Below, piece after piece: positions 1-64,000 of a stretch of DNA of 64,000 nucleotides. Position 1 is the first letter of the stretch, and each line of letters opens with the position of its first letter. A model generated the notes under the pieces. That model was given only the letters and a program-made list of their open reading frames with translations. It was not told the DNA's origin and did not search any database. The DNA is taken from positions 1,550,001 through 1,614,000 of the forward strand of contig NZ_CP139976.1 in the NCBI RefSeq assembly GCF_034424625.1, in the 5' to 3' direction. This stretch comes from Janthinobacterium lividum (GTDB lineage Bacteria > Pseudomonadota > Gammaproteobacteria > Burkholderiales > Burkholderiaceae_D). The position numbers and the translations under genes are program-made.

Positions 1-157
1 CCGCTCAAGGCCCGTCCTGCTGGCCAAGCGGCAAAGGTTGACGGAAGTTATGGGAACCTTGTCGGGTTCTTACTAAATATCAAGTATTTCCTTGCCATCC
101 CATGGCATTGTCGGTTCTCCAGCTTGATGAGATGCAAGCGCGCATGAGGAGAATGCC
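1..157. other. Leader upstream of the first vgrG; no assignable gene
   Basis: No complete gene fits here. Plus-strand frame 1 is open from the window edge to a TGA at 145-147 and frame 2 to a TAA at 74-76, so either could be the end of a gene beginning outside the window, but neither tail is recognisable. A Shine-Dalgarno sequence (GAGGAG, about 146-151) serves the vgrG start at 158. Confidence 0.4.
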
Positions 158-2953
158 ATGGACGGTGACGAGTCGATATCGGGTGCCCAGCGTCCGCTGC
201 GCCTGCGCTTGGGGGGCTCGCCCAAGGTGCCCGCCGGTGTGCTGATACCGCAGCGCATCGCCGGCAGCGAGGCCATCTGTGGTGGCATCGAATACCGCGT
301 GCTGTGCGTCTCGACGCATGCGGACTTGCCGCTGAATAGTTTGATCGCCTTGCCCGCCGCTATCGATATCGTTACCGACCAGGGGCAGCTGCGCAGTATT
401 TGCGGCATCGTCGCGCAAGCGAGCGCCGGTGACAGCGATGGCGCGCTGGCCAGCTACCAGCTGGTGCTGACGGACGCCTTCGCCATCATGGAAAAGCGCT
501 GCAATACGCGCGTCTTCCGGCGCCTGACGGATATCGAGATCGTCAAGACCCTGCTCGACGAATGGATACGCAGCAATACCGTGCTGGCGCACGCCTTCCA
601 GTATGCGTTTGCCGATTTCTTCGAAGCGCAGGCATACCCGCAGCGCGAATTTGTCATGCAGCACAATGAGTCCGATGCGGCCTTTGTGCGGCGCCTGCTC
701 AAGCGCAGCGGCGTAGCCTGGTTTTTTCGTGCGGAGGGCAATACGGATGCACATGCCGAGCCGGCGCATACCCTGGTGCTGTTCAACCATGCCGACGGCT
801 TGCGGAAAAACATGGCGGACACCGTGCGCTATCACGCGGACCGGGCAACCGAACAGCGCGACACCCTGACGTCGTGGAGCGAAGTGCGCAAGCTGCAGGC
901 GGGCAAGGTGACGCGCCATAGCTGGAATGAGGAACACCCGCGCGCGCGGCCGTTCATGACTGCCGATGCCTTGGGGCGGGGGCAGCAAGGCATGCATGGC
1001 AATGCCATTGCCGCCACCCTCGATGATTACCGCGTGCTGCCGCCGCGCGCGGGCGCGGATCATGAGGCTTTGTGCCAGCTGGGCATGCTGGCCATGCAGC
1101 AGCACGATTACGAGAGCCATTGCTTTCACGCCGAAGGCAGCGTGCGCGACCTGTGCCCAGGCGAGTACTTCAGCCTGGCCGAGCATCCCGATATCGACGC
1201 CTTGCCAGTGGCCGAGCGCGATTTTGTCGTCACGTCGCTGCAGGTGGCGGCGCAAAATAATCTACCCAGGGAACTTGCCGCCAGGGTGGCGCGTTTGTTT
1301 GCGCGTAACCGTTGGCTGGCCGATGAGGCATCGCTGCCGCAGCGCGAACTGACGGCGGCGGTGGACGATGGCCCCTTGCGCATGCATATTGAACTGGCTG
1401 CCGTGCGGCGCGGCGTGCCCATCGTTCCAGCATACGATGCGCGCATCGACCTGCCGCCAGTTCCCATGCAAAGCGCCGTGGTGGTGGGGCCGACGAATGA
1501 GGAAGTCCATTGCGACGCGATGGGCCGGGTCAAGGTGCGCTTTCCCGCCACGCGCACGCTGGATCACGAGCATGCAGGCGGCACGGGCGCCTCCGACACG
1601 GATGCCGATTCGGCCTGGGTGCGCGTCGCGTCGAGCTGGGCGGGTAACGGTCCCGGCAGCATGCTGCAATGCGGCTATTTGGGCTTGCCCCGCGTGGGCA
1701 GCGAAGTCTTGCTGGCCTTTCTCGGTGGCGATCCGGACCGGCCCATTATCGTGGGCCAGTTGTACAACCACAACGCGCAGCCGGCTGCCTTGAGCAAGGC
1801 AGGCGACTTGCCCGGCAACCGTTATTTGTCCGGCATGAAGAGCCGCGAAATCAAGGGCACGCGTGGCAACCAGCTGCGCTTTGATGATGTCCACGGACAA
1901 ATCAACACCCAGCTTGCCAGCGATCACGGTTCCACCCAGCTCAACCTGGGCTGGCTGACGCAGGATCGGCGCAATGGCCAGGGCGATGCGCGGGGCGAGG
2001 GCGCTGAATTGCGCACCGACGAGCAGTTGGCGATGCGGGCGGGCAAGGGCATGCTGATTTCCGCCTGGAAGCGCCTGAACGGCGATGGCGGCCACATGGC
2101 GCGCAGCGAATATCTGGGCTTGATGGAAAACTGCCTGGAATTGTTTCGTTCGCTGGGCAGCTATGCGGCGACGCATCAGGCACTGGAACAGGAAGATCAC
2201 GCGCAGCAGGAGTTGCAGCACAGCTTGAAAGGCTGGGAAGGCGGCAGCAATACGGCGCCCCGTGCCGAGCTGGGTGGGGCGGCGGCGATAGCCGTCACGG
2301 CGCCCGCCGGCATCAGCTTTGCCAGTTCGAAGGCTATCGTCAGCTACGCCGCCGGCAGCATCGATACCGTGGCGCAGCAGCACCTGCAGGCGGTGGCTGG
2401 CCAGCGCTACAGCGTGAATGCGGGCAAGGGTATCTCGCTGTTTTCCCACGCGGACGGCATCCGCGCCATCGCCCACCATGGCAAGTTCCTGCTGCAAAGC
2501 CAGCATGACGACATGGAACTCAATGCGGCGAAAAACCTGAAGCTGACGGCCAGCGAAGGCAAGGTGATTGGCATGGCCGATGAAATCGTGTTGATTTCCA
2601 AGCACGGCGCTTTCATCCGCATCGCCGACGGCATCACCTTCGGCAGCAAGTCGCCGCTGCAGTTCAATGCGCCCAACTTTGTCTTCAACGACCCGCAAAG
2701 CATGGCAGTGCAAATGCCAAGCTTTGCCGAAGGCAAGGCCGATCAGCAATTCATCTTTCAGTACGCGGGCGACGACAGTGCCGTCGATGGCGTGCCGCCA
2801 GCACCGCAGCTGGCGCCGCAGGCGCACTTTTCCGTGAATCTGGGCGATGGTTCGGCGGCCGATGGGCGCAGCGATGGGGGAGGCAAGACAGAGGTGCTGG
2901 AGCGCGCAACGATGCATCTGGCCGCCATCGAAGTATTCAACAACAAGGATTGA
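158..2953 (+). CDS. vgrG: Type VI secretion tip protein VgrG
   Basis: This 931-residue protein is a VgrG, the trimeric spike that caps the Hcp tube and carries effectors out of the cell. The N-terminal half has the phage-gp27-like fold signature: a domain with FVMQHNESDAAFVRRLLKRS near 165-185. A gp5-like OB-fold region follows around 430-540 (VRVASSWAGNGPGSM, then GSEVLLAFLGGDPDRP). A long DUF2345-type beta-helix occupies about 620-840. The tail after about 850 is proline/glycine rich and may dock cargo. The ATG at 158 has a good GAGGAG site. It heads a cassette with a Tle3 effector, Tla3 and PAAR, so it is very likely the carrier of that lipase. Family assignment is firm; the cargo assignment rests on gene order. 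Confidence 0.95.
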   Translation: MDGDESISGAQRPLRLRLGGSPKVPAGVLIPQRIAGSEAICGGIEYRVLCVSTHADLPLNSLIALPAAIDIVTDQGQLRSICGIVAQASAGDSDGALASYQLVLTDAFAIMEKRCNTRVFRRLTDIEIVKTLLDEWIRSNTVLAHAFQYAFADFFEAQAYPQREFVMQHNESDAAFVRRLLKRSGVAWFFRAEGNTDAHAEPAHTLVLFNHADGLRKNMADTVRYHADRATEQRDTLTSWSEVRKLQAGKVTRHSWNEEHPRARPFMTADALGRGQQGMHGNAIAATLDDYRVLPPRAGADHEALCQLGMLAMQQHDYESHCFHAEGSVRDLCPGEYFSLAEHPDIDALPVAERDFVVTSLQVAAQNNLPRELAARVARLFARNRWLADEASLPQRELTAAVDDGPLRMHIELAAVRRGVPIVPAYDARIDLPPVPMQSAVVVGPTNEEVHCDAMGRVKVRFPATRTLDHEHAGGTGASDTDADSAWVRVASSWAGNGPGSMLQCGYLGLPRVGSEVLLAFLGGDPDRPIIVGQLYNHNAQPAALSKAGDLPGNRYLSGMKSREIKGTRGNQLRFDDVHGQINTQLASDHGSTQLNLGWLTQDRRNGQGDARGEGAELRTDEQLAMRAGKGMLISAWKRLNGDGGHMARSEYLGLMENCLELFRSLGSYAATHQALEQEDHAQQELQHSLKGWEGGSNTAPRAELGGAAAIAVTAPAGISFASSKAIVSYAAGSIDTVAQQHLQAVAGQRYSVNAGKGISLFSHADGIRAIAHHGKFLLQSQHDDMELNAAKNLKLTASEGKVIGMADEIVLISKHGAFIRIADGITFGSKSPLQFNAPNFVFNDPQSMAVQMPSFAEGKADQQFIFQYAGDDSAVDGVPPAPQLAPQAHFSVNLGDGSAADGRSDGGGKTEVLERATMHLAAIEVFNNKD

Positions 2954-2971
2954 TGAGGCCAGGAGAGTGCG

Positions 2972-5263
2972 ATGGGCAGCTATCCGAAAGTACCGTACGT
3001 CGTGGGTGAGGACGTGGCGATCCTGCATTGCGAACGCAGCGTGTGCAAAAAGGTCCAGATACGCCGCAACCTGCCGGGCAATATCATCGTCATCCATGGC
3101 GTCAACGATGTGGGCGTCAGCTACAAGGCGGTGGAACATGGCTTGTGCGAAGGCTTGACGCAAAGGCTGGGGCGCGGCTTTACGCCAGCTTCTTACCGCA
3201 TGCCCGTGGCAGCGGACAAGGACAGGCTGGAAGACGATCCCGACGCCGTATTCTTCAAGCGCACGATCGCCAAGGACACCGATAGCCCCGTGATTCCGTT
3301 TTACTGGGACTACCGTGAAGTCGAAGGTAAGACGAGTACCGTCAACGGCCAGTTCGTTGACCGTTACGGTAACCGCCTCGACAAGGACCTGTCCAAGGAA
3401 GGAGGTCCTTTCGGCAACGCCACCAGCAGCTTGCCCGACATGTGGCGTCCGGGAATCTATGCGCCAGCCGATCCCATGGGGGATGCCTTGCGGCCACTGA
3501 GGACGGCGCCCGGACGCATGTATATGGTGCTTGCGGCTCAGCGGCTGGCCGCGCTCATTTCCATGATCCGCGATTACGATGCGGATGATACCGTCAGCAT
3601 CGTTGCGCATAGCCAGGGTTGCCTGCTGTCGCTGCTGGCGCAAGCCATGTTGATGGAGAAGGGGCTGGCGCCAGCCGATAATTTGATACTCACGCATCCG
3701 CCGTACAGCCTGGTGGACAGCCTGCCTCTGTTGATGCGAGGCGCTGCCTGGTTCGATGGCGGTGAGGATGCGGCGATGAAGCCCTATTACCATTTGCTCA
3801 GTGGTGCGCAGACGCTGGGTGCGCGTCTGAAGACCTTGGTGAATATAGTTGCCGGGGTGGCGAAGGGTAACGGTCAGCCCTGCATGCCGCCGTTTGCCGA
3901 TCTGAAGAAGGACGAACATCGCGGCATGGTTGGCAGCCGCTGGCAAGGCGCTGATGACCGCGACAATCGCCGCAAGGTCTATCTGTATTTTTGCCCTGAA
4001 GATATGACGGTGGCGCTGGATAATATCCAGGGCATAGGATGGGATGGCGTGCCCGATTATGCCTCGGGAAGTGAATTGATAGAAGAAGAGGAGACATCCA
4101 GTCTTGATGGGTACAGTATCTCCTCCGGACATACCAAGATGGTGGAGCACAAGCAGGTACGCGGCGCGCTGGCGGAACTGGGCAACAGGTTTTATCAGCG
4201 GGTATTCAGCAACAAGACCAGACTGGATCCGGCTACGGGAAAGACCACGGTGTCGTTGGTTGGAAAACCGCCGCCTTTTGATTTTCCACTAAGGCTCATT
4301 ACAGAAAGCGAACAGTCCCATGTGGAGGTTTCCTTGCGTAGTCATCGTGCGCTACACAAGGCGTTGGCGTGGCCTGTCAATACCAGGTTGAGCAAGGTGG
4401 AACAGCGCAATGGCGTACGCACCATCACTGGCGAAGCGTTGAAACAACCGGTACCGGCCGACTTGCGTGGCACCTCGCAAATTGATCCCGCCAATATTCC
4501 CACAACGTCCATGATGCGAAACCGTAAACCTGAAGATCAGGGACCTGTGGAAGAAGTCGATCCCTGCGATGCGTCGGTAGCACCGACCAGCGGAAGCGGC
4601 ATGCAGATACGCAGCGAATATCGTCCTGACCCGGGAGGTTATCAAAAGTTTCCCGAAAGGGAAGAATATCTTAGTCAACGAGAGTTGGCATTGATGACGG
4701 CAAGCTACAACAAGGAAAAAGGACTGCACGAGAAAGACAAGCGGGATCAACGCGAAGTTGTTTCCGCGAAACGCTACCCAGACAGCAAGGTCGTGGCACA
4801 GATTCAGGAAAGCCCGAATGAGTCACGCTTGCGCTGGCAACGTGAAGTGAGTCCAAGATCTTTCCATAGTTCCATCATCGGCAGCGCGAAGAATCACAGC
4901 CAGGTGACGGCGTATGACGTGGCCATAGGCAGTGGCAAGGCGTCGTCAGATCCGCAGTTTTATGCATATCTGTGTGCGGTGGCGGATTGGCGAGTGAAGA
5001 TTCTGAAGAAAGGTGAGCAACCGAGAGACGGAATACTATTAATGCATCGATTTCGTGCTTTGTATTCTTCTTATCTGGATGTTGAGCCAGCATGGCGGCA
5101 ATCAATTATTGAAGGGAATATTGGCTATTACAACAGCGGAAGTTTGCCTGCAGGACTTCCATTACTGTCGGGCGCTTTATGGAAGATAGTCGTATCGCAA
5201 ACAAAAAATATGAAAATAGTGGCCGAAAAAAAGATAAGTAGCGTGTCCAAGACGCATCGATAA
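2972..5263 (+). CDS. tle3: T6SS phospholipase effector of the Tle3 family
   Basis: This 763-residue protein resembles Tle3, an alpha/beta-hydrolase antibacterial effector that attacks target-cell phospholipids from the periplasm. An early strand-turn (NIIVIHGVNDVG, 37-48) and the nucleophile elbow AHSQG at 212-216 (Ser214) match the hydrolase fold. The C-terminal part (about 560-730) looks like the DUF3274 region of the family, with FHSSIIGS and a following TAYDVAIG segment that should bring in the catalytic His. There is no signal peptide, as expected for T6SS cargo. It starts 18 bases after vgrG with AGGAGAG at 2961-2967. Base composition becomes clearly AT-richer from about 4080 to the end, unlike the first half. 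Catalysis is inferred from motifs. Confidence 0.88.
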   Translation: MGSYPKVPYVVGEDVAILHCERSVCKKVQIRRNLPGNIIVIHGVNDVGVSYKAVEHGLCEGLTQRLGRGFTPASYRMPVAADKDRLEDDPDAVFFKRTIAKDTDSPVIPFYWDYREVEGKTSTVNGQFVDRYGNRLDKDLSKEGGPFGNATSSLPDMWRPGIYAPADPMGDALRPLRTAPGRMYMVLAAQRLAALISMIRDYDADDTVSIVAHSQGCLLSLLAQAMLMEKGLAPADNLILTHPPYSLVDSLPLLMRGAAWFDGGEDAAMKPYYHLLSGAQTLGARLKTLVNIVAGVAKGNGQPCMPPFADLKKDEHRGMVGSRWQGADDRDNRRKVYLYFCPEDMTVALDNIQGIGWDGVPDYASGSELIEEEETSSLDGYSISSGHTKMVEHKQVRGALAELGNRFYQRVFSNKTRLDPATGKTTVSLVGKPPPFDFPLRLITESEQSHVEVSLRSHRALHKALAWPVNTRLSKVEQRNGVRTITGEALKQPVPADLRGTSQIDPANIPTTSMMRNRKPEDQGPVEEVDPCDASVAPTSGSGMQIRSEYRPDPGGYQKFPEREEYLSQRELALMTASYNKEKGLHEKDKRDQREVVSAKRYPDSKVVAQIQESPNESRLRWQREVSPRSFHSSIIGSAKNHSQVTAYDVAIGSGKASSDPQFYAYLCAVADWRVKILKKGEQPRDGILLMHRFRALYSSYLDVEPAWRQSIIEGNIGYYNSGSLPAGLPLLSGALWKIVVSQTKNMKIVAEKKISSVSKTHR

Positions 5264-5321
5264 CAGATTATTTGAACTGACTGTGCTTCCTTCGGAATTG
5301 CTGACTCAAAAGGTGAGAACT

Positions 5322-6938
5322 ATGATGATGCTTCGTTGGTTGGGGATATCGATAGTTGTTGTAATTCTATTTGCTGGCTGGTTATGGCTAGGCGCCGCAT
5401 CTAAGAGTCAGGCACGTGAAATTGCGTCACAGTTGCAGGCGCAACAGAAAAAGCTGCCTTTGGAATTAGGACGAGAGTATGTGCTGGAAGTGATCGGATT
5501 TGGCGTGACGTTGGATAAATATCGGCAGGGTAAATTGTGGGAATCCTTACAAAAGGGAAGTGCTTATACCAGCATACGTGAGCAGGATCCGACGAAGTAT
5601 CCGTGGAAAGGGATGGATAAGGATGGGCAAGGGGGAGGCCGAGCCTGCGACGCATTGGAAAACGGCGTTAATTTCACGCCCATGTATTGGGGCTTGCCAT
5701 CGTTTTATGCTGGTTCTCCCATTCTTGATCCTGATGAGCAGCCCAGTTTGTACGAGCCGATGGCCGGACTGGTAGCAGGTGCATCGACAATTGGTCTGCC
5801 GGCACATTTATTTTCCATAGGACCTTGGAAACTGGATGAGAGACCGGATCGCTTGTTGATTGAAGTCTTTGAATTTTTCGACCAACATCCAGAGCTGCCT
5901 TATGTTGTTGTACATTCCGAAGATAGTTTGGGTACGCGCGATGGAGGTCGCAAGCCGGGTGATGCAATGAAACTAAAGGATGGCTATTACGTCCCCGAGA
6001 TGCCCGATACCACCGCCGTGTTTGTGTTGGCGCGCCGCGAAAGAATAGATCCTTTGCGTCCTTACGTATGGGAGGATCCCGAGAATAAGTTTGTACAGGG
6101 GCAATTCAAGGCCATGTATTACGATTTGAAGAGTTCATTGGCCAGGCCAGTCAAATCAATATGGTCCAGTTTTAGCATGTCTCGTCAACCCACCGTCGCC
6201 GAATGGCTCACGGCTGCTGCCGCCTTCGCCCAGCGGCCCGATATCCGCGGGGCGGGCTTGCATACTTTCGACAAACTCAACCACTGGGAAAATCGTCCCC
6301 CGCGTGACTGGAAACCGACGCCTTGGTTTCCCATTCCGTGGAACCGGGAACAGATGGAAACCTTTGACCGTTTGCCCTCGTTCGGTTTCGTGCATCGGCC
6401 CGTGTTTGTCAAATTTGCGGATGAAGAGGGCAAGCCCGTCACGCGGCGTGACCAGCGCCAGAAGATGTTCAATGCAGGCTGGCAGCAGGCGCTGCAGACC
6501 TTGCCGGAAGCAGAGCGCGGCAAGGGGGCGGCGCGCATCGTGGCAGGGACGGGAAACCAGCCCGAGCAGTTACTGATGTTGGAAAGCATGCTGCACGACT
6601 ACGCGTCACAGGGTGGACCGGAAATCGACAGCAGCAAGAGCGCGCAGTTCATCAATACCGACCATCGCCTGGGCAATACCGGTGCGGCGACCTGGTTCAT
6701 GCAGATGGCCATTGGCGTGATGGGCAGCTATCGCGATGGCGGCGCCAGTGCGGCGATCAATCTGCGCGACAATAATGAAGCGAGCATCATCTTCATCACG
6801 CCGCCATCGGACACCAAACGCCGGCAGCAGGATGCCAATGGCGATATCTTCCGCAGCCGCGTCACGCCGGCCGTCGATCCGGCCAACTACGCGGCGCCAT
6901 CGGTGGAAGCCATCCTGGAAAGCTCGGCGGGCAGGTAG
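5322..6938 (+). CDS. tla3: Tla3-type lipase adaptor (DUF2875 family)
   Basis: The product (538 residues) matches the DUF2875/Tla3 family, known from Pseudomonas as the adaptor that links Tle3 to its VgrG. A GTG at 5283 would add 13 residues, but the ATG at 5322 has AGGTGAG six bases upstream and is preferred. The N-terminus carries one strong membrane segment (about residues 5-27). Conserved-looking blocks include VHSEDSLGTRDGG and, near the end, a segment rich in small residues followed by SIIFITPPSD. The first half (to about 6170) is AT-rich with relaxed codon use and the second half is GC-rich like the chromosome, so the gene is a compositional mosaic. An immunity role is an alternative because of the membrane anchor. 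Confidence 0.8.
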   Translation: MMMLRWLGISIVVVILFAGWLWLGAASKSQAREIASQLQAQQKKLPLELGREYVLEVIGFGVTLDKYRQGKLWESLQKGSAYTSIREQDPTKYPWKGMDKDGQGGGRACDALENGVNFTPMYWGLPSFYAGSPILDPDEQPSLYEPMAGLVAGASTIGLPAHLFSIGPWKLDERPDRLLIEVFEFFDQHPELPYVVVHSEDSLGTRDGGRKPGDAMKLKDGYYVPEMPDTTAVFVLARRERIDPLRPYVWEDPENKFVQGQFKAMYYDLKSSLARPVKSIWSSFSMSRQPTVAEWLTAAAAFAQRPDIRGAGLHTFDKLNHWENRPPRDWKPTPWFPIPWNREQMETFDRLPSFGFVHRPVFVKFADEEGKPVTRRDQRQKMFNAGWQQALQTLPEAERGKGAARIVAGTGNQPEQLLMLESMLHDYASQGGPEIDSSKSAQFINTDHRLGNTGAATWFMQMAIGVMGSYRDGGASAAINLRDNNEASIIFITPPSDTKRRQQDANGDIFRSRVTPAVDPANYAAPSVEAILESSAGR

Positions 6939-6951
6939 AACGGGAGGCAGC

Positions 6952-7218
6952 ATGCGCAAAGTCATCCGTTTGGGCGACGCCACGTCGCATGGCGGCAAGG
7001 TGCTCAGTTGTGCCGCCACGCATTGTACGGTCAACGGGATTCCTGTCGCCTGCGTCGGGGATTTGTGCAGCTGCCCCATCAAGGGACATCAGGGCTGCAA
7101 GATTGCCAGCGGCTCGTCCCGGCACAGCATCAACGGCATTGCCATCGCCTTCGAAGGCGATACCACCACCTGTGGCGCCAAGTTGCTCGCTGGCGGCGCC
7201 ACCTTGCGCACCTCCTGA
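6952..7218 (+). CDS. PAAR domain tip protein
   Basis: This 88-residue protein is a stand-alone PAAR protein, the cone that sharpens the VgrG spike. It has the alternating short strands of the family (RLGDATSHGGKVLSC, then VACVGDLCSCP) and cysteine/histidine residues that can coordinate the zinc at the tip. The ATG at 6952 is preferred because GGGAGG lies at 6942-6947 and the coding starts with the family's usual RLGD block. It begins 13 bases after the adaptor stop, so it is in the same transcript as vgrG, tle3 and tla3 and completes a self-contained delivery cassette. Confidence 0.92.
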   Translation: MRKVIRLGDATSHGGKVLSCAATHCTVNGIPVACVGDLCSCPIKGHQGCKIASGSSRHSINGIAIAFEGDTTTCGAKLLAGGATLRTS

Positions 7219-7302
7219 CGCCGCGTTCGCCTGCCATTTCCCGGTAACTATATAATCTGCGCTTGGGCGATACCCGCCCTGGACTCAGATTGAAGGAATG
7301 CC

Positions 7303-7965
7303 ATGCCAGGTTATTTCGTGCGCCCCTTGGCGCTGTGTGTAGTGTCGGCCATGTGCCTCTCTGCCAGTGCCGCCGAGGCGGTGGCGGTGGATGCGCAGCA
7401 GCGCGCGTCCTTGCTGGAATTTTATGCGCAGCAATATCCGGGCGAGCCGGCTGCACGCACCGTGTTCGAGAGCGTGCCCGTGGTCGGTGGCCGTGGCAGC
7501 GAAGTGGTGGGCAGCGTGGAAACGTCGCCGTATCGTGGACATGGCGCGCTGTGCCGTACGCAGCGTACCAAGTTCGTGCTGCACGGCGAGGGCAAGCAGG
7601 CGCGCTGGCAGGAGGCGGGCATGGAGTATTACGCCTGGCTCGACCGTGGCACCTGCCGCGCGGTGGCCGAACCCGTGCGCATGCTGCAGCGCGTTCCCGA
7701 TGTCGAGCTGGAAGGCGTGTTGCTGTATCAGAAGCCGCTGCTGGAGCGGGCGCGATTATTGATGGCGGGTAACACGGCCTGTGCCCCGTTGCGGGCGCTG
7801 AAGTTTGCGCTGGCGGCCGTCGACGTGGGCGCCGCCGCACCGCGTGCCGAAGAGCGTTATGCGCTGGTATTCAAGAGCGACCGCGACAGCTACGCCCGCG
7901 TCTGGCTGCGCAAGAGCGGCGCCCAGTATGACGCGTGGAATGTGACTTGCCCGCCAGTGCTGTAA
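7303..7965 (+). CDS. Secreted protein of unknown function, candidate Tle3 immunity
   Basis: This 220-residue product has a typical Sec signal peptide (about 1-24, ending SASAAEA), so the mature protein should be periplasmic. It has four cysteines in the mature part (near residues 84, 114, 160 and 216) that could form disulfides. I do not recognise a domain. The ATG has GAAGGAA at 7292-7298. It lies 84 bases after the PAAR gene. In Pseudomonas the Tle3 system has a periplasmic immunity protein (Tli3) and no other gene in this cassette fills that role, so immunity is a reasonable guess from position and localisation only. Its high GC matches the chromosome rather than the AT-rich effector section, which weighs against a co-inherited pair. 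Confidence 0.6.
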   Translation: MPGYFVRPLALCVVSAMCLSASAAEAVAVDAQQRASLLEFYAQQYPGEPAARTVFESVPVVGGRGSEVVGSVETSPYRGHGALCRTQRTKFVLHGEGKQARWQEAGMEYYAWLDRGTCRAVAEPVRMLQRVPDVELEGVLLYQKPLLERARLLMAGNTACAPLRALKFALAAVDVGAAAPRAEERYALVFKSDRDSYARVWLRKSGAQYDAWNVTCPPVL

Positions 7966-8003
7966 GCTGCGCCCCTTCGATTGTTTTTTTGACTGTTGCA
8001 ACC

Positions 8004-8438
8004 ATGAACGAAAATTCCACTTCCGCCCGCAGCTGGGGCACCATCGTCACGCATAGCGACGAGATGGCCATCATCTACCGCTATGTCGACACTTTCCATG
8101 ACGATTGGGACCTGTCGTCGCAGCCGGACCGCATCATCATCGCCTGGCGCTATGAGGACGAGACGGGCATGCCCGCGCCGAACGAGCGCGAGCACATGGA
8201 AGAGCTGGAAGCGGCGCTGGCGCCCGTGGTGGAAGAGGAAGGTTTTGCTACGCTGGCGCTGGTGTCGACGGGCGAGAACTTGCGCGAATGGATTTATTAC
8301 ACGCAGTCGGGCGAAGAATTCTTCAATCGCCTGAACACGGCGCTGGCGCCGCGTCCAAAGTTCCCGATTGAAATCCGCAGCGCGGCCGACCCCGCCTGGT
8401 CCACGTATGCAGGCTTCATGGCTGCGCTGCCGAAGTAA
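8004..8438 (+). CDS. DUF695-like protein
   Basis: The 144-residue product resembles the DUF695 family of small acidic cytoplasmic proteins of unknown role. Visible blocks are WDLSSQPDRIIIAWRY, a Glu-rich helix around 65-80, and an REWIYYTQSGEEFFNRLN segment typical of that family. The ATG at 8004 is chosen over an upstream in-frame start at 7935, which would run back into the preceding gene. It has no convincing Shine-Dalgarno site. It is convergent with the beta-lactamase gene, whose stop abuts its own stop with no spacer. Confidence 0.75.
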   Translation: MNENSTSARSWGTIVTHSDEMAIIYRYVDTFHDDWDLSSQPDRIIIAWRYEDETGMPAPNEREHMEELEAALAPVVEEEGFATLALVSTGENLREWIYYTQSGEEFFNRLNTALAPRPKFPIEIRSAADPAWSTYAGFMAALPK

Positions 8439-9332
8439 TTACACCAGCGCGGCCGTCACGATGCGCGTGGCGGCCGTGATGATGTCTTGATTCGTGTCCG
8501 CTTTTTTCTGTTCGCGCGTGTAGTACACGGCGATCACCAGCGGCGCGCCGCTGGCCGGGTAGGCCACGCCGATATCGTTGACGCTGCCATACGCGCCCGA
8601 GCCCGTCTTGTCGGCCACCTGCCAGCCGGCCGGTACGCCGGCGCGGATGCGTTTGTCGCCTGTCGTGTTGCCGCGCATCCAGGCGTCCAGTTGCTGGCGC
8701 TGCGGCGCTGGCAAGCTATTTCCCAATAACAATTGCTGCAAGCTGTGCGCCATCGACGCGGGGCTGGCCGTGTCGCGCACTTCGCCGGGGATGGCGCTAT
8801 TCAATTCCGTTTCCCAGCGTTCCAGCTGGAACACCGTATTGCCGATGCTGCGCGCATAGGCCGTCACGGCTTGCGGCCCGCCTAATAATGTCATCAGGAA
8901 ATTGGCCGCGCTATTGTCGCTGTACTGCAAGGTGGCGGCGCACAGATCGGCCACGGTCATGCCGTCGGCCAGATGCTTTTCCGTGATGGGCGAATAGGTG
9001 ACCAGGTCTTTTTTCTCGTAACGCACGTGCTGGTCCAGCAAGCCCGGCTGGCTGACGCTGCGGGCCAGCACGGCGGCCGCCAGCATCGCCTTGAAGGTGC
9101 TGGCCAGGGGAAATCGTTCGTCGGCGCGATAGGCAACGCGCAGGTCGCTGCCCTGGCGCCAGGCGGCAACGCCGAGGCGTCCGCCGGCGGCTTTTTCCAG
9201 CGCGGCCAGTTGTGTCTGTGCTGCGGCGATGCTGGTGGCGGGCGCGGCAAACAGCAGCGGTGCCGGGCACAGCAGGGCGGCGCCGCCGGCCAGCAGGAGG
9301 TTGCGGCGGACGTGGTTCAGGGATTCAGTCAT
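8439..9332 (-). CDS. bla: Class A beta-lactamase
   Basis: This 297-residue serine beta-lactamase has every class A hallmark: the active-site STFK at 78-81, SDN at 138-140, the omega-loop general base in ETELN at 174-178, and KTG at 242-244. An N-terminal export signal (about 1-30) contains a twin arginine (VRRNLLLAGG), so Tat export is possible. The length is normal for the class. Its ATG lies inside the last codons of the upstream sensor kinase gene (8-base overlap), implying translational coupling. No ampR-like LysR gene is adjacent. The spectrum cannot be read from the sequence; it is likely a chromosomal species enzyme rather than an acquired one because composition and context are ordinary. 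Confidence 0.95.
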   Translation of the reverse strand: MTESLNHVRRNLLLAGGAALLCPAPLLFAAPATSIAAAQTQLAALEKAAGGRLGVAAWRQGSDLRVAYRADERFPLASTFKAMLAAAVLARSVSQPGLLDQHVRYEKKDLVTYSPITEKHLADGMTVADLCAATLQYSDNSAANFLMTLLGGPQAVTAYARSIGNTVFQLERWETELNSAIPGEVRDTASPASMAHSLQQLLLGNSLPAPQRQQLDAWMRGNTTGDKRIRAGVPAGWQVADKTGSGAYGSVNDIGVAYPASGAPLVIAVYYTREQKKADTNQDIITAATRIVTAALV

Positions 9333-12000
9333 GGTTTGTGGGAGTGTTGGGAGTGGAAAGGGCGGCCAGCAGTTCGCCGATGGCGAGCAGGTTGGCCGGT
9401 TTGGTCAAATGGTGGTCGAAGCCGGCCGCGCTCGATTGACTGCGGTCGTTTTCGGCGCCCCAGCCCGTCAATGCCACGAGCACGACGTTGGCGCCGGCCG
9501 GTATCCGGCGCAGCGTGCGTGCCACTTCATAGCCGCTCATGCCGGGCAGGCCGATATCGAGGAATATAACGTCTGGCAGGAATTGCGGCACCAAGGCCAG
9601 GGCTTGCGCGCCATCGTGGGCCACTTGCGCGGCATGGCCCATCATGTCGAGCACGGCGGCGAGGGTCTCGGCCGCATCGACATTGTCGTCGACCACCAGC
9701 ACGCGGAAGTGCGGGCCGCCGGTGGTGTTGGCAGGCGCAGCCAGTACGGCAGGCGCCTTCGCTTCCTCCTCCAACAGTGGCAGGCGCACGCTGAAGGTGC
9801 TGCCCAGGCCGGCGCCTGGACTGGCCGCCGTGGCGCTGCCGCCATGCAGCTCGGCCAGGCGCCGCACCAGCGACAGGCCGATGCCCAGGCCGCCCTGAGC
9901 CCTGCCCATGTTCTGCCCCACCTGCGTAAACATGTCGAAGACGGTAGCCAGCGATTCGGCGGGAATGCCCACGCCGCTATCTTTGACTTCAATCAATGCC
10001 TCGTTGCCGTCGCGTAAGGCGCGCAAGCTGATATGGCCGCCGGCGGGCGTGTACTTGGCGGTATTGTTGAGCAAATTGCCCAGCACTTGCGCCAGGCGCG
10101 TGGGGTCGGCCTCAAGCAGCAGCGCCTCTTCAGCAAGTTGCACCTGCAACTGGTGGCGGCCCGCTTCGATCAGCGGCATGCTCGTTTCCACGGCGCCCGC
10201 GATGATGGTTTTCAAGTCCGCGCGTTCCAGCTTGAGTTCGATCTGGCCCCGCGTGATGCGGGCCACGTCCAGCAAGTCGTTGACCAGATGCACCATCTGA
10301 TTGACTTGCCGCTCCATCACGTCGCGCACTCTCGCCACGGTGGCGGGCTTGTCGGCGGCCAGGCGCATGATCTGCAAGCCGTTGCGGATGGGGGCCAGCG
10401 GGTTGCGCAGTTCGTGCGCCAGGGTGGCAAGGAATTCCGTCTTGCGCCGGTCCATTTCGGACAGGTTGTCGGCCAGCTGGCGCAATTGCTGCTCAGAACG
10501 CTTGCGCTCGCTGATGTCGCTGAACAGCACCGTCAGCAGGCGGCTGCCGGGGCCGCCCAGGCGCGCGGCGAAGACTTCGAACCAGCGTTCCATGGCCACG
10601 GCTTCGTTTTCGTAGCGCACGGGTTCGCCCGTCTTGACGACCTGGTCGTACAGGTCGAACCAGTGCTGGTCGTGGTCGGGCACGAAGCTGCGGATGGTCT
10701 TGCCGATGGCATTGTCCAGTCCCGATTGCTTGACGAAGGCGGCGTTGCCTTCCAGGTAGCGGAAGTCGACAGGGCGGCCTTGTTCGTCGTACAGCATTTC
10801 GATGACGCAAAAGGCCTGGTCCATCAGCTCGATCAGGGTGCGGTAGCGTTCCTCGCTGCGGCGCAGCGCATCTTCCACCTGTTTCTGGCGCGTGATGTCG
10901 AGCAGGACGCCGGGAAATTGCAAGGGCGTGCCATCGGGGGCGTATTCCGCGCGGCCCCGCGCGATGACCGAGCGGTACTGGCCATCGCCGGCAGCGACGC
11001 GGTAGCTGGCCTCGAACGGCGCGTGTGCGTGCAGCGCCTGGGCAATCTGCGCGCTGACTTGCTCGCGGTCATCGGGATGGATGATGTCCAGGTAGCGCGC
11101 CAGCGGCGCCGCCGTAGCCGCATCGGCATTGACGGGGAACAAGCGTGCCAAATTGCTGTCGGCCGTGACCCGGTCGGCCACGATGTCCCAGTTCCAGGTG
11201 GCCACTTCGCCGGCCGCCAGGGTCAGGCGCAGGGTTTCCTCGTTCTGTTTGCTGGTCGTCAGGTCGAGCGAGATGCCGGACAGGGCGATTACATTGCCGG
11301 CGCCATCGCTGGCGCAGGTGCCGCGCATGTGCGCCCAGTGCAGTGAACCATCGGGCCAGCGCACGCGGATGTCGATTTCGAAATCGCTGGCGCTGGCGAT
11401 GGCGGCGTGCACCACCGTCTGCCAGTGCTGCAGGTCGCCGTCGAGCATGGCGCCCGTCAGCTGCGCGTAATCGATGCGGCTGTCCGGCGGCAGGCCCAGG
11501 TTGGCCTTGAAGGCGTCGGAGCCGGCCATGCTGCCGCTGCCCAGGTCGATCTCCCACGTGCCCATGCGGCCGCCCTGCATGGCCAGGCGCAGCCGCTGTT
11601 CCGTCTGCCGTTGCTGCGTCACGTCGCAATGCGAGCCCAGCCATTCAACGATGCTGCCGTCGGGCGCCAGCACAGGCAGCATGCGCACGAGCATGTTGCG
11701 GTAGCTACCGCTGACGTGGCGCAGCCGGTATTCCGCCTCGAACACGCTGGTCAGGTGCGATGGCATGACGTACGGCAAGTTGCGGTCGTCCGGATGCAGG
11801 GCATTGACCCAGCCGCGGCCCAGCAGTTCAGCCTCGGTCTGGCCTGTGAAGGCGCGCCAGGATGGCTGGTCTGCGTCGAACTGGCCGAAGGTTTTCGTGC
11901 TCCAGACGATGTCGCAATGGGCGCTCAGCAGTAAATGCGCCGCTTGGGCGGCGACGGTGGAGGACGGGGCGGCGTTGCTGGGCTGGCTGGGTTCTGGCAT
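9325..12000 (-). CDS. Multi-PAS hybrid sensor histidine kinase with receiver domain
   Basis: This large cytoplasmic kinase (891 residues from the ATG at 12000; a TTG at 12063 would add 21) has about four tandem PAS/PAC domains over residues 20-500. These are followed by a HisKA dimerisation helix with LAHELRNPLAP (phospho-His near 530), an HATPase_c domain (DSGVGIP, GGLGIGLSLV), and a C-terminal receiver (VLVVDDNVDAAETL, phospho-Asp near 813 in FLDIGLPG). No membrane segment is seen, so it senses an intracellular or diffusible signal. It ends by overlapping the beta-lactamase start by 8 bases. No DNA-binding regulator is adjacent, so its output partner is unknown. No clear ribosome site supports either start. 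Confidence 0.92.
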   Translation of the reverse strand: MPEPSQPSNAAPSSTVAAQAAHLLLSAHCDIVWSTKTFGQFDADQPSWRAFTGQTEAELLGRGWVNALHPDDRNLPYVMPSHLTSVFEAEYRLRHVSGSYRNMLVRMLPVLAPDGSIVEWLGSHCDVTQQRQTEQRLRLAMQGGRMGTWEIDLGSGSMAGSDAFKANLGLPPDSRIDYAQLTGAMLDGDLQHWQTVVHAAIASASDFEIDIRVRWPDGSLHWAHMRGTCASDGAGNVIALSGISLDLTTSKQNEETLRLTLAAGEVATWNWDIVADRVTADSNLARLFPVNADAATAAPLARYLDIIHPDDREQVSAQIAQALHAHAPFEASYRVAAGDGQYRSVIARGRAEYAPDGTPLQFPGVLLDITRQKQVEDALRRSEERYRTLIELMDQAFCVIEMLYDEQGRPVDFRYLEGNAAFVKQSGLDNAIGKTIRSFVPDHDQHWFDLYDQVVKTGEPVRYENEAVAMERWFEVFAARLGGPGSRLLTVLFSDISERKRSEQQLRQLADNLSEMDRRKTEFLATLAHELRNPLAPIRNGLQIMRLAADKPATVARVRDVMERQVNQMVHLVNDLLDVARITRGQIELKLERADLKTIIAGAVETSMPLIEAGRHQLQVQLAEEALLLEADPTRLAQVLGNLLNNTAKYTPAGGHISLRALRDGNEALIEVKDSGVGIPAESLATVFDMFTQVGQNMGRAQGGLGIGLSLVRRLAELHGGSATAASPGAGLGSTFSVRLPLLEEEAKAPAVLAAPANTTGGPHFRVLVVDDNVDAAETLAAVLDMMGHAAQVAHDGAQALALVPQFLPDVIFLDIGLPGMSGYEVARTLRRIPAGANVVLVALTGWGAENDRSQSSAAGFDHHLTKPANLLAIGELLAALSTPNTPTNHD

Positions 12001-12254
12001 GGAGGTTATGGACGATGGTGCAGGGGCCCCGCCGCACCGGAATGGGGCGGCCTGGCAACTCAATTCTGGCGATATTACAACTATTTATACGCTCTGGGCT
12101 GTCTTGCAGGACGCCGTTTCCACTTTCTCAGGGTTGGCGAAAAAATCGCGCCAGGCGGCAAGTGATCGGGGGAAATAGCAAGGAAATAGCAAGACAAGGG
12201 CGCTATTGTGGCTGAATAACCACTAGTCAGCGCATTATGTTGATGAATGAATAT

Positions 12255-12285
12255 TTTACATAACAATATTCTTGCAGCGTATAAG
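12255..12285 (+). promoter_or_regulatory. Possible sigma70 promoter for the TonB-dependent receptor
   Basis: TTTACA (12255-12260) and TATAAG (12280-12285) are separated by 19 bases, in an AT-rich patch that stands out from its surroundings. The spacing is at the long edge, so this is tentative. A transcript from here would have a leader of about 225 bases before the receptor gene. Confidence 0.35.
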
Positions 12286-12510
12286 GCGCTTGAATTAAAT
12301 TGGCGCCTTACTCAAAAGTTGGTGTTCATCAGACATCCCAGAGATGCGGCCAGACCGCTGTCGGCGTGGACGACAGCCAGGGCAGAGCCAGTGACGCCAT
12401 GGGCGGAGAAACATCCGCTCGCGCTGCTGCACCGTGATGGTGCAGGCGATCATCCAGCGCCGTACATAACCCGGAGACAGGTTTCGCAATTCTTTTTTAA
12501 ACTTCTGGGA
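12283..12510 (+). promoter_or_regulatory. Long structured leader of the TonB-dependent receptor gene
   Basis: The 516 bases between the kinase start and the receptor ATG hold no convincing gene. Several inverted repeats lie in series: an 8-base pair TAAGGCGC/GCGCCTTA flanking a 13-base loop (about 12282-12311), CTGTC/GACAG (12358-12376), GCGGA/TCCGC (12403-12418) and CTGCACC/GGTGCAG (12427-12445). They look like a folded 5' untranslated region that could control the receptor. It does not contain a recognisable cobalamin or other known riboswitch core. Confidence 0.35.
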
Positions 12511-12516
12511 AACAAC

Positions 12517-14748
12517 ATGATCAAGATGTCCAAGATGCACAAGCGTTTGTGCGCCAAAAGCGCTGCTATGCTGGCACTGTCCGCTGCCTTGCCTATCGGC
12601 TCGGCTTATGCTGATGAAGTCGCTGCTGATACGACCCCTGCCGCCAGCCAGCTGGAAACCGTGACCGTGACGGCGCAGCGCCGCAAGGAAAATATCCGCG
12701 ACGTGCCCGTCTCCGTGTCGCTGCTGCGCGACGAGAAGCTCGACGTGCTGGTGTCCAGCGGACAAGACATTCGCGTACTGGCCGGTAAAGTGCCGAGCCT
12801 GAACGTGGAATCGTCGAATGGCCGCACCTTCCCCCGCTTCTACATCCGCGGCTACGGCAATACCGACTTCAACATTTTTGCATCGCAACCTGTTTCCCTG
12901 ATTTACGACGATGTCGTGCAAGAAAATCCGATCCTCAAGGGCTATCCGATTTTCGACGTGGCTGGCGTGGAAGTGTTGCGCGGCCCGCAAGGCACCTTGT
13001 TCGGCCGCAATACGCCTGCCGGCGTGGTCAAGTTCGAATCCGTGAAGCCGAACCTGGACAAGGTTGAAGGCTACTACAACGTTTCCGCCGCCACGCACAA
13101 CACGACCAACTTCGACGGCGCCGTCAACGTGCCGCTGAGCAAAGAATGGGCGCTGCGCTTCTCGACCCTGCGCCAGCACCGCGACGATTACGTCGACAAC
13201 ACCTTTACGGGCCAGAAAAACGCGCTGGACGGCTACAACGAACACGCCGAGCGCGTGCAACTGATGTACGCACCGAACACCACCTTCAATGCCCTGTTCA
13301 ATGTGCACCAGCGTAACACCACGGGCAGCGCGCGCGTCTTCTACGCCAACATGATCAAGCAGGGCACGAACGACATCGTCGACGGTTTCGACCCGAACAA
13401 GTCGTTCACGAATGCGCCGAACTTCCAGCGCCTGCGCACCAACGGCGCCAGCGCCCGCCTGAGCTGGGACCTGGACGGTATTAAACTGTACTCGATCACG
13501 GGCTTTGAACAGGTCGGCAATTACGTGTCGCATGGCGATATCGATGGCGGCACGCCGACGGGTCCAGGCTTCATTCCTTTTCAGGTTGAAACGGCTGGCG
13601 GCATCACCAGCGTGAAACAATACTCGCAAGAATTCCGCGCCGAATCGAAGAATGCCGGTCCCCTCAACTGGCAGGCAGGCGTGTACTACTTCAACGAAGA
13701 TGCCAACGGTTTCACCGACAACTTCGATACCAACACGCATGTGCTGACCACGCACCTGGCCAGCCGCCAGAAGAACTCGGCCTGGGCAACGTTTGGTTCC
13801 GTCAACTACGCCGTCAGCGATGACTTCATGCTGCGCGCCGGCTTGCGCTACACCAAGGACAAGAAGGATTTCAACACGGTGGAAGCGACCAACATCGTGC
13901 AGGTCAACCCGACCAGCGCCGATGTCAGCAAAGCCAAGGTCAACTGGGACTTGAGCGGTACCTATAAATACAACAAGGACGTGAACTTCTACGGCCGTGT
14001 CGCTACCGGTTTCCGCGCGCCAAGTATCGCCCCGGCCAGCACCAGCGTGCCTGTCACCGTGGCCGATGCTGAAACGATCACCTCGTTCGAAGCGGGCATC
14101 AAGGCCGACCTGTTCGAGCGCCGCGCCCGCGTTGCCTTCAGCCTGTACAACTACCAGGTGAAGAACCAGCAATTGACGGTCGTTGGCGGCACTTCGAACG
14201 TGACGCGCCTGATCAATGCAGCCAAGACGAATGGCCGTGGCGCCGAGCTGGAACTGGAAGGTTTTGTCACGCCTAGCCTGAAGATGTCCCTGGGCGGCAG
14301 CTACAACTTCACGGAAATCAAGGACCCGAGCCTGTCGATCGCCACCTGTGCCCAAACGCGTTGCACCGTGACCGATTCGCTGACCACCGGCAACCGTGCC
14401 ATCATCGACGGCAATCCACTGCCGCAAGCGCCGAAGTGGACGATCACCGCCACGGGCCGTTATTCGATTCCGATGGAAAACGGCGAATTCTTTGTCTTCA
14501 CGGACTGGGCATACCGCAGCAAGATCAACTTCTTCCTGTATGAAGCAACCGAGTTCACCGGCAAGCCGATGGTCGAAGGCGGCTTGCGCGTAGGCTACAC
14601 CTGGGATGCCGGCAAGTATGAAGTGGCCGCTTTTGGCCGCAACATCACCGATACCCAGCGTATCACGGGCGCCATCGACTTCAACAACCGCACGGGCTTC
14701 ATCAATGAGCCACGTCAGTTTGGGGTGCAATTCAAAGGCAACTTCTAA
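12517..14748 (+). CDS. TonB-dependent outer membrane receptor
   Basis: This 743-residue protein is a TonB-dependent transporter for an unidentified ligand (siderophore, carbohydrate or similar). A signal peptide (about 1-31, ending GSAYA) is followed by a TonB box-like stretch (ETVTVTAQRRKEN), a plug domain with YIRGYGNTDFN and VEVLRGPQGTLFGRNTPAGV, and a 22-strand barrel that ends in the aromatic C-terminus KGNF expected of outer membrane proteins. An in-frame open stretch reaches back to 12247, but the signal peptide fixes the ATG at 12517. The ribosome site is weak (CTGGGA). No regulator or periplasmic binding gene is adjacent. The plug/barrel layout resembles the large family common in Caulobacter and sphingomonads. 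Confidence 0.95.
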   Translation: MIKMSKMHKRLCAKSAAMLALSAALPIGSAYADEVAADTTPAASQLETVTVTAQRRKENIRDVPVSVSLLRDEKLDVLVSSGQDIRVLAGKVPSLNVESSNGRTFPRFYIRGYGNTDFNIFASQPVSLIYDDVVQENPILKGYPIFDVAGVEVLRGPQGTLFGRNTPAGVVKFESVKPNLDKVEGYYNVSAATHNTTNFDGAVNVPLSKEWALRFSTLRQHRDDYVDNTFTGQKNALDGYNEHAERVQLMYAPNTTFNALFNVHQRNTTGSARVFYANMIKQGTNDIVDGFDPNKSFTNAPNFQRLRTNGASARLSWDLDGIKLYSITGFEQVGNYVSHGDIDGGTPTGPGFIPFQVETAGGITSVKQYSQEFRAESKNAGPLNWQAGVYYFNEDANGFTDNFDTNTHVLTTHLASRQKNSAWATFGSVNYAVSDDFMLRAGLRYTKDKKDFNTVEATNIVQVNPTSADVSKAKVNWDLSGTYKYNKDVNFYGRVATGFRAPSIAPASTSVPVTVADAETITSFEAGIKADLFERRARVAFSLYNYQVKNQQLTVVGGTSNVTRLINAAKTNGRGAELELEGFVTPSLKMSLGGSYNFTEIKDPSLSIATCAQTRCTVTDSLTTGNRAIIDGNPLPQAPKWTITATGRYSIPMENGEFFVFTDWAYRSKINFFLYEATEFTGKPMVEGGLRVGYTWDAGKYEVAAFGRNITDTQRITGAIDFNNRTGFINEPRQFGVQFKGNF

Positions 14749-14792
14749 TTGCCAGACTTCAGGTGCCGGCCATGTGCTGGCGCCTGCATTGC

Positions 14793-14824
14793 AACCCGCC
14801 CGGTTCGCCGCGGCGGGTTTTTTT
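14793..14824 (+). terminator. Rho-independent terminator after the TonB-dependent receptor
   Basis: AACCCGCC (14793-14800) pairs with GGCGGGTT (14812-14819), followed by a run of seven T to 14824. It sits between convergent genes and its T-run touches the gluQRS stop codon. Confidence 0.85.
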
Positions 14825-15737
14825 ATGCCCGCTCGGGAAGTTGTGCCAGCCGCTGTGCCCAGGCGGGAATGGCTTGCTGCCAGAAATCTTCCACCTTGTC
14901 GGCGCGCACGTCGAGTCCCAGGAAGCGGGCGGCCGGCTGCAGCGCCGACGCCAGAAGGTCAGCAGCATTGCTTGCCGTATCGAAGGCGAGGGCGCCCGTC
15001 TGCTTGGACAGCTTTTCGCCGCTGTCGTTCATGACGACGGGCACGTGCAGGAAGCCGGGATGCGGCAAGCCCAGCACGTCCTGCAGATACAGTTGGCGCG
15101 GCGTGGAATCGAGCAAGTCCGCGCCGCGCACTACCTGCGTGATGCCCTGCGCGCCATCGTCGACCACCACGGCCAGCTGATACGCCCAGTAGCCATCGCC
15201 GCGCAGCACGATGAAGTCGCCCACTTCACTGGCCAGATCCTGCCGCTGCGGACCCGCCCAGCGGTCGGCAAACGCGTACACCGCATCGGCCCCCTGCGGT
15301 ACCCGCAGCCGCAAGGCCCGCGCCGCCTTGCCCGGTGCCAGTCCATGACGGCAGGTGCCCGGATACACGGCGGCCCCACCCTTGGGTCCGCCCGCCTGCA
15401 GCACCGAATCCTGGATCTCCTTGCGCGAACAGCCGCACGCATACACGAGGCCATCATCCTGCAACTGTTTCAGCGCCGCCTCGTACAGCGGCAAGCGCTT
15501 GCTCTGCCACGTCGCCTCGCCATCCCAGTACATGCCGCAGCGCTGCAGGCTGGCCAGGATGCCGAGATCGGCGCCCTCGACATTGCGGTCATAGTCCAGA
15601 TCCTCGATGCGCAGCAGCCACGTGCCCCGATGCACCTTCGCATCGAGATAACTGGCCATGGCGGCAACGAGCGAGCCCATGTGCAGAGGGCCGGAGGGGG
15701 AGGGGGCGAAGCGGCCGATGTAGGGGGAGGAGGGCAT
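14823..15737 (-). CDS. gluQRS: Glutamyl-Q tRNA(Asp) synthetase
   Basis: This 304-residue protein is the truncated glutamyl-tRNA synthetase paralogue that attaches glutamate to queuosine at the wobble base of tRNA-Asp. It has a class I HIGH-type motif HMGS at 19-22 after GRFAPSPSGPL, the GluQ zinc site (YACGCSR with a later YPGTCR), and the KMSKS-type loop KLSKQ near 241-245. It lacks the anticodon-binding domain, as the family does. The ATG at 15737 is followed directly by the Rossmann strand, so no extension is needed. It lies downstream of the Rhs-immunity unit on the same strand but has a 124-base gap and an unrelated function. Confidence 0.96.
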   Translation of the reverse strand: MPSSPYIGRFAPSPSGPLHMGSLVAAMASYLDAKVHRGTWLLRIEDLDYDRNVEGADLGILASLQRCGMYWDGEATWQSKRLPLYEAALKQLQDDGLVYACGCSRKEIQDSVLQAGGPKGGAAVYPGTCRHGLAPGKAARALRLRVPQGADAVYAFADRWAGPQRQDLASEVGDFIVLRGDGYWAYQLAVVVDDGAQGITQVVRGADLLDSTPRQLYLQDVLGLPHPGFLHVPVVMNDSGEKLSKQTGALAFDTASNAADLLASALQPAARFLGLDVRADKVEDFWQQAIPAWAQRLAQLPERA

Positions 15738-15861
15738 GCGTGGATGTCGTATTTGGATCTGATGTGCTGATTGTGTCGCTGAATGGCCTGTCTTAAGGCA
15801 GTCAATGCGAAGTATGGTTCAGCTTGAAAACCAAGTCAAACAGTTAAGAATCTTATTGATG

Positions 15862-16239
15862 TCATCTATGATAATTTGACTTGATAATTTCTTTTGTTTT
15901 TTTTGAAATGGTATAGGTGATGGATCTTCCTAAAGATGTTTTTCCACCTAGTATTTTTTCTCCTGGTGAGAAATTTGGTACGAAGGTTATTTCAACATCT
16001 TCGTTGTTGTCTTGGATGTAGATTTCGAAATCGGAAATATTTTTTTGCATTTTTTTGAATTCATAAAAAGCTATAAGTAATATTTCAAATTTTTTTCCGG
16101 AAATTTTTTCTTCTGAGTTTTCTGTGTTGGACATATATTTTTTCACATTCGTATTTTTATCGGGAAAATTTTTTGAAATACTTTGCTGGCTGATAAATTC
16201 TAGGTTAAGTGCAAAAAAACAAGATATGATTTTTCTCAT
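15862..16239 (-). CDS. Putative immunity protein for the Rhs toxin
   Basis: This 125-residue, lysine- and asparagine-rich protein has no recognised domain. Its ATG overlaps the Rhs stop codon in an ATGA arrangement, the usual layout of a toxin tip and its immunity gene. The coding region is strikingly AT-rich, like the toxin-encoding end of the Rhs gene and unlike all other genes nearby, which suggests both arrived together. The first 15 residues are hydrophobic (MRKIISCFFALNLEF) and contain a cysteine, but not a proper lipobox, so a membrane or exported location is uncertain. The immunity function is inferred from position and composition. Confidence 0.75.
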   Translation of the reverse strand: MRKIISCFFALNLEFISQQSISKNFPDKNTNVKKYMSNTENSEEKISGKKFEILLIAFYEFKKMQKNISDFEIYIQDNNEDVEITFVPNFSPGEKILGGKTSLGRSITYTISKKTKEIIKSNYHR

Positions 16240-19200
16240 AGCGTATAGGTGATTCCACTCTTCGAATTATATCCTTTGAATACGCCACTTGGAGTGCCTA
16301 CGTATCCTCGATACTCTGTTTTTCCTTGGCCGCTCAATTTTGCTGCATTTTTATCTGCTGGGGAAAAATCGTTGCTGTTGAAGTAATCATTTTCTTTTGT
16401 TGTCGGTGTTCCATCTCTTTTTGAATAATTTCCGTGCGTATGCCAATATCCTGTTTCTTCACAATTCTTGGAAATTTTTTTTCCACTCCAGGGATCTACT
16501 CCATCAAGATCGCCTCGCGTCGCTTTTGTGAAATCGTATTTTCCATTTTTACCTTTGTAAATTAGCCCACCATACTCAAGATTGTCTCGAATTGACTTTG
16601 AATTGTAGCGAGTTAACGCTGCTCGGGCAGCTCCGTCAGCACTGGAGAACCGGCCACCGATACAACAGGGATTACATTTTTTTTGTAGTCCGAGTGGATC
16701 AATCCACATCGTGGGATTAGGGGCGTAGGTATACAAATTAACCCCGCCAGAGAGTCCCACTGGATCCTGACTGAGATATCTTGAAGTTTCAGGTTCGTAA
16801 TAGCGATACCGGTTGTAAAACAGTCCAGTCTCTTGATCCTCATACTGCCCCTGAAACCGCAGCGGCTGCTCGATTTCCCCTTCCACATAAAGCAAGCGTC
16901 CCCAGGTCTTGTAGCCCCCGCTCCAGACCAGGTTCCCTTGCGCATCCGTCAACTCGCGTGGCGTGCCCAGGTGATCGCAGTGGTAGTGGGTGATGCGGTC
17001 GTGTGCTGCCGCGCCGTCGGCTAACGCCTGGGTACGCTGCCATGCCGATACATGCTGCGCTTCGGTGTCCGCCTGTTCTTGCGTAATGGCTGCCTGGAGT
17101 TCGGTGTCGTGCCGGGAGGCAGGTAAATCCCATTGCGCGACGCGTGGCAGGTGGACGGCGCTTGCCTGGCGACAGGCTGGCGAACCGATCCTGGCCAGCG
17201 GCACGAAGCTGTCCGGCTCGTACAGGTATGTGACCGTCTCGTCGCGCCCAAGTTCCTGCGCCAGCGTGTCGCCATCCCAGACGAAGAAGGTGGTGGCGGC
17301 GTTCTTGCGGGCGGGCTGGCCTTTGGTGATGTCTTGCTGCTTGCTCCAGCGGGCCTCCTCGACGCGTTTGGCGATGCGGCGGCTGAAGGCGTCATAAAAG
17401 TAGCGGGCGCGGTGGCGCGATTGGCGTTCCGTTCGGGTGGCATGGCTGAGGCGGTTTTCGGCGTCGTATTCAAGCTCCAGGTCGCTCCAGCTCGACTCCC
17501 TGCCCGGCGGATGGAAGCGCTTGGCGGTGGCATTGCCTTGTTCGTCGTAGTCGTATTCGGAATTGCCGTAGCGTTTCAGTACGTTGCCGGAGGCGGGCGC
17601 AGTGTCGACCAGATTGCCTGCCGGGTCGAAGGCGAAGTGTTCGGCCAGGCCGGGTTGCACGGCGGACAGCAATTGCCCGACGGGGTCATAGGCGTAGCGC
17701 AGTTTGCCGAGCGGGCCGGCGGCCGTAATGCCCGTCTGCGAGATGGTGCGCAAGTTGCCCTGCGCATCGTAGTCAAAGTATCGCTCGCGCACGGGGACGG
17801 GCGCGTCGGCGCCGCGTGCCAGGGTCAGCCGGGTGAGGCGCGATTGCGGGTCGTACTGGCGCGTGGCGAGCAAGCCGCTGGTGCCCAGCTGCCGCTGCTT
17901 TTCGCGGTGCAGTTTGTCGCGTTCGACATCGACCACGGTCTTGCCATGCCACAGCACGCCGTGCCAGTGGCCGGAGCCGTAGCGAAGGGTGTCGACGCGG
18001 CGTCCATTCGGCAGGACGGTTTGGATACGGTTGCCCAGTTCGTCATAAGAGTGCGTCATGACAAAGCTGGCGTCCGGCGCGCGCGGGGTATTCGGCAGCC
18101 TGGCCGCTTCGGGCAGCGTTTGCAGGAAGCAGGCGCTGCGTTCTTCGATCAGTTGGCCCAGCGCATCATGGAAGAAACGCTGTTCGGCTTGTGGCGCGGA
18201 GACGGCCGTCAGGCGACCCAGCGCATCGTAGGCGTAGCGAACCGCACCGTCCGCCGTGGTCTTGACTTGCAACAAACCGAGCGCGTCGCGCAGCAACTGC
18301 GTGCGCTGGCTGCCGCACTCGGTGGTAGTGAGGTTGCCGGCAGGGTCATAGCTGTAGTGCGTGCGCTTGCCGTCGAAGCCCGTTTCCGACGACAGCCAGC
18401 CTTCCGCATGATATGCGAGCCGATAGCTTTCGCCCTTGGCGTTGATCAAGTCTGTCAGTTGCAGCGCAGCGTCGTAGCGATACTGCAAGGTCTGGCCGAT
18501 GGCGTCCGTGCGCTCCACGGGCAAGCCCTGGCCGTTGTAGCGGTAGCGTGTCTGCTGACCGGCCGCATCGACGTGCAAGACCAGATTGCCGTCCCCATCG
18601 TAGGCATATTGCTCCCGGGTCTGATCGGGCGCCGTGAGGCGGATCAGGCGGCCCAGCGCGTCATATTCGTAGCGGGTGGCATGGCCCAGCGCATCGCGGG
18701 CCGCTTCCAGCCGGCCCAGCGCATCGTAGGCGAATTCGCTGGTGTGGCCGGAGCAATCCGTGTAGCTGGTGAGCCAGCCATGACGGTTGTACTGGAAATG
18801 TTTGCTGCCGCCCCTGGCGTCGATCAGTTCCACCAGCTGGCCGCGCGGGTCGTAGCGGTAGCGCGTGACGTGGCCCAAGGCGTCCGTGATGCTGACGGGG
18901 CGGCCTGCAGCATCGTAGTCGCGGCGTGTGGTGTTGCCCAGCGCATCCGTGAAGGCGACGGGCTGGTTCTGGCTGTCGTAGTCGATGCTGTTGCTGTGTC
19001 CTTTGGCATCGGTGCTGCGGGTCAGGTTGCCGGCCGCATCGTAGGCATAGCGCGTGGCGGCGCCGTTGGCATCGATATCGGCCAGCAGCATGCCATCGCG
19101 GTCCCACTCGCGCCGGCCCAGCGAGGCAGCGTTGCCGTCGAGCACGCGGCGCACTTCGGTGGCCAGCCAGTTGGCGTCGAAGGTGTACTCGAGGACACCG

Positions 19201-21221
19201 CCGTTTTCCGTGACGCGGCTGGTGTCGTTGTCCACGTAATCGATGAGCGTGTGCTCGCTGCCATCGCACGCCCGCGTGGCGATGGCGCGCGCCTGGTAGC
19301 TGTTGGCCAGGGTCACGGGATGGTGCTGCGCCAGCTCCTGCTCGCTCAGCGGCGATCCGCTCCAGCGGGCGCGCAGCGCGTCCAGGCTGATCCATTCCAG
19401 CTCGTACGTAAAACCCGTGTAGCTGCCGCACGACGTGAGCAGGTGGTGGCGATAGCTGTAGCGGCGCGTGTCGCCCAGCGCATTCGACTGGCTGACCAGG
19501 TTGTGGCGGGGCGGGAAGGGCGGCTGCGTCTCGTTTGTTTCGGCTGCGTATTCGTAGCGTACGTGGCAGAGGCGGCCGCCGTCGGGCAATATCTCTTCGA
19601 TGCTGCCGATGTGGATGGCCTTTTCCGCTTCCCCGCGCATGGCTTCGAGCACGACGCCATCGTCGCTGCGCAGGCGCAGCAGCACGTCGCCCGGCTTGGC
19701 ATCGATCAAGCGGTCGATGCTGATGCCGCGTCCATCGCGTCCCTCGCTACGCACGAGTGCAAAGCGTTGCGTGGCGACGGGCGCGGACGGGACCAGCATG
19801 GCGTTGACGCCGTCGTAGCCGTGCGGCAGCCAGCCGCCTTCCGCGCGCGCAAAGCGGTCGACGCTGCCATCGCGCCACAGCAGGCTGAAGCTGTCGGCAC
19901 TGTCGCGCGTGAGCGTAAAACCTTCCCTGCGGCTGTCGTGTTGCTGACCCGGTTCCAGGCCAGGCAGGCGCAGGGCGCGGCCGCTGTCGTCGTGGTAGAC
20001 GATGCCGGCATCGCATAGCGACAGGCTGGTGGTGTAGGGCGTGGACCAGCGCGCACCCAGCAAGTCCCCATCTTCGCATTCGGCACCGGAGCGGTAGCAG
20101 CGCGTCCAGGCGATGGGGATGCTGCGTTCGAGCGCGAAATCCGTCTGGTACAGGATTTCCTGGCCCGTGCCGAAATGCACGGGCTTGCGGCCCTTGACGG
20201 ATCTTTTCGCGGGGCCGCTATCCTTGGGGCAGCAGTCGGACGGCGGCTCCGATTTCGGTTCTTTCCTGCCACGGCTCTTGCCGTCGTCGCCGCCGTTTTT
20301 CGGGGGTGGTTTTTCGAGTTTTGGCGGTGGCTTGTCCGGCTTTTTCCCGACCAGCTTTTCCTTGACCTTGTCGATGGTCGGCGCCGCCTTTTTGCCGAGG
20401 AACTTGCTCAGTATTTTCCCGCCCGGAACCTTGCTGAACACCGCCGTTTGCAATACTGTGCCTGCAGCATTCGTGACGATGTCCGAGGCCGTATTGAGTA
20501 AATCGGGGGTCTTGCCTGTCAATATGTAGTCGGCCGCCTGGTCGAGCACCGTGGCCGATGCGTCCATGGCCGTGCCTGACGCAACGGTCGCCGTGCCGGC
20601 CACAGCGCCCGCTGCCGCGCCCGCTTCCATCGCGGCGGCAGCGGGGGCGCCGACTCCCGTTGCCGCAACGCCCACTCCGGCGACGCCCAGCACGGCGCTG
20701 CCTGTCAGGACGGTGCCGCCCACGTCTACCAGATCTTCGGCGGCGCCGTGCATTTTCCTGGAGCCGTGATCCTTGTAATCCTGTGCCGCTTCCCGTATCG
20801 CCGCCTTCAGTTCCTTGAGCACGGGCTTGGCCGCCTCCCCACCCCGCTCATAAATCTTGCCCACGGTATTGCGCGAATTCATCCATACTTCGCGCCCCAT
20901 CTGCACCAGGTAGGCGCCGTTGGCGCGGTGGATGCTGCTGGCGACCTTGGTGTCGACCTGCTTGCCGACGGTGCCGCTCTTGACGCCGCCCGCCTTGCCG
21001 GCCGCGTCGCCCTTGACGGTGGGAATGGTGCTGCGCTGGTGCAGGATGACGGGTTCGCTGTGCGACTTGACGTTGGGCGAGGCGTTCTGTGCTTCCGAGA
21101 ATTCACCGATGATGCTGTAGGGAATAGGCGGCGTGCTGGAGCCGACGGGCGTCTTGCAAATGTCGGGACTGAGGCTGACGCAATAGAAGCGCGATGCCTT
21201 GGTGACGGTTTCATTCGTCAT
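16236..21221 (-). CDS. Rhs-family T6SS effector with DUF4329-like toxin tip
   Basis: This 1661-residue protein is a T6SS-linked Rhs toxin. The N-terminus (about 10-130) resembles the PAAR-like DUF4150 region. Hydrophobic Ala/Gly/Val segments at about 170-235 could cross the target membrane. The Rhs shell follows with many YD repeats, ending in the core motif HCDHLGTPRELTDAQG and the cleavage-type border DPLGL at 1508-1512. The variable tip is 1513-1661 and resembles DUF4329. In it E1549 (EYGGLIY), H1594-x-H1596 (WHTHG) and S1620-x-x-D1623 (SPAD) reproduce the ligand order of JAB/JAMM metallopeptidases. The tip-encoding DNA is AT-rich while the shell is GC-rich. Its ATG overlaps the DUF2169 gene stop (ATGA), and the immunity ATG overlaps its own stop. 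Peptidase activity is inference. Confidence 0.93.
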   Translation of the reverse strand: MTNETVTKASRFYCVSLSPDICKTPVGSSTPPIPYSIIGEFSEAQNASPNVKSHSEPVILHQRSTIPTVKGDAAGKAGGVKSGTVGKQVDTKVASSIHRANGAYLVQMGREVWMNSRNTVGKIYERGGEAAKPVLKELKAAIREAAQDYKDHGSRKMHGAAEDLVDVGGTVLTGSAVLGVAGVGVAATGVGAPAAAAMEAGAAAGAVAGTATVASGTAMDASATVLDQAADYILTGKTPDLLNTASDIVTNAAGTVLQTAVFSKVPGGKILSKFLGKKAAPTIDKVKEKLVGKKPDKPPPKLEKPPPKNGGDDGKSRGRKEPKSEPPSDCCPKDSGPAKRSVKGRKPVHFGTGQEILYQTDFALERSIPIAWTRCYRSGAECEDGDLLGARWSTPYTTSLSLCDAGIVYHDDSGRALRLPGLEPGQQHDSRREGFTLTRDSADSFSLLWRDGSVDRFARAEGGWLPHGYDGVNAMLVPSAPVATQRFALVRSEGRDGRGISIDRLIDAKPGDVLLRLRSDDGVVLEAMRGEAEKAIHIGSIEEILPDGGRLCHVRYEYAAETNETQPPFPPRHNLVSQSNALGDTRRYSYRHHLLTSCGSYTGFTYELEWISLDALRARWSGSPLSEQELAQHHPVTLANSYQARAIATRACDGSEHTLIDYVDNDTSRVTENGGVLEYTFDANWLATEVRRVLDGNAASLGRREWDRDGMLLADIDANGAATRYAYDAAGNLTRSTDAKGHSNSIDYDSQNQPVAFTDALGNTTRRDYDAAGRPVSITDALGHVTRYRYDPRGQLVELIDARGGSKHFQYNRHGWLTSYTDCSGHTSEFAYDALGRLEAARDALGHATRYEYDALGRLIRLTAPDQTREQYAYDGDGNLVLHVDAAGQQTRYRYNGQGLPVERTDAIGQTLQYRYDAALQLTDLINAKGESYRLAYHAEGWLSSETGFDGKRTHYSYDPAGNLTTTECGSQRTQLLRDALGLLQVKTTADGAVRYAYDALGRLTAVSAPQAEQRFFHDALGQLIEERSACFLQTLPEAARLPNTPRAPDASFVMTHSYDELGNRIQTVLPNGRRVDTLRYGSGHWHGVLWHGKTVVDVERDKLHREKQRQLGTSGLLATRQYDPQSRLTRLTLARGADAPVPVRERYFDYDAQGNLRTISQTGITAAGPLGKLRYAYDPVGQLLSAVQPGLAEHFAFDPAGNLVDTAPASGNVLKRYGNSEYDYDEQGNATAKRFHPPGRESSWSDLELEYDAENRLSHATRTERQSRHRARYFYDAFSRRIAKRVEEARWSKQQDITKGQPARKNAATTFFVWDGDTLAQELGRDETVTYLYEPDSFVPLARIGSPACRQASAVHLPRVAQWDLPASRHDTELQAAITQEQADTEAQHVSAWQRTQALADGAAAHDRITHYHCDHLGTPRELTDAQGNLVWSGGYKTWGRLLYVEGEIEQPLRFQGQYEDQETGLFYNRYRYYEPETSRYLSQDPVGLSGGVNLYTYAPNPTMWIDPLGLQKKCNPCCIGGRFSSADGAARAALTRYNSKSIRDNLEYGGLIYKGKNGKYDFTKATRGDLDGVDPWSGKKISKNCEETGYWHTHGNYSKRDGTPTTKENDYFNSNDFSPADKNAAKLSGQGKTEYRGYVGTPSGVFKGYNSKSGITYTL

Positions 21222-22516
21222 TTGTCTTTACCTTGCCCGGCCGCCTTGCCCAGTGCTTCCTGGGCCTGTTCCAGCAGTTCGATGCGTGCGATCTGCGCCG
21301 GCTCCATCGCGTGCAGCAGGCGCGACTCTACCTGGCCAGCGTCGGCCGGCACGATGGCGCGCCACACCAGTTCCACAGTGGCCGCTTCGGGGTCGACCAG
21401 CACCGTATCGATGACCAGGCGCCAGACGAGCAACTGATCGTTCTTGTCCGCCAGCAGCAGGCACAGCACCTGTTGCGGCAGGGCGAAACGCAGCACCGTG
21501 TTGCCGCGCGGGTCGATGCGGGCCGACGGATGGTCGTGGCGGCACAGGTTGGTCAAGGTGAATTGTTCCAGTCCCGCCAGGTGCGGACATTGCTGGTCCG
21601 GCGGCGTGCTGTTCCAGTAGGCGAAATCGAAGTCTTCCGGCAGGGCAGGGACTTCATCGGCATCCCATTTGTCCTTGACGACGATGCTGCCTGCCAGCGC
21701 GCGGCGCGGCAGCCAGCCACGGCCGATAACGACCAGCCCCGCCGGTGCCGGCAGCTCCTTGCCGCCCGCGCCTTGCCAGAACTGGGCGGCCGTGCACAGC
21801 AGAGATGCATCCGTGATGCGCGGTGCGGGCACCTCGTCAATATGTTTCGCATCCAGGTACCAGTGCCGCGCAAAACCCCGTCCCAACGGATTGGCCTGGC
21901 AAGAATCGTGCTTCGCCGCGGTGCAGTCATCGGCCTCGATGCGGCATTGGCTGCCATACGCATAGGCGTAGTGCAGCGGCAATTGCTGGAATGGTTCTGG
22001 CGCCGACAGGTGCCAGGGGTTGGGCCGCAGCCAGCCCACGGTGCCGATGCGGATGCAGCCCTGCGCCAGGCGCGTGAGGATGGCTTTCTTGCGGAAAGCG
22101 CGTTCGCCGCACACTTGCAGGGTCTTGTCGATCAGGGTTTTCTTTTCCGACTGCACTTTCAGGTTGACGAGAAATTGCGGCATCGCTTGCCCGCGCGGTG
22201 CGTGCGCCACCCCATTGACGATCACGTCGCAGCGCGGCTTGTAGGGCGCGAAGTCGCTCTCCTGCACGATGCCCGCCTGCGTGTCGCCATCCAGGTGCCG
22301 GTCTTCCGTGGCCAGCGGCGATGGGCGCGCCATGGGCAGCAGGCTGGCCAGTCCGTCCGCACCGCAGGGGCCCAGGGTGTAGCCCATGCGCGCCACCACA
22401 ACGTGAAAGGCTGCGCCAAACTGGTCGACCATGTCGAACTGGCTGGCCGCATGCGGCGTGCGGTTGTCGAAAAGCAGATTGGGAATGTTGAAATGGGTTG
22501 TGCCGGCGTCGTTCAT
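21218..22516 (-). CDS. DUF2169 T6SS effector adaptor
   Basis: This 432-residue protein belongs to the DUF2169 family, which in several T6SS loci acts as a chaperone/adaptor needed to load PAAR- or Rhs-containing effectors on VgrG. Family features are the start with NLLFDNRTPHAASQFDMVD, a central KPRCDVIVNGVAHAPRG strand pair, and a WQ/FNPW-type region (WLRPNPWHLSAPEPFQQL). It lies between vgrG and the Rhs gene, starting two bases after the vgrG stop and overlapping the Rhs ATG by four bases, so all three are one operon. It is expected to be cytoplasmic and to bind the Rhs N-terminus. Confidence 0.9.
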   Translation of the reverse strand: MNDAGTTHFNIPNLLFDNRTPHAASQFDMVDQFGAAFHVVVARMGYTLGPCGADGLASLLPMARPSPLATEDRHLDGDTQAGIVQESDFAPYKPRCDVIVNGVAHAPRGQAMPQFLVNLKVQSEKKTLIDKTLQVCGERAFRKKAILTRLAQGCIRIGTVGWLRPNPWHLSAPEPFQQLPLHYAYAYGSQCRIEADDCTAAKHDSCQANPLGRGFARHWYLDAKHIDEVPAPRITDASLLCTAAQFWQGAGGKELPAPAGLVVIGRGWLPRRALAGSIVVKDKWDADEVPALPEDFDFAYWNSTPPDQQCPHLAGLEQFTLTNLCRHDHPSARIDPRGNTVLRFALPQQVLCLLLADKNDQLLVWRLVIDTVLVDPEAATVELVWRAIVPADAGQVESRLLHAMEPAQIARIELLEQAQEALGKAAGQGKDK

Positions 22517-22518
22517 CG

Positions 22519-24660
22519 TCAGCCCGGATTGTTGTCGATGTCGTCGCCATGGATCTGCACCTTCGATCTGCCGCGGATGATGATTTCATCGGCAACGAGT
22601 TCGATGCGGCCGGGCGTGATGGTGATGCTGGAGGTGCCCACCGTCATCGTGTGCGAATCGGTGGCCGTGAGCGTGCTGTCGGCGCCGACGATGACGCTTT
22701 TCGCCAGGCCGATCTGCTCGGCCTGCGCCAGCACCACGGTGGTGTTCATGGCGCCGATGACGGTGGTCTGGTAAGCGGCGCCGATGGTCAGCACCTTGGC
22801 CAGGCCGATAGTTTCGTCCTTGGCCAGGGTCACCCGTTCCGAACGGTGGCCGTCGATCTGCACCTGCTCGTTGCCGCCCACGTGTTCGCGGCGGTTGTCG
22901 CCAATGTCGATGTGTTCGTCATGGTCGACGCGTTCACGGCGGTTGTTATGCACGGTGATGTCTTCATCGTGGTCCACCGTCTCCGTGCGGTCGCGCTTGA
23001 CGTGCACGGTTTCATCGCGGTCGATGGTTTTGCGCCGGTCGTTGCCAACCCAGTGCGATTCATCATGTTCGACTTCGATGCGCTGGTCTTTTTCCGCATG
23101 CAGCCACAGTTCTTCGGCGTCCTTGCGGTCTTCGAAGCGCAAGGCGTTGGCGTGCGCGGCGGAACCCTTTTTTGAGGAGCGGCTCAGCATGCCGCTTTGC
23201 GTCTTGTTCGCTGGCAAATCCCACGGCGGCATGTTGCGCGCGTTGTAGACGCAGCCGATGATGAGGGGCATGGCGACATTACCGTCAAGAAATTGCACGG
23301 CCACTTCCATGCCCACCCGGGGCAGGCTGATGTGGCCGAAATTCGGGCCGGCCCAGTTCGATATCACCCGTATCCACGGCGAACTTTTGTCATCGAAGGT
23401 GCCGAGTCGGTCCCAGTGAAATTGCAGCTTCACCCGTCCGTAACCATCCGTGTGGATTTCCTCGCCGGGCGGCCCGACGACGGTGGCCGTCTGCACGCCA
23501 TAGATCTTCGGTTCGTGGCTATGGAAGTTGCGTCCCGGGCGCCAGGGGATGGCGCGGGGGATGCAGGTAAATGTGTTGCTGTATTGCGAGGTGGCGCCGT
23601 GCCCTTGCTGGTAGTTGTTGCTGGCATGGTGGTGCACGGAGAGGATCAGATATTCGCTGGTTGCACTGTCGAAATGCCCGCCCAGCGTGAACCAGCGTCC
23701 CGGTTGCGCCGTGCGGTCATTGCCTTGCGCTTCGAACAGCTGTCCCTGCGCGTCAACCTCTTCCATGCGGCGCCGCGCCAGCGCCTCGCCATCGTCGATG
23801 TTTTTAAAACCGTAGCTGCCCGTGTTTTCATATACTTCCAGCGATGGCACGGCACCCTGCCGGTTCAGCGAGTCGCGGCTGGCGCGGGCACTGCGCGGGT
23901 TCTTGAAATTGAAACTGGCCACCGTCATCTGGCTTGGCGCCATGCGCCGCACCGTGCTCCATTGATGCACACCATCGTCCTCCAGGGAACCGGCCTGGTG
24001 CTGGAAGGGCATTTCGCTCAGATCGCCATCGATGGGCTTGCCGGTAGTGCTGTCGTCGGACAGCCACAAGGTGTGGCCGTCAGGGCGGTGTTCGTAGCGG
24101 TAGTGCCAGCCCAGTTGCTCCCAATGGCGGTGCAGCAGGTTGTGGTCGCTCTCGTTGTGCTGGCACGTGTAGGTGATGGCAGGGTCGGCTCCGCTGGCGG
24201 CCAGCTTGTAGTCGCGCATCAGGTAATCATCGAAGACCTTGTCCGTCAGCGCCGCCACCGTCAAGCCGTGGAAGGCGACATTGTTTTGCCGCAAGTGCAG
24301 GTGCGACAGCCACGGTTCCAGCACCATTTCATAAAAGGCGAAGCCGCCGTCCGTGCGCAGGAAGCGGAATTCGAACACATAGCCATTGAAGTAGCGCAAG
24401 GTGCCGTCTTCGCGCACCAGTTCGATGCTCACCATCTTGCCCATCACCTTGTCGAGGGCGATGAGGGCGTCGTCGGAGAGTACTTCCACCACATAGGAAA
24501 AGTCGCGCGACAGGCTTTCGCTCGCGTCGAGGCTGTTGGCAAGTAACTGGATGCCGGCAGGCCCGTCGCCATGCGGAAACTGCAGGCGCAGCAGGCGCTG
24601 GCCCTGCATGTCGCCCGTTAATGCCGTCCATGCCGCCGTCGTATTGGGGAACAGGCTCAT
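22519..24660 (-). CDS. vgrG: Type VI secretion tip protein VgrG
   Basis: This second VgrG (713 residues from the ATG at 24660; the frame is open to 24741 but that would overlap tssG) has the gp27-like N-terminal half, including TYTCQHNESDHNLLHRHWEQ, then the gp5 OB-like segment (PWIRVISNWAGPNFGHISLP, GMEVAVQFLDGNVAMP). The C-terminal needle (about 520-700) is a run of short degenerate repeats rich in DRxExVxxDE and HD, typical of the gp5 beta-helix. It lacks the DUF2345 and tail extension of the first VgrG. It sits between tssG and the DUF2169/Rhs genes, so the Rhs protein is its likely cargo. Confidence 0.95.
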   Translation of the reverse strand: MSLFPNTTAAWTALTGDMQGQRLLRLQFPHGDGPAGIQLLANSLDASESLSRDFSYVVEVLSDDALIALDKVMGKMVSIELVREDGTLRYFNGYVFEFRFLRTDGGFAFYEMVLEPWLSHLHLRQNNVAFHGLTVAALTDKVFDDYLMRDYKLAASGADPAITYTCQHNESDHNLLHRHWEQLGWHYRYEHRPDGHTLWLSDDSTTGKPIDGDLSEMPFQHQAGSLEDDGVHQWSTVRRMAPSQMTVASFNFKNPRSARASRDSLNRQGAVPSLEVYENTGSYGFKNIDDGEALARRRMEEVDAQGQLFEAQGNDRTAQPGRWFTLGGHFDSATSEYLILSVHHHASNNYQQGHGATSQYSNTFTCIPRAIPWRPGRNFHSHEPKIYGVQTATVVGPPGEEIHTDGYGRVKLQFHWDRLGTFDDKSSPWIRVISNWAGPNFGHISLPRVGMEVAVQFLDGNVAMPLIIGCVYNARNMPPWDLPANKTQSGMLSRSSKKGSAAHANALRFEDRKDAEELWLHAEKDQRIEVEHDESHWVGNDRRKTIDRDETVHVKRDRTETVDHDEDITVHNNRRERVDHDEHIDIGDNRREHVGGNEQVQIDGHRSERVTLAKDETIGLAKVLTIGAAYQTTVIGAMNTTVVLAQAEQIGLAKSVIVGADSTLTATDSHTMTVGTSSITITPGRIELVADEIIIRGRSKVQIHGDDIDNNPG

Positions 24661-24737
24661 CGCACATCGCTTCACGGTAGGGATCGTTGGCCGACTGTAG
24701 CAATAGCAAACACAAGCGTTTTGTGCGGCCGCAAGGA

Positions 24738-25778
24738 TCAATCGTTGAATGAGGGCATCAATCGCATCTCGTAATGTTTGTCATCGCGGTGGCGCGGCGT
24801 TGCCGCACCGCCGAGGAAACTGTTGCAGCCCAGGCCGCCTTGTGGCGCGGTTGTCAATGCCGTCCCCCGCACATCGCTGGCGCGCAGCACCAGCACGATG
24901 TCGTAGCGCACGAGCGGCTGGCCGAACAGCATCAGCATGTGGCGCAACGCGTGGCTACCAGGGGCGCGCGGCAGGAAGCTGGCGTGCTGCTGCGCCGTGA
25001 GCGGACCGAGGCGCAGGCGTACGGCCAGGTCGGGGCGGCGGCAGCGTTCGCCGACGAGGGCGCGCTGGCCCAGCATGGCATTTTCCATGCCCAACGCCGT
25101 TTGTTCGCGCGGCGCCAGCACGTCCATGGCGCCCGTCGCTTCGTCGATATGACAAGGCACGCCGAAGTGGTCGCCGAGGATGCGCGCCATGACGATGGAC
25201 GAGATGTTGTGCTGCTGTAGCAAGCCGCTGTACAAGCCGGCCGCTGCCTCGTCCTGGCCCGGTTGGCATGCGGCCAGGGTCAGCAGGCGCGACAGGAAGT
25301 CCCCGCTGTGGCAGGCCTGCTCGATGCGGTATTTTCGCCAGGCCTGGTAAAACAGGGCGATGGTGCGGCTGGAAAACAGGTCGAGGAAAGCGCGCGGGCT
25401 ATTCTCGCGTTCGCTATGCTGGTGCGCGGCAATGCGCTCCGAATAGTGGCTGGGCAAGCTGCCTTGGCAGCCCAGGAGGCCCATGAAGGTGGGCGTGAGG
25501 TGGATGTGCTGGCCGTGACCGGACAGCAGCGCTTGCAGCAGGGCATCCGCATCGCCGATGCTGTTTGCCGTGAGCGTTTCGACCTGGCTGGCGGGAAAAC
25601 GCAGCGAGACGCTGTTGTCGAAGCGTATGTGCTTTGCCAGCGCCGTGTGCTCATCGATACCGTGTTCGGCCAGCCACGCCAGCAGCAGGCGCAGCGCCTG
25701 GAAGCACTCGAAGCGCTGCGGCGCATCGAGCAATTGCTGGATTACGCTGGCGTGGCGTCGGCGCTGCGTTCTGGGCAT
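24738..25778 (-). CDS. tssG: T6SS baseplate protein TssG
   Basis: This 346-residue protein is TssG (ImpH/VasB), a wedge component of the T6SS baseplate that works with TssF. It has the family's N-terminal FECFQALRLL, the block SVSLRFPASQV, FMGLLGCQGSLPSHYSE, and DLFSSRTIALFYQAWRKYR. The ATG at 25778 gives a 37-base overlap with tssF, so the two are co-translated, as is usual. Core genes tssB, C, E, H, K, L and M are not in the window. Confidence 0.96.
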   Translation of the reverse strand: MPRTQRRRHASVIQQLLDAPQRFECFQALRLLLAWLAEHGIDEHTALAKHIRFDNSVSLRFPASQVETLTANSIGDADALLQALLSGHGQHIHLTPTFMGLLGCQGSLPSHYSERIAAHQHSERENSPRAFLDLFSSRTIALFYQAWRKYRIEQACHSGDFLSRLLTLAACQPGQDEAAAGLYSGLLQQHNISSIVMARILGDHFGVPCHIDEATGAMDVLAPREQTALGMENAMLGQRALVGERCRRPDLAVRLRLGPLTAQQHASFLPRAPGSHALRHMLMLFGQPLVRYDIVLVLRASDVRGTALTTAPQGGLGCNSFLGGAATPRHRDDKHYEMRLMPSFND

Positions 25779-27619
25779 CGCAGGAGTTCCTCGCCGCTGC
25801 GATGAGACAGCAGCGTCAGTTGGCTAAAGCAGTTGAGCTGGCTGTTCAGGGCGAAATAGCGTTGCAGCACCTGGGCAAAAATATAGATGCTGCTGCCGAC
25901 GAAGGCTTGCTCGTCGATGCCCAGGCGGATGGCGATGCCGGGCATCAGGGTGGGAAACGGGACCGTTGGCATCCACGCGCGCGTGCTGCCGTGCTCGAGC
26001 GTGACGATGCCCTGGATCAGGCGTTGCGTGGCGGGCGAGCGGGGCAGGTCGTACAGACTCAGCATTTTCTGGAATTCACCCAGGCCCGCCTGCGTGAGGC
26101 TCGAGTAATTGAGCGACAGGTGCGCGATCAGGCGCCAGTGCGTGTCCGCCAGGAAACGCATGCTGGGTGACGGTTTGCGCAGGAAGCGCGCGGGGATGCC
26201 GTCGGGTACGTCCTCGGCCAGCAGGTCGCCGCCGGGCAAGCCGTAGTGCAACTGCACGGGCAAGTCGCGGTTGCTGCACAGCAGTTGCGTCGAGACGGTG
26301 GCGCAGGCCGCGCTGCTTGGTGAAAACTGCGGGTCGATCAGGCTCAGGCGCATTTCGTGACCGGGGCTGATGGCGGCCACGGTTTCGTCGCGGCGCGCCA
26401 GCCAGTACTGTCCATGCTCTGGGCCATGCTCCTGGCCACGCTCTTGACCGTGTTCGGCCTGGGCGCCTTGCAGCGAGGCATACAACGGCAGGAAGCTGCT
26501 CAGGCGCTCGCCGGTTTCGTCCTTGCGCACTACGGTGACGGCTGCGATGCTGTGGATGTCATAGGCAAACGCATGCGTGGCATCGGCCACCAGCGCATAG
26601 TCGGGCTCGGTATGCGTGAGGCGGATCGGCACGCCGGATTTGGCAAACAGGTTGACGACGGGCGTGCAGCCCAGCAAGAGGTTGTCGCGGCTGACGCCGG
26701 ACAAGAGCCGCGCTTCGTGGCTGTCGCTGCGCACGCCCTTGAGCGGCAGGTGCAAGGTGAACTGGCGGCACTGTTTTGGCAGCAGGGCAGCCAGCAGGGA
26801 CCATCCGATATCGATGAAGTGAAATTTTTCCGGAAACGCAAAGTACTCGGTCAGCAGGCGCAGGGCCGGGTGCGAGCGGGCGGAAATGGGGATCAGTGCG
26901 TCGTCTTCCGCATAGCCGGCCGGCGCCAGCGGCGTGCCATCGACGGCTTGCCACGGCCCGTGTTCGTCCAGCGCCACGTACGCGCCCGCGCCGCGCAGGA
27001 ACAGGGCGTCGAGCAGGGCCGCACGCACGGACGGTTCGCCATCGGCAAACAGGCGCAGGCTGGCAAAACCCGGCTGATCCAGATGATAGTTGTCGCTGCT
27101 GCTGGTGAACTGGATGCTGAGCAAGGCGCTGGCGCCAGCGGGCAGGCGCAGGCCGGGCGGCGCGTCGATGACAGGTGAGAAATGCAGGCGAGAAATGACC
27201 AGCGGCGCCAGGGTCACGTCATACGCGCTCGTAAATTTGCAAGCCACGCCCTGCACCGGCTGCGAACGCAGCACCGTGCCGCGCGCCACATGCGCCACCT
27301 GGTCCAGCTGGCCGCCGCCCGGCGCTTCGTCGGTGGCGATGCGCACGATGGAGCACGAGGGAAACGGCCGCAGGTAGTGCGGGTACAGGGTGTCGAGCAG
27401 GGAATGGGTAAATTGCGGATAGGCGTCGTCGAGGCGCTTGGCGACCCTGGCCGTGAGCAGGGCGACGGACTGGATCAGGCGCTCGATGTGCGGGTCTTCG
27501 CAGGTTTCTCCAGCGATCAGCAGTCGCCCGGCCGCCTTCGGATAGCGGCTGGAAAACTCGCGCGTGTATTGGCGAAACAGGCCCAGCTCGCGCTCGTAAT
27601 ATGGCAGTAGTTGTTCCAC
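25742..27619 (-). CDS. tssF: T6SS baseplate protein TssF
   Basis: This 625-residue protein is TssF (ImpG/VasA), the partner of TssG in the baseplate wedge. Diagnostic segments are LLPYYERELGLFRQYTREFS at the N-terminus, DPHIERLIQSVALLTARV, and DDAYPQFTHSLLDTLYPHYL. Its length matches the family. The start is a GTG at 27619 with GGAGAG upstream; no ATG gives a better N-terminus. No tssE or other core gene precedes it: the upstream gene on this strand encodes an outer membrane protein, so this tssFG pair is detached from the usual core cluster or is its boundary. Confidence 0.96.
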   Translation of the reverse strand: MEQLLPYYERELGLFRQYTREFSSRYPKAAGRLLIAGETCEDPHIERLIQSVALLTARVAKRLDDAYPQFTHSLLDTLYPHYLRPFPSCSIVRIATDEAPGGGQLDQVAHVARGTVLRSQPVQGVACKFTSAYDVTLAPLVISRLHFSPVIDAPPGLRLPAGASALLSIQFTSSSDNYHLDQPGFASLRLFADGEPSVRAALLDALFLRGAGAYVALDEHGPWQAVDGTPLAPAGYAEDDALIPISARSHPALRLLTEYFAFPEKFHFIDIGWSLLAALLPKQCRQFTLHLPLKGVRSDSHEARLLSGVSRDNLLLGCTPVVNLFAKSGVPIRLTHTEPDYALVADATHAFAYDIHSIAAVTVVRKDETGERLSSFLPLYASLQGAQAEHGQERGQEHGPEHGQYWLARRDETVAAISPGHEMRLSLIDPQFSPSSAACATVSTQLLCSNRDLPVQLHYGLPGGDLLAEDVPDGIPARFLRKPSPSMRFLADTHWRLIAHLSLNYSSLTQAGLGEFQKMLSLYDLPRSPATQRLIQGIVTLEHGSTRAWMPTVPFPTLMPGIAIRLGIDEQAFVGSSIYIFAQVLQRYFALNSQLNCFSQLTLLSHRSGEELLRCPERSADATPA

Positions 27620-27697
27620 GGTCGCGCTCTCCGCCAGTGGGAAAGCTTCATGCTGGCATCAGGCGCGATCGTGGGTGTTGATGCGTAACAATGAATT

Positions 27698-28561
27698 TTA
27701 GAAATGGTACTCCGCGCGTATCATCGGCGTCTTTGCTGTCTGGCCCACATTGCCCGTGGTGGCGGGCGAGTTGCCGAACTTGTTCTTCCAGTACTGGTAT
27801 TCGAGGCCCACGCGGAAGGTGTTCTTGGCGCTGCCCAAGGCCGCGCCTACGTCGTACATTACTTGCATGTCGATATTCGTTTCCACCGCCGTGTCGCGAC
27901 CCACTTCATCCTTGCCTTTCGAGTCGATGAGGTTGAAGAAACCTTCGAACGAGAACAGCGGCGACAGGGGGATGGCCCAGGCGCCCGTCAGCATGGCGTG
28001 CGTTTTATACGTGTAGCGGCCCGTCACCTGCGAGATGGGCGGGAAGGCGCCGCTGGGGGCGTTGCTTTCGCGCAGCAACAGCAGGCTGGTATTGAAGAAG
28101 CCGGGCACGTCCCACATCAGGGTGGGGCCGGCCACCAACATGCGCTTGCGCGAGTTGTAGCCGACGTCATTTTTCGTGTTGACATCGAAGCCCAGGGTGA
28201 CGCCGACGCCGCGCAGGGGGCCGAACTTGATGTCGCTGCCGCGCACCTTGCCGATGTCGATGGTGTTGCGGTAGACCAGGTACGCCTCCTGTGCGCCGGA
28301 CGTTTTGTCCAGTGCGCCAGGATCCTTGCTGTCGGAAATGAGGAAATCGAGGTTGACGAAATTGCTGCCGTATTTGTAGCCGCTGGCATGCGTGATGGCA
28401 AAGATGTTTTTCTTGATGTCGTCCGGATTGAACGGCTCGCGGTAATCATTGCCGGCGCGCCAGCTCAGCGCGGTATCGCTCCATTCGGCAGCCTGGGCGT
28501 TCGCGCCCACGCCGAGGGTGGTAGTAAGGCAGAGCAACAGACACGGTATGGTTTTTGGCAC
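27698..28561 (-). CDS. Tsx-like outer membrane channel
   Basis: This 287-residue protein has a signal peptide (about 1-24, NAQAAEW) and an even, strand-rich pattern ending in the aromatic C-terminus AEYHF, so it is an outer membrane barrel. The start of the mature protein (WSDTALSWRAGNDYREPF) and the size recall the nucleoside-channel Tsx/OmpX-like outer envelope family. The start is GTG with GGAG nine bases upstream. It is divergent from an ABC importer of the purine nucleoside type, which supports a role in nucleoside passage across the outer membrane. That substrate is inferred from context. Confidence 0.8.
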   Translation of the reverse strand: MPKTIPCLLLCLTTTLGVGANAQAAEWSDTALSWRAGNDYREPFNPDDIKKNIFAITHASGYKYGSNFVNLDFLISDSKDPGALDKTSGAQEAYLVYRNTIDIGKVRGSDIKFGPLRGVGVTLGFDVNTKNDVGYNSRKRMLVAGPTLMWDVPGFFNTSLLLLRESNAPSGAFPPISQVTGRYTYKTHAMLTGAWAIPLSPLFSFEGFFNLIDSKGKDEVGRDTAVETNIDMQVMYDVGAALGSAKNTFRVGLEYQYWKNKFGNSPATTGNVGQTAKTPMIRAEYHF

Positions 28562-28950
28562 TTTCGGCTCCTGATGGCGGTGTGGGAAAACGGGAACTGG
28601 GGATGGCTGGACGCGTAGTCTGCATGTAGCGCTGCAATGGGATAACGCGCGCCGTTCAATCCATGATGCGAGAAGCGCCGCGCCGGGCGATATGTCTTGT
28701 GCGCATACTTACTATCAGTTCCTGCATATAATCATCGCACCTTCTCGTCCTTGCGGGGCAAGGCGGACGCTGCAAAGCTGATAATTTTTTTCAAAATTGT
28801 ATACAGGTGTTGTTTTTTTGTGGAAATAGAAATGCACGCCGCCGCGCCCGCCCCCCAAGCGCCGCGGATGCCGATACGATAGAGACTGAGTGTTGATTTT
28901 TTCCACCGATCGGCATCCCGCATCCCACGCAGCGAGGCACGAAAAAAACA
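28562..28950. promoter_or_regulatory. Divergent control region of channel and nucleoside importer genes
   Basis: No gene fits in this 389-base gap. The middle part (about 28690-28830) is AT-rich and should hold the promoters. A perfect 8-base palindrome TGTATACA lies at 28798-28805 in the context TTGTATACAGG, the type of half-site arrangement bound by GntR-family repressors. It may coordinate the two divergent units, but no GntR-type gene is in the window. Confidence 0.4.
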
Positions 28951-30465
28951 ATGACGGCACGCCTGGAACTCATCGATATCAGCAAGCGCTATCCGGCCGT
29001 GGTGGCCAATGACGGCATCTGTCTCACCGTCGCGCCCGGACAGATCCATGCCGTGCTTGGCGAAAACGGCGCCGGCAAATCGACCTTGATGAAAATCATC
29101 TACGGCGCCGTGCAGCCCGATGGCGGCCGCATCCTGTGGAATGGCCGCGAAGTCGAGATCGCCAACCCGTCGGCCGCGCGGGCGCTGGGCGTCGCCATGG
29201 TGTTCCAGCACTTTTCCCTGTTCGACACCCTGACGGTCACGGAAAACATCGCCCTCGGTTTACCTGCCGGCACCAACATGGCGGAGCTGGCGCAGCGCAT
29301 CGAAGCGACGGCGCGCCAGTACGGCCTGGACCTGGAACCGCAGCGTCACGTGCACACGCTTTCCGTGGGCGAATGCCAGCGCGTGGAAATCGTGCGCGCC
29401 TTGCTGGCCAAGCCGCAACTGTTGATCCTCGATGAACCGACGTCCGTGCTGACGCCGGGCGCCGTGGAAAAGCTGTTTAGCACCTTGCGCCAGTTGGCCG
29501 CCGAAGGCTGCAGCATCCTGTACATCAGCCACAAGCTCGACGAGATCCGCGCCCTGTGCCACACGTGCACGGTGGTGCGCGCCGGCAAGAACGCGGGCGT
29601 GTGCGACCCCTCGCAAGAGTCGGCGGCCAGCCTGTCGCGCATGATGATCGGCGCCGAGCCGCCCGCCGTCACCCGCGTGGCGCGCACGCCCGGCGTGACC
29701 ATGCTGAGCGTGCGGCAGCTGGACTTGCCGAAGAGCCATCCGTTCGCTACGCAATTGATCGATATCCATTTCGACGTGCGCGCGGGCGAGATCGTCGGCA
29801 TCGCTGGCGTGTCCGGCAATGGCCAGCAGGAATTGCTGGCGGCCCTGTCGGGCGAGGACATGCGCGCAATCCCTGCCAGCATCGTCCTGAACGGCACGCC
29901 GGCGGGTCGCTTGCCGCCGGGACGCCGGCGCGCCCTGGGCTTCGGTTTCGTGCCGGAGGAAAGGCTGGGACGCGGCGCCGTGCCCGACATGCCGCTGGCC
30001 GACAACGTCTTATTGAGCTTGCAGACTCCCGCCACCATCCGCCACGGCTTCCTGCGCCGTGGCGCGATCGCGCAGCGGGCGGCCGCCATCATCGCGCGCT
30101 TTCAGGTGAAGGCTGGCGGGCCGCAGGCGCTGGCGCGCAGCCTGTCGGGCGGCAACTTGCAGAAATACATAGTCGGACGCGAAGTCATGCGCGAACCCAC
30201 CGTGCTGGTGGTGGCGCAGCCGACCTGGGGCGTGGACGTGGGCGCGGCCGCGCAAATCCGCGCCGAATTGCTGGCCTTGCGCGACGCGGGATGCGCGCTG
30301 CTGGTCGTGTCGGAGGAGCTCGATGAATTGTTCGACATCAGCGACCGCTTGCTGGTGATGGCGAAAGGAAAGATTTCGCCGTCCCTGGACGTGGGCGTGG
30401 CCAGCGTGGCGCAGGTGGGACAATGGATGAGCGGGCTGTGGCCGCAGGAGGCTGCCCATGGCTAA
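28951..30465 (+). CDS. Nucleoside ABC importer, double ATP-binding subunit
   Basis: This 504-residue protein has two fused ABC domains, as in sugar and purine nucleoside importers. The first has a full Walker A (GENGAGKS, 38-45), an LSVGE signature and Walker B ending ILDEPTS. The second has a degenerate P-loop (GVSGNGQQ) but an intact LSGGN signature, typical of this family in which only one site is standard. It heads a tightly overlapping operon: its stop overlaps the permease start by 8 bases. The companion BMP-family binding protein points to nucleosides rather than ribose. Confidence 0.93.
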   Translation: MTARLELIDISKRYPAVVANDGICLTVAPGQIHAVLGENGAGKSTLMKIIYGAVQPDGGRILWNGREVEIANPSAARALGVAMVFQHFSLFDTLTVTENIALGLPAGTNMAELAQRIEATARQYGLDLEPQRHVHTLSVGECQRVEIVRALLAKPQLLILDEPTSVLTPGAVEKLFSTLRQLAAEGCSILYISHKLDEIRALCHTCTVVRAGKNAGVCDPSQESAASLSRMMIGAEPPAVTRVARTPGVTMLSVRQLDLPKSHPFATQLIDIHFDVRAGEIVGIAGVSGNGQQELLAALSGEDMRAIPASIVLNGTPAGRLPPGRRRALGFGFVPEERLGRGAVPDMPLADNVLLSLQTPATIRHGFLRRGAIAQRAAAIIARFQVKAGGPQALARSLSGGNLQKYIVGREVMREPTVLVVAQPTWGVDVGAAAQIRAELLALRDAGCALLVVSEELDELFDISDRLLVMAKGKISPSLDVGVASVAQVGQWMSGLWPQEAAHG

Positions 30466-31534
30466 GTTTGCCTTGCGCCTGGAAGCCCGTCCTTCTCCGT
30501 CGCGGCTGATGTCGTGGCTGTCGCCCGTGCTGGCCGTGCTGCTTACCGTGCTGTGCGGCGCGCTGCTGTTTCTTGCGCTGGGACACGATCCGCTGGCGGG
30601 CCTGGCCGTCTTCTTTGTCGAACCCTTGCGCGACGCGCACGGCTGGTCCGAGCTGGGCATTAAAGTCGCGCCTTTGCTCCTGATCGCCGTCGGCCTGGCC
30701 ATCTGCTTTCGCGCCAACATCTATAACATCGGCGCGGAAGGCCAGCTGACCCTGGGCGCCATCTGCGGCGGCGCGGCGGCCCTGTACCTCGATGACGGTG
30801 TCGGCGGCGCGGCCATCATCGGCGTTTCCCTGCTGGCCGGCATGGCGGGCGGCATGGCGTGGGCGGGGCTGGTGGCCTGGCTGCGCGACAGCTACAACGC
30901 CAGCGAAATCCTCGTCTCGCTGATGCTGGTCTACATTGCCCAATTGCTGCTCAGCTATCTCGTGTACGGCGTGCTGCGCGACCCGGAAGGATTCAACTTC
31001 CCTCAATCGAAACTGCTGTCCGACGGCTTGCTGTTGCCGATGGTGATCAGCGACACGCGCTTGCATGTGGGCATCGTGTTTGCCTTGCTGGCCTCGCTGG
31101 GCGGCTGGCTGTACTTATCCAGAAGCATTGCGGGTTTCCGCCTGCGCGTGGGCGGCATGGCGCCTGCCGCCGCCCGCTATGCGGGCTTTTCCTCGCGCAA
31201 GACCTTGTGGTCGTCCCTGCTGATCTGCGGCGCCCTGTCCGGCCTGGCGGGTGCGTGCGAAGTGCTGGGGCCGATGGGGCAATTGACGCCCACGGTCTCG
31301 CCCGGCTACGGCTTTGCCGCCATCATCGTCGCCTTTGTCGGGCGCCTGCATCCGGTAGGCGTGATTTTCTCCAGCTTCGTCATGGCCCTGTTCTATATCG
31401 GCGGCGAACTGGCGCAGTCGCGCCTGGGCTTGCCCAGCGCGATCACGGGTGTGTTCCAGGGCATCTTGCTGTTCGCCTTGCTCGCTTGCGATGTGCTGAT
31501 CCAATACAAACTGCGCTGGAGGAAACATGGATAA
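30458..31534 (+). CDS. Nucleoside ABC importer permease 1
   Basis: This 358-residue integral membrane protein has about nine to ten hydrophobic segments and the branched-chain/ribose permease layout of the YufP/BmpB type. The signature GAEGQLTLGAICGG near 91-104 is typical of this family. The longer N-terminus compared with its partner is normal for the first permease of nucleoside importers. It has a strong GGAGG site inside the end of the ATPase gene and overlaps the next gene by 8 bases, so all three membrane components are co-translated. Confidence 0.93.
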   Translation: MAKFALRLEARPSPSRLMSWLSPVLAVLLTVLCGALLFLALGHDPLAGLAVFFVEPLRDAHGWSELGIKVAPLLLIAVGLAICFRANIYNIGAEGQLTLGAICGGAAALYLDDGVGGAAIIGVSLLAGMAGGMAWAGLVAWLRDSYNASEILVSLMLVYIAQLLLSYLVYGVLRDPEGFNFPQSKLLSDGLLLPMVISDTRLHVGIVFALLASLGGWLYLSRSIAGFRLRVGGMAPAAARYAGFSSRKTLWSSLLICGALSGLAGACEVLGPMGQLTPTVSPGYGFAAIIVAFVGRLHPVGVIFSSFVMALFYIGGELAQSRLGLPSAITGVFQGILLFALLACDVLIQYKLRWRKHG

Positions 31535-32456
31535 CCTGGCCCTGACGATAGCGCCGCTGGTCGCTGCCAGCATCAACGCGGGCACGCCGCTGATGCTCGC
31601 TGCGCTGGGGCTGCTCGTCAATGAAAAGGCGGGCGTGGTCAACCTGGGGGCGGAAGGCATGATGCTGGTCTCGGCCATCACGGGTTTTGCCGTGGCTGTC
31701 AACATGGGTAGCCCCACCCTGGGCTTTCTGGCGGGCGCGGGCGCCAGCATGGTGCTGTCCGGCTTCTTTGCCTGGCTGACCGTATGGCTGGGCACGAACC
31801 AGTACGCGACGGGCCTGGCCTTGTCGCTGTTCGGCGCGGGCGCCTCGACGTACATCGGCTTGAAGTACGTGGGCAACAGCTTGCAGAATGGGCGCTTCGG
31901 CATCCCCTTCCTGGAAGACATTCCCGTGCTGGGCCCGGCCCTGTTCCGCCAGCATCCGATGGTCTATCTGTCGTTGCTGCTGTGCCTGGCCATCGCCTGG
32001 TTTCTGTACCGCACGCGGGCCGGCCTCGTGCTGCGCGCCGTGGGCGAGTCGCCCGCGTCTGCGCATGCGCTCGGCTACCCCGTGCGCCGCATCCGCCTGG
32101 CGGCCGTGCTGTTCGGCGGCGCCTGCTGCGGCCTGGCCGGCGCCTTCCTGTCGCTCGTCTACACGCCGCTGTGGGTCGAAGGCATGGTGGCGGGACGGGG
32201 CTGGATCGCGCTGGCGCTGACCACCTTTGCCACCTGGCGTCCCGCGCGCGTGGTGGGCGGCGCCTACCTGTTCGGCGGCATCACGATTCTGACCTTCCAC
32301 GCGCAGGCGCTGGGCGTGCCCATCGCGTCGCAACTGCTGTCGATGCTGCCGTATGTGGCAGCCATCGTCGTGCTGGTTTTGATCTCCAGCAACGCCAATT
32401 ACATCAAGCTCAATATGCCCGCTTCGCTGGGCAAGAATTTCAATCCGGGAAATTAA
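31527..32456 (+). CDS. Nucleoside ABC importer permease 2
   Basis: This 309-residue second permease has about eight to ten membrane segments. The family signature is seen in NEKAGVVNLGAEGMMLV near 32-48. It corresponds to the YufQ/NupQ partner. It is preceded by GGAGGAAAC overlapping the previous gene, and ends 21 bases before the binding-protein gene. The pair forms the heterodimeric channel energised by the double ATPase. Confidence 0.93.
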   Translation: MDNLALTIAPLVAASINAGTPLMLAALGLLVNEKAGVVNLGAEGMMLVSAITGFAVAVNMGSPTLGFLAGAGASMVLSGFFAWLTVWLGTNQYATGLALSLFGAGASTYIGLKYVGNSLQNGRFGIPFLEDIPVLGPALFRQHPMVYLSLLLCLAIAWFLYRTRAGLVLRAVGESPASAHALGYPVRRIRLAAVLFGGACCGLAGAFLSLVYTPLWVEGMVAGRGWIALALTTFATWRPARVVGGAYLFGGITILTFHAQALGVPIASQLLSMLPYVAAIVVLVLISSNANYIKLNMPASLGKNFNPGN

Positions 32457-32477
32457 TCACTCACCACAAGGAAAACC

Positions 32478-33554
32478 ATGTCCAAGAAACTAGTATGCGC
32501 CGCCGTTTGCAGTGCTGTTTTGATGCCCGTCATGGCCGCCGCTCCCGCCACCGCGCCGCTGAATGTCGGCTTCGTGTATATCAGCCCCATCGGCGACGCG
32601 GGCTGGACCACCCAGCATGACCTGGCCCGCAAGGAAATGGAAAAGGCGCTGGGTAGCAAGATCACCACCAAGTACGTGGAAAACGTGCCGGAAAGCGCCG
32701 ATGCGGAACGGGTGATCCGCGACCTGGCGCAAACGGGCAGCAAGCTCGTCATCACAACCTCGTTCGGCTACATGAATCCCACCTTGAAAGTGGCGAAGCA
32801 ATTTCCTAATGTGAAGTTCATTCATTTGACGGGCTACAAGACGGCCGTCAACGTGGCCAATACCAACGCCCGTTTCTACGAGGGCCGCTACCTAGCCGGC
32901 GTGTTGGCAGGCAAGATGAGCAAGACCCATGTGGCCGGCTACGTGGCGGCATTCCCGATCCCGGAGGTGTTGCAGGGCGTTAACGCTTTTACGCGCGGCA
33001 TGCGCAGCGTCGACCCGAAGGCAGAAGTGAAAGTGGTGTGGGTGAATAGCTGGTTCGATCCGGGCAAGGAACGCGACGCCGCCATCACCCTGATCGGCCA
33101 GGGCGCCGACGTGGTTACCCACCACACGGATTCGACCGCCGTGGTGCAGGCGGCGGAAGAAAAGGGCAAGTACGCGATCGCCTACCATTCGGACATGAAA
33201 AAGTACGGGCCGAAGGCGCAGCTGGCTGCCGTCACCCACCATTGGGGCGACTATTATACGAAGCAGGCGCAAGCCGTGCTGGACGGCACGTGGAAGTCCA
33301 GCAGCACCTGGGGCGGCATCAAGGATGGCATGGTCAAGCTGGAAGGCATCAACGCCACAGTGCCGGCCGACGTGAAACAGTTTGTATTGGCACGCGAGAA
33401 AGACTTGGTAGCTGGCAAGCTCAATCCTTTCAGCGCCCCGATCAAGGATAACGATGGCAAGGTGCGCCTGGACAAAGGCGTGCTGGACGATGCGGCGCTG
33501 ACGAAGATGGATTATTTTGTCGAAGGCGTGGCAGGAAAAGTTTCCGGAAAGTAA
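32478..33554 (+). CDS. BMP-family nucleoside-binding protein
   Basis: This 358-residue protein is a BmpA/PnrA-type periplasmic binding protein. A signal peptide (about 1-21, ending VMAAA) is followed by the first strand LNVGFVYISPIGDAGWTTQHD. Family blocks KFIHLTGYKT, NARFYEGRYLAGVLAGKMSK, VWVNSWFDPGKERDAA and QGADVVTHHTDST are visible. It has no lipobox cysteine, so it is soluble in the periplasm. The AAGGA site precedes the ATG. As last gene of the importer operon it may be more abundant than the membrane parts. Specificity for purine nucleosides is inferred from the family. Confidence 0.95.
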   Translation: MSKKLVCAAVCSAVLMPVMAAAPATAPLNVGFVYISPIGDAGWTTQHDLARKEMEKALGSKITTKYVENVPESADAERVIRDLAQTGSKLVITTSFGYMNPTLKVAKQFPNVKFIHLTGYKTAVNVANTNARFYEGRYLAGVLAGKMSKTHVAGYVAAFPIPEVLQGVNAFTRGMRSVDPKAEVKVVWVNSWFDPGKERDAAITLIGQGADVVTHHTDSTAVVQAAEEKGKYAIAYHSDMKKYGPKAQLAAVTHHWGDYYTKQAQAVLDGTWKSSSTWGGIKDGMVKLEGINATVPADVKQFVLAREKDLVAGKLNPFSAPIKDNDGKVRLDKGVLDDAALTKMDYFVEGVAGKVSGK

Positions 33555-33600
33555 TAGGTTTGAGTTTGAACTTGCTGTAATATTGCCGGAAACGGGAGCC

Positions 33601-33624
33601 GGGCCGGGAGTGCATTCCCGGCCC
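33601..33624 (+). terminator. Strong GC hairpin after the importer operon
   Basis: GGGCCGGGA (33601-33609) pairs with TCCCGGCCC (33616-33624) across a 6-base loop. There is no following T-run, so it may stabilise the 3' end of the importer transcript or act as a weak or factor-dependent terminator ahead of the HDOD gene. Confidence 0.5.
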
Positions 33625-33669
33625 ACCCACACAGCAGAGCCTGAACAGGCCCGTACCGGAGATTGACCC

Positions 33670-34506
33670 ATGGACAGACTGGAAGTATTCAAGATTATCG
33701 CGCTGCAAGCGAGCAAGGGCGAGCTGACGTTCCCCGCCAACGTCAAGGCCACCTTGAAGCTGCAGGAAGCGCTGGACGACCCCGATTGCCATATCGAGGC
33801 GGCCGCCCGCATGGTCATGGCCGAGCCGCTGCTGTCGGCGCGGGTCGTGGCATTGGCCAACTCGGCCGCCTACAACCGTTCCGGCAATGAAATCGCCAAT
33901 GTGCGCGCAGCCGTCTCGCGCCTGGGCTTTACCACCCTGAAATCGATGGTGGCATCCGTCATCGTGCGCCAGCTGGGCAGCCAGATTACCGACCCGCAAT
34001 TGCGCGCCAAGGCGGCCAAGCTGTGGGAACACACGGCCCACGTGGCCGCGCTGAGCCAGGTAATCGCCAAGAAAGTCACGCATGTGGACGTGGAAACGGC
34101 CATGTTCGCCGCCATCGTGCACGAAGTGGGCGGCTTTTATCTGCTGTCGCGCGCCGAGGAATATCCAGGTTTGCTGGACGACAATACGGAAGACTGGATC
34201 GAATACGGCGAAAAACTGATCGGCCGCGGCGTGCTGCGCCAGTTGCAAGTGCCGGACATGGTCTTGCAGGCCGTGGAAGGCATGTGGCACGGCGGCAGCA
34301 CGTTCCCGCCCCGCACCCTGGGCGCGACCCTGGTGCTGGCCAACGATCTGTCGCCCGTCGGCTCGCCCCTGCACCCGCCGGAAAGCGCCGCGCGGCGCCA
34401 GGCTGCAGCGAAGATCGACTTCGGCATCGGCGGCAGCACCTTGCACACCATCCTCGAGGAATCGGCGGAAGAGATCGAATCCCTGGCGGCCGCTTTGCTG
34501 GTCTGA
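33670..34506 (+). CDS. HDOD domain signalling protein
   Basis: This 278-residue protein is almost entirely one HDOD domain, a degenerate HD-type fold used in regulation of signalling, chemotaxis or stress and usually without hydrolase activity. Visible blocks are LLSARVVALANSAAYNRSG, VRAAVSRLGFTTLKSMV, and AAIVHEVGGFYLLSR, where HD is replaced by HE. It stands alone: an independent ATG and its own terminator follow. Its signalling partner cannot be read from the neighbours. Confidence 0.92.
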   Translation: MDRLEVFKIIALQASKGELTFPANVKATLKLQEALDDPDCHIEAAARMVMAEPLLSARVVALANSAAYNRSGNEIANVRAAVSRLGFTTLKSMVASVIVRQLGSQITDPQLRAKAAKLWEHTAHVAALSQVIAKKVTHVDVETAMFAAIVHEVGGFYLLSRAEEYPGLLDDNTEDWIEYGEKLIGRGVLRQLQVPDMVLQAVEGMWHGGSTFPPRTLGATLVLANDLSPVGSPLHPPESAARRQAAAKIDFGIGGSTLHTILEESAEEIESLAAALLV

Positions 34507-34521
34507 ACGTTTCCCCTGCAA

Positions 34522-34551
34522 AATCCCCGCCCTTGCCGCGGGGATTTTTTT
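34522..34551 (+). terminator. Rho-independent terminator after the HDOD gene
   Basis: AATCCCCGC pairs with GCGGGGATT over a 7-base loop and is followed by seven T residues. Confidence 0.9.
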
Positions 34552-34643
34552 CGTCCGCATTTTGATGCATCTTTCCCTATGGCATACAATCGCCGGCCCG
34601 GCCATCCGCCGGACTGAATGTCTCCTCTTACCCAAAGGATCTT

Positions 34644-36272
34644 ATGCAGAAGCTGTTTTCTTCCCTGGCCGTCACGGCGCTCGCTTCCAGCCTGGCGCTG
34701 GCGTTTTCCGCGCACGCCGCGACCGGCTGGCCCGTGGTGCAGGAAGCGCCCTTGCGCGCCCACCTGGCCTTCCTGTCCAACGATTTGCTGGAAGGCCGGG
34801 GCACGGGCCAGCGCGGCGCCGACCTGACGGTGACCTACCTGGAAACCCAGGCACAGATGGCCGGACTGCAACCCGTGCGCGGCAATAGCTACCGCCAAAG
34901 CGTGCAGATCGCCGGCGTGAAATCCTTGCCACAAGACAGCAGCCTGCAAGCCGTGGCGGGCGGCAAGCCCGTGCCGCTGGCTTTCGGCCCGGACTGGGTG
35001 TGGGCCACGGGCGACTCGGTTGCCGCCCACACCTTCGATGCGCCGCTCGTCTTCGTCGGCTATGGCATCACGGCGCCGGAAGAAGGCTGGAACGATTTCA
35101 AGGGCGCCGATGTCAAAGGCAAGATCGTCGTCATGATGGTCAACGACCCGCAACCGACTAGTGCCGAGCCGAACCGCTTTGCCGGCAAGGCGCTGACCTA
35201 TTACGGCCGCTGGACCTACAAATTCGAGGAAGCCAAGCGCCAGGGCGCGGCTGGCGTATTGCTGATCCACACGAAACCGTCCGCATCGTACGACTGGAGC
35301 GTGGTGCAGAACAGCTGGAGCGGCAGCGAGCGTTTCCAGTTGGCCGACCGCACGGCTGGCACACCGCTGCAGGGCTGGATCGCGGAAGACGCGGCGCGCC
35401 GCCTGTTCGCGGCCGGTGGGCTGGACCTGGACGCCTTGCGCGCGCAAGCGGAAAGCAAGGATTTCAAGGCCGTCGCCTTGAATGCCAAGCTGAGCGGCGA
35501 AATGAAGTCCGCCGTGCGCAAGGTGGAGCAATTCAATATCGCCGGCATGGTGCCGGGTACCGACCCGGCATTGAAGGATGAAGCCGTCATCTACAGCGGT
35601 CATTGGGACCACCTGGGCAAGCAGGGTGACAGTGGCGACACCATCTACAACGGCGCCGTCGACAACGCTTCCGGCACGGCCGGCTTGCTGGCCATGGCGC
35701 AGGAAGCCGTGAAAAAGCCTGCGAAGCGCACGCAGATATTCCTGTGGGTGGCGGCCGAAGAGCAGGGCTTGCTGGGTAGCGCCGCCTACGCGGCCGACCC
35801 CTTGTGGCCCTTGAACAAGACGGCCGCCGCGCTGAACCTGGACAGCCTGAACTTTGTCGGTGCCACGCATGACATCGGCGCGCAGGGCAGCGAGCGCACG
35901 GAGCTGGGCGCCATGGCGGCCACGGTGGCCAAAGCCATGGGCATGCATATCGCGCCAGCCCGTCCCGACCTGGCCGGCGGCTACTTCCGCAGCGACCATT
36001 TCAGCTTTGCCAAGGCGGGCGTGCCCGCGTTTTCCATCAATGGCGGACGCGAGTACATCAAGGACGTGGCAGCGTCGAAAGCCAAGGCGGCCGCGTATGG
36101 CCCCCGCTACCATCAGGTTACCGACGAGTACGATGCCAGCTGGGATTTGTCCGGCATGACGCAGCAGGCGCAATTTACCCTGAACCTGGGGCAAGCCGTG
36201 GCGAATGCGGCCAGGATGCCGGCGTGGAAGGCGGGCGATGCGTTTGGCAAGGCGCGTGAGCCAGCGAAGTAA
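34644..36272 (+). CDS. Secreted M28 family zinc aminopeptidase
   Basis: This 542-residue exported peptidase has a signal peptide (about 1-25, ending SAHAA), a PA (protease-associated) insert around 130-250, and a C-terminal M28 catalytic domain. Metal ligands are seen as H320-x-D322 (GHWDHLG), D340 (DNASGTAG), the E372-E373 pair (AAEEQGLLG) with the general base, and H452 (RSDHFSF). These match the two-zinc aminopeptidase site. It should act in the periplasm or outside the cell. It is monocistronic: terminators flank both sides. Confidence 0.94.
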   Translation: MQKLFSSLAVTALASSLALAFSAHAATGWPVVQEAPLRAHLAFLSNDLLEGRGTGQRGADLTVTYLETQAQMAGLQPVRGNSYRQSVQIAGVKSLPQDSSLQAVAGGKPVPLAFGPDWVWATGDSVAAHTFDAPLVFVGYGITAPEEGWNDFKGADVKGKIVVMMVNDPQPTSAEPNRFAGKALTYYGRWTYKFEEAKRQGAAGVLLIHTKPSASYDWSVVQNSWSGSERFQLADRTAGTPLQGWIAEDAARRLFAAGGLDLDALRAQAESKDFKAVALNAKLSGEMKSAVRKVEQFNIAGMVPGTDPALKDEAVIYSGHWDHLGKQGDSGDTIYNGAVDNASGTAGLLAMAQEAVKKPAKRTQIFLWVAAEEQGLLGSAAYAADPLWPLNKTAAALNLDSLNFVGATHDIGAQGSERTELGAMAATVAKAMGMHIAPARPDLAGGYFRSDHFSFAKAGVPAFSINGGREYIKDVAASKAKAAAYGPRYHQVTDEYDASWDLSGMTQQAQFTLNLGQAVANAARMPAWKAGDAFGKAREPAK

Positions 36273-36278
36273 GCACGA

Positions 36279-36309
36279 AAAAAAACCGCTCGGTGGAGCG
36301 GTTTTTTTT
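36279..36309. terminator. Bidirectional Rho-independent terminator
   Basis: A run of eight A, ACCGCT/AGCGGT stem with a 6-base loop, and eight T. It lies 7 bases after the M28 gene stop. Confidence 0.92.
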
Positions 36310-36314
36310 AGGAT

Positions 36315-36403
36315 CGTAGATCGGATTAGCTCGAAGAGCGTAATCCGACAGTTGGCGCATCAGTGTCGGATTACGCGGCGTGCCGCCGTTAATTCGACCT
36401 ACG
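36315..36403. repeat. Palindromic intergenic repeat (REP-like)
   Basis: The outer arms CGTAGATCGGATTA (36315-36328) and TAATTCGACCTACG (36390-36403) are near inverted copies. Inside are CGTAATCCGACA (36339-36350) and TGTCGGATTACG (36364-36375), an exact inverted pair. Each half can itself fold (CGGATTA...TAATCCG). This resembles the dispersed GTAGGTCGGATTA family often seen between genes of betaproteobacteria. It lies between convergent genes. Copies elsewhere cannot be checked here. Confidence 0.75.
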
Positions 36404-37628
36404 TGATAGATGTCTGGGCGGCCAGTTCCAGCCGGCGCTGCGCGTGGCGGTACTTGCTCCACACGATCAGCATCAGCAGCGGCATGGCGCCGCCCACCAT
36501 GCACAGGGCGGGCCAGCCGCCGGCGGCAAAGCTGGCGCTGGCCAGGGCCGAGCCTGCCGACGCGCCGATGAAGCCGCCCGCGATGAACACGGTGGTGACC
36601 CGCGCCCGCGCATGCGGCGCCAGTTTATAGATGATGGACTGGTGCGTCACTTGCAAGCCCATCACGCCCATGTCCAGCAGGACGATACCGATCAGCAGCA
36701 GCACCAGCGAATGGGCGCCAAAGCCGATCAATGCCCAGCCCGCGATGGAAGCCACGGCCAGCAGCCAGGTGGCCTGGCGCGCATAGCCGCGGTCGGCCAT
36801 GCGGCCCGCCGTGTTGGCGGCAAAGGCGCCCGTGGCACCGGCCAGGCCGAACAGGCCGATCTGCATTTCCGAGTAGTGGTACGGCGCGCCGCTGAGCAAA
36901 AAGGTCAGGCCCGTCCAGAACACGCTGAAGGTGCCCAGGCCCAGGCCCGAGAACAGGGCGCGCTGGCGCAGCAACGGTTCCTGGCGGATGATGTCGGCCA
37001 GCGAGGCCAGCAATTTTCCGTATTGCAGCTTGCCGCGTGGCGCCTCGTTCGGCAGGATGCGGCGCAGCATGACGAGCAGGGCGGCCACGACGATGGCGGC
37101 CAGCACGTACACGGTGCGCCAGCCGCCGCTGATCTGCGACACGGTGCCGGACACGGTACGCGCCAGCAGAATCCCCAGCAACAAGCCCGTCATCACGGTG
37201 CCCACCATGCGGCCCCGGCTGTGGTCGGGCGCATACGACGCGACCATGGCCGTGACTACCATCAAGGCACTGGACGTGATCCCCATCAAGACACTGGCGA
37301 TGGCAAAGATAATAATGTTCTGGCTGGTGGCGGCCAGCAGCAGGGCGCCGATCTTGGCGACCAGCATCCACGTCAGCAGCTGGCGGCGGTTCAGCACGTC
37401 GCTGAGGGGGACCAGGAACACGATACCCAGCACATAGCCGATTTGCGTGGCCGTGACCAGGTAGCCCGCCTGCGGCACGCTGACGCCAAACGAGGCGGCC
37501 AGCATGGACGTCAGCGGCTGCACATAGTAGAGGCTGGCGACGAGCACGCCGGCGGACAGGGCGAACAACAGGATGCGGGTCGACGTCAGCAGGGCGCTGG
37601 CGTTGACGGTGGATGGTGCAGATTTCAT
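36399..37628 (-). CDS. Major facilitator superfamily transporter
   Basis: This 409-residue protein has twelve predicted membrane segments. The MFS loop 2-3 motif appears as VPLSDVLNRRQLL near 69-81, and motif C-like glycines lie in the fifth segment (TGLLLGILLARTVSG). It resembles the sugar-efflux or drug-export (DHA1) branch. The ATG at 37628 is preferred to a TTG at 37637. No regulator is adjacent, so the substrate is unknown. The gene end overlaps the last bases of the REP-like repeat. Confidence 0.9.
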   Translation of the reverse strand: MKSAPSTVNASALLTSTRILLFALSAGVLVASLYYVQPLTSMLAASFGVSVPQAGYLVTATQIGYVLGIVFLVPLSDVLNRRQLLTWMLVAKIGALLLAATSQNIIIFAIASVLMGITSSALMVVTAMVASYAPDHSRGRMVGTVMTGLLLGILLARTVSGTVSQISGGWRTVYVLAAIVVAALLVMLRRILPNEAPRGKLQYGKLLASLADIIRQEPLLRQRALFSGLGLGTFSVFWTGLTFLLSGAPYHYSEMQIGLFGLAGATGAFAANTAGRMADRGYARQATWLLAVASIAGWALIGFGAHSLVLLLIGIVLLDMGVMGLQVTHQSIIYKLAPHARARVTTVFIAGGFIGASAGSALASASFAAGGWPALCMVGGAMPLLMLIVWSKYRHAQRRLELAAQTSIT

Positions 37629-37815
37629 GCGAGACAACTTTCTTGGAGTGATGCTTTTGGATGAGCATGATAGCGGGGCTGCGCATTTCTTGCCGGGCGC
37701 GGCCGATTTTGCGGTGGGGCGGCAGGCAACGCAGCAGGCAAAAAAATCCCGGCGATCGTTGCCGACGGCCGGGAAAAGGGTATAGGGGGATATACCGAGG
37801 GAGGAAAACGTTCAG

Positions 37816-38814
37816 TTACTGTTGCCGGGTTAGTTCCGCATGCACCTGCGCCGTGATTTCATACGAGCGCAGCCGGTGCTGGTGCTCGAAGATCTGCGAA
37901 GTGATCATCAGCTCGTCGGCGCCCGTTTCGGCAATGAACGCGGCCATCTTCGCCTTGACGGTGTCCGGCGCGCCGATGGCCGTGCAGGACAGGACGGAAT
38001 CGAGCATGGCGCGTTCCTGCGGACCTAGCTGCTCCAGATAGCCGGGCACGGGCGGCTGCAGGCGCGACGGGCGGCCAGTGCGCAGGTTGACGAAGGCTTG
38101 CTGCATCGACGTGGCGCGCAAGTGCGCCTCGGCATCCGTGTCGGCGGCAAACACGTTAAAGCCCAGCATCACGTACGGTTTCGCCAATTGTTTTGAAGGC
38201 TTGAAATGTTCGCGGTAGTAGGCCACGGCTTGCAGCATCATTTGCGGCGCGAAGTGCGAGGCAAACGCATACGGCAAGCCCAGGTGGGCCGCCAGCTGGG
38301 CGCCGAACAGGCTCGAGCCGAGTATCCACACGGGCACTTTCGCGCCCTTGCCGGGCACAGCCAGCACGCGCTGGCGCGGCTCGTCGGACATATAGTCGAT
38401 CAATTCCAGCACGTCTTGCGGAAACTGTTCCGCGTCGGACTGCAGGTCGCGGCGCAGGGCGCGCGCCGTCGTCTGGTCGGAGCCGGGCGCGCGGCCCAGG
38501 CCCAGGTCGATGCGGCCCGGGTGCAGCGCTTCCAGGGTACCGAACTGTTCCGCGATGACCAGCGGAGAATGGTTGGGCAGCATGACGCCGCCGGCACCCA
38601 CGCGGATGGTTGTCGTGCCAGCCGCCACATGGGCGATGACGACGGCAGTGGCGGCGCTGGCGATGCCGGGCATGCCGTGGTGTTCGGCCAGCCAGTAGCG
38701 GTTGTAGCCCCAGCGCTCGCCGTGCTGCGCCAGGTCGAGCGTGTTCTTGAACGACTGGCTGGCGTCGCTGCCTTCGGCGATGGGGGCCAGGTCGAGTATG
38801 GAAAATGGAATCAT
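37816..38814 (-). CDS. LLM class flavin-dependent monooxygenase
   Basis: This 332-residue protein belongs to the luciferase-like monooxygenase family, single-domain branch similar to YhbW/YwcH. It has the N-terminal [12 protein letters not shown], the [12 protein letters not shown] block and the FMN-phosphate region [25 protein letters not shown] (about 75-100), with LGLGRAPGS shortly after. The frame extends upstream to 38919, but the conserved N-terminus fixes the ATG at 38814. It uses reduced flavin from a separate reductase; the substrate is unknown. It is divergent from the M20 peptidase gene. Confidence 0.93.
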
Positions 38815-39028
38815 GGTAGCGATATCGGGACGTGGTGGAAAATCACAATGGACGATTTGTCTATCCCCTGACGACAATAGGGTCGGCCTTGGAAGCGGCA
38901 GGGATGACAGGCTGTGCACATGATAATGCGAATCGGGAATTTGCGTACTGATCGGTAAAAAACTCGTATCGATTGGAAATCGGTGCGGGCAATGCTAGAG
39001 TGGGCCTCCCCACTTTATACGCCCCGCC

Positions 39029-40534
39029 ATGTTCAAGAAACCCGTCCTGCTGACTTTGATAAGCCTGCTGCTGCAGCCCTCCGTTCACGCCGCGCCCATC
39101 AGCCTGCAGGCGCAGGAAACGGCGCGCTACGCGCTGGCCACCTATCCCGAACCGCTGATCGCCAGCCTGGCGAAGATGGTCAGTTTCAACACGGTGGCAG
39201 ACCCGGCCGTGCCGTTTGCCGCGAATCCCCAGCACACGGGCTTCAAGCGCTACCTGGCGGCCGAGGCGCAGCGCCTGGGATTCGATTTCCAGGATCACGG
39301 CTACGTGGTGATCATCGGCATGGGCAGCGGCAGCGAGCGCGTGGGCGTGATCACGCACGGCGACGTGCAGCCCGTGAATCCCGCCAAGTGGGCCCGCTCG
39401 CCGTTCGAGCTGGACCGTACCAGCGAACCTGGCAAGCTGCTGGGACGGGGCACGGAAGACGACAAGGGCCCGATCGCCACGGCCCTGTACGCGATGAAGG
39501 CTATCCAGGACCAGCAGGTGCCGCTGAGCAAGCGCATCGAGCTGTACGTCTACATGGCCGAGGAATCGGACTGGGAACCGCTGAAACAGTTCCTGAAAAC
39601 CCATACGCCGCCGCAAGTGAACATCACCATCGATGCGGAATACCCGGTGGTGACCGCCGAGAAGGGCTACGGTTCCATCAAGCTGACCTTGCCGCCGCGC
39701 ACGGCCATGCCGGCGGGGAAGGGCCCTGTGCTGACGCAGCTGACAGGCGGCTTTTTCGGCAGTCAGATCCCGGAAGATGCACAAGCCGTGATCGACCACG
39801 CGCCAGCCGCGCTGGAAGCGGCCATCCGCGCCCGCGCGCAGCAGCAACAGGGCGTGCGCTACAGCTATGCGCGCGATGGCGGCACCTTGACGGTGACGGC
39901 GCTGGGCGTGTCGGCCCACTCGTCGAAACCGGAAGACGGCGTCAACGCCATCAGCATGCTGGCCGACGCGCTGTCCGTGCAGCCGTGGCAGGGCACGCAG
40001 GCGGCCGACATGCTGTCGTTCCTGAATGAGCTGGTGGGCACGGGCATCTACGGCGAACGCTTTGGGCAGATCGCTTACCGCGACGGCTTCATGGGGCCGA
40101 TGACGGTAGCACCGACCGTGCTCAAGCAGAACGGTGGCGCGCTGGAACTGACTATCAATTTGCGCCGTCCGCAAGGCAAGACGGCGGCCGTGCTGCAACA
40201 GCAGGTGACAGCTGCGTTCGACGGCTGGAAAGCGCGGCGCCACGTGCCGGCTACCCTGCAGGTGCAGATCGGTGAACCGTGGCTGCAGACGGCGGCGCCG
40301 CAGATTCCCACCTTGTTGTCCGTCTTCGAACACTACACGGGCATCGCCAATCCGCAACCGGTGGCCATCGGCGGCGGCACCAATTCGCGCCTGTTCCCGA
40401 ATGCCGTGAGCTTTGGCCCGGCCATGCCGCACACGGTCTACACGGGGCATTCCGAACATGAGTTCATCACGGAAAAGCAGTTGCTGTTGAACTTGCAGAT
40501 GTACACGGCCGTGTTGATTGAACTGGCGAAATAG
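39029..40534 (+). CDS. Exported M20 family dipeptidase
   Basis: This 501-residue peptidase has a signal peptide (about 1-21, ending SVHAA) and the M20 fold with a catalytic domain interrupted by a dimerisation-lid domain. Ligands are H110/D112 (THGDVQPV), D144 or D145 (GTEDDKGP), E178-E179 (AEES, base and ligand), an Asp near 210 (TIDAEYP), and a His close to the end (GHSEHEF). The arrangement is closest to PepV-like dipeptidases, although those are cytoplasmic. The exported form should act in the periplasm on peptides. Confidence 0.93.
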   Translation: MFKKPVLLTLISLLLQPSVHAAPISLQAQETARYALATYPEPLIASLAKMVSFNTVADPAVPFAANPQHTGFKRYLAAEAQRLGFDFQDHGYVVIIGMGSGSERVGVITHGDVQPVNPAKWARSPFELDRTSEPGKLLGRGTEDDKGPIATALYAMKAIQDQQVPLSKRIELYVYMAEESDWEPLKQFLKTHTPPQVNITIDAEYPVVTAEKGYGSIKLTLPPRTAMPAGKGPVLTQLTGGFFGSQIPEDAQAVIDHAPAALEAAIRARAQQQQGVRYSYARDGGTLTVTALGVSAHSSKPEDGVNAISMLADALSVQPWQGTQAADMLSFLNELVGTGIYGERFGQIAYRDGFMGPMTVAPTVLKQNGGALELTINLRRPQGKTAAVLQQQVTAAFDGWKARRHVPATLQVQIGEPWLQTAAPQIPTLLSVFEHYTGIANPQPVAIGGGTNSRLFPNAVSFGPAMPHTVYTGHSEHEFITEKQLLLNLQMYTAVLIELAK

Positions 40535-40728
40535 CCGCTTGCAAAAATAGCGGGAAGTCATAGACTGCAAGCCTGAGACGAGGCCAGGCACTGAACTTTT
40601 TATGCGCGCGCCGGTCTTAAGTTTCCATGTAGGAAGGGAGCAGCTATGCATGCACAACAGGATTCCCGGCTGGTGCCAGGCAGGGCAGGCGGGGTGGCGC
40701 CGTGCCGCATTCCGCACGCGGGGCGGTC

Positions 40729-41856
40729 ATGAACTGGCCGCTGGAGCTGGAAGTGGCGCACAAGCTGGCGCAGGTGCGGGGCTGGCTGGAAGACCAGCGT
40801 GCCGGTGCCGTGCGCCTGCGCGGCGTGGACTGGTTTGCTTGGGCCACGGCGGGCGCATCGAACAGCCATTGCCATACGACCGAGTGCGGCTGTGCGGAGG
40901 TGCTGGTGACGCGCGATGCCGCCTACATCCTGACGGACGAAGCCGAAGCCATGCGCATGCGCGAGGAAGAAGTGCGCGGGCCATGGACGTGGCAGGTGTC
41001 GCCCTGGATGCAGCCGCAGCTGTATGAATTGCGCGAGCATTTCGTGCAGCATGTGGCCGGCGGCGCGCCTGTCCTGTCCGACCGGCCCGGCTTGCACGAA
41101 CGCAGCCTGCCTGTGGCCCTGCGCGAAGAGCGGCTGGTGCTGCTGGAATCGGAGCAGTTACGCTACCGGCAGGTGGGGCTGCTGGCAGCTGGTGCGGCCG
41201 CGGATGCGCTGCGCCAGGCCCGCCCCGACTGGAGCGAGCTGGAACTGGCTGCCGCGTGTGCGCGCGCGCTGTGGCTGCGCGGCTTGCAAGCCGTGTACGT
41301 GCTGGCCAGCGGTGGAGAGCGCCAGCACCGTTATCGGCACGCGCCGCCAGCCCAGGCGGTGCTGGGCAAGCAAGCCGTGCTGGCCTTGTGCGCGCGGCGT
41401 TTCGGACTGTGCGCCAGTCTCAGCCGTCAACGGCGCTTCGGCCCGGCGCAGCATCGGGCCGACGGCGCGGCGGTGGTCATGGACGATGCCGATGCGGCCA
41501 TGCTGGCGCTGGAAGCGGTGGCGCTCGACGCTTGCGAAACGGGCCATGCGCTGAGCATGGTGTATCACGCGCTCGACAGCGCCTACGCCTATGCCGGCCA
41601 GCCCGACACGGTGCGCACCAGCCGGCAGGGCGGTATCCATGGCTACCTGGCGCCCGAAGTGGCGGCCGGCGCGCACACGGAAATCATCCTCAAGCGGGGC
41701 ATGGCGCTGGCCTTTCACCCCAGCCTGCCCGGCAGCACGGTGGAAGACACGTTTTTGCTCGACGGCAGCCATTTGCACAATCTGACGCACGACCCGGCCT
41801 GGCCTTCGGCCGTGGTGCAGGGGCGCAGCCGGCCGTTGACCCTGGCGCTGGCTTGA
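40729..41856 (+). CDS. M24 (creatinase/prolidase) fold protein lacking canonical metal ligands
   Basis: This 375-residue protein (ATG at 40729; a GTG at 40702 would add 9 residues) follows the pattern of an M24 subgroup recalled for its QGGxxGY and NPSxxGTxxEDT blocks: here RQGGIHGYLAPEV and HPSLPGSTVEDTFLL. The two aspartates that bind metal in prolidases have no counterpart in the GLCASLSRQRRFG region, and the His is not in the usual place. An aminopeptidase role is therefore doubtful; it may be a binding or moonlighting protein. It is preceded by a 194-base gap and ends 41 bases from the convergent lipoprotein gene. Confidence 0.75.
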   Translation: MNWPLELEVAHKLAQVRGWLEDQRAGAVRLRGVDWFAWATAGASNSHCHTTECGCAEVLVTRDAAYILTDEAEAMRMREEEVRGPWTWQVSPWMQPQLYELREHFVQHVAGGAPVLSDRPGLHERSLPVALREERLVLLESEQLRYRQVGLLAAGAAADALRQARPDWSELELAAACARALWLRGLQAVYVLASGGERQHRYRHAPPAQAVLGKQAVLALCARRFGLCASLSRQRRFGPAQHRADGAAVVMDDADAAMLALEAVALDACETGHALSMVYHALDSAYAYAGQPDTVRTSRQGGIHGYLAPEVAAGAHTEIILKRGMALAFHPSLPGSTVEDTFLLDGSHLHNLTHDPAWPSAVVQGRSRPLTLALA

Positions 41857-41897
41857 TGCGGTCAGTTGCGACCAGCATCGGCCAGTGCCGGTACATA

Positions 41898-42377
41898 TCA
41901 ATAGCGCTGCATCACGCCTTTTTGCACGCTGACCCGCTCGCCGATCTGGAAGGCGGGCTGGGTATTTTGCACAAAGGTGCGCGTCGTGCCGTCGTCCAGG
42001 CGCAAGGTGACGCGATACAGCATATTGCCCGCCGCCCCCGAGGTGCTGCCGGCCGTGCCCGACGTGCCCGCTTGCATGTCGGCACTGCCTTGGTCCATGC
42101 TGCGCGGCACGGTTTCTATCGACTGCACCGTGGCCGAGCTGATGTTCAGGGTGGACTGGTTCGCGTCATTGCGCATGTCGCTGCTCATGGCGTTGCCGGT
42201 ATCGGTGGCCGTGCTGCTGGTGGCGCTGGCCGTACTGCTTTGCGGTGTCGTGCCGGCCGGTGCGGCATAGGTTTCGCCGCTATTGCTGCGTGCCAGGCTA
42301 GTTTTGTCCGTGGACTGGCAGGCCGCCAGCAAGGCGCATGTCAGGCCGGTCAGCAGCAGGGTTGTTTTCGATCTCAT
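41898..42377 (-). CDS. Small lipoprotein with a Ser/Thr-rich linker
   Basis: This 159-residue lipoprotein has a signal peptide ending in the lipobox LLAAC (Cys20). A low-complexity Ser/Thr/Ala stretch (about 35-65) follows, then a C-terminal beta-rich part (LYRVTLRLDDGTTRTFVQN, FQIGERVSVQKGVMQRY) resembling the end of SlyB/PcP-like lipoproteins. It is probably inserted in the outer membrane. It is divergent from the small gene at 42599. I do not assign a function. Confidence 0.8.
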   Translation of the reverse strand: MRSKTTLLLTGLTCALLAACQSTDKTSLARSNSGETYAAPAGTTPQSSTASATSSTATDTGNAMSSDMRNDANQSTLNISSATVQSIETVPRSMDQGSADMQAGTSGTAGSTSGAAGNMLYRVTLRLDDGTTRTFVQNTQPAFQIGERVSVQKGVMQRY

Positions 42378-42494
42378 CTTGGTCTCCTCATGGTCGCATA
42401 CTCAGGATCGGCACCCGCGGTGATTGCGGATAGCCGCGATTGCTGCATGTAAGAGCATGGCGGAGCAGGGATGTTCGGCGCCCGTCATTGTCGA

Positions 42495-42536
42495 TTGAGC
42501 TAGATCAAGCGTCCAATTGCCGTGCTTGGTATAAAA
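42495..42536 (+). promoter_or_regulatory. FNR/Anr-type box with a class II promoter
   Basis: TTGAG-CTAG-ATCAA (42495-42508) matches the FNR consensus TTGAT-N4-ATCAA at nine of ten positions. A good -10 (TATAAA, 42530-42535) follows. With a start site near 42542 the box centre is at about -41, the exact class II position, so anaerobic activation of the gene at 42599 is expected. It lies upstream of the divergent lipoprotein gene and could affect it too. Confidence 0.65.
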
Positions 42537-42598
42537 GATGCTGGCAATTACCACTTCGTGCGGCTGCACGCTTCCTCACTGTTGAATCGGGAGAAAAA

Positions 42599-42886
42599 AT
42601 GTCATCTGGCCCTACCGCAAAACTGATCGATGAGTTGGTGCTGGCCGTCGGCGGCACCGCGCGCGATGCCCGCGCACGCCATGTCCTGGCCCAGGCCTTG
42701 CATGGCCTGGTGCGGCTGGCGCGCTCGGAACAGTTGCTGGACATGCAGCGCGATGCGGCACGCGCCATGGGGGCTGGCAGCCGGCGCGAGGCGCGCGCCC
42801 TGATGCGCCGCCTGGGCACGCGCAGTGCGCGCGGCCAGGGACAGTTGCGGCTGGAATTGCAAGATAGCGAAACGGACCGCGCCTGA
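42599..42886 (+). CDS. Small arginine-rich helical protein, probably FNR-controlled
   Basis: This 95-residue protein is rich in Arg, Ala and Leu and should be mostly helical (heptad-like RARHVLAQALHGLVRLARSE around 25-45). I recognise no family. The ATG at 42599 has a GGGAG site (about 42588-42592); the frame is open further upstream to 42440, but that would read through the promoter. The FNR-type box and -10 lie directly upstream, so it is likely induced at low oxygen. It could bind nucleic acid or a protein partner. Confidence 0.7.
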   Translation: MSSGPTAKLIDELVLAVGGTARDARARHVLAQALHGLVRLARSEQLLDMQRDAARAMGAGSRREARALMRRLGTRSARGQGQLRLELQDSETDRA

Positions 42887-42915
42887 CGGGCGCGAGTCAT
42901 CTCCCCGTTCCCCGT

Positions 42916-43341
42916 TCAGGCTTCAGGCCGCGGCACGCCCTTGCCAAGGGCAGCGGCGACCATTTTCGGCCAGAGGAAATACAGCGGCAGGCAGACCGCC
43001 ACGGCGGCCGTGATATCGACCACCCAGTCGCTGACGGCGCCACGGCGGTAGGGCAGGAAACTCTGGATGAATTCGTCCAGCGCGCCCATGGCCGCCACCA
43101 TCAGCACCGACAGCAGCGCCCGGCGCGCCATGCCGCCGCCCGTGCCGCTGAACAGGATCAGGGCCAGCACGCCATAGCCGACGGAATGCAGCACGCCGCC
43201 CGATGCATACTGGCCCACATCCGCGCGCACGCCAGGAATGTCGCCGATCAGGATCACCAGCACATACAGCAGCAGCGCGGTGCGGTAGCGCAGGCGTTCG
43301 TAGCGGTCGGCAAAACAGAGTTCGAGCAATGGTGCAGGCAT
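42916..43341 (-). CDS. VanZ-like membrane protein
   Basis: This 141-residue protein has four membrane segments and the VanZ-family pattern: a GGVLHSVGYGVLALIL helix, MGALDEFIQSFLPYRRGAVS with the conserved acidic Asp-Glu and Gln, and DWVVDITAAV. The role is unknown in most bacteria; in Enterococcus the family confers teicoplanin tolerance. It is a single gene, convergent with the small gene at 42599. The ATG at 43341 starts after the first possible Met. Confidence 0.9.
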   Translation of the reverse strand: MPAPLLELCFADRYERLRYRTALLLYVLVILIGDIPGVRADVGQYASGGVLHSVGYGVLALILFSGTGGGMARRALLSVLMVAAMGALDEFIQSFLPYRRGAVSDWVVDITAAVAVCLPLYFLWPKMVAAALGKGVPRPEA

Positions 43342-43428
43342 GATGCGTCAGGACAGGTGGAAAGGCCGTCACAATATCATGGGCAAGGCGGGCCGCCATG
43401 TTTTTGCGCAAGAGCTTGCCGTGCAGGC

Positions 43429-43455
43429 AAAAAAAGGCCCGCGGGGAGGCGGGCC
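43429..43455 (-). terminator. Rho-independent terminator of an intergenic minus-strand transcript
   Basis: On the minus strand GGCCCGC pairs with GCGGGCC around a CTCCCC loop, followed by seven T. The only gene upstream on this strand is the SDR gene, which has its own terminator, so a small transcript probably ends here. Confidence 0.8.
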
Positions 43456-43612
43456 AAAAACCCAAATGAAATGGGTCAAGAGTTGAGAGTTGCTCGGTAC
43501 TCACCATGTCGCGCGCCTTGCCGGCGCCCGCCACGGTCATGAAAGGGGAGTGGTGTGCCATCGCGGCACACCTGTCTGTAGTCAGGCATATCGGTTGCCT
43601 GTACAGCAGATG
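43429..43612 (-). ncRNA. Candidate small RNA B (minus strand)
   Basis: A -10-like TATACT (minus strand of 43618-43623) would start a transcript of about 180 bases that ends at the hairpin and seven T at 43429-43455. It contains a further hairpin (ACCCA/TGGGT, 43460-43476) and a GTGTGCC/GGCACAC stem. The terminator loop is the C-rich CTCCCC. A -35 element is not convincing. A 37-residue open frame is inside but has no ribosome site. Confidence 0.45.
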
Positions 43613-43734
43613 AAGCAAGTATAGGGGGCGAAGATGACGGGCTGATGACACGCCGCAACATTTTTTTGCGGCGAGCAGAAGGACAGTGAAGAACGTCTGT
43701 CATGGCAAGAATGTCCATGTTTCAGCAGTGATAG

Positions 43735-43766
43735 CAAAAAAAAAGCCCGCTGGTGAAAGCGGGCTT
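43735..43766 (-). terminator. Rho-independent terminator after the SDR gene or small RNA A
   Basis: On the minus strand AAGCCCGC pairs with GCGGGCTT around TTTCACCA and is followed by nine T, an unusually strong signal 136 bases after the SDR stop. Confidence 0.9.
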
Positions 43767-43840
43767 AAAACTATTTTCTTGGAGGAGAATAGTGGAGACA
43801 GGTGCATTATGCTGCGTCGCACGATATGTGTCTAATGGTC
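43736..43840 (-). ncRNA. Candidate small RNA A or SDR 3'-UTR RNA (minus strand)
   Basis: Directly before the nine-T terminator, CTATT and AATAG (plus coordinates 43771-43775 and 43788-43792) close a hairpin whose minus-strand loop contains CTCCTCC, the complement of the Shine-Dalgarno core. This layout (anti-SD loop, then terminator) is that of many Hfq- or C-rich-loop small RNAs. A separate promoter is uncertain (GATAAT near 43852-43857), so it may be processed from the SDR mRNA. Confidence 0.45.
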
Positions 43841-43901
43841 TTTTCAGATAACCATTATCGTTTTTTGATATAACTGCCTGTCGTTCTGCCTGTCGCTGCC
43901 T

Positions 43902-44666
43902 TCATTCCTTCACGGCCACCGTGTAGTTGAGCGCCATGCGCCCGCCATCGACATAGATGGTCTGGCCCGTCATGTAGGTGGCGTCGTCGCTGGCCAGGAA
44001 GGCGGCGATGCCAGCCACTTCTTCCGGTTCGCCGCAGCGGCCCAGCGGCGTGCGCGACAGGATCGTGTGGCGCGCCTCGGGGCTCGACAGCACCGCCTGC
44101 TTGGCCAGTTCCGTCAGGATGGTGCCCGGCCCGATGCCGTTCACGCGCACGCCATGCGAGGCCAGGTTCAAGGCCATGACCTTGGTCAACTGGTTGATGG
44201 CGCCTTTCGACACCACGTACGGTACCTGGTTCGGGATCGCCAGTTCCGCATTCACGCTGGACATGTTGATGATGCAGCCAGTATTGCGCTTGACCATTTC
44301 GCGCGCCACGGCCTGGCCGCACAGGAACATCGATTTCAGGTTGATGCGCATGACCCGGTCGAAATCGTCTTCGCAGACGTCGAGGAAATCGGCCGCGTGC
44401 GTGACGCCCGCATTGTTGACGAGGATATCGATGTGGCCGAACTGGGCCAGGGTTTCCTTCAGCAAGGCATCGACGTCCGCCTTCTGGCTGACGTCGGCGC
44501 AAAAGAAGCGCGCCTGCGGGCCGAGGGCGGCGGCCGCCTGCGCGCCTTCTTCCTTGATGTCGACCAGCATCACCTGCGCCCCTTCGGCGATCAGGCGGGT
44601 GGCGCAAGCCAGGCCGATGCCTTGCGTGGCGCCCGTGACGATGGCGGTTTTATTGACTAGTTTCAT
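43902..44666 (-). CDS. SDR family dehydrogenase
   Basis: This 254-residue classical short-chain dehydrogenase has the cofactor loop TGATQGIG (11-18), an acidic residue at the end of the second strand (D36) that favours NAD(H) over NADP(H), NNAG (84-87), and the catalytic set N109, S136 or S137, Y150 and K154 (YVVSK). The end contains the usual TGQTIYVDGG. Resemblance is to 3-hydroxybutyrate/2-keto-3-deoxy-sugar type dehydrogenases, but the substrate is not readable. The gene is single, upstream of a candidate small RNA. Confidence 0.94.
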   Translation of the reverse strand: MKLVNKTAIVTGATQGIGLACATRLIAEGAQVMLVDIKEEGAQAAAALGPQARFFCADVSQKADVDALLKETLAQFGHIDILVNNAGVTHAADFLDVCEDDFDRVMRINLKSMFLCGQAVAREMVKRNTGCIINMSSVNAELAIPNQVPYVVSKGAINQLTKVMALNLASHGVRVNGIGPGTILTELAKQAVLSSPEARHTILSRTPLGRCGEPEEVAGIAAFLASDDATYMTGQTIYVDGGRMALNYTVAVKE

Positions 44667-44750
44667 GTGTGCTCCTCGGCGGTAATAGGGGCCGCTGCCC
44701 GGGCCACCGGCCCGCGCGGCAATGGGCAGATTTTAATCCCTGGGCGGGAA

Positions 44751-45272
44751 TCAGAGGAGGATGGGTTCGTTTGGCAACTGGTTGCCGCGCGTGCCATCGG
44801 CAGGGAAGTGGCTTTGCAACAAGGTATTCAACTGCTGCAAGGCATCCAGCGTGCTGTCGTGGTAATTGCCGTCCTTGAAGCCTTTGGTCATGGTGCGGCA
44901 CACGGCTTGCCATTGTTCCGGCGTGACGCGCCGGCCCACGTTGCGGTCGGCGACGATATCGACCTGGTGCTCGGCCAGGTTGATATAGATCAGTACGCCG
45001 ACGTTGTCTTCCGTATCCCACACGCCATACTGGGCAAACAGTTCGCGCGCCCGCTCGCGGTTGCTCACGCCCTGGTACGCCATGCCCGGCGTCAGGGCCG
45101 CTTCGACGATCAGGCGCACTTCCGCCTGGTGCATCGCTTCACCGTTGGCAATCGCTGTCTCGATGGCTTTCAGGGTGCGTTCCGGAAAGGCCTGGCGTGC
45201 CGTCGCCGGCGTGCCCCGCAAATGTTTCAAGGCCCGTCCGCAGCGCTGTCCGAATGTCAGTTGTTTCGTCAT
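44751..45272 (-). CDS. TPM domain protein, soluble
   Basis: This 173-residue protein has a TPM domain (PF04536 type), without signal peptide or Gly-rich tail. Visible family features are ERTLKAIETAI at the start, EVRLIVEAAL, ARELFAQYGVWDTEDNVGVLIYI, and HQVDIVADRNVG. The ATG at 45272 overlaps the stop of the preceding gene (TAATG), so it is co-translated with the membrane TPM protein and LemA. The partner role is probably in cell-envelope maintenance, as for the lemA/ygcG pairs elsewhere. Confidence 0.88.
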   Translation of the reverse strand: MTKQLTFGQRCGRALKHLRGTPATARQAFPERTLKAIETAIANGEAMHQAEVRLIVEAALTPGMAYQGVSNRERARELFAQYGVWDTEDNVGVLIYINLAEHQVDIVADRNVGRRVTPEQWQAVCRTMTKGFKDGNYHDSTLDALQQLNTLLQSHFPADGTRGNQLPNEPILL

Positions 45273-46108
45273 TACCAATCTCCCGAGGCGCCGCCGCCGT
45301 CAAAACCGCCGCCGCCGCCACCGAAACCACCGCCGCCACCGCCACCGCCAAAACCACCACCGCCGCCGAAGCCTCCGCCGCCGCCGCGGTTGTTCAGCGC
45401 CTGGCTCAAAATGCTGCCCAGCACGACGCCGGTGGCGCCGCTGGACCAGTTGCTGCCGCGCTGCAGCCGCGTGGGGCCGCCGCGCGAGCGGAACAGGGTC
45501 AGCACGACGAGGAAGCCGAAGAACAGCAGCGGCAGCCAGAAGGTCATGCCGCCCGCTTCCACGGTCGCCGGCGCTTTCTGCTGTGCCGGGGCGGGGAATT
45601 GCTCCTGGTTCAGCAGGGTGGCAATCGAGCCCACGCCGGCCACCAGGCCGCCGTAATAATCATTCTGTTTGAAATGCGGCGCGATCACGTCTTGCAGGAT
45701 GCGTTTCGATTGCGCATCCGTCAGCACGCCCTGCACGCCGCGGCCCGCTTCGATGCGCAGGCGGCGCAGCGACGACGGGTTGTCCTTCGCCACCATCAGC
45801 AGCACGCCGTCATCGACACCCTTGCGGCCCAGCTTCCAGGCATCCGTCACGCGGATGCTGTATTGCTCGATCGCTTCCGGTTCCGTGCTCTTGACCAGCA
45901 GCACGGCGATCTGGCTGCCCGTCTTGGCTTCGTAATCGGCCAGCACGCCTTCCAGCGCCGCTTTCTGTTTGGCGTCCAGCATGCCGGCGTTGTCCGTCAC
46001 GCGCGCGGCCAGCGGCGGCACGGGCTGCAAGCCCTGTGCGCCGGCCGGCGGCATCGTCCACAGCAGCAGTGCCGTCGCCAGCGCCGCCAGATAAGACCAG
46101 GCTTTCAT
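45272..46108 (-). CDS. YgcG-type TPM domain membrane protein with glycine-rich tail
   Basis: This 278-residue protein has a signal peptide (about 1-23), a periplasmic TPM domain (ARVTDNAGMLDAKQKAALE, then ALLVKSTEPEAIEQYSIRV), one membrane segment (FWLPLLFFGFLVVLTLF, about 185-205) and a glycine-rich C-terminus with runs of Gly, Phe and Asp from about 235. The start is ATG 46108: the frame runs to 46156 but overlaps lemA. It begins one base after the lemA stop, in a three-gene operon. The tail is low complexity and should be length-variable between strains. Confidence 0.9.
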   Translation of the reverse strand: MKAWSYLAALATALLLWTMPPAGAQGLQPVPPLAARVTDNAGMLDAKQKAALEGVLADYEAKTGSQIAVLLVKSTEPEAIEQYSIRVTDAWKLGRKGVDDGVLLMVAKDNPSSLRRLRIEAGRGVQGVLTDAQSKRILQDVIAPHFKQNDYYGGLVAGVGSIATLLNQEQFPAPAQQKAPATVEAGGMTFWLPLLFFGFLVVLTLFRSRGGPTRLQRGSNWSSGATGVVLGSILSQALNNRGGGGGFGGGGGFGGGGGGGGFGGGGGGFDGGGASGDW

Positions 46109-46109
46109 C

Positions 46110-46724
46110 TTATTTGCCGAAGTTGACGGTCGGTGCGGTCGAGATGGCTTTTTCATTTTCCACCGTGAACGATGGCTTGACCTTGTAGCCGAAGACCATG
46201 GCCGTCAGGTTGTTCGGGAAGCTGCGCGCATGCACGTTGTAATCCTGCACGGCAACGATGTAACGCTGGCGCGCCACGGTGATGCGGTTTTCCGTGCCTT
46301 CCAGCTGCGACTGCAAGTCGCGGAAGCTGGTGTCGGCCTTCAAGTCCGGGTATTTCTCGGACACCACCATCAGGCGCGACAGGGCCGACGACAGCTGGCC
46401 CTGCACCTGCTGGAATTTCTCGAACGCGGCCGGGTCGTTCAGCACTTCGGGCGTGATCTGGAAACTGGTGGCGGCGGCGCGCGCCTTGGTCACCGCTTCC
46501 AGGGTTTCGCGCTCGTGCGTCGCATAGCCCTTGACGGTGTTGACCAGGTTGGGGATCAGGTCGGCGCGGCGCTGGTACTGGTTGACCACTTCGCCCCAGG
46601 CTGCCTTGGTGGCTTCATCCTTGCTCTGGAAGTCGTTGTAGCCGCAGCCCGTCAGGATGCCGGCCAGGACGGTGACGCTCAGCGCCAGGCGCAGCCATTT
46701 GGTGAATTGATTGGTGATTTGCAT
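46110..46724 (-). CDS. lemA: LemA family lipoprotein
   Basis: This 204-residue protein has a lipobox (LAGILTGC, Cys27 area) and then the LemA fold: YNDFQSKDEATKAAWGEVVN, QYQRRADLIPNLVNTVKGYA, and the conserved end PNNLTAMVFGYK. It is a coiled, helical envelope protein. The ATG at 46724 sets the lipoprotein signal; an in-frame start at 46781 is rejected. It heads the lemA-TPM-TPM operon, the common arrangement of these genes in proteobacteria. The molecular role is not established. Confidence 0.95.
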   Translation of the reverse strand: MQITNQFTKWLRLALSVTVLAGILTGCGYNDFQSKDEATKAAWGEVVNQYQRRADLIPNLVNTVKGYATHERETLEAVTKARAAATSFQITPEVLNDPAAFEKFQQVQGQLSSALSRLMVVSEKYPDLKADTSFRDLQSQLEGTENRITVARQRYIVAVQDYNVHARSFPNNLTAMVFGYKVKPSFTVENEKAISTAPTVNFGK

Positions 46725-46891
46725 GATGGGTTCCGTGCAGAGTAAGGGAGGTGAGGCAAATATACCTGAAACGGCCCGCAATGTCGGTTTAATAAGCGCC
46801 GGCCGCCGCGTCTGGCCGCGTTGCCACGCCGTGGCAACCCCGCGCCGCGTTACAATACGGGGTTTGCAACTGAATATAGAGAAGGTGTGCC

Positions 46892-47716
46892 GTGAATTTC
46901 ATCAATAAATTATCCGCCGCGTGGACGGCCAATAATTCCCTGCTGTGCGTGGGCCTGGACCCCGACCTGGCGAAACTGCCGGCCGAACTGCGCGATCTGC
47001 CTGATGGAATCACCACCTTTTGCACGCGCATCATCGATGCCACGGCCGACCTGGCCTGCGCCTTCAAGCCGCAGATCGCGTATTTTGGCGCGCTGGGCGC
47101 GGAAAAGCAGCTGGAAGACATCTGCCGCTACGTGCGCGAAAACTATCCGCACATCCCGCTGATCCTCGACGCGAAACGGGGCGACATCGGCGCGACGGCC
47201 ACGCAGTACGCGCGCGAAGCGTTCGAGCGCTACGGCGCCGACGCCGTCACCGTGAACCCGTACATGGGCGAGGATTCGCTCGATCCCTACCTGGCGTGGC
47301 AAGACCGCGGCGTGATCATCCTGTGCCGCACCTCGAACCCGGGCGGCTCGGACCTGCAATTCCTCGACACGGATGGCGTGCCCTTGTACCAGCGCGTGGC
47401 GCGCCTGGTGGCCGATAAATGGAACAAGAATGGCCAGTGCGCACTCGTCGTCGGCGCCACTTTCCCTGAAGAACTGGCGCAGGTGCGCGCCATCGTCGGC
47501 GACATGCCGCTGCTGGTGCCCGGCATCGGCGCCCAGGGCGGCGACATTGCCGCCACGGTCGGCGCGGGCCAGACGGCGAACGGCATGGGCATGATGATCA
47601 GCTCCTCGCGCGCCATCATCTATGCCACGCCGCAGGCTGGCGAAGACTACGCCGACGCGGCACGCCGCGTGGCCATTGAAACGCGCGATGCGATCAATGC
47701 GCATCGTTCGGTCTAA
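46892..47716 (+). CDS. pyrF: Orotidine 5'-phosphate decarboxylase
   Basis: This 274-residue enzyme converts OMP to UMP, the last step of de novo pyrimidine synthesis. It is of the longer subtype 2 found in beta- and some actinobacteria. The catalytic Asp-Lys-Asp array is in [12 protein letters not shown] (about 88-99). Other family blocks are [13 protein letters not shown] and [16 protein letters not shown]. The start is GTG with GAAGG upstream. It is divergent from lemA. Confidence 0.97.
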
Positions 47717-47740
47717 GAACGATATACAGTCAGCTACACA

Positions 47741-47858
47741 GCGCCTGACAAAACCGTAGCGAGCGGAAGGGAGAGGTGGCCGAGAAGCGCAACCGTACTG
47801 GAGTACGGTGAGCATCGCAGGCCACCTATACCGACGCGCAGTAGGTTTGGTTAGGTGC
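47741..47858. repeat. Nested palindromic intergenic repeat
   Basis: The 118-base element has nested inverted repeats: GGTGGCC (47775-47781) with GGCCACC (47820-47826), inside it ACCGTAC/GTACGGT (47792-47809), and the outer arms CAAAACC and GGTTTGG. It lies between convergent pyrF and sbcB. The long conserved core and the near-symmetric ends suggest a dispersed repeat of the genome; similar elements in relatives are recalled from memory but not checked. Confidence 0.7.
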
Positions 47859-47860
47859 CA

Positions 47861-49309
47861 CTAATCGCGCATGGGCGCCACCATCTCCACGTAATCGTAC
47901 AACTCACCCAGAATTTCCTCACCACGCTCATCCACGGATTCCGACAGCACGTCGATTTCCGTAAACAGCATTTCGATGGTGCGGGCGCCGCCGTCGCCGT
48001 CGAACAGGCGGGCAGCGCGGTGCTGCTCCCAGCGCAGGCTTTCCGCTTCGCTCAGGGTTTGCGGGAAATTGCGGGCGCGGTAGCGGAACAGCAGTTCCTG
48101 CAGGCGCTCGTCGGCAAACGAAGGGCGGGCCGTGGCCAGCTTGGCCGGCGTGTCGCGGCGCAGGGATTCGAGCAGGCGGCGGTCGTCGTTGCTGACGAAA
48201 CCATTGTACAAATCTTCATCCACGTCCAGCGCGACATTCGCGCCCGGGCGCTGGAACACTTCGGCCCAGACGGCATCCATGTTCGGCGCCGTGGCGGCCA
48301 GCTGCGCGTTGACCTTCGCCGCGTCCAGATCGATGCCCCATTGCGCGGCCATGGCCGGCGACAGGGTCTTTAAATTGCCAACCAGCATGGGCGACTTGTT
48401 CAAGTGCACGCTTTTCACGGGCAGGCGCGTCATGCCTTCCGGCATGGCCTCCTTGCGCGTGAACAAACGCGTGCGGATGGTATCCGCGTCCAGGGCGAAC
48501 AGTTCGCGCGGATCGTAGGCGCAATCCCAGACGAGGATTTCGTTTTTATTGCTCGGATGCGTGGCCAGCGGCCAGACGACGCCCAGGCAGCCCCGTTCGG
48601 CGGGGAACATGCCGGAAACGTGCAGGAAAGGCTGGCGCTCGCTGGCGGCCAGGTGCATGCCCATTTCGCTGGCGACCCTGTCCTTCTTGTGCAGGGCCAG
48701 GCAGAATTCGAACAGTTTCGGCTGTTTTTCCTTGATCAGGCGTGCCAGGGCGATGGTGGCGCGCACGTCGGACAGCGCATCGTGCGCCGCTTCGTGGGCC
48801 AGGCCATTGGCCTTGCTCAAGTGTTCCAGCCTGAAACTGGTCTGGCCATCGTCGCGCTTCGGCCATTCGATGCCTTCCGGGCGCAGCGCGTGCGTCATGC
48901 GCACGACGTCGAGGATGTCCCAGCGGCCGCAATGGTTTTTCCATTCGCGCGCATACGGATCGATCAGGTTGCGCCAGAACAGGAAACGCGTGACTTCATC
49001 GTCGAAACGGATGGTGTTGTAGCCCACGCCGATGGTGCCCGGTTCCGAAAAGGCCGCTTCGACGGTGGCGGCGAACTGGTGTTCGGGTACGCCCAGCTGC
49101 AGACATTGCTGCGGCGTGATGCCCGTGATCAGGCACGATTGCGGGTCGGGCAGGAAATCATTGGCAGGCTGGCAATACAGCATGATCGGTTCGCCGATCT
49201 CGTTGAGGTCTGCATCCGTGCGGATGGCGGCGAACTGGGCCGGGCGGTCGCGGCGCGGCTGGGCGCCAAAGGTTTCGTAGTCGTGCCAAAGAAAGGTCTG
49301 GTTAGTCAT
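47861..49309 (-). CDS. sbcB: Exodeoxyribonuclease I
   Basis: This 482-residue enzyme is exonuclease I, which degrades single-stranded DNA 3' to 5' in mismatch repair and recombination. It has the DEDDh family ExoI motif WHDYETFGAQP at the start (Asp9, Glu11), an Asp in TIRFDDEV, and a late HDALSDVRAT that holds the His-Asp pair. The SH3-like and C-terminal helical domains follow. Its length is normal. It is a single gene. Confidence 0.97.
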   Translation of the reverse strand: MTNQTFLWHDYETFGAQPRRDRPAQFAAIRTDADLNEIGEPIMLYCQPANDFLPDPQSCLITGITPQQCLQLGVPEHQFAATVEAAFSEPGTIGVGYNTIRFDDEVTRFLFWRNLIDPYAREWKNHCGRWDILDVVRMTHALRPEGIEWPKRDDGQTSFRLEHLSKANGLAHEAAHDALSDVRATIALARLIKEKQPKLFEFCLALHKKDRVASEMGMHLAASERQPFLHVSGMFPAERGCLGVVWPLATHPSNKNEILVWDCAYDPRELFALDADTIRTRLFTRKEAMPEGMTRLPVKSVHLNKSPMLVGNLKTLSPAMAAQWGIDLDAAKVNAQLAATAPNMDAVWAEVFQRPGANVALDVDEDLYNGFVSNDDRRLLESLRRDTPAKLATARPSFADERLQELLFRYRARNFPQTLSEAESLRWEQHRAARLFDGDGGARTIEMLFTEIDVLSESVDERGEEILGELYDYVEMVAPMRD

Positions 49310-49455
49310 TGATGGTCGTTACTTGATGGGTTATCCGGGCCCGTGAAAGGGCCGCTGCTACAGTTTTCTGAAAACCTGCCGATACTACACGAGAGGATGG
49401 TCATCATCGCGTTTCCTGCATGGTGGCATACATTGCCCGTTCAAGGAGGTCTATC

Positions 49456-50064
49456 GTGTCAATTCCCATCGCCGCAAGCGGCAATTCCAACCCTTCCGTG
49501 ACTTCCGTCAGTACGGGCGTTGCCGGCAAGGACGATAAAGTCCAGCACGGCGTCAACACTGAAATGAGCGTGAATGACCGTACCAAGCTGCAATTGAACG
49601 CGTCCATCATGCAGGCGTCGCTGAGCGTGTCGATCGGCGCGGAAAACGAGCCGCTGGCGCTGCTGTACAAGACGGCCATCACCAACATCAATGAAGCGCT
49701 GAGGGGCCAGTACGGCGAAGACGCGATCCAGAACGCGGCTTCGCAGGATAACAGTGCCGAAGCGACGGCGAACCGCATTGTATCGCTGTCGACGGGGTTT
49801 TTTGACGCCTTCAAGAAGCAGAATCCCGGCCTGGATGACGATACGGCCCTGAGCAAGTTCATGGACACCATCAGCGGCGGCATGGAAAAAGGCTTCAAGG
49901 AAGCGCGCGACATCCTGGGCGGCTTGAAAGTGCTGAATGGCGATATCGCCGGCAATATCGACAAGACGTATGAACTGGTGCAGAAAGGCTATGCGGACTT
50001 CATCGCCGCGCACAGCAGCAAGAAGGATGAGGCCGCCAAGCCGGCCGACAGCAAGGCTGCCTGA
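49456..50064 (+). CDS. DUF5610 protein
   Basis: This 202-residue protein begins with GTG and has AAGGAGG at 49443-49449. It resembles the DUF5610 family: an Ala/Asn-rich N-terminus, then a helical domain with TGFFDAFKKQNPG and the conserved MEKGFKEARDILGGLKVLNG, then a disordered Lys/Ala-rich tail. The role is unknown; the family occurs in several proteobacterial genomes. No signal peptide is seen. It is convergent with the diguanylate cyclase gene. Confidence 0.85.
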   Translation: MSIPIAASGNSNPSVTSVSTGVAGKDDKVQHGVNTEMSVNDRTKLQLNASIMQASLSVSIGAENEPLALLYKTAITNINEALRGQYGEDAIQNAASQDNSAEATANRIVSLSTGFFDAFKKQNPGLDDDTALSKFMDTISGGMEKGFKEARDILGGLKVLNGDIAGNIDKTYELVQKGYADFIAAHSSKKDEAAKPADSKAA

Positions 50065-50065
50065 A

Positions 50066-51037
50066 CTACAGCATGACCCGGTTGCGCCCGCCCGCCTTCG
50101 CGCGATATAGCGCCGCGTCGGCCGCGGCGATCAGCGCATGGTCGTCCTGTTCGGCCGCCAGGCTGGCTACGCCGAAGGAACCCGTGATGTGCGGCAACGC
50201 GCTGCGCATGTCGGCGAAGATGACGGCGAGCTGCATGCGCTCGCACAGGCGCTCGGCGACCCGCAGGGCCACGTGTTCGTTGGTATCGGGCAAGATCACC
50301 ATCATTTCCTCGCCTCCGTAGCGCACGGCAAAATCCGTGGGTCGCAGGGCCGCGCCCAGCACTTGCGCGGCGATGCGCAGTGCCTGGTCGCCAGCCTGGT
50401 GGCCATGCGTGTCGTTGAAGCGCTTGAAATGGTCGAGGTCGATCATCACCAGTGACAGCGGAGAGCCGCTGGCGTGGGCCGTGACGATCATGTTCGGCAG
50501 TAAATCCGTCAGCCAGGCGCGGTTGTACAAGCCCGTCAGGCTGTCGACCATCGACAGCTGGCGGTAGAATTCGCCCAGTTTCTGCCGGCGGCGCAGCAGG
50601 GCATTGGCGGCGCGGATGCGGAAGGACAGCAGCCGCAGCAGGTTGCGCGCCAGGCCGTTCGACTGTTCGATCAATTCCCAGACGATGGCCGCGTCGATCA
50701 CCAGCAAATCGGTTTCTTCCAGGGCGGAAATGGCGGCCAGGTTGCTCGCTTCATCGAGCACCGATTGTTCGCCCACGCTTTCTCCGGGCAAGACCTTGCT
50801 GACGGTGCCGTCATCCATGCCCGTGTGGGTGTCGGCGGCCACGGCCAGCGAGCCGCGCAGGACGATGTACAGGCTGGCGCCTTGCGTGTCGGCAATGGCT
50901 TCGCCCGCTTCGAGGCGCATGACGGGGCAGGGCGCCAGCATGGCAGCCGTCTGGCTATCCGCCCCATCGCGAAATAGCTGTAAATCGCCGATGTTGCAGC
51001 CTGAAGCGCCGAAGTTGCCGATCTGTTCCACAATCAC
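50066..51037 (-). CDS. Diguanylate cyclase with cyclic-nucleotide-binding-like domain
   Basis: This 323-residue protein has an N-terminal cNMP-binding-like (cupin/Crp type) domain (about 25-150) with GASLYIVLRGSLAV and PGESVGEQSVLD, and a C-terminal GGDEF domain (about 170-320). The active motif is GGEEM, an accepted variant, and an RxxD product-inhibition site (RPTD) lies five residues before it. The enzyme should make cyclic di-GMP. The ligand of the N-terminal domain is unknown. The start is GTG at 51037, with no strong ribosome site. Confidence 0.93.
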   Translation of the reverse strand: MIVEQIGNFGASGCNIGDLQLFRDGADSQTAAMLAPCPVMRLEAGEAIADTQGASLYIVLRGSLAVAADTHTGMDDGTVSKVLPGESVGEQSVLDEASNLAAISALEETDLLVIDAAIVWELIEQSNGLARNLLRLLSFRIRAANALLRRRQKLGEFYRQLSMVDSLTGLYNRAWLTDLLPNMIVTAHASGSPLSLVMIDLDHFKRFNDTHGHQAGDQALRIAAQVLGAALRPTDFAVRYGGEEMMVILPDTNEHVALRVAERLCERMQLAVIFADMRSALPHITGSFGVASLAAEQDDHALIAAADAALYRAKAGGRNRVML

Positions 51038-51240
51038 ACTTTCAAAAAGCCGGCGCGCGAGCAGGGTGCCGGTATCTTCATGATAGCGTAAAGCAGCCTT
51101 GGCTGTAACGGCAAAGGCTTGCTTGAGGTCACTTACTGTGAGAAATACGACAATTATTTCATTGCCGCGTTAATACGTTGGAACACTTGCTGTTTTAGTA
51201 TGGATGTTGCCGCGCGTGAACTGCGGGGCAGATGTGCAAA

Positions 51241-51260
51241 GGCAGCCTTGAACGGCTGCC
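51241..51260 (-). terminator. Hairpin terminator after the HPF-type gene
   Basis: GGCAGCC and GGCTGCC flank a 6-base loop. On the minus strand a short TTT run follows, 31 bases after the stop. The tail is short, so efficiency is uncertain. Confidence 0.6.
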
Positions 51261-51290
51261 TCAGTCTCTGGAAATCCTGCGGGTGGGGAG

Positions 51291-51668
51291 TTACTCGGCG
51301 GTTTCTTCCGCTTCGGCCGTATCGATCACGGCATTCTTGCCGGTGGCGTGGCGCTTGCTGTCTTGCAGGCGGCCCAGGGCGCTATCGATGGCGCGTTTCA
51401 GTTTATCGGTGGCGCCGGCAACGGATTGATGCACGGTGGCGTTCTGTTCGGTCACGGCAATCGGTTGATAGCCAGCAACGCGTGCTTCCATGACGCAGCG
51501 GATATCGTCGGCGCCGCCTTTCGGGCCATTCGTGTCGCTGATGTGGACTTCGATGCGGGTCAGGTTGTCGCGGAAGCGGTTCAGTGCGCTTTCAAGTACG
51601 GATTGCACATGTTCGTTCAGTCCAGCGGTGTTGGCGATGGTGCTGTCGGTATGAATATTGATTTGCAT
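51291..51668 (-). CDS. HPF/RaiA-type ribosome-associated protein
   Basis: This 125-residue protein fits the small HPF (hibernation-promoting factor)/RaiA family: MQINIHTDSTIANTAGLNEH, LNRFRDNLTRIEVHISDTNG, and a CVMEARVAGYQPIAVTEQ strand. It binds the small ribosomal subunit to inactivate or pair ribosomes in stress or stationary phase. The C-terminus is a short acidic tail. It is monocistronic, with a hairpin CATGCAC/GTGCATG (51732-51753) upstream of the start that could lie in its leader. Confidence 0.9.
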   Translation of the reverse strand: MQINIHTDSTIANTAGLNEHVQSVLESALNRFRDNLTRIEVHISDTNGPKGGADDIRCVMEARVAGYQPIAVTEQNATVHQSVAGATDKLKRAIDSALGRLQDSKRHATGKNAVIDTAEAEETAE

Positions 51669-51857
51669 ATGCTTACTCCTGTCAATTCAAAAAAAACCCA
51701 TCTCAGGCGTGATGCGGCCTGGTTGCTGCCTCATGCACATGACCTCGTGCATGGAACTTATCTTACTCCTCTTTCCAGTATTTCAAGAGGGTGCGCACGA
51801 TTAAGATGGGCTTAACCCTTCAGCCAGGTCAAGTTTCCACTACGAAATTATTTACCC

Positions 51858-52523
51858 TCAGCCATTAATGAGACCAGCCGCGATATTGATCGACAGCCCC
51901 AGCACGACCAGGTTGAAGAAAAAGCTCAGCACGGATTGTCCCAGCACGATCTGCCGCATCATGCGCGTCTGCACGGAAACGTCCGACGTTTGCACGGCGA
52001 CGGCGATGGTGAAGGCGAAATACAGGAAATCCCAGTAATCGGGGTCTTGCTCGTCGTCGGGAAACTTCAGGGGGCGCAGCGCGGGGTCGGCCTGGTAATA
52101 CAGGTGGGCGTAATGAAAGCAGAACAGGGTGCCGACGAGGAACCAGGAACCGACCAGGGTGAGGATCGTCAGGCCGTAGTGCAGCGCGCGCTCGTCCGGC
52201 GCCATGTCTTTCATCGAGGACAGCTGCGAGACGATGGCCACCAGGCTCATCACGGATGCGACGGACAGGGCCGACAGGACGGTTGCCGCCCGCTCGTCCT
52301 GGCGCGCCGCCATGGCTTTGACCTTGTGATGGTTGGCGCGCATCATCATCCAGGCCATCGTCGCCAGGTAGAACCAGACGGCCACGTTCCACGCCGTCAG
52401 CAAACGCGTCATCTCTTGCCAGGATGCGGGCAGCAGCAGGCCGGCCGCGACGCCGATGGCCGTGGCCATGCTCAGGTGGGGGCGGCTGCGGATGAAGCTG
52501 TGGAACGGAAGCGTGATTTTCAT
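51858..52523 (-). CDS. DUF1345 membrane protein
   Basis: This 221-residue protein has five to six membrane segments and the DUF1345 family pattern: WNVAVWFYLATMAWMMMRA, the DERA-containing loop (QDERAATVLSALSVAS), a tyrosine- and histidine-rich FCFHYAHLYYQ helix, and DPDYWDFLYFAFTIAVAVQTSD. The function is unknown. The gene is alone on this strand. The ATG at 52523 is adopted. Confidence 0.92.
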   Translation of the reverse strand: MKITLPFHSFIRSRPHLSMATAIGVAAGLLLPASWQEMTRLLTAWNVAVWFYLATMAWMMMRANHHKVKAMAARQDERAATVLSALSVASVMSLVAIVSQLSSMKDMAPDERALHYGLTILTLVGSWFLVGTLFCFHYAHLYYQADPALRPLKFPDDEQDPDYWDFLYFAFTIAVAVQTSDVSVQTRMMRQIVLGQSVLSFFFNLVVLGLSINIAAGLING

Positions 52524-52561
52524 GGTGCGGGTTCGTCAGTGGCGATAGCGCATCTTAGACC

Positions 52562-53833
52562 TTATGGGCTTGCCGTGGTGGCCGTCCTGGCGGCCGCTTC
52601 CTTCTCGTGGTGGGGGAAGCGGTCCATGCGCGACAGCACGGGGAACATCACGGCCCAGATACCCGTCACGGCCAGGGTGGCGGCGCCGCCGAAGAGCACG
52701 GCGCGCACGAGGCCGAACCAGCCGGCCGTCAGGCCCGATTCGAATTCGCCCAGTTCGTTCGAAGCGCCGATGAAGACGGCATTCACGGCGCTGACCCGGC
52801 CGCGGATCTCGTCCGGCGTCTCGAACTGCACCAGCAGGTGGCGGATGTAGACGCTGACCATGTCGCCGGCGCCCATCAGGAACAGCGCCGCCAGCGCCAG
52901 CGGGAAATAGCTGGTGCTGCCCAGCACCAGGGTGCCCAGGCCGAAGACGGCCACGCCGCCGAACATCCAGGCGCCCACGCGGCGCGTGATGGGGAACATG
53001 GCCAGCGCGATCGAGCACAGGGCCGCGCCGGCCCCCGGCGCCGTGCGCAGCAAGCCCAGGCCGCTGGGGCCGATATGCAGCACGTCATGCGCCAGCGCCG
53101 GCAGCAGCGCCGTGGCACCGCCGAACAGCACGGCAAACAGGTCGAGCGAAATGGCGCCCAGTACGATGGGTTTCGACCAGACGAAGCGCAAGCCTTCGAG
53201 CAGGGTATGCCAGCTGACGGGTTCGCGCTTCACCACTTGCGGCGCGGGCGTGGTGGCGCGCATCAGCAGGACGGACACGACCAGCAGTGCGGACGAGATC
53301 AGATACACCACCTTGGGGCCGAAGTAGTACAGCAAGCCGCCCAGGGTGGGGCCCAGGATGATGGCCACGTGCGAACTGGACGAGCTGAGCGCCACGGCGC
53401 GGCTGAAATGTTGCGTGGGCACCATGTTGACCAGCACGGCTTGCGTGGCCGGCATCATGAAGGCGCGCGCGCTGCCGAACAGCACCAGCACGGCAAACAC
53501 GGGCCAGACGATGGACAGGCCGCTCAGGGTGAACGCCAGCAGGGCCAGCGCGCAAGCCAGTTGCGCCGCCAGGCACCAGGCGATGATATTGCGCCGGTTA
53601 TAGCGGTCGGCCACGTGGCCGGCAGGCAGAATCAGCACGAGGAAGGGGGCGAATTGCGCCAGGCCGATCAAGCCCAGGTCGAACAGGCTGCCCGTGATCT
53701 GGTACACCTGCCAGCCGATGGCCACGCTTTGCATCTGCACGGCCACCGTGCCCAGCACGCGGGCGGAAAGATAAAAGGCGAAGTTGCGGTGACGCAGGAT
53801 ACTGAAGCCGTTGCCGGCAGAGGCGAGAGACAT
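52562..53833 (-). CDS. Major facilitator superfamily exporter
   Basis: This 423-residue protein has about twelve membrane segments with the MFS loop 2-3 motif (GHVADRYNRRNII) and another loop (PDEIRGRVSAVNAVF) typical of the MFS_3/EntS branch. ATG 53833 is preferred over the in-frame start at 54184, which lies in the next gene. The gene is 80 bases downstream of the reductase gene on the same strand. Substrate unknown, possibly siderophore or drug. Confidence 0.92.
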   Translation of the reverse strand: MSLASAGNGFSILRHRNFAFYLSARVLGTVAVQMQSVAIGWQVYQITGSLFDLGLIGLAQFAPFLVLILPAGHVADRYNRRNIIAWCLAAQLACALALLAFTLSGLSIVWPVFAVLVLFGSARAFMMPATQAVLVNMVPTQHFSRAVALSSSSSHVAIILGPTLGGLLYYFGPKVVYLISSALLVVSVLLMRATTPAPQVVKREPVSWHTLLEGLRFVWSKPIVLGAISLDLFAVLFGGATALLPALAHDVLHIGPSGLGLLRTAPGAGAALCSIALAMFPITRRVGAWMFGGVAVFGLGTLVLGSTSYFPLALAALFLMGAGDMVSVYIRHLLVQFETPDEIRGRVSAVNAVFIGASNELGEFESGLTAGWFGLVRAVLFGGAATLAVTGIWAVMFPVLSRMDRFPHHEKEAAARTATTASP

Positions 53834-53913
53834 GAATACTTTCCAGGACACGACGGGGTGAGGCGGGTGGCGGCAGCGGATGCCGCGCCAGCAGCACCCC
53901 GCTGTCTGGATGC

Positions 53914-54939
53914 TTACTTGGCCAGGTCGGCTTCCGTGGTGAAGGCGTCCGCGTAGAACTCGTCGGCTGGCAGCTGGCACAGTTGCACGAAGTCGCGGTG
54001 GGCCGCATCGACCATCACGGGCGCGCCGCAGGCATACACCTGATACGCGGACATGTCGGGCAAGTCGGCGATGACGGCCTGGTGCACGAAGCCCGTGCGG
54101 CCTTCCCACGCGTCTTCCGGCAGCGCGTCCGATACGACGGGCACATAGGTGAACTGCGGCAAGTCGGCGGCCCACTGGCGGCACAGCGCATCCATGTACA
54201 GATCGTGCGGACGGCGGCCGCCCCAGTACAGGGTGATCGGGCGCGTGGATTGCTCGTTGATCATGTGCTCGACGATGGCTTTCAAGGGAGCAAAGCCCGT
54301 GCCCGAGGCCAGCAGCACGACGGGCTTGTCGGAATCTTCGCGCAGGAAGAAAGTGCCCATCGGGCCTTCGAAGCGCAGGATGTCGCGCTCCTTCATGCTG
54401 CCAAACACCTGGTCGGTGAACAGGCCGCCCGGCAGGTGGCGGATGTGCAGGGTCATCGGGCCGCCATCGGCGGGCGCGCTGGCCATGCTGTAGCTGCGGC
54501 GTTTGTTGTCGCGTAACAGGATTTCGATATACTGTCCGGCGCGGTAGTTGAGGCGCTCGCTGGCTGGCAACTGCAGGGTCAGCACGACGACGTCGGGCGC
54601 GACTTTCTCGATGGTGGTCACGCGCGACGGCATTTTCTTGATCGGGTAGTCGCTGCTGCCCGCCACTTCGCGCGCTTCGATGACGAGGTCGGCGTTGGTG
54701 GTGGCGCAGCAGAACAGGGAAAAGCCGGCCGCTTCCTCTTCCGGCGTCAGGGCGCGCTGCTGGTGCGCCTTGTGCTGGACGGTGCCGGAAACCACTTTGC
54801 CCTTGCAGGAACCGCAGGCGCCATTTTTACAGCCATACGGCAGGCCGACGCCGGCGCGTATCGCCGCCGCCAGCACGGTTTCGTCCGCTTCGCAGCTGAA
54901 CTGGTGGCCGCTGGGCTGAACAGTAACTTGAAAAGTCAT
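53914..54939 (-). CDS. AscD-like 2Fe-2S/FAD reductase (CDP-6-deoxy-glucoseen reductase type)
   Basis: This 341-residue electron-transfer protein has an N-terminal plant-type 2Fe-2S domain with C37-x4-C42-x2-C45 and C77, then an FAD-binding domain (RRSYSMAS) and an NAD-binding domain (SGTGFAPLK, CGAPVMV). This is the CDP-6-deoxy-delta-3,4-glucoseen reductase type, and also resembles phenol or toluene oxygenase reductases. No oxygenase or sugar-biosynthesis genes are near, so the partner is unknown and the deoxysugar role is uncertain. Its ATG is only 12 bases from the divergent epimerase start. Confidence 0.9.
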   Translation of the reverse strand: MTFQVTVQPSGHQFSCEADETVLAAAIRAGVGLPYGCKNGACGSCKGKVVSGTVQHKAHQQRALTPEEEAAGFSLFCCATTNADLVIEAREVAGSSDYPIKKMPSRVTTIEKVAPDVVVLTLQLPASERLNYRAGQYIEILLRDNKRRSYSMASAPADGGPMTLHIRHLPGGLFTDQVFGSMKERDILRFEGPMGTFFLREDSDKPVVLLASGTGFAPLKAIVEHMINEQSTRPITLYWGGRRPHDLYMDALCRQWAADLPQFTYVPVVSDALPEDAWEGRTGFVHQAVIADLPDMSAYQVYACGAPVMVDAAHRDFVQLCQLPADEFYADAFTTEADLAK

Positions 54940-54951
54940 ACAATCCTTGAG

Positions 54952-55869
54952 ATGAAAAATATGTTAATGCACTCTTTGCGCAAGCCGTCAGGCTTGCCGC
55001 GCCTGCTGATCCTGGGCTGCGGCGACGTCGGCATGCGGTTGCTGCCCTTGCTGCGTACGCGCTTTCGCGTCTTTGCCGTCACCAGCCAGCCGGCGCGCTG
55101 CGCGCAGCTGCGGGCGGCCGGCGCCGTGCCCATCGTGGCCAACCTCGACGAGCGCGCCAGCCTGAAGCGGCTGGCGGGACTGGCGACGATGATCGTGCAC
55201 CTGGCGCCGCCCCGGTCGTCGGGCTCGCTGGACCGGCGCACGCGCAATCTGGCCGCCATTTTACCCGAGCACGCACGCATGGTGTATGTGAGTACCAGCG
55301 GCGTGTATGGCGATTGCGGCGGCGCCTGGGTCGATGAGACGCGGCCGACGGCGCCGGCGAATGCGCGCGCGAAGCGGCGCGTGGATGCCGAGCAGGTCTT
55401 GCGCGGCTGGGGCGCGCGCCGCCGCGCCAGCGTGGCCATCCTGCGCGTGCCCGGCATCTATGCGGATGACCGCCTGCCGCTGAAGCGCCTGCGCGAGGGC
55501 ACGCCGGCCCTGGCGGCAAGCGACGATGTATACACCAACCATATCCATGCCGATGACCTGGCGCGCATCATCGAACGGGCCTTGTGGCGGGGCAAGCCGG
55601 GGCGCGTGTATCACGCCAGCGATGACAGCGAACTCAAAATGGCGGAGTATTTCGATGCCGTGGCCGACACGTTCGGCTTGCCGCGCCCGCCGCGCCTGCC
55701 GCGCGCCGAACTTCAGCAGGTGGTCACGCCTATGCTGCTGTCATTCATGTCCGAATCGCGCCGCCTGCACAATACGCGCATCAAGCGCGAGCTGGGCGTG
55801 CGCTTGCGCTACGCGCGCGTGGCCGATGCCTTGCGGCCGCTGTCTGCCGACGGGGCCGGCATCGGGTAA
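54952..55869 (+). CDS. NAD(P)-dependent epimerase/dehydratase-like protein
   Basis: This 305-residue protein is an extended SDR/YeeZ-type member. The Rossmann motif is LLILGCGDVGMRLLPLL (18-34), a VSTSGVYGD block follows (about 110), and VPGIYADDRLPLKRL lies near 165. In place of YxxxK there is an Arg-rich stretch (ANARAKRRVDAEQVL), so catalysis is uncertain. The start (ATG 54952, or ATG 54967) is very close to the divergent reductase start, leaving almost no room for a normal promoter between. Confidence 0.85.
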   Translation: MKNMLMHSLRKPSGLPRLLILGCGDVGMRLLPLLRTRFRVFAVTSQPARCAQLRAAGAVPIVANLDERASLKRLAGLATMIVHLAPPRSSGSLDRRTRNLAAILPEHARMVYVSTSGVYGDCGGAWVDETRPTAPANARAKRRVDAEQVLRGWGARRRASVAILRVPGIYADDRLPLKRLREGTPALAASDDVYTNHIHADDLARIIERALWRGKPGRVYHASDDSELKMAEYFDAVADTFGLPRPPRLPRAELQQVVTPMLLSFMSESRRLHNTRIKRELGVRLRYARVADALRPLSADGAGIG

Positions 55870-55953
55870 AATGGCCGGTTATCTGCGCACTTTTCCTGGG
55901 CCGGCGCGCAGCGCGCCGTTCCGGCGGTGCGCCATTCACTTAAGGAATACCGC

Positions 55954-56214
55954 ATGAGCACCCTCACTTACGAAGAATACCTGGACGAGGTCACCACCGT
56001 CCTGACGGAACTGTATGACCTCGACGACGACGCCGCCATCAAGCTGGTCGTGGCGGCGCAGGATGCCGAATTTTTTGTCCCGCACGATGCCCATGAAGAA
56101 ATGCGTACCGCCGAACAAGCCAAGAAGGATGCGGTCACCTTGTTCGAGCGCAAGCAGAATCGCCAGCAAACGCAGGAAAAACAGCAGCAGCGCGTGCGCC
56201 AGCAAAAGAAATAA
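55954..56214 (+). CDS. Small protein of unknown function
   Basis: This 86-residue protein has an acidic first half (YEEYLDEVTTVLTELYDLDD) and a Gln/Lys-rich coiled-coil tail (about 55-86). I recognise no domain. The ATG at 55954 has AAGGA upstream; in-frame starts further upstream lie after the previous gene and lack a site. It is co-oriented with the epimerase gene 84 bases after its stop, so it may share the transcript. Confidence 0.75.
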   Translation: MSTLTYEEYLDEVTTVLTELYDLDDDAAIKLVVAAQDAEFFVPHDAHEEMRTAEQAKKDAVTLFERKQNRQQTQEKQQQRVRQQKK

Positions 56215-56419
56215 GAACGGATCACTGGGCTTCTGGCCGCCAGGCCGTGGGGCAACATGGGCTTCGGCGCAATGCCGGGGCCCGGCCATTTGATGCAGCG
56301 CAAACGTGCCATGGCACGCTGGCGATATGGTGAGCAATGTCGTCACGCGTCTGGGCTCTTGTGGCGGGCTCGGCATCCACAATGAGCGTGACGTTGTTTC
56401 CCGTCAGCAGGAGCGAGCC

Positions 56420-56689
56420 ATGCGAGCTACGAGTCACCCCAGCAAGGAACAGGTACGCGCCTATATGCGCCGGCGCGAACGCGCGCTGCAGCCGCCGCCG
56501 CCTCCCGATGAAATCCGCCGGCAACTGGCCTGGTGCCGCGTGGATGCCATTCCGGGCACTTGCCCGCTTGCCACCCCGGCCGGCGTGGCTGTGCAAGGCT
56601 GGCATTTATCAGCGGAAATGGCCCGCCTGAGCACCCTCATGGCCATAGCCTGGCTCATGCATAGCGGTGTTGCTCATCGTAAAAATTGA
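56420..56689 (+). CDS. Small protein of unknown function
   Basis: This 89-residue protein has a charged N-terminus with PSKEQVRAYMRRRERALQ and a proline run, then DEIRRQLAWCRVDA, and a more hydrophobic C-terminus (LSTLMAIAWLMHSG). A GGAG site lies about nine bases before the ATG. The first part resembles short uncharacterised proteins of Burkholderiales that share the EIRRQL segment; that is memory only. The gene is near normal composition. Confidence 0.65.
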   Translation: MRATSHPSKEQVRAYMRRRERALQPPPPPDEIRRQLAWCRVDAIPGTCPLATPAGVAVQGWHLSAEMARLSTLMAIAWLMHSGVAHRKN

Positions 56690-56931
56690 TGACGTGCAGC
56701 AAATTTTTTCAATTTGAGTTATCCTCTAGCACATTCCAAGTGCGTCAATTCTCTTCAATTATCACAATTTTGCTTTAAGTTACGCAAAAATCAACAATAG
56801 CGTGTATTATATTGTTTGCGGCGTAAAAGCCGCATAAGTGATGGCGCTTTTTAGTGTGTTTACCCTGAATTATTGCAGAAGAGACATTCGGTTTCTTTTT
56901 GCCTTAATACAACAAGTACGGATTTTCGATC
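56690..56931 (+). promoter_or_regulatory. AT-rich control region of the small regulator gene
   Basis: This 242-base stretch is clearly AT-rich. A -10-like TATTAT (56805-56810) and a small hairpin GCGGC/GCCGC (56818-56833) are visible; the -35 is not clear. No gene fits. Confidence 0.4.
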
Positions 56932-57171
56932 ATGTCTCTCAAACAAATTACCTCTTTGCCTACCTACAACCCGAATCGCGTCCTCGATGCGATCATCGAC
57001 AAGCTGCAACTGAAGAACGATGCGGCCCTGTCGCGAGCACTGGAAGTGGCGCCACCGGTCATCAGCAAGATTCGTCACAACACCTTGCCGATCGGCGCCA
57101 CGATCCTCATCCGCATGCATGAAATCAGCGATTTCAGCATCCGTGAACTGCGCGAGTTGATGGCTGCCTAA
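56932..57171 (+). CDS. Small helix-turn-helix protein
   Basis: This 79-residue protein has a Cro/C1-like helix-turn-helix core: VLDAIIDKLQLKNDAALSRALE followed by VAPPVISKIRHNTLPIGATI and a final helix DFSIRELRELMA. Such stand-alone proteins are widespread in Burkholderiales and probably bind DNA. It is a single gene behind an AT-rich leader. No target is obvious. Confidence 0.85.
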   Translation: MSLKQITSLPTYNPNRVLDAIIDKLQLKNDAALSRALEVAPPVISKIRHNTLPIGATILIRMHEISDFSIRELRELMAA

Positions 57172-57258
57172 GAGCGCCTGACAGACGGCAAACTGAGAGG
57201 TGCCGTCTGCGTTAGCCAAGCTTGCCGCGTGCGGCAGCCATACCTGCCTTCCCGTTTT

Positions 57259-58005
57259 CTATTGCGTGTCCGGGCTCAGCGTCGGACGATCCGTATAGAA
57301 GCGCCCTGTTTCCAGACCAGCCGGGGATGACTCGACCAGCGCTGCGGCCACTTTGCCGGGCGCGCTGGAAAATGCGGTCTGGGCAGCACCGGTGGCGCGG
57401 CCCGAATACGCGGTCGCTTGCACCGCAGCACTGGAAAACGCCGTCTGCACGGCCCGGCCAGAATACGCCGTTGCCTGTACCGCGGCACTGGAAAACGCCG
57501 TTTGTACGGCGCGCCCCGAATACGCCGTCGCCTGCACGGCCGCGCTGGAAAATGCCGTCGCCTGTACTGCCGCACTGGAAAATGCCGCCTGCACGGCGCG
57601 TCCCGAATACGCCGTCTCCGCGCGGAGATAATCTTCCCCGAATGTCTGCTCGTACAACTGCTTCATGCGTTCGCCCACGCGGTGGTGCGCCGCTTCGTCG
57701 TCTTCGCCGCGCAAGCCGATGTACGGGAAGTGATGCAGGAAGTAGCCGAACACCTGTTCGCAATCCGCCGCATATTTGAGGGTATCGAGGATGTGGTAGT
57801 GCCAGAAGGTATCGACGTCCATCAGCGGCGCCGTTTCTTCCTGCGGAAACTGTTTCATCAGGATCAGGAAGCGGCGGTATTCGAATTCCACCGCATTGGC
57901 CTTCTCGAGGCTCCATCCTTCGCCTGACTCCCGGTGCATCAGCTTGACCTTGATCGCGTCCAAATTCAAATCGGCAATTGCCTTGAAACTGTCGTTCGTA
58001 TCCAT
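57259..58005 (-). CDS. GRDP-like domain protein with a tandem-repeat tail
   Basis: This 248-residue protein (ATG 58005; the frame is open to 58080) has an N-terminal domain with VDTFWHYHILDTLKYAADC, close to the DUF1399/glycine-rich-domain-protein signature (WHxHxL), and RRFLILMKQFPQEETAPLM before it. From about 127 to 215 there is a tandem repeat alternating the nonamer TAYSGRAVQ and the decamer TAFSSAAVQA. The tail is Ser/Ala/Thr rich. There is no signal peptide. The repeats could be modified, cleaved or form beta-structure; no modification enzyme is adjacent. Confidence 0.8.
   Translation of the reverse strand: MDTNDSFKAIADLNLDAIKVKLMHRESGEGWSLEKANAVEFEYRRFLILMKQFPQEETAPLMDVDTFWHYHILDTLKYAADCEQVFGYFLHHFPYIGLRGEDDEAAHHRVGERMKQLYEQTFGEDYLRAETAYSGRAVQAAFSSAAVQATAFSSAAVQATAYSGRAVQTAFSSAAVQATAYSGRAVQTAFSSAAVQATAYSGRATGAAQTAFSSAPGKVAAALVESSPAGLETGRFYTDRPTLSPDTQ
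57361..57627. repeat. Intragenic tandem repeats of about 57 bases
   Basis: DNA coding the TAYSGRAVQ/TAFSSAAVQA units. Units of 27 and 30 bases alternate, and one 30-base unit is duplicated. The copies differ mainly at third codon positions, so selection is on the protein. Confidence 0.85.
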
Positions 58006-58194
58006 GAATGTCCTTTGGTAAAGAGCGTTGTGGGAACTGCGGTAAAACAAGGGAAAGCGGTGGCTGTGTACTCCTGGCAAGTAGTCGGGGAATGCCTGGC
58101 CGATGGCGGGCAGGCGCTAAGTTGTTCTACATCAATATTGCATCTAATTACAAAATACGCAAGCTGAGCTTGATTCATGGGGAACGCGCGCCGC

Positions 58195-60066
58195 TCAGCT
58201 GCTGGCCCGGCTTTCTTCCTGGTAGGGAAACGCGGTGGCGTCCGCGCCCAGCGGCACGCTGACATGCACGCTCATGCCGGCGCCGGGGCTGCTTTCAATG
58301 TAGAAAGTACCGCCCAGCAACTTTATACGTTCTTCGATACCCACCAGGCCAAACGAGCCCAGCTTGTTGCGCCCGTCGATGGCCGCGCCCACGCCGTTGT
58401 CGCTGATGCTCATCGACACCGTATCGCGGCACTTTTCCAATTTGACTTGGACGCGGCTGGCATTCGCATGCTGGGAAATATTGCTGAGCGACTCCTGCAG
58501 GATGCGGAACAGGGCCGTCGCGCATTGGTCGCTGAGGCAAATGTCGTCATGGCTTTCGCTCACTTCGCAGGCGATGCCCGTGCGCTGGCGAAATTGCGCC
58601 ACCTGCCATTCGACGGCCGCATTCACGCCCAGGTCCAGCACGGTAGGGCGCAAGTCGTTGATGATCTGCCGCACGCTCTTGATGGTGGCGTCGATCTGCT
58701 CCAGGGTTGAGCGGGCGCGGGCGTTCAGGCGCGGGTGGCGGCGCTGCGTGCGCGAGGCCAGCATGTCGGCGTCGATGCGCAGCACCAGCAGGTTCTGTCC
58801 CAGGTCGTCGTGGATTTCGCGCGCGATGCGCTTGCGCTCTTCTTCCTTGATCTGGTCGGCGTGGGCCGCCAGGCGGCGCAGTTTCTGGTGCGACAGCTGC
58901 AGGCGGATCTGGCTGGCGCGCAATTCCTCCGTCATGCCTGTCGCCATCTGGATGGCACGCCGGCGCGACGACGCCAGGGTGTGGAACAGCACATACAGCA
59001 GCATGGTGCTGGCAAAGCCGATCAGCAGGGCCAGCCACGGCAGGAAGGCGTCGAAGCGCGAATACAGGTCGCTCTTGCGCACGCTGAACAGCGCTTGCCA
59101 GGCGCGACCATTGTGCTCGATCAGCAGCGTGCTGCTCAGGTAGCGGCCCGAACTGCCGGGCTGCCACCATGGCGCATGCATGCCCGCCGCCGTGCTGTCG
59201 AAGATGGGGCGCATGTCGTGCGGCAACTGCAGCGGCACCTCCCGCTGCTCCAGCGCCTGCGGGCCGATATCGAACAGGGTCAGGCGGACGTTGCGTACCG
59301 GCATGTCGGCCAGCGCGCTGCGCATCATCGTCACCAGGTCGTAGCCGATGCCGACGGAGCCCTGGTAAGCTGCGCGCCGCTGTTCCACCGTATCGACGGG
59401 CATGCCGAAGCGGTACACGGGCAGGCGCATGGCCATGCCCGTCAGCTGGGGACGGCCGTCCATCGGCACGGGCACGCCGGAATTGCTGATGCGGCCGGAA
59501 TCGCGCGACTCCGCCAGCGCTTCCGCGATCTGGAGGCGCGAGGCGATGTCATGGCCATACTTTTCCGGGGCGCTGGCGATCGGCTCGATGTATACGAGCA
59601 CGGAATACTGGGCGCGCGGCCCGGGCGGGTGGATGGCAAACGCCGGATAGCCGTCGCGCCCGGGCGGATAGTCGCGTCGCATGGTCGCTTCGTAGGCGGC
59701 GCGCTGCGTCTCGTCGAGTTCCTGGCTGTAATTGAGGTTCATCACGCCCGGGTAGTTCTGTTGCAGGGCGATGTTAGCCACGTAGCGGTGGAATTGCTCG
59801 CGGCTCACGTGTTCGTTGGCCTGGAACAGGCTGGCCGTGCCGCGCAGCAGGTTGGCATACGACTTGGTGCGCGATTCGATGTTTTTCTGGGTGTTGTGCG
59901 CCAGATTGTTGAATTCTTCGCTGGCATCGCTTTCGATCGACAGCGAAGCGGCCATGTAGAACAGCAGGCCCACCATCGTCGACACGACAAAGCCGAACAG
60001 CCACAGCGGTCTTTTTTCAGCAGCTAAGGGGTGTTCGCCGGCAGTAGAAGGCATTGCCATCCGCAT
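58195..60066 (-). CDS. CHASE-domain sensor histidine kinase
   Basis: This 623-residue kinase has a first membrane segment (about 22-44), a periplasmic CHASE domain (about 75-310, with NYPGVMNLNYSQEL), a second membrane segment (about 343-367), and a cytoplasmic NarL-type kinase core: HisKA_3 with RIAREIHDDLGQNL (phospho-His about 416) and HATPase_c with SISDNGVG. The CHASE domain senses small extracellular ligands. No response regulator is adjacent, so it is an orphan. Its promoter is clear at 60157-60186. The C-terminus is normal. Confidence 0.94.
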   Translation of the reverse strand: MRMAMPSTAGEHPLAAEKRPLWLFGFVVSTMVGLLFYMAASLSIESDASEEFNNLAHNTQKNIESRTKSYANLLRGTASLFQANEHVSREQFHRYVANIALQQNYPGVMNLNYSQELDETQRAAYEATMRRDYPPGRDGYPAFAIHPPGPRAQYSVLVYIEPIASAPEKYGHDIASRLQIAEALAESRDSGRISNSGVPVPMDGRPQLTGMAMRLPVYRFGMPVDTVEQRRAAYQGSVGIGYDLVTMMRSALADMPVRNVRLTLFDIGPQALEQREVPLQLPHDMRPIFDSTAAGMHAPWWQPGSSGRYLSSTLLIEHNGRAWQALFSVRKSDLYSRFDAFLPWLALLIGFASTMLLYVLFHTLASSRRRAIQMATGMTEELRASQIRLQLSHQKLRRLAAHADQIKEEERKRIAREIHDDLGQNLLVLRIDADMLASRTQRRHPRLNARARSTLEQIDATIKSVRQIINDLRPTVLDLGVNAAVEWQVAQFRQRTGIACEVSESHDDICLSDQCATALFRILQESLSNISQHANASRVQVKLEKCRDTVSMSISDNGVGAAIDGRNKLGSFGLVGIEERIKLLGGTFYIESSPGAGMSVHVSVPLGADATAFPYQEESRASS

Positions 60067-60156
60067 CAGGAAGAGGAATCGGGTGCCGCCTGGTGGCGGA
60101 GGCTAGGCTAGGTTGTACAAGCACTATTAAAATTGCAAATTGCTCAATAGCTGCCT

Positions 60157-60186
60157 AATATACAAAATTATCGTTATTATAGTCAA
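60157..60186 (-). promoter_or_regulatory. Sigma70 promoter of the CHASE kinase gene
   Basis: On the minus strand TTGACT (60181-60186) and TATATT (60157-60162) are separated by 18 bases, in AT-rich DNA. The start of transcription would be near 60150, about 84 bases before the ATG. Confidence 0.7.
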
Positions 60187-60210
60187 CAGGCAATATTTCC
60201 CGTTGAAACG

Positions 60211-60237
60211 AAAAAAAACCGCCGCAGCGGTTTTTTT
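60211..60237 (-). terminator. Rho-independent terminator after glnS
   Basis: An A-run, an ACCGC/GCGGT stem with a four-base loop and a T-run on both sides. It ends the glnS transcript 18 bases after the stop. Confidence 0.9.
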
Positions 60238-60255
60238 GTGGGTCGTCCCGGTGCC

Positions 60256-62022
60256 TTACTTGGCGGGCTGCCAGCTGTCTTTCAGGGTGACGATGCGGTT
60301 GAAGACGGGCTTGCCAGGCTGGCTGTCTACCCGGTCGGCCGCAAAATAGCCGTGGCGCTCGAACTGGAAGCGCTGTTCCGGCTGGGCCAGTTCCGCGCCC
60401 GGTTCCAGCCACGCTTGCACCACTTCCTTGGCCAGCGGATTCAAGGCCAGCTTGAAATCCTTGCCGCCCGCGTCCGGCTGCGGGTCCGTAAACAGGCGGT
60501 CGTACAGGCGCACTTCGGCGGGAATTGCCGTCGGCGCGCTGACCCAGTGCATATTGCCCTTGACCTTGTAATTGGCGCTGCCGTCCGTGCCCGACTTGCT
60601 GTCCGGGAAATAGGTGCAATGCACGGCGATGACCTTGCCGTCCGCATCCTTGTCAAAGCCCGTGCACTCGATCACGTAGCCGTAGCGCAAGCGTACCTTG
60701 CTGCCCGGCTTGTCGTCGATCGGCGGATACAGGCGGAAATAGCCTTTGTTCGGCACTTCCATGAAGTCGTCTTCCTCGATCCACAGCTCGCGCGAGATGG
60801 GGAAGGTGCGCAAGCCGCGTTCCGGGAAGTGCGGGTGCACGGGCGCCGTGCATTCCACGCTTTCGTTTTCAGGGAAATTGTCGATGATCAGTTTCAACGG
60901 ACGCAGCACGGCCACCGTACGCGGTGCCTTCGGATCCAGGTCTTCGCGCAGGCAGCCTTCCAGCACACTGTAGTCGATCCAGCCGTCGGATTTCGTCACG
61001 CCCGTGCGTTCGCACATCAGCTGGATCGCTTCCGGCGTGTAGCCGCGGCGGCGCATGCCCACCAGGGTCGGCATGCGCGGGTCGTCCCAGCCGTCGACGA
61101 TTTTTTCTTCCACCAGCTGGCGCAGCTTGCGCTTGCTGGTGACGATATAGGTCAGGTTCAGGCGCGAGAATTCGAACTGGTGCGGCACCGGCTTGGCGAA
61201 GAAGCCGCCGGCCGACAGGGTTTCCAGCAGCCAGTCGTAGAATGGGCGGTGGTCCTGGAATTCCAGCGTGCAGATCGAATGCGTGATGTTTTCCAGCGCG
61301 TCCGAGATCGGGTGCGTGTAGTCGTACATCGGATAGATGCACCAGGCGTCGCCCGTGCGGTGATGGTGCGCATGGCGGATGCGGTATATGGCCGGATCGC
61401 GCAAGTTCATGTTCGGCGAACTCATGGCATCTTCGCTCATCTTCGCGCGCAGGATGTGCTCGCCATCCTTGAATTCGCCCGCCTTCATGGCGCGGAACAG
61501 GGCCAGCGATTCGTCGCGCGGACGGTCGCGGAACGGCGAATTCTTGCCGGCCTGGCCGAAATTGCCGCGGTTGGCGGCCATGTCTTCGGCGCTCTGGCTG
61601 TCCACATAGGCAAAGCCGGCCGTGATCAGATATTCGGCCATCGCGTACAGCTGGTCGAAATAGTCGCTCGCGTAGTGCAGATGGCTCTGGCCATCGGCAT
61701 GCTTCGGCTCCCAGTCAAAGCCCAGCCATTTCACGCTGTCCATGATGGTGTCGACGTATTCCTGCTCTTCCTTCGCCGGATTGGTGTCGTCGAAGCGCAG
61801 GTTGCATTGGCCGGCGTAATCGCGCGCCAGGCCGAAGTTGACGCAGATCGACTTGGCGTGGCCCACGTGCAGGTAGCCGTTCGGCTCCGGCGGGAAACGC
61901 GTGATCACCTGGGGCAGGCCGGGACGCACGTGGGCGCCGGCAGCCAGGTCGGCTTCGATGATGTTACGCAAGAAATTGGGCGCCAGCGCTGGCGCGGCGG
62001 TATTCGGTTTATCGTTGCTCAT
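60256..62022 (-). CDS. glnS: Glutaminyl-tRNA synthetase
   Basis: This 588-residue enzyme charges tRNA-Gln. The class I motif PEPNGYLHVGHAKS (about 45-58) and the KMSKS-type VTSKRKL near 292-298 are present, with the FDDTNPAKE block between. Length and order are standard for GlnRS. The C-terminal anticodon-binding beta-barrels end in a normal tail. It has its own terminator. Confidence 0.98.
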   Translation of the reverse strand: MSNDKPNTAAPALAPNFLRNIIEADLAAGAHVRPGLPQVITRFPPEPNGYLHVGHAKSICVNFGLARDYAGQCNLRFDDTNPAKEEQEYVDTIMDSVKWLGFDWEPKHADGQSHLHYASDYFDQLYAMAEYLITAGFAYVDSQSAEDMAANRGNFGQAGKNSPFRDRPRDESLALFRAMKAGEFKDGEHILRAKMSEDAMSSPNMNLRDPAIYRIRHAHHHRTGDAWCIYPMYDYTHPISDALENITHSICTLEFQDHRPFYDWLLETLSAGGFFAKPVPHQFEFSRLNLTYIVTSKRKLRQLVEEKIVDGWDDPRMPTLVGMRRRGYTPEAIQLMCERTGVTKSDGWIDYSVLEGCLREDLDPKAPRTVAVLRPLKLIIDNFPENESVECTAPVHPHFPERGLRTFPISRELWIEEDDFMEVPNKGYFRLYPPIDDKPGSKVRLRYGYVIECTGFDKDADGKVIAVHCTYFPDSKSGTDGSANYKVKGNMHWVSAPTAIPAEVRLYDRLFTDPQPDAGGKDFKLALNPLAKEVVQAWLEPGAELAQPEQRFQFERHGYFAADRVDSQPGKPVFNRIVTLKDSWQPAK

Positions 62023-62183
62023 TGATCAATGCGGAAGAGTGACAGTAAAAAGCATTTTACCGTACCGCAAGCGCTTTATAAGCACGTATTTGCCCCCATA
62101 TCCCAGCATGCAAGCGACGCGGGCGCCGTTCTATAGGATAATTCGCCTTTAATTAGTAGAAAAACGTGACCCCGGAGCCTTTT

Positions 62184-62477
62184 ATGGAAAATTTATATAA
62201 CGTCCTCGGTGTCGCGCCCAATGCCAGCGACGATGAAATCAAGAAGGTTTACCGTTCGCTGGCCATGCGCTTCCACCCCGACCGCAACCAGGCCCCCGGC
62301 GCCGAGGCGCGCTTCAAGAGCGTGACTAAGGCGTATGAAATCCTGGCCGACCCGGCCAAGCGCGCCGAGTACGACCAGAGCGTGAACCACCGCATCATCA
62401 TCGACCCGGAAGCGGAAGCCTATGCCCTGTGGTGCGGCGTGTTCCGCCTGCATGGCACCGTCCTACCGGCAGATTAA
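62184..62477 (+). CDS. Short J-domain protein
   Basis: This 97-residue protein is a J domain (about 2-67) with the HPD triad at 31-33, [20 protein letters not shown] before it and [16 protein letters not shown] after it, plus a 30-residue tail. It lacks the Gly/Phe and zinc regions of DnaJ, so it is a J-domain co-chaperone of type III. The ATG at 62184 has CGGAG upstream. It lies 105 bases before an unknown gene and may be linked to it. Confidence 0.93.
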
Positions 62478-62582
62478 GCCTGCTGGCGGCTGTCCGGCCA
62501 GCCTGAATGATTTGAAAAACAACAAACAATGGTGCTTTTGCTTCTAAGTAAAAGTGCCGCGCACCACATTGGAAAGCACAGC

Positions 62583-63095
62583 ATGAGAAGAGTACACCCT
62601 GAATTCGCGTACCAGTCGCGCGAGCTGGAAGGCCAGATCGAAGGCATCCTCGGCGACCCGCCGAACCGCAAGAACTACAAAAGCATGGTCGACGCCCTGG
62701 TCGGTGAATACGCGAGCGGCGGCGGCATCGAAGACGTGAACATGCTGGCCTTCGCGCTGGTCGACCACATCACCTTCAGCGACCCGAAAGGCTTGCTGGC
62801 CGAAAGCGAAGACTACGAATTCGGCGATACGGCCCGCGTGTTTTCCATGGCCGCGTGCGCCGCGCCGGAAGCGGCGAAGATGTACGCCGCCATCGAAGAG
62901 AGCTTCCCCGACCTGGCGCGCCAGGCCATCATCACGGCCTTCCTGCACAAGAATCCGCGCCTGTGGGACGACGACGACCAGTCGCTCGACCAGCTGGCCG
63001 CCAATGACGACGGCGACGACGATCACGACGAAGACGAAGCCACCGACGATTTCGCCCAGATGTTTGACCAGGATGGAGATGACCATGGCAGATAA
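62583..63095 (+). CDS. Unknown protein with acidic tail
   Basis: This 170-residue protein has a helical first part (HPEFAYQSRELEGQIEGIL, GGGIEDVNMLAFALVDHITF) and a very acidic tail of Asp/Glu/His (from about 135). I recognise no family. The ATG at 62583 follows GAAAGCACAGC with no strong site. Its last 11 bases overlap the start of the next gene, so the pair is co-translated. It may be a protein-interaction partner of the J-domain protein. Confidence 0.8.
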   Translation: MRRVHPEFAYQSRELEGQIEGILGDPPNRKNYKSMVDALVGEYASGGGIEDVNMLAFALVDHITFSDPKGLLAESEDYEFGDTARVFSMAACAAPEAAKMYAAIEESFPDLARQAIITAFLHKNPRLWDDDDQSLDQLAANDDGDDDHDEDEATDDFAQMFDQDGDDHGR

Positions 63096-63873
63096 CAATG
63101 AACAAAAAAGCAATCTTCCCGCGCTGACGAAACAGGTCACGGAATTGGTGCTGTCCGGTTCGCTGGGCCACGCCGAGCAGGCGTTTGCCGATGCGGCCGA
63201 CCAGTATGGCGACCTGGCCGTGGTGGAAGTATTGAATGCCATCCCGCCACAGGTGACGGCCCTGCATTTGGCCGGTTTCGACGGCGGCAAGATGTCGCTG
63301 GCGACCTTGCTGGTGCCGCCGAAAGCGTGGGCCGACAGCCTGGCCTTCATCGCCGCCACCTGGAGCGACGACCAGATCGAGGACGATCCTGAACGCATCG
63401 CCGAAGCCCTGTTCGCGCACATCCACGGCGTGGTGTTTTCCACCGACGACGCCGAGCGCCGCCGCGAGCTGCTGCTGGAAGCATCGGCCACCGACTGGGG
63501 CGCCACGGCGTTTGCGATCCTGTTCTCGATGGCGCCGAAGGAAATCCTCGAAGTGGCGGGCGAGATCGTCATCAAGGGACCGTATGTGACGGGCGTGACC
63601 TCGTCCGACAACGACGTCGTGCCGCTGGCCATCGAGCTGGCGCAAGCGAATGAAGACGGCTGGGACCGCTCGTTGTTCGAACTGTTCCCCGACTTCCGCC
63701 ACAGCGCCGACCTGGCCGACGCGGAATACTCGGACGACCCGGACGAAGAGCCGACCATGTTGCAGCGTAGCACCAAGGAATTGCTGTACCGCCTGCGCAA
63801 GCAAGTGCCGAGCACGCGCAGCGCGCCACGCTCCAGTACGCGCCGCAGCCTGGGCACCGGCATTTTCTCGTAA
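63085..63873 (+). CDS. Unknown protein, second of a co-translated pair
   Basis: This 262-residue protein is acidic in the middle and basic at the end (RSAPRSSTRRSLG). Visible segments are LPALTKQVTELVLSGSLGHAEQ, PPQVTALHLAGFDGGKMSLATLLV, AFAILFSMAPKEILEVAGEIV. I recognise no domain and no membrane segment. The ATG at 63085 lies inside the previous gene, with GGAG at 63073. It is followed 19 bases later by another gene of the same kind. Confidence 0.8.
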   Translation: MADNNEQKSNLPALTKQVTELVLSGSLGHAEQAFADAADQYGDLAVVEVLNAIPPQVTALHLAGFDGGKMSLATLLVPPKAWADSLAFIAATWSDDQIEDDPERIAEALFAHIHGVVFSTDDAERRRELLLEASATDWGATAFAILFSMAPKEILEVAGEIVIKGPYVTGVTSSDNDVVPLAIELAQANEDGWDRSLFELFPDFRHSADLADAEYSDDPDEEPTMLQRSTKELLYRLRKQVPSTRSAPRSSTRRSLGTGIFS

Positions 63874-63892
63874 TGAAAGCAGGGAACGTCTA

Positions 63893-64000
63893 ATGCTGCC
63901 AGCAATTGTTGTAGAGAATCTTCCGCGCCTGGTGCGCGCCATCAAACTGTTGCCGCGCGACCCGCGCGAGGACGCGGCGCTGAACCTGGCCGACGAATTG
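63893..64000 (+). CDS. Unknown gene, 5' part only
   Basis: This open frame begins with ATG at 63893, has AGGGA upstream, and runs off the window end. The first 36 residues (MLPAIVVENLPRLVRAIKLL, then PRDPREDAALN) suggest a helical, possibly cytoplasmic protein. The product cannot be named. It continues the cluster that begins with the J-domain gene. Confidence 0.65.
   Translation, partial: MLPAIVVENLPRLVRAIKLLPRDPREDAALNLADEL

Follow-up and report, generated by a model that had tools for sequence, protein, structure and literature searches.

The classical JAMM motif has the spacing HxH-x7-SxxD. Among the effectors of the type VI secretion system (T6SS), Tae, Tge, and Tle act in the periplasm and are paired with exported immunity proteins, and their folds differ from JAMM. 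Zhang et al. 2012 (PMC3482391) listed a toxin family, "Tox-JAB-2 (DUF4329 in Pfam)", with the residues E, H[ST]H, S, and D and with RHS repeats. Since toxin JABs do not conserve the residues that line the tunnel for the ubiquitin tail, the accessible text of that paper argues that they may be nucleases, as proposed for RadC. The same text gives Imm-NTF2-2, defined by an NTF2 fold with conserved Y and W, as the Tox-JAB-2 partner in E. coli only, and describes Imm65, the partner of Tox-JAB-1, as a lipoprotein; the lineage list in this text does not contain Beta-proteobacteria. In the available parts of two Salmonella surveys and one enterohemorrhagic E. coli (EHEC) survey, DUF4329 carries an RNase label; the EHEC survey noted that its RhsB tip resembles the lid of the human 26S proteasome, yet kept to the RNase label. 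In the portion available, an eLife paper refers to Ma et al. 2017 (Environ Microbiol) for a Tox-JAB-2 effector, which it groups with the nuclease effectors. DUF4329 tips are found on Rhs effectors across many Proteobacteria and are labeled unknown, nuclease, or RNase. The preliminary description of the present locus could name no established function for DUF4329, which has been classed as Tox-JAB-2 since 2012; its JAB idea is correct in kind and was already published then.

Rhs effector gene and its operon

The window, a 64,000-nucleotide stretch of the Janthinobacterium lividum genome, contains the following features, all on the minus strand.

25742..27619 (-), TssF (Pfam PF05947, E 5e-165)
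24738..25778 (-), TssG (Pfam PF06996, E 1.1e-65)
22519..24741 (-), VgrG spike protein (Pfam Phage_GPD, Gp5_trimer_C, and Phage_base_V)
21218..22516 (-), DUF2169 protein, which we take to be the likely effector adaptor (Pfam PF09937, E 4.2e-63)
16236..21221 (-), PAAR-like Rhs effector, 1661 aa (open reading frame with Pfam matches)
20859..21179 (-), Tox-PAAR-like domain of the effector, residues 15-121 (Pfam PF13665, E 3.3e-24)
16686..16913 (-), Rhs-associated core, immediately ahead of the tip (TIGR03696 match at G000:C1:1566686-1566913)
16239..16685 (-), toxin tip after DPLGL, residues 1513-1661, predicted JAMM fold (DUF4329 match, model, structure matches, and G+C)
15862..16239 (-), putative immunity protein, 125 aa, with an N-terminal signal-like stretch (4-base overlap with the Rhs stop; relatives adjoin DUF4329 tips)

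The genes for TssF, TssG, VgrG, and the DUF2169 protein precede the Rhs frame on the same strand, with ends that overlap or nearly touch. Pfam divides the 1661-aa protein into Tox-PAAR-like, DUF6531, ten RHS-repeat stretches, the RHS domain, and, last, DUF4329. All features of a T6SS PAAR-Rhs effector are present, namely, the PAAR-like N terminus, Rhs repeats and core, a variable tip, a small downstream gene, and a nearby vgrG. Judging from this operon, the Rhs gene product is with high probability an effector delivered by the T6SS. The G+C content is 0.65 in the Rhs core, 0.42 in the tip, and 0.28 in the downstream ORF; the low values of the latter two fit an exchangeable toxin-immunity cassette. 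Promoter and terminator patterns examined in the cassette were uninformative.

DUF4329 is rare: matches were found in 8 of the 369 genomes in a sample of the class and in 3 of the 399 in a sample of the order (the source genome being counted in). The source genome has one match, and the closest named proteins are from Janthinobacterium. Scans of phage and plasmid sequences gave one short record and three records, respectively, and no relative was confirmed in the scan of viral contigs.

The downstream border of the cassette is formed by a 304-aa protein with a tRNA-synthetase class I (E and Q) catalytic domain (14823..15737, minus strand). Farther along, a TonB-dependent receptor of 833 aa (12247..14748, plus strand) has a long N-terminal stretch ahead of the plug domain, and its true start may be further in; a 297-aa ORF (8439..9332, minus strand) resembles, by eye, a class A beta-lactamase. 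A second Rhs core is present on another contig of the same genome (G000:C2:320893-321156) in an open frame of 2336 aa.

Predicted fold and ligand residues of the tip

The tip scores 75.2 bits against Pfam DUF4329 (PF14220; curated cut-off, 28.6; E 5.4e-21), a resemblance noted in the preliminary description, and the Tox-JAB-2 residue set E, H[ST]H, S, and D is complete. The tip shares with this family the Pfam match, the E/HTH/S/D residues, and the position at the end of a T6SS-associated Rhs protein. The order of Glu, HxH, and SxxD described earlier was recovered, with all five residues in place. The roles given below are assigned by analogy, and all five residues are invariant in the alignment A3.

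16575..16577 (-), E1549 (GAG), predicted water-activating Glu
16434..16442 (-), H1594-T-H1596 (CAT, 16442-16440; CAC, 16436-16434), predicted zinc ligands
16353..16364 (-), S1620-x-x-D1623 (TCC, 16364-16362; GAT, 16355-16353), predicted Ser and zinc-ligand Asp
16365..16433 (-), the 23-residue stretch from H1596 to S1620, which exceeds the x7 of JAMM

The long gap between HxH and SxxD was already pointed out in the preliminary description. Because it is x23 instead of x7, the tip is named here a JAMM-fold enzyme with an inserted loop and not a classical JAMM peptidase. Across 64 family segments, the gap from HxH to S ranges from 10 to 29 residues, the search pattern having permitted 9 to 33.

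E, HTH, and FS..D are kept in 12 of 12 protein-search matches, one of which (P0012) has extra residues inserted between its S and D. The five ligands are invariant in the 11 rows of the alignment A1. A profile scan of genome contigs gave the full pattern at 51 of 53 loci, a count that tests mainly S and D, since the scan patterns included the E or HxH stretch; the exceptions are L059, whose sequence is incomplete, and L016, where inserted residues separate S from D. The invariance in A3 (54/54 rows) is circular when taken alone, since its rows were selected with a motif requiring these residues. Given the Pfam E value, the ligand pattern is more than chance, and conservation of the ligands makes zinc chemistry of the tip very probable. 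A decayed or inactive cassette without present function would fit the cassette-like low G+C and the relatives that look frame-broken (L016 and L022), but the frame of the tip is open, the five predicted catalytic residues are intact, and close relatives retain them, which makes decay highly improbable. In L022 (Rheinheimera maricola; tip near 4001-4431), the family pattern is lost after SxxD, and the frame enters that of the downstream gene without a stop.

In the predicted model of the tip (pLDDT 94), the Glu lies ahead of a strand, HxH is at a strand end, and S and D begin a helix. The structure search proposed earlier matched this model to JAB/JAMM folds; the tip, a member of the known Tox-JAB-2 family carried by a T6SS Rhs effector, almost certainly adopts a JAMM fold, as modeled. 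Among Protein Data Bank sequences, neither the tip by itself nor the family profile found more than weak matches to unrelated proteins, which were discarded (chalcone isomerase, E 0.45; tenascin and a zinc-finger protein, E 0.087 at best); the link to JAMM is visible only by structure or profile-profile comparison. The local HHalign alignment with Prok-JAB (PF14464), which is the one used here, places all five ligand columns in register at a probability of only 17-18%; the global alignment was poor (2.5%). Pfam gives the tip no match to PF14464, and neither the isolated tip nor the downstream ORF had a match in NCBIfam or PADLOC.

The JAMM/MPN+ isopeptidases (Rpn11, AMSH/Sst2, CSN5, and Pyrococcus JAMM1) are 12-19% identical to the tip and share with it the predicted JAMM (MPN) fold and the order of Glu, HxH, and SxxD on the ligand columns. 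They differ in the gap from HxH to S (7 residues, versus 23 in the tip), and the tip has no tie to ubiquitin-like proteins. RadC, the analogy behind the nuclease proposal, is 7% identical and ranks below the peptidase-type JAMM proteins among the structure matches, although all lie within about 2 Z units. Of the earlier reading as a zinc isopeptidase or protease, the JAB/JAMM part was borne out by the predicted fold, conserved ligands, and Prok-JAB columns, whereas the activity is so far a proposal, the published prediction for the family being a nuclease.

Putative immunity protein and export signals

The N-terminal hydrophobic stretch of the 125-aa protein has a score of 2.04, a weak signal with a Glu within the hydrophobic core. 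Downstream ORFs at 16 loci (alignment A2) are 18-46% identical to it, the distant ones being putative relatives, and a profile search gave 70 relatives. When 53 immunity relatives were compared with Pfam and NCBIfam, only families matched weakly by one member each were obtained, and none covers the group. The predicted model consists of a helix and a four-stranded sheet, and its best structure matches are cystatin-like; Foldseek alone gave no confident fold (best E 0.13). The E. coli partner described for Tox-JAB-2 (Imm-NTF2-2) is characterized by a conserved W in the text cited above, whereas the present protein lacks any W, lies outside the Pfam and NCBIfam families, and looks exported; one relative carries the source name "NTF2 fold".

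Orphan relatives of 90-94 aa in Janthinobacterium have no signal. Two genomes from the same genus (L065-L068) each have two relatives about 1 kb apart; the copies examined have no preceding Rhs tip, and stops are found where the signal would be.

A clear export-type N terminus was found in the downstream proteins at 13 of 18 loci with DUF4329 tips, as judged by a rough hydrophobicity score that about a third of other Rhs loci also pass. The 13 are the source locus, L011, L012, L014, L016-L021, L025, L045, and L125; in the last two, the downstream ORFs seem to come from other families. The signal is absent in L023, L030, and L117, and the starts are unclear in L013 and L015 (Variovorax); L022, whose frame is broken near the tip end, has a lipobox and was left out of the count. 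When nearly the same rule was applied to 41 other Rhs loci, 12 passed, and five more had a later membrane stretch. The difference (Fisher p 0.004, or 0.005 with equal limits) overstates the case because the JAB loci are not independent but related. Moreover, forms with (L018-L020 and L025) and without (L023, L030, and L117) a signal are mixed in what appears to be a single toxin subgroup, and one Salmonella survey, which relied on SignalP and TMHMM, reports in the part available that the partners of its DUF4329 effectors have neither signal peptide nor transmembrane segment. Export is therefore frequent in this sample but not a law.

Free-standing members of the family also look exported. The Rhodobacteraceae forms L058, L060, L061, and L063 have signal peptides or lipoboxes, and in the marine gammaproteobacterial forms (the free-standing loci among L024-L057), DUF4329 is C-terminal and is preceded by a signal peptide, a region that is beta-barrel-like by eye, and a hydrophobic stretch. 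A separate rule scores 21 of 32 free-standing forms as exported, compared with 30 of 152 neighboring ORFs; the free-standing proteins, too, are interrelated. Translations of the neighbor genes at seven free-standing loci gave no clue to the substrate.

The export signals of the immunity proteins suggest that the tip may attack the cell envelope of the rival rather than nucleic acids, and periplasmic action is the reading that we moderately favor. Like Tae, Tge, and Tle, the tip would be delivered by the T6SS and has a putative immunity protein of a mostly exported type, but it differs from them in its JAMM fold. The main rival reading has the tip attack DNA or RNA as a nuclease in the cytosol of the target, in line with the RadC analogy and the eLife grouping; the mostly exported putative immunity proteins of this clade and the exported-looking free-standing relatives fit no cytosolic nucleic-acid target, and this, together with the ranking of structure matches, leaves it rather unlikely. 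A peptidase acting on a protein of the target cytosol, with immunity exported only to intercept the toxin as it crosses the periplasm, would agree with the JAMM fold and with the mixture of signal and no-signal forms, but not with the exported look of the free-standing members; we know of no cytosolic target of the tip and regard this as improbable.

Proposed mechanism

Here, we propose a mechanism for the locus as a T6SS Rhs effector with a periplasm-acting JAMM metallo-(iso)peptidase tip and an exported immunity protein, which is the best explanation and, as a whole, slightly more likely than not. The PAAR-like end would sit on the VgrG spike, and the Rhs shell would hold the toxin. After DPLGL, the tip would be released as a JAMM-fold hydrolase of the Tox-JAB-2/DUF4329 family, probably a metallo-(iso)peptidase active in the periplasm of the struck cell. 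H1594, H1596, and D1623 are predicted to hold the zinc, and E1549 may activate the zinc-bound water. The tip may then cleave an envelope bond of the amide or isopeptide type, either in a protein or in or to peptidoglycan, the substrate being a guess. The putatively exported product of the overlapping gene probably binds the tip in the periplasm. Metal-dependent cleavage of amide or isopeptide bonds in the target envelope is the most likely action of the tip.

A broader view, which we regard as speculative and quite doubtful, is that DUF4329 is a JAMM branch outside both the ubiquitin-like world and the cytoplasm. It would be an envelope isopeptidase acting on peptidoglycan, at the D-Ala-diaminopimelate cross-link or at a lipoprotein link, a weapon on Rhs tips and an exported enzyme when free-standing, countered by exported cystatin-like immunity proteins. 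The literature searched gave no envelope-side role for the JAMM fold. If the tip is toxic in the periplasm, the labels unknown, nuclease, and RNase would not hold, in this clade at any rate, and such a role would be added for the JAMM fold.

Several related loci have unusual arrangements. L060, L061, and L062 (Rhodobacteraceae) each have two nearby DUF4329 segments, which in L061 are two adjacent ORFs with signal-like starts. L023 encodes a 278-aa protein in which a PAAR-looking N terminus is fused straight to DUF4329, without an Rhs shell. In L115, the Rhs tip has HTHP and, further on, SxxD, and the ORF after it combines a signal-like start with a charged soluble domain; this tip may belong to another class of JAB toxins.
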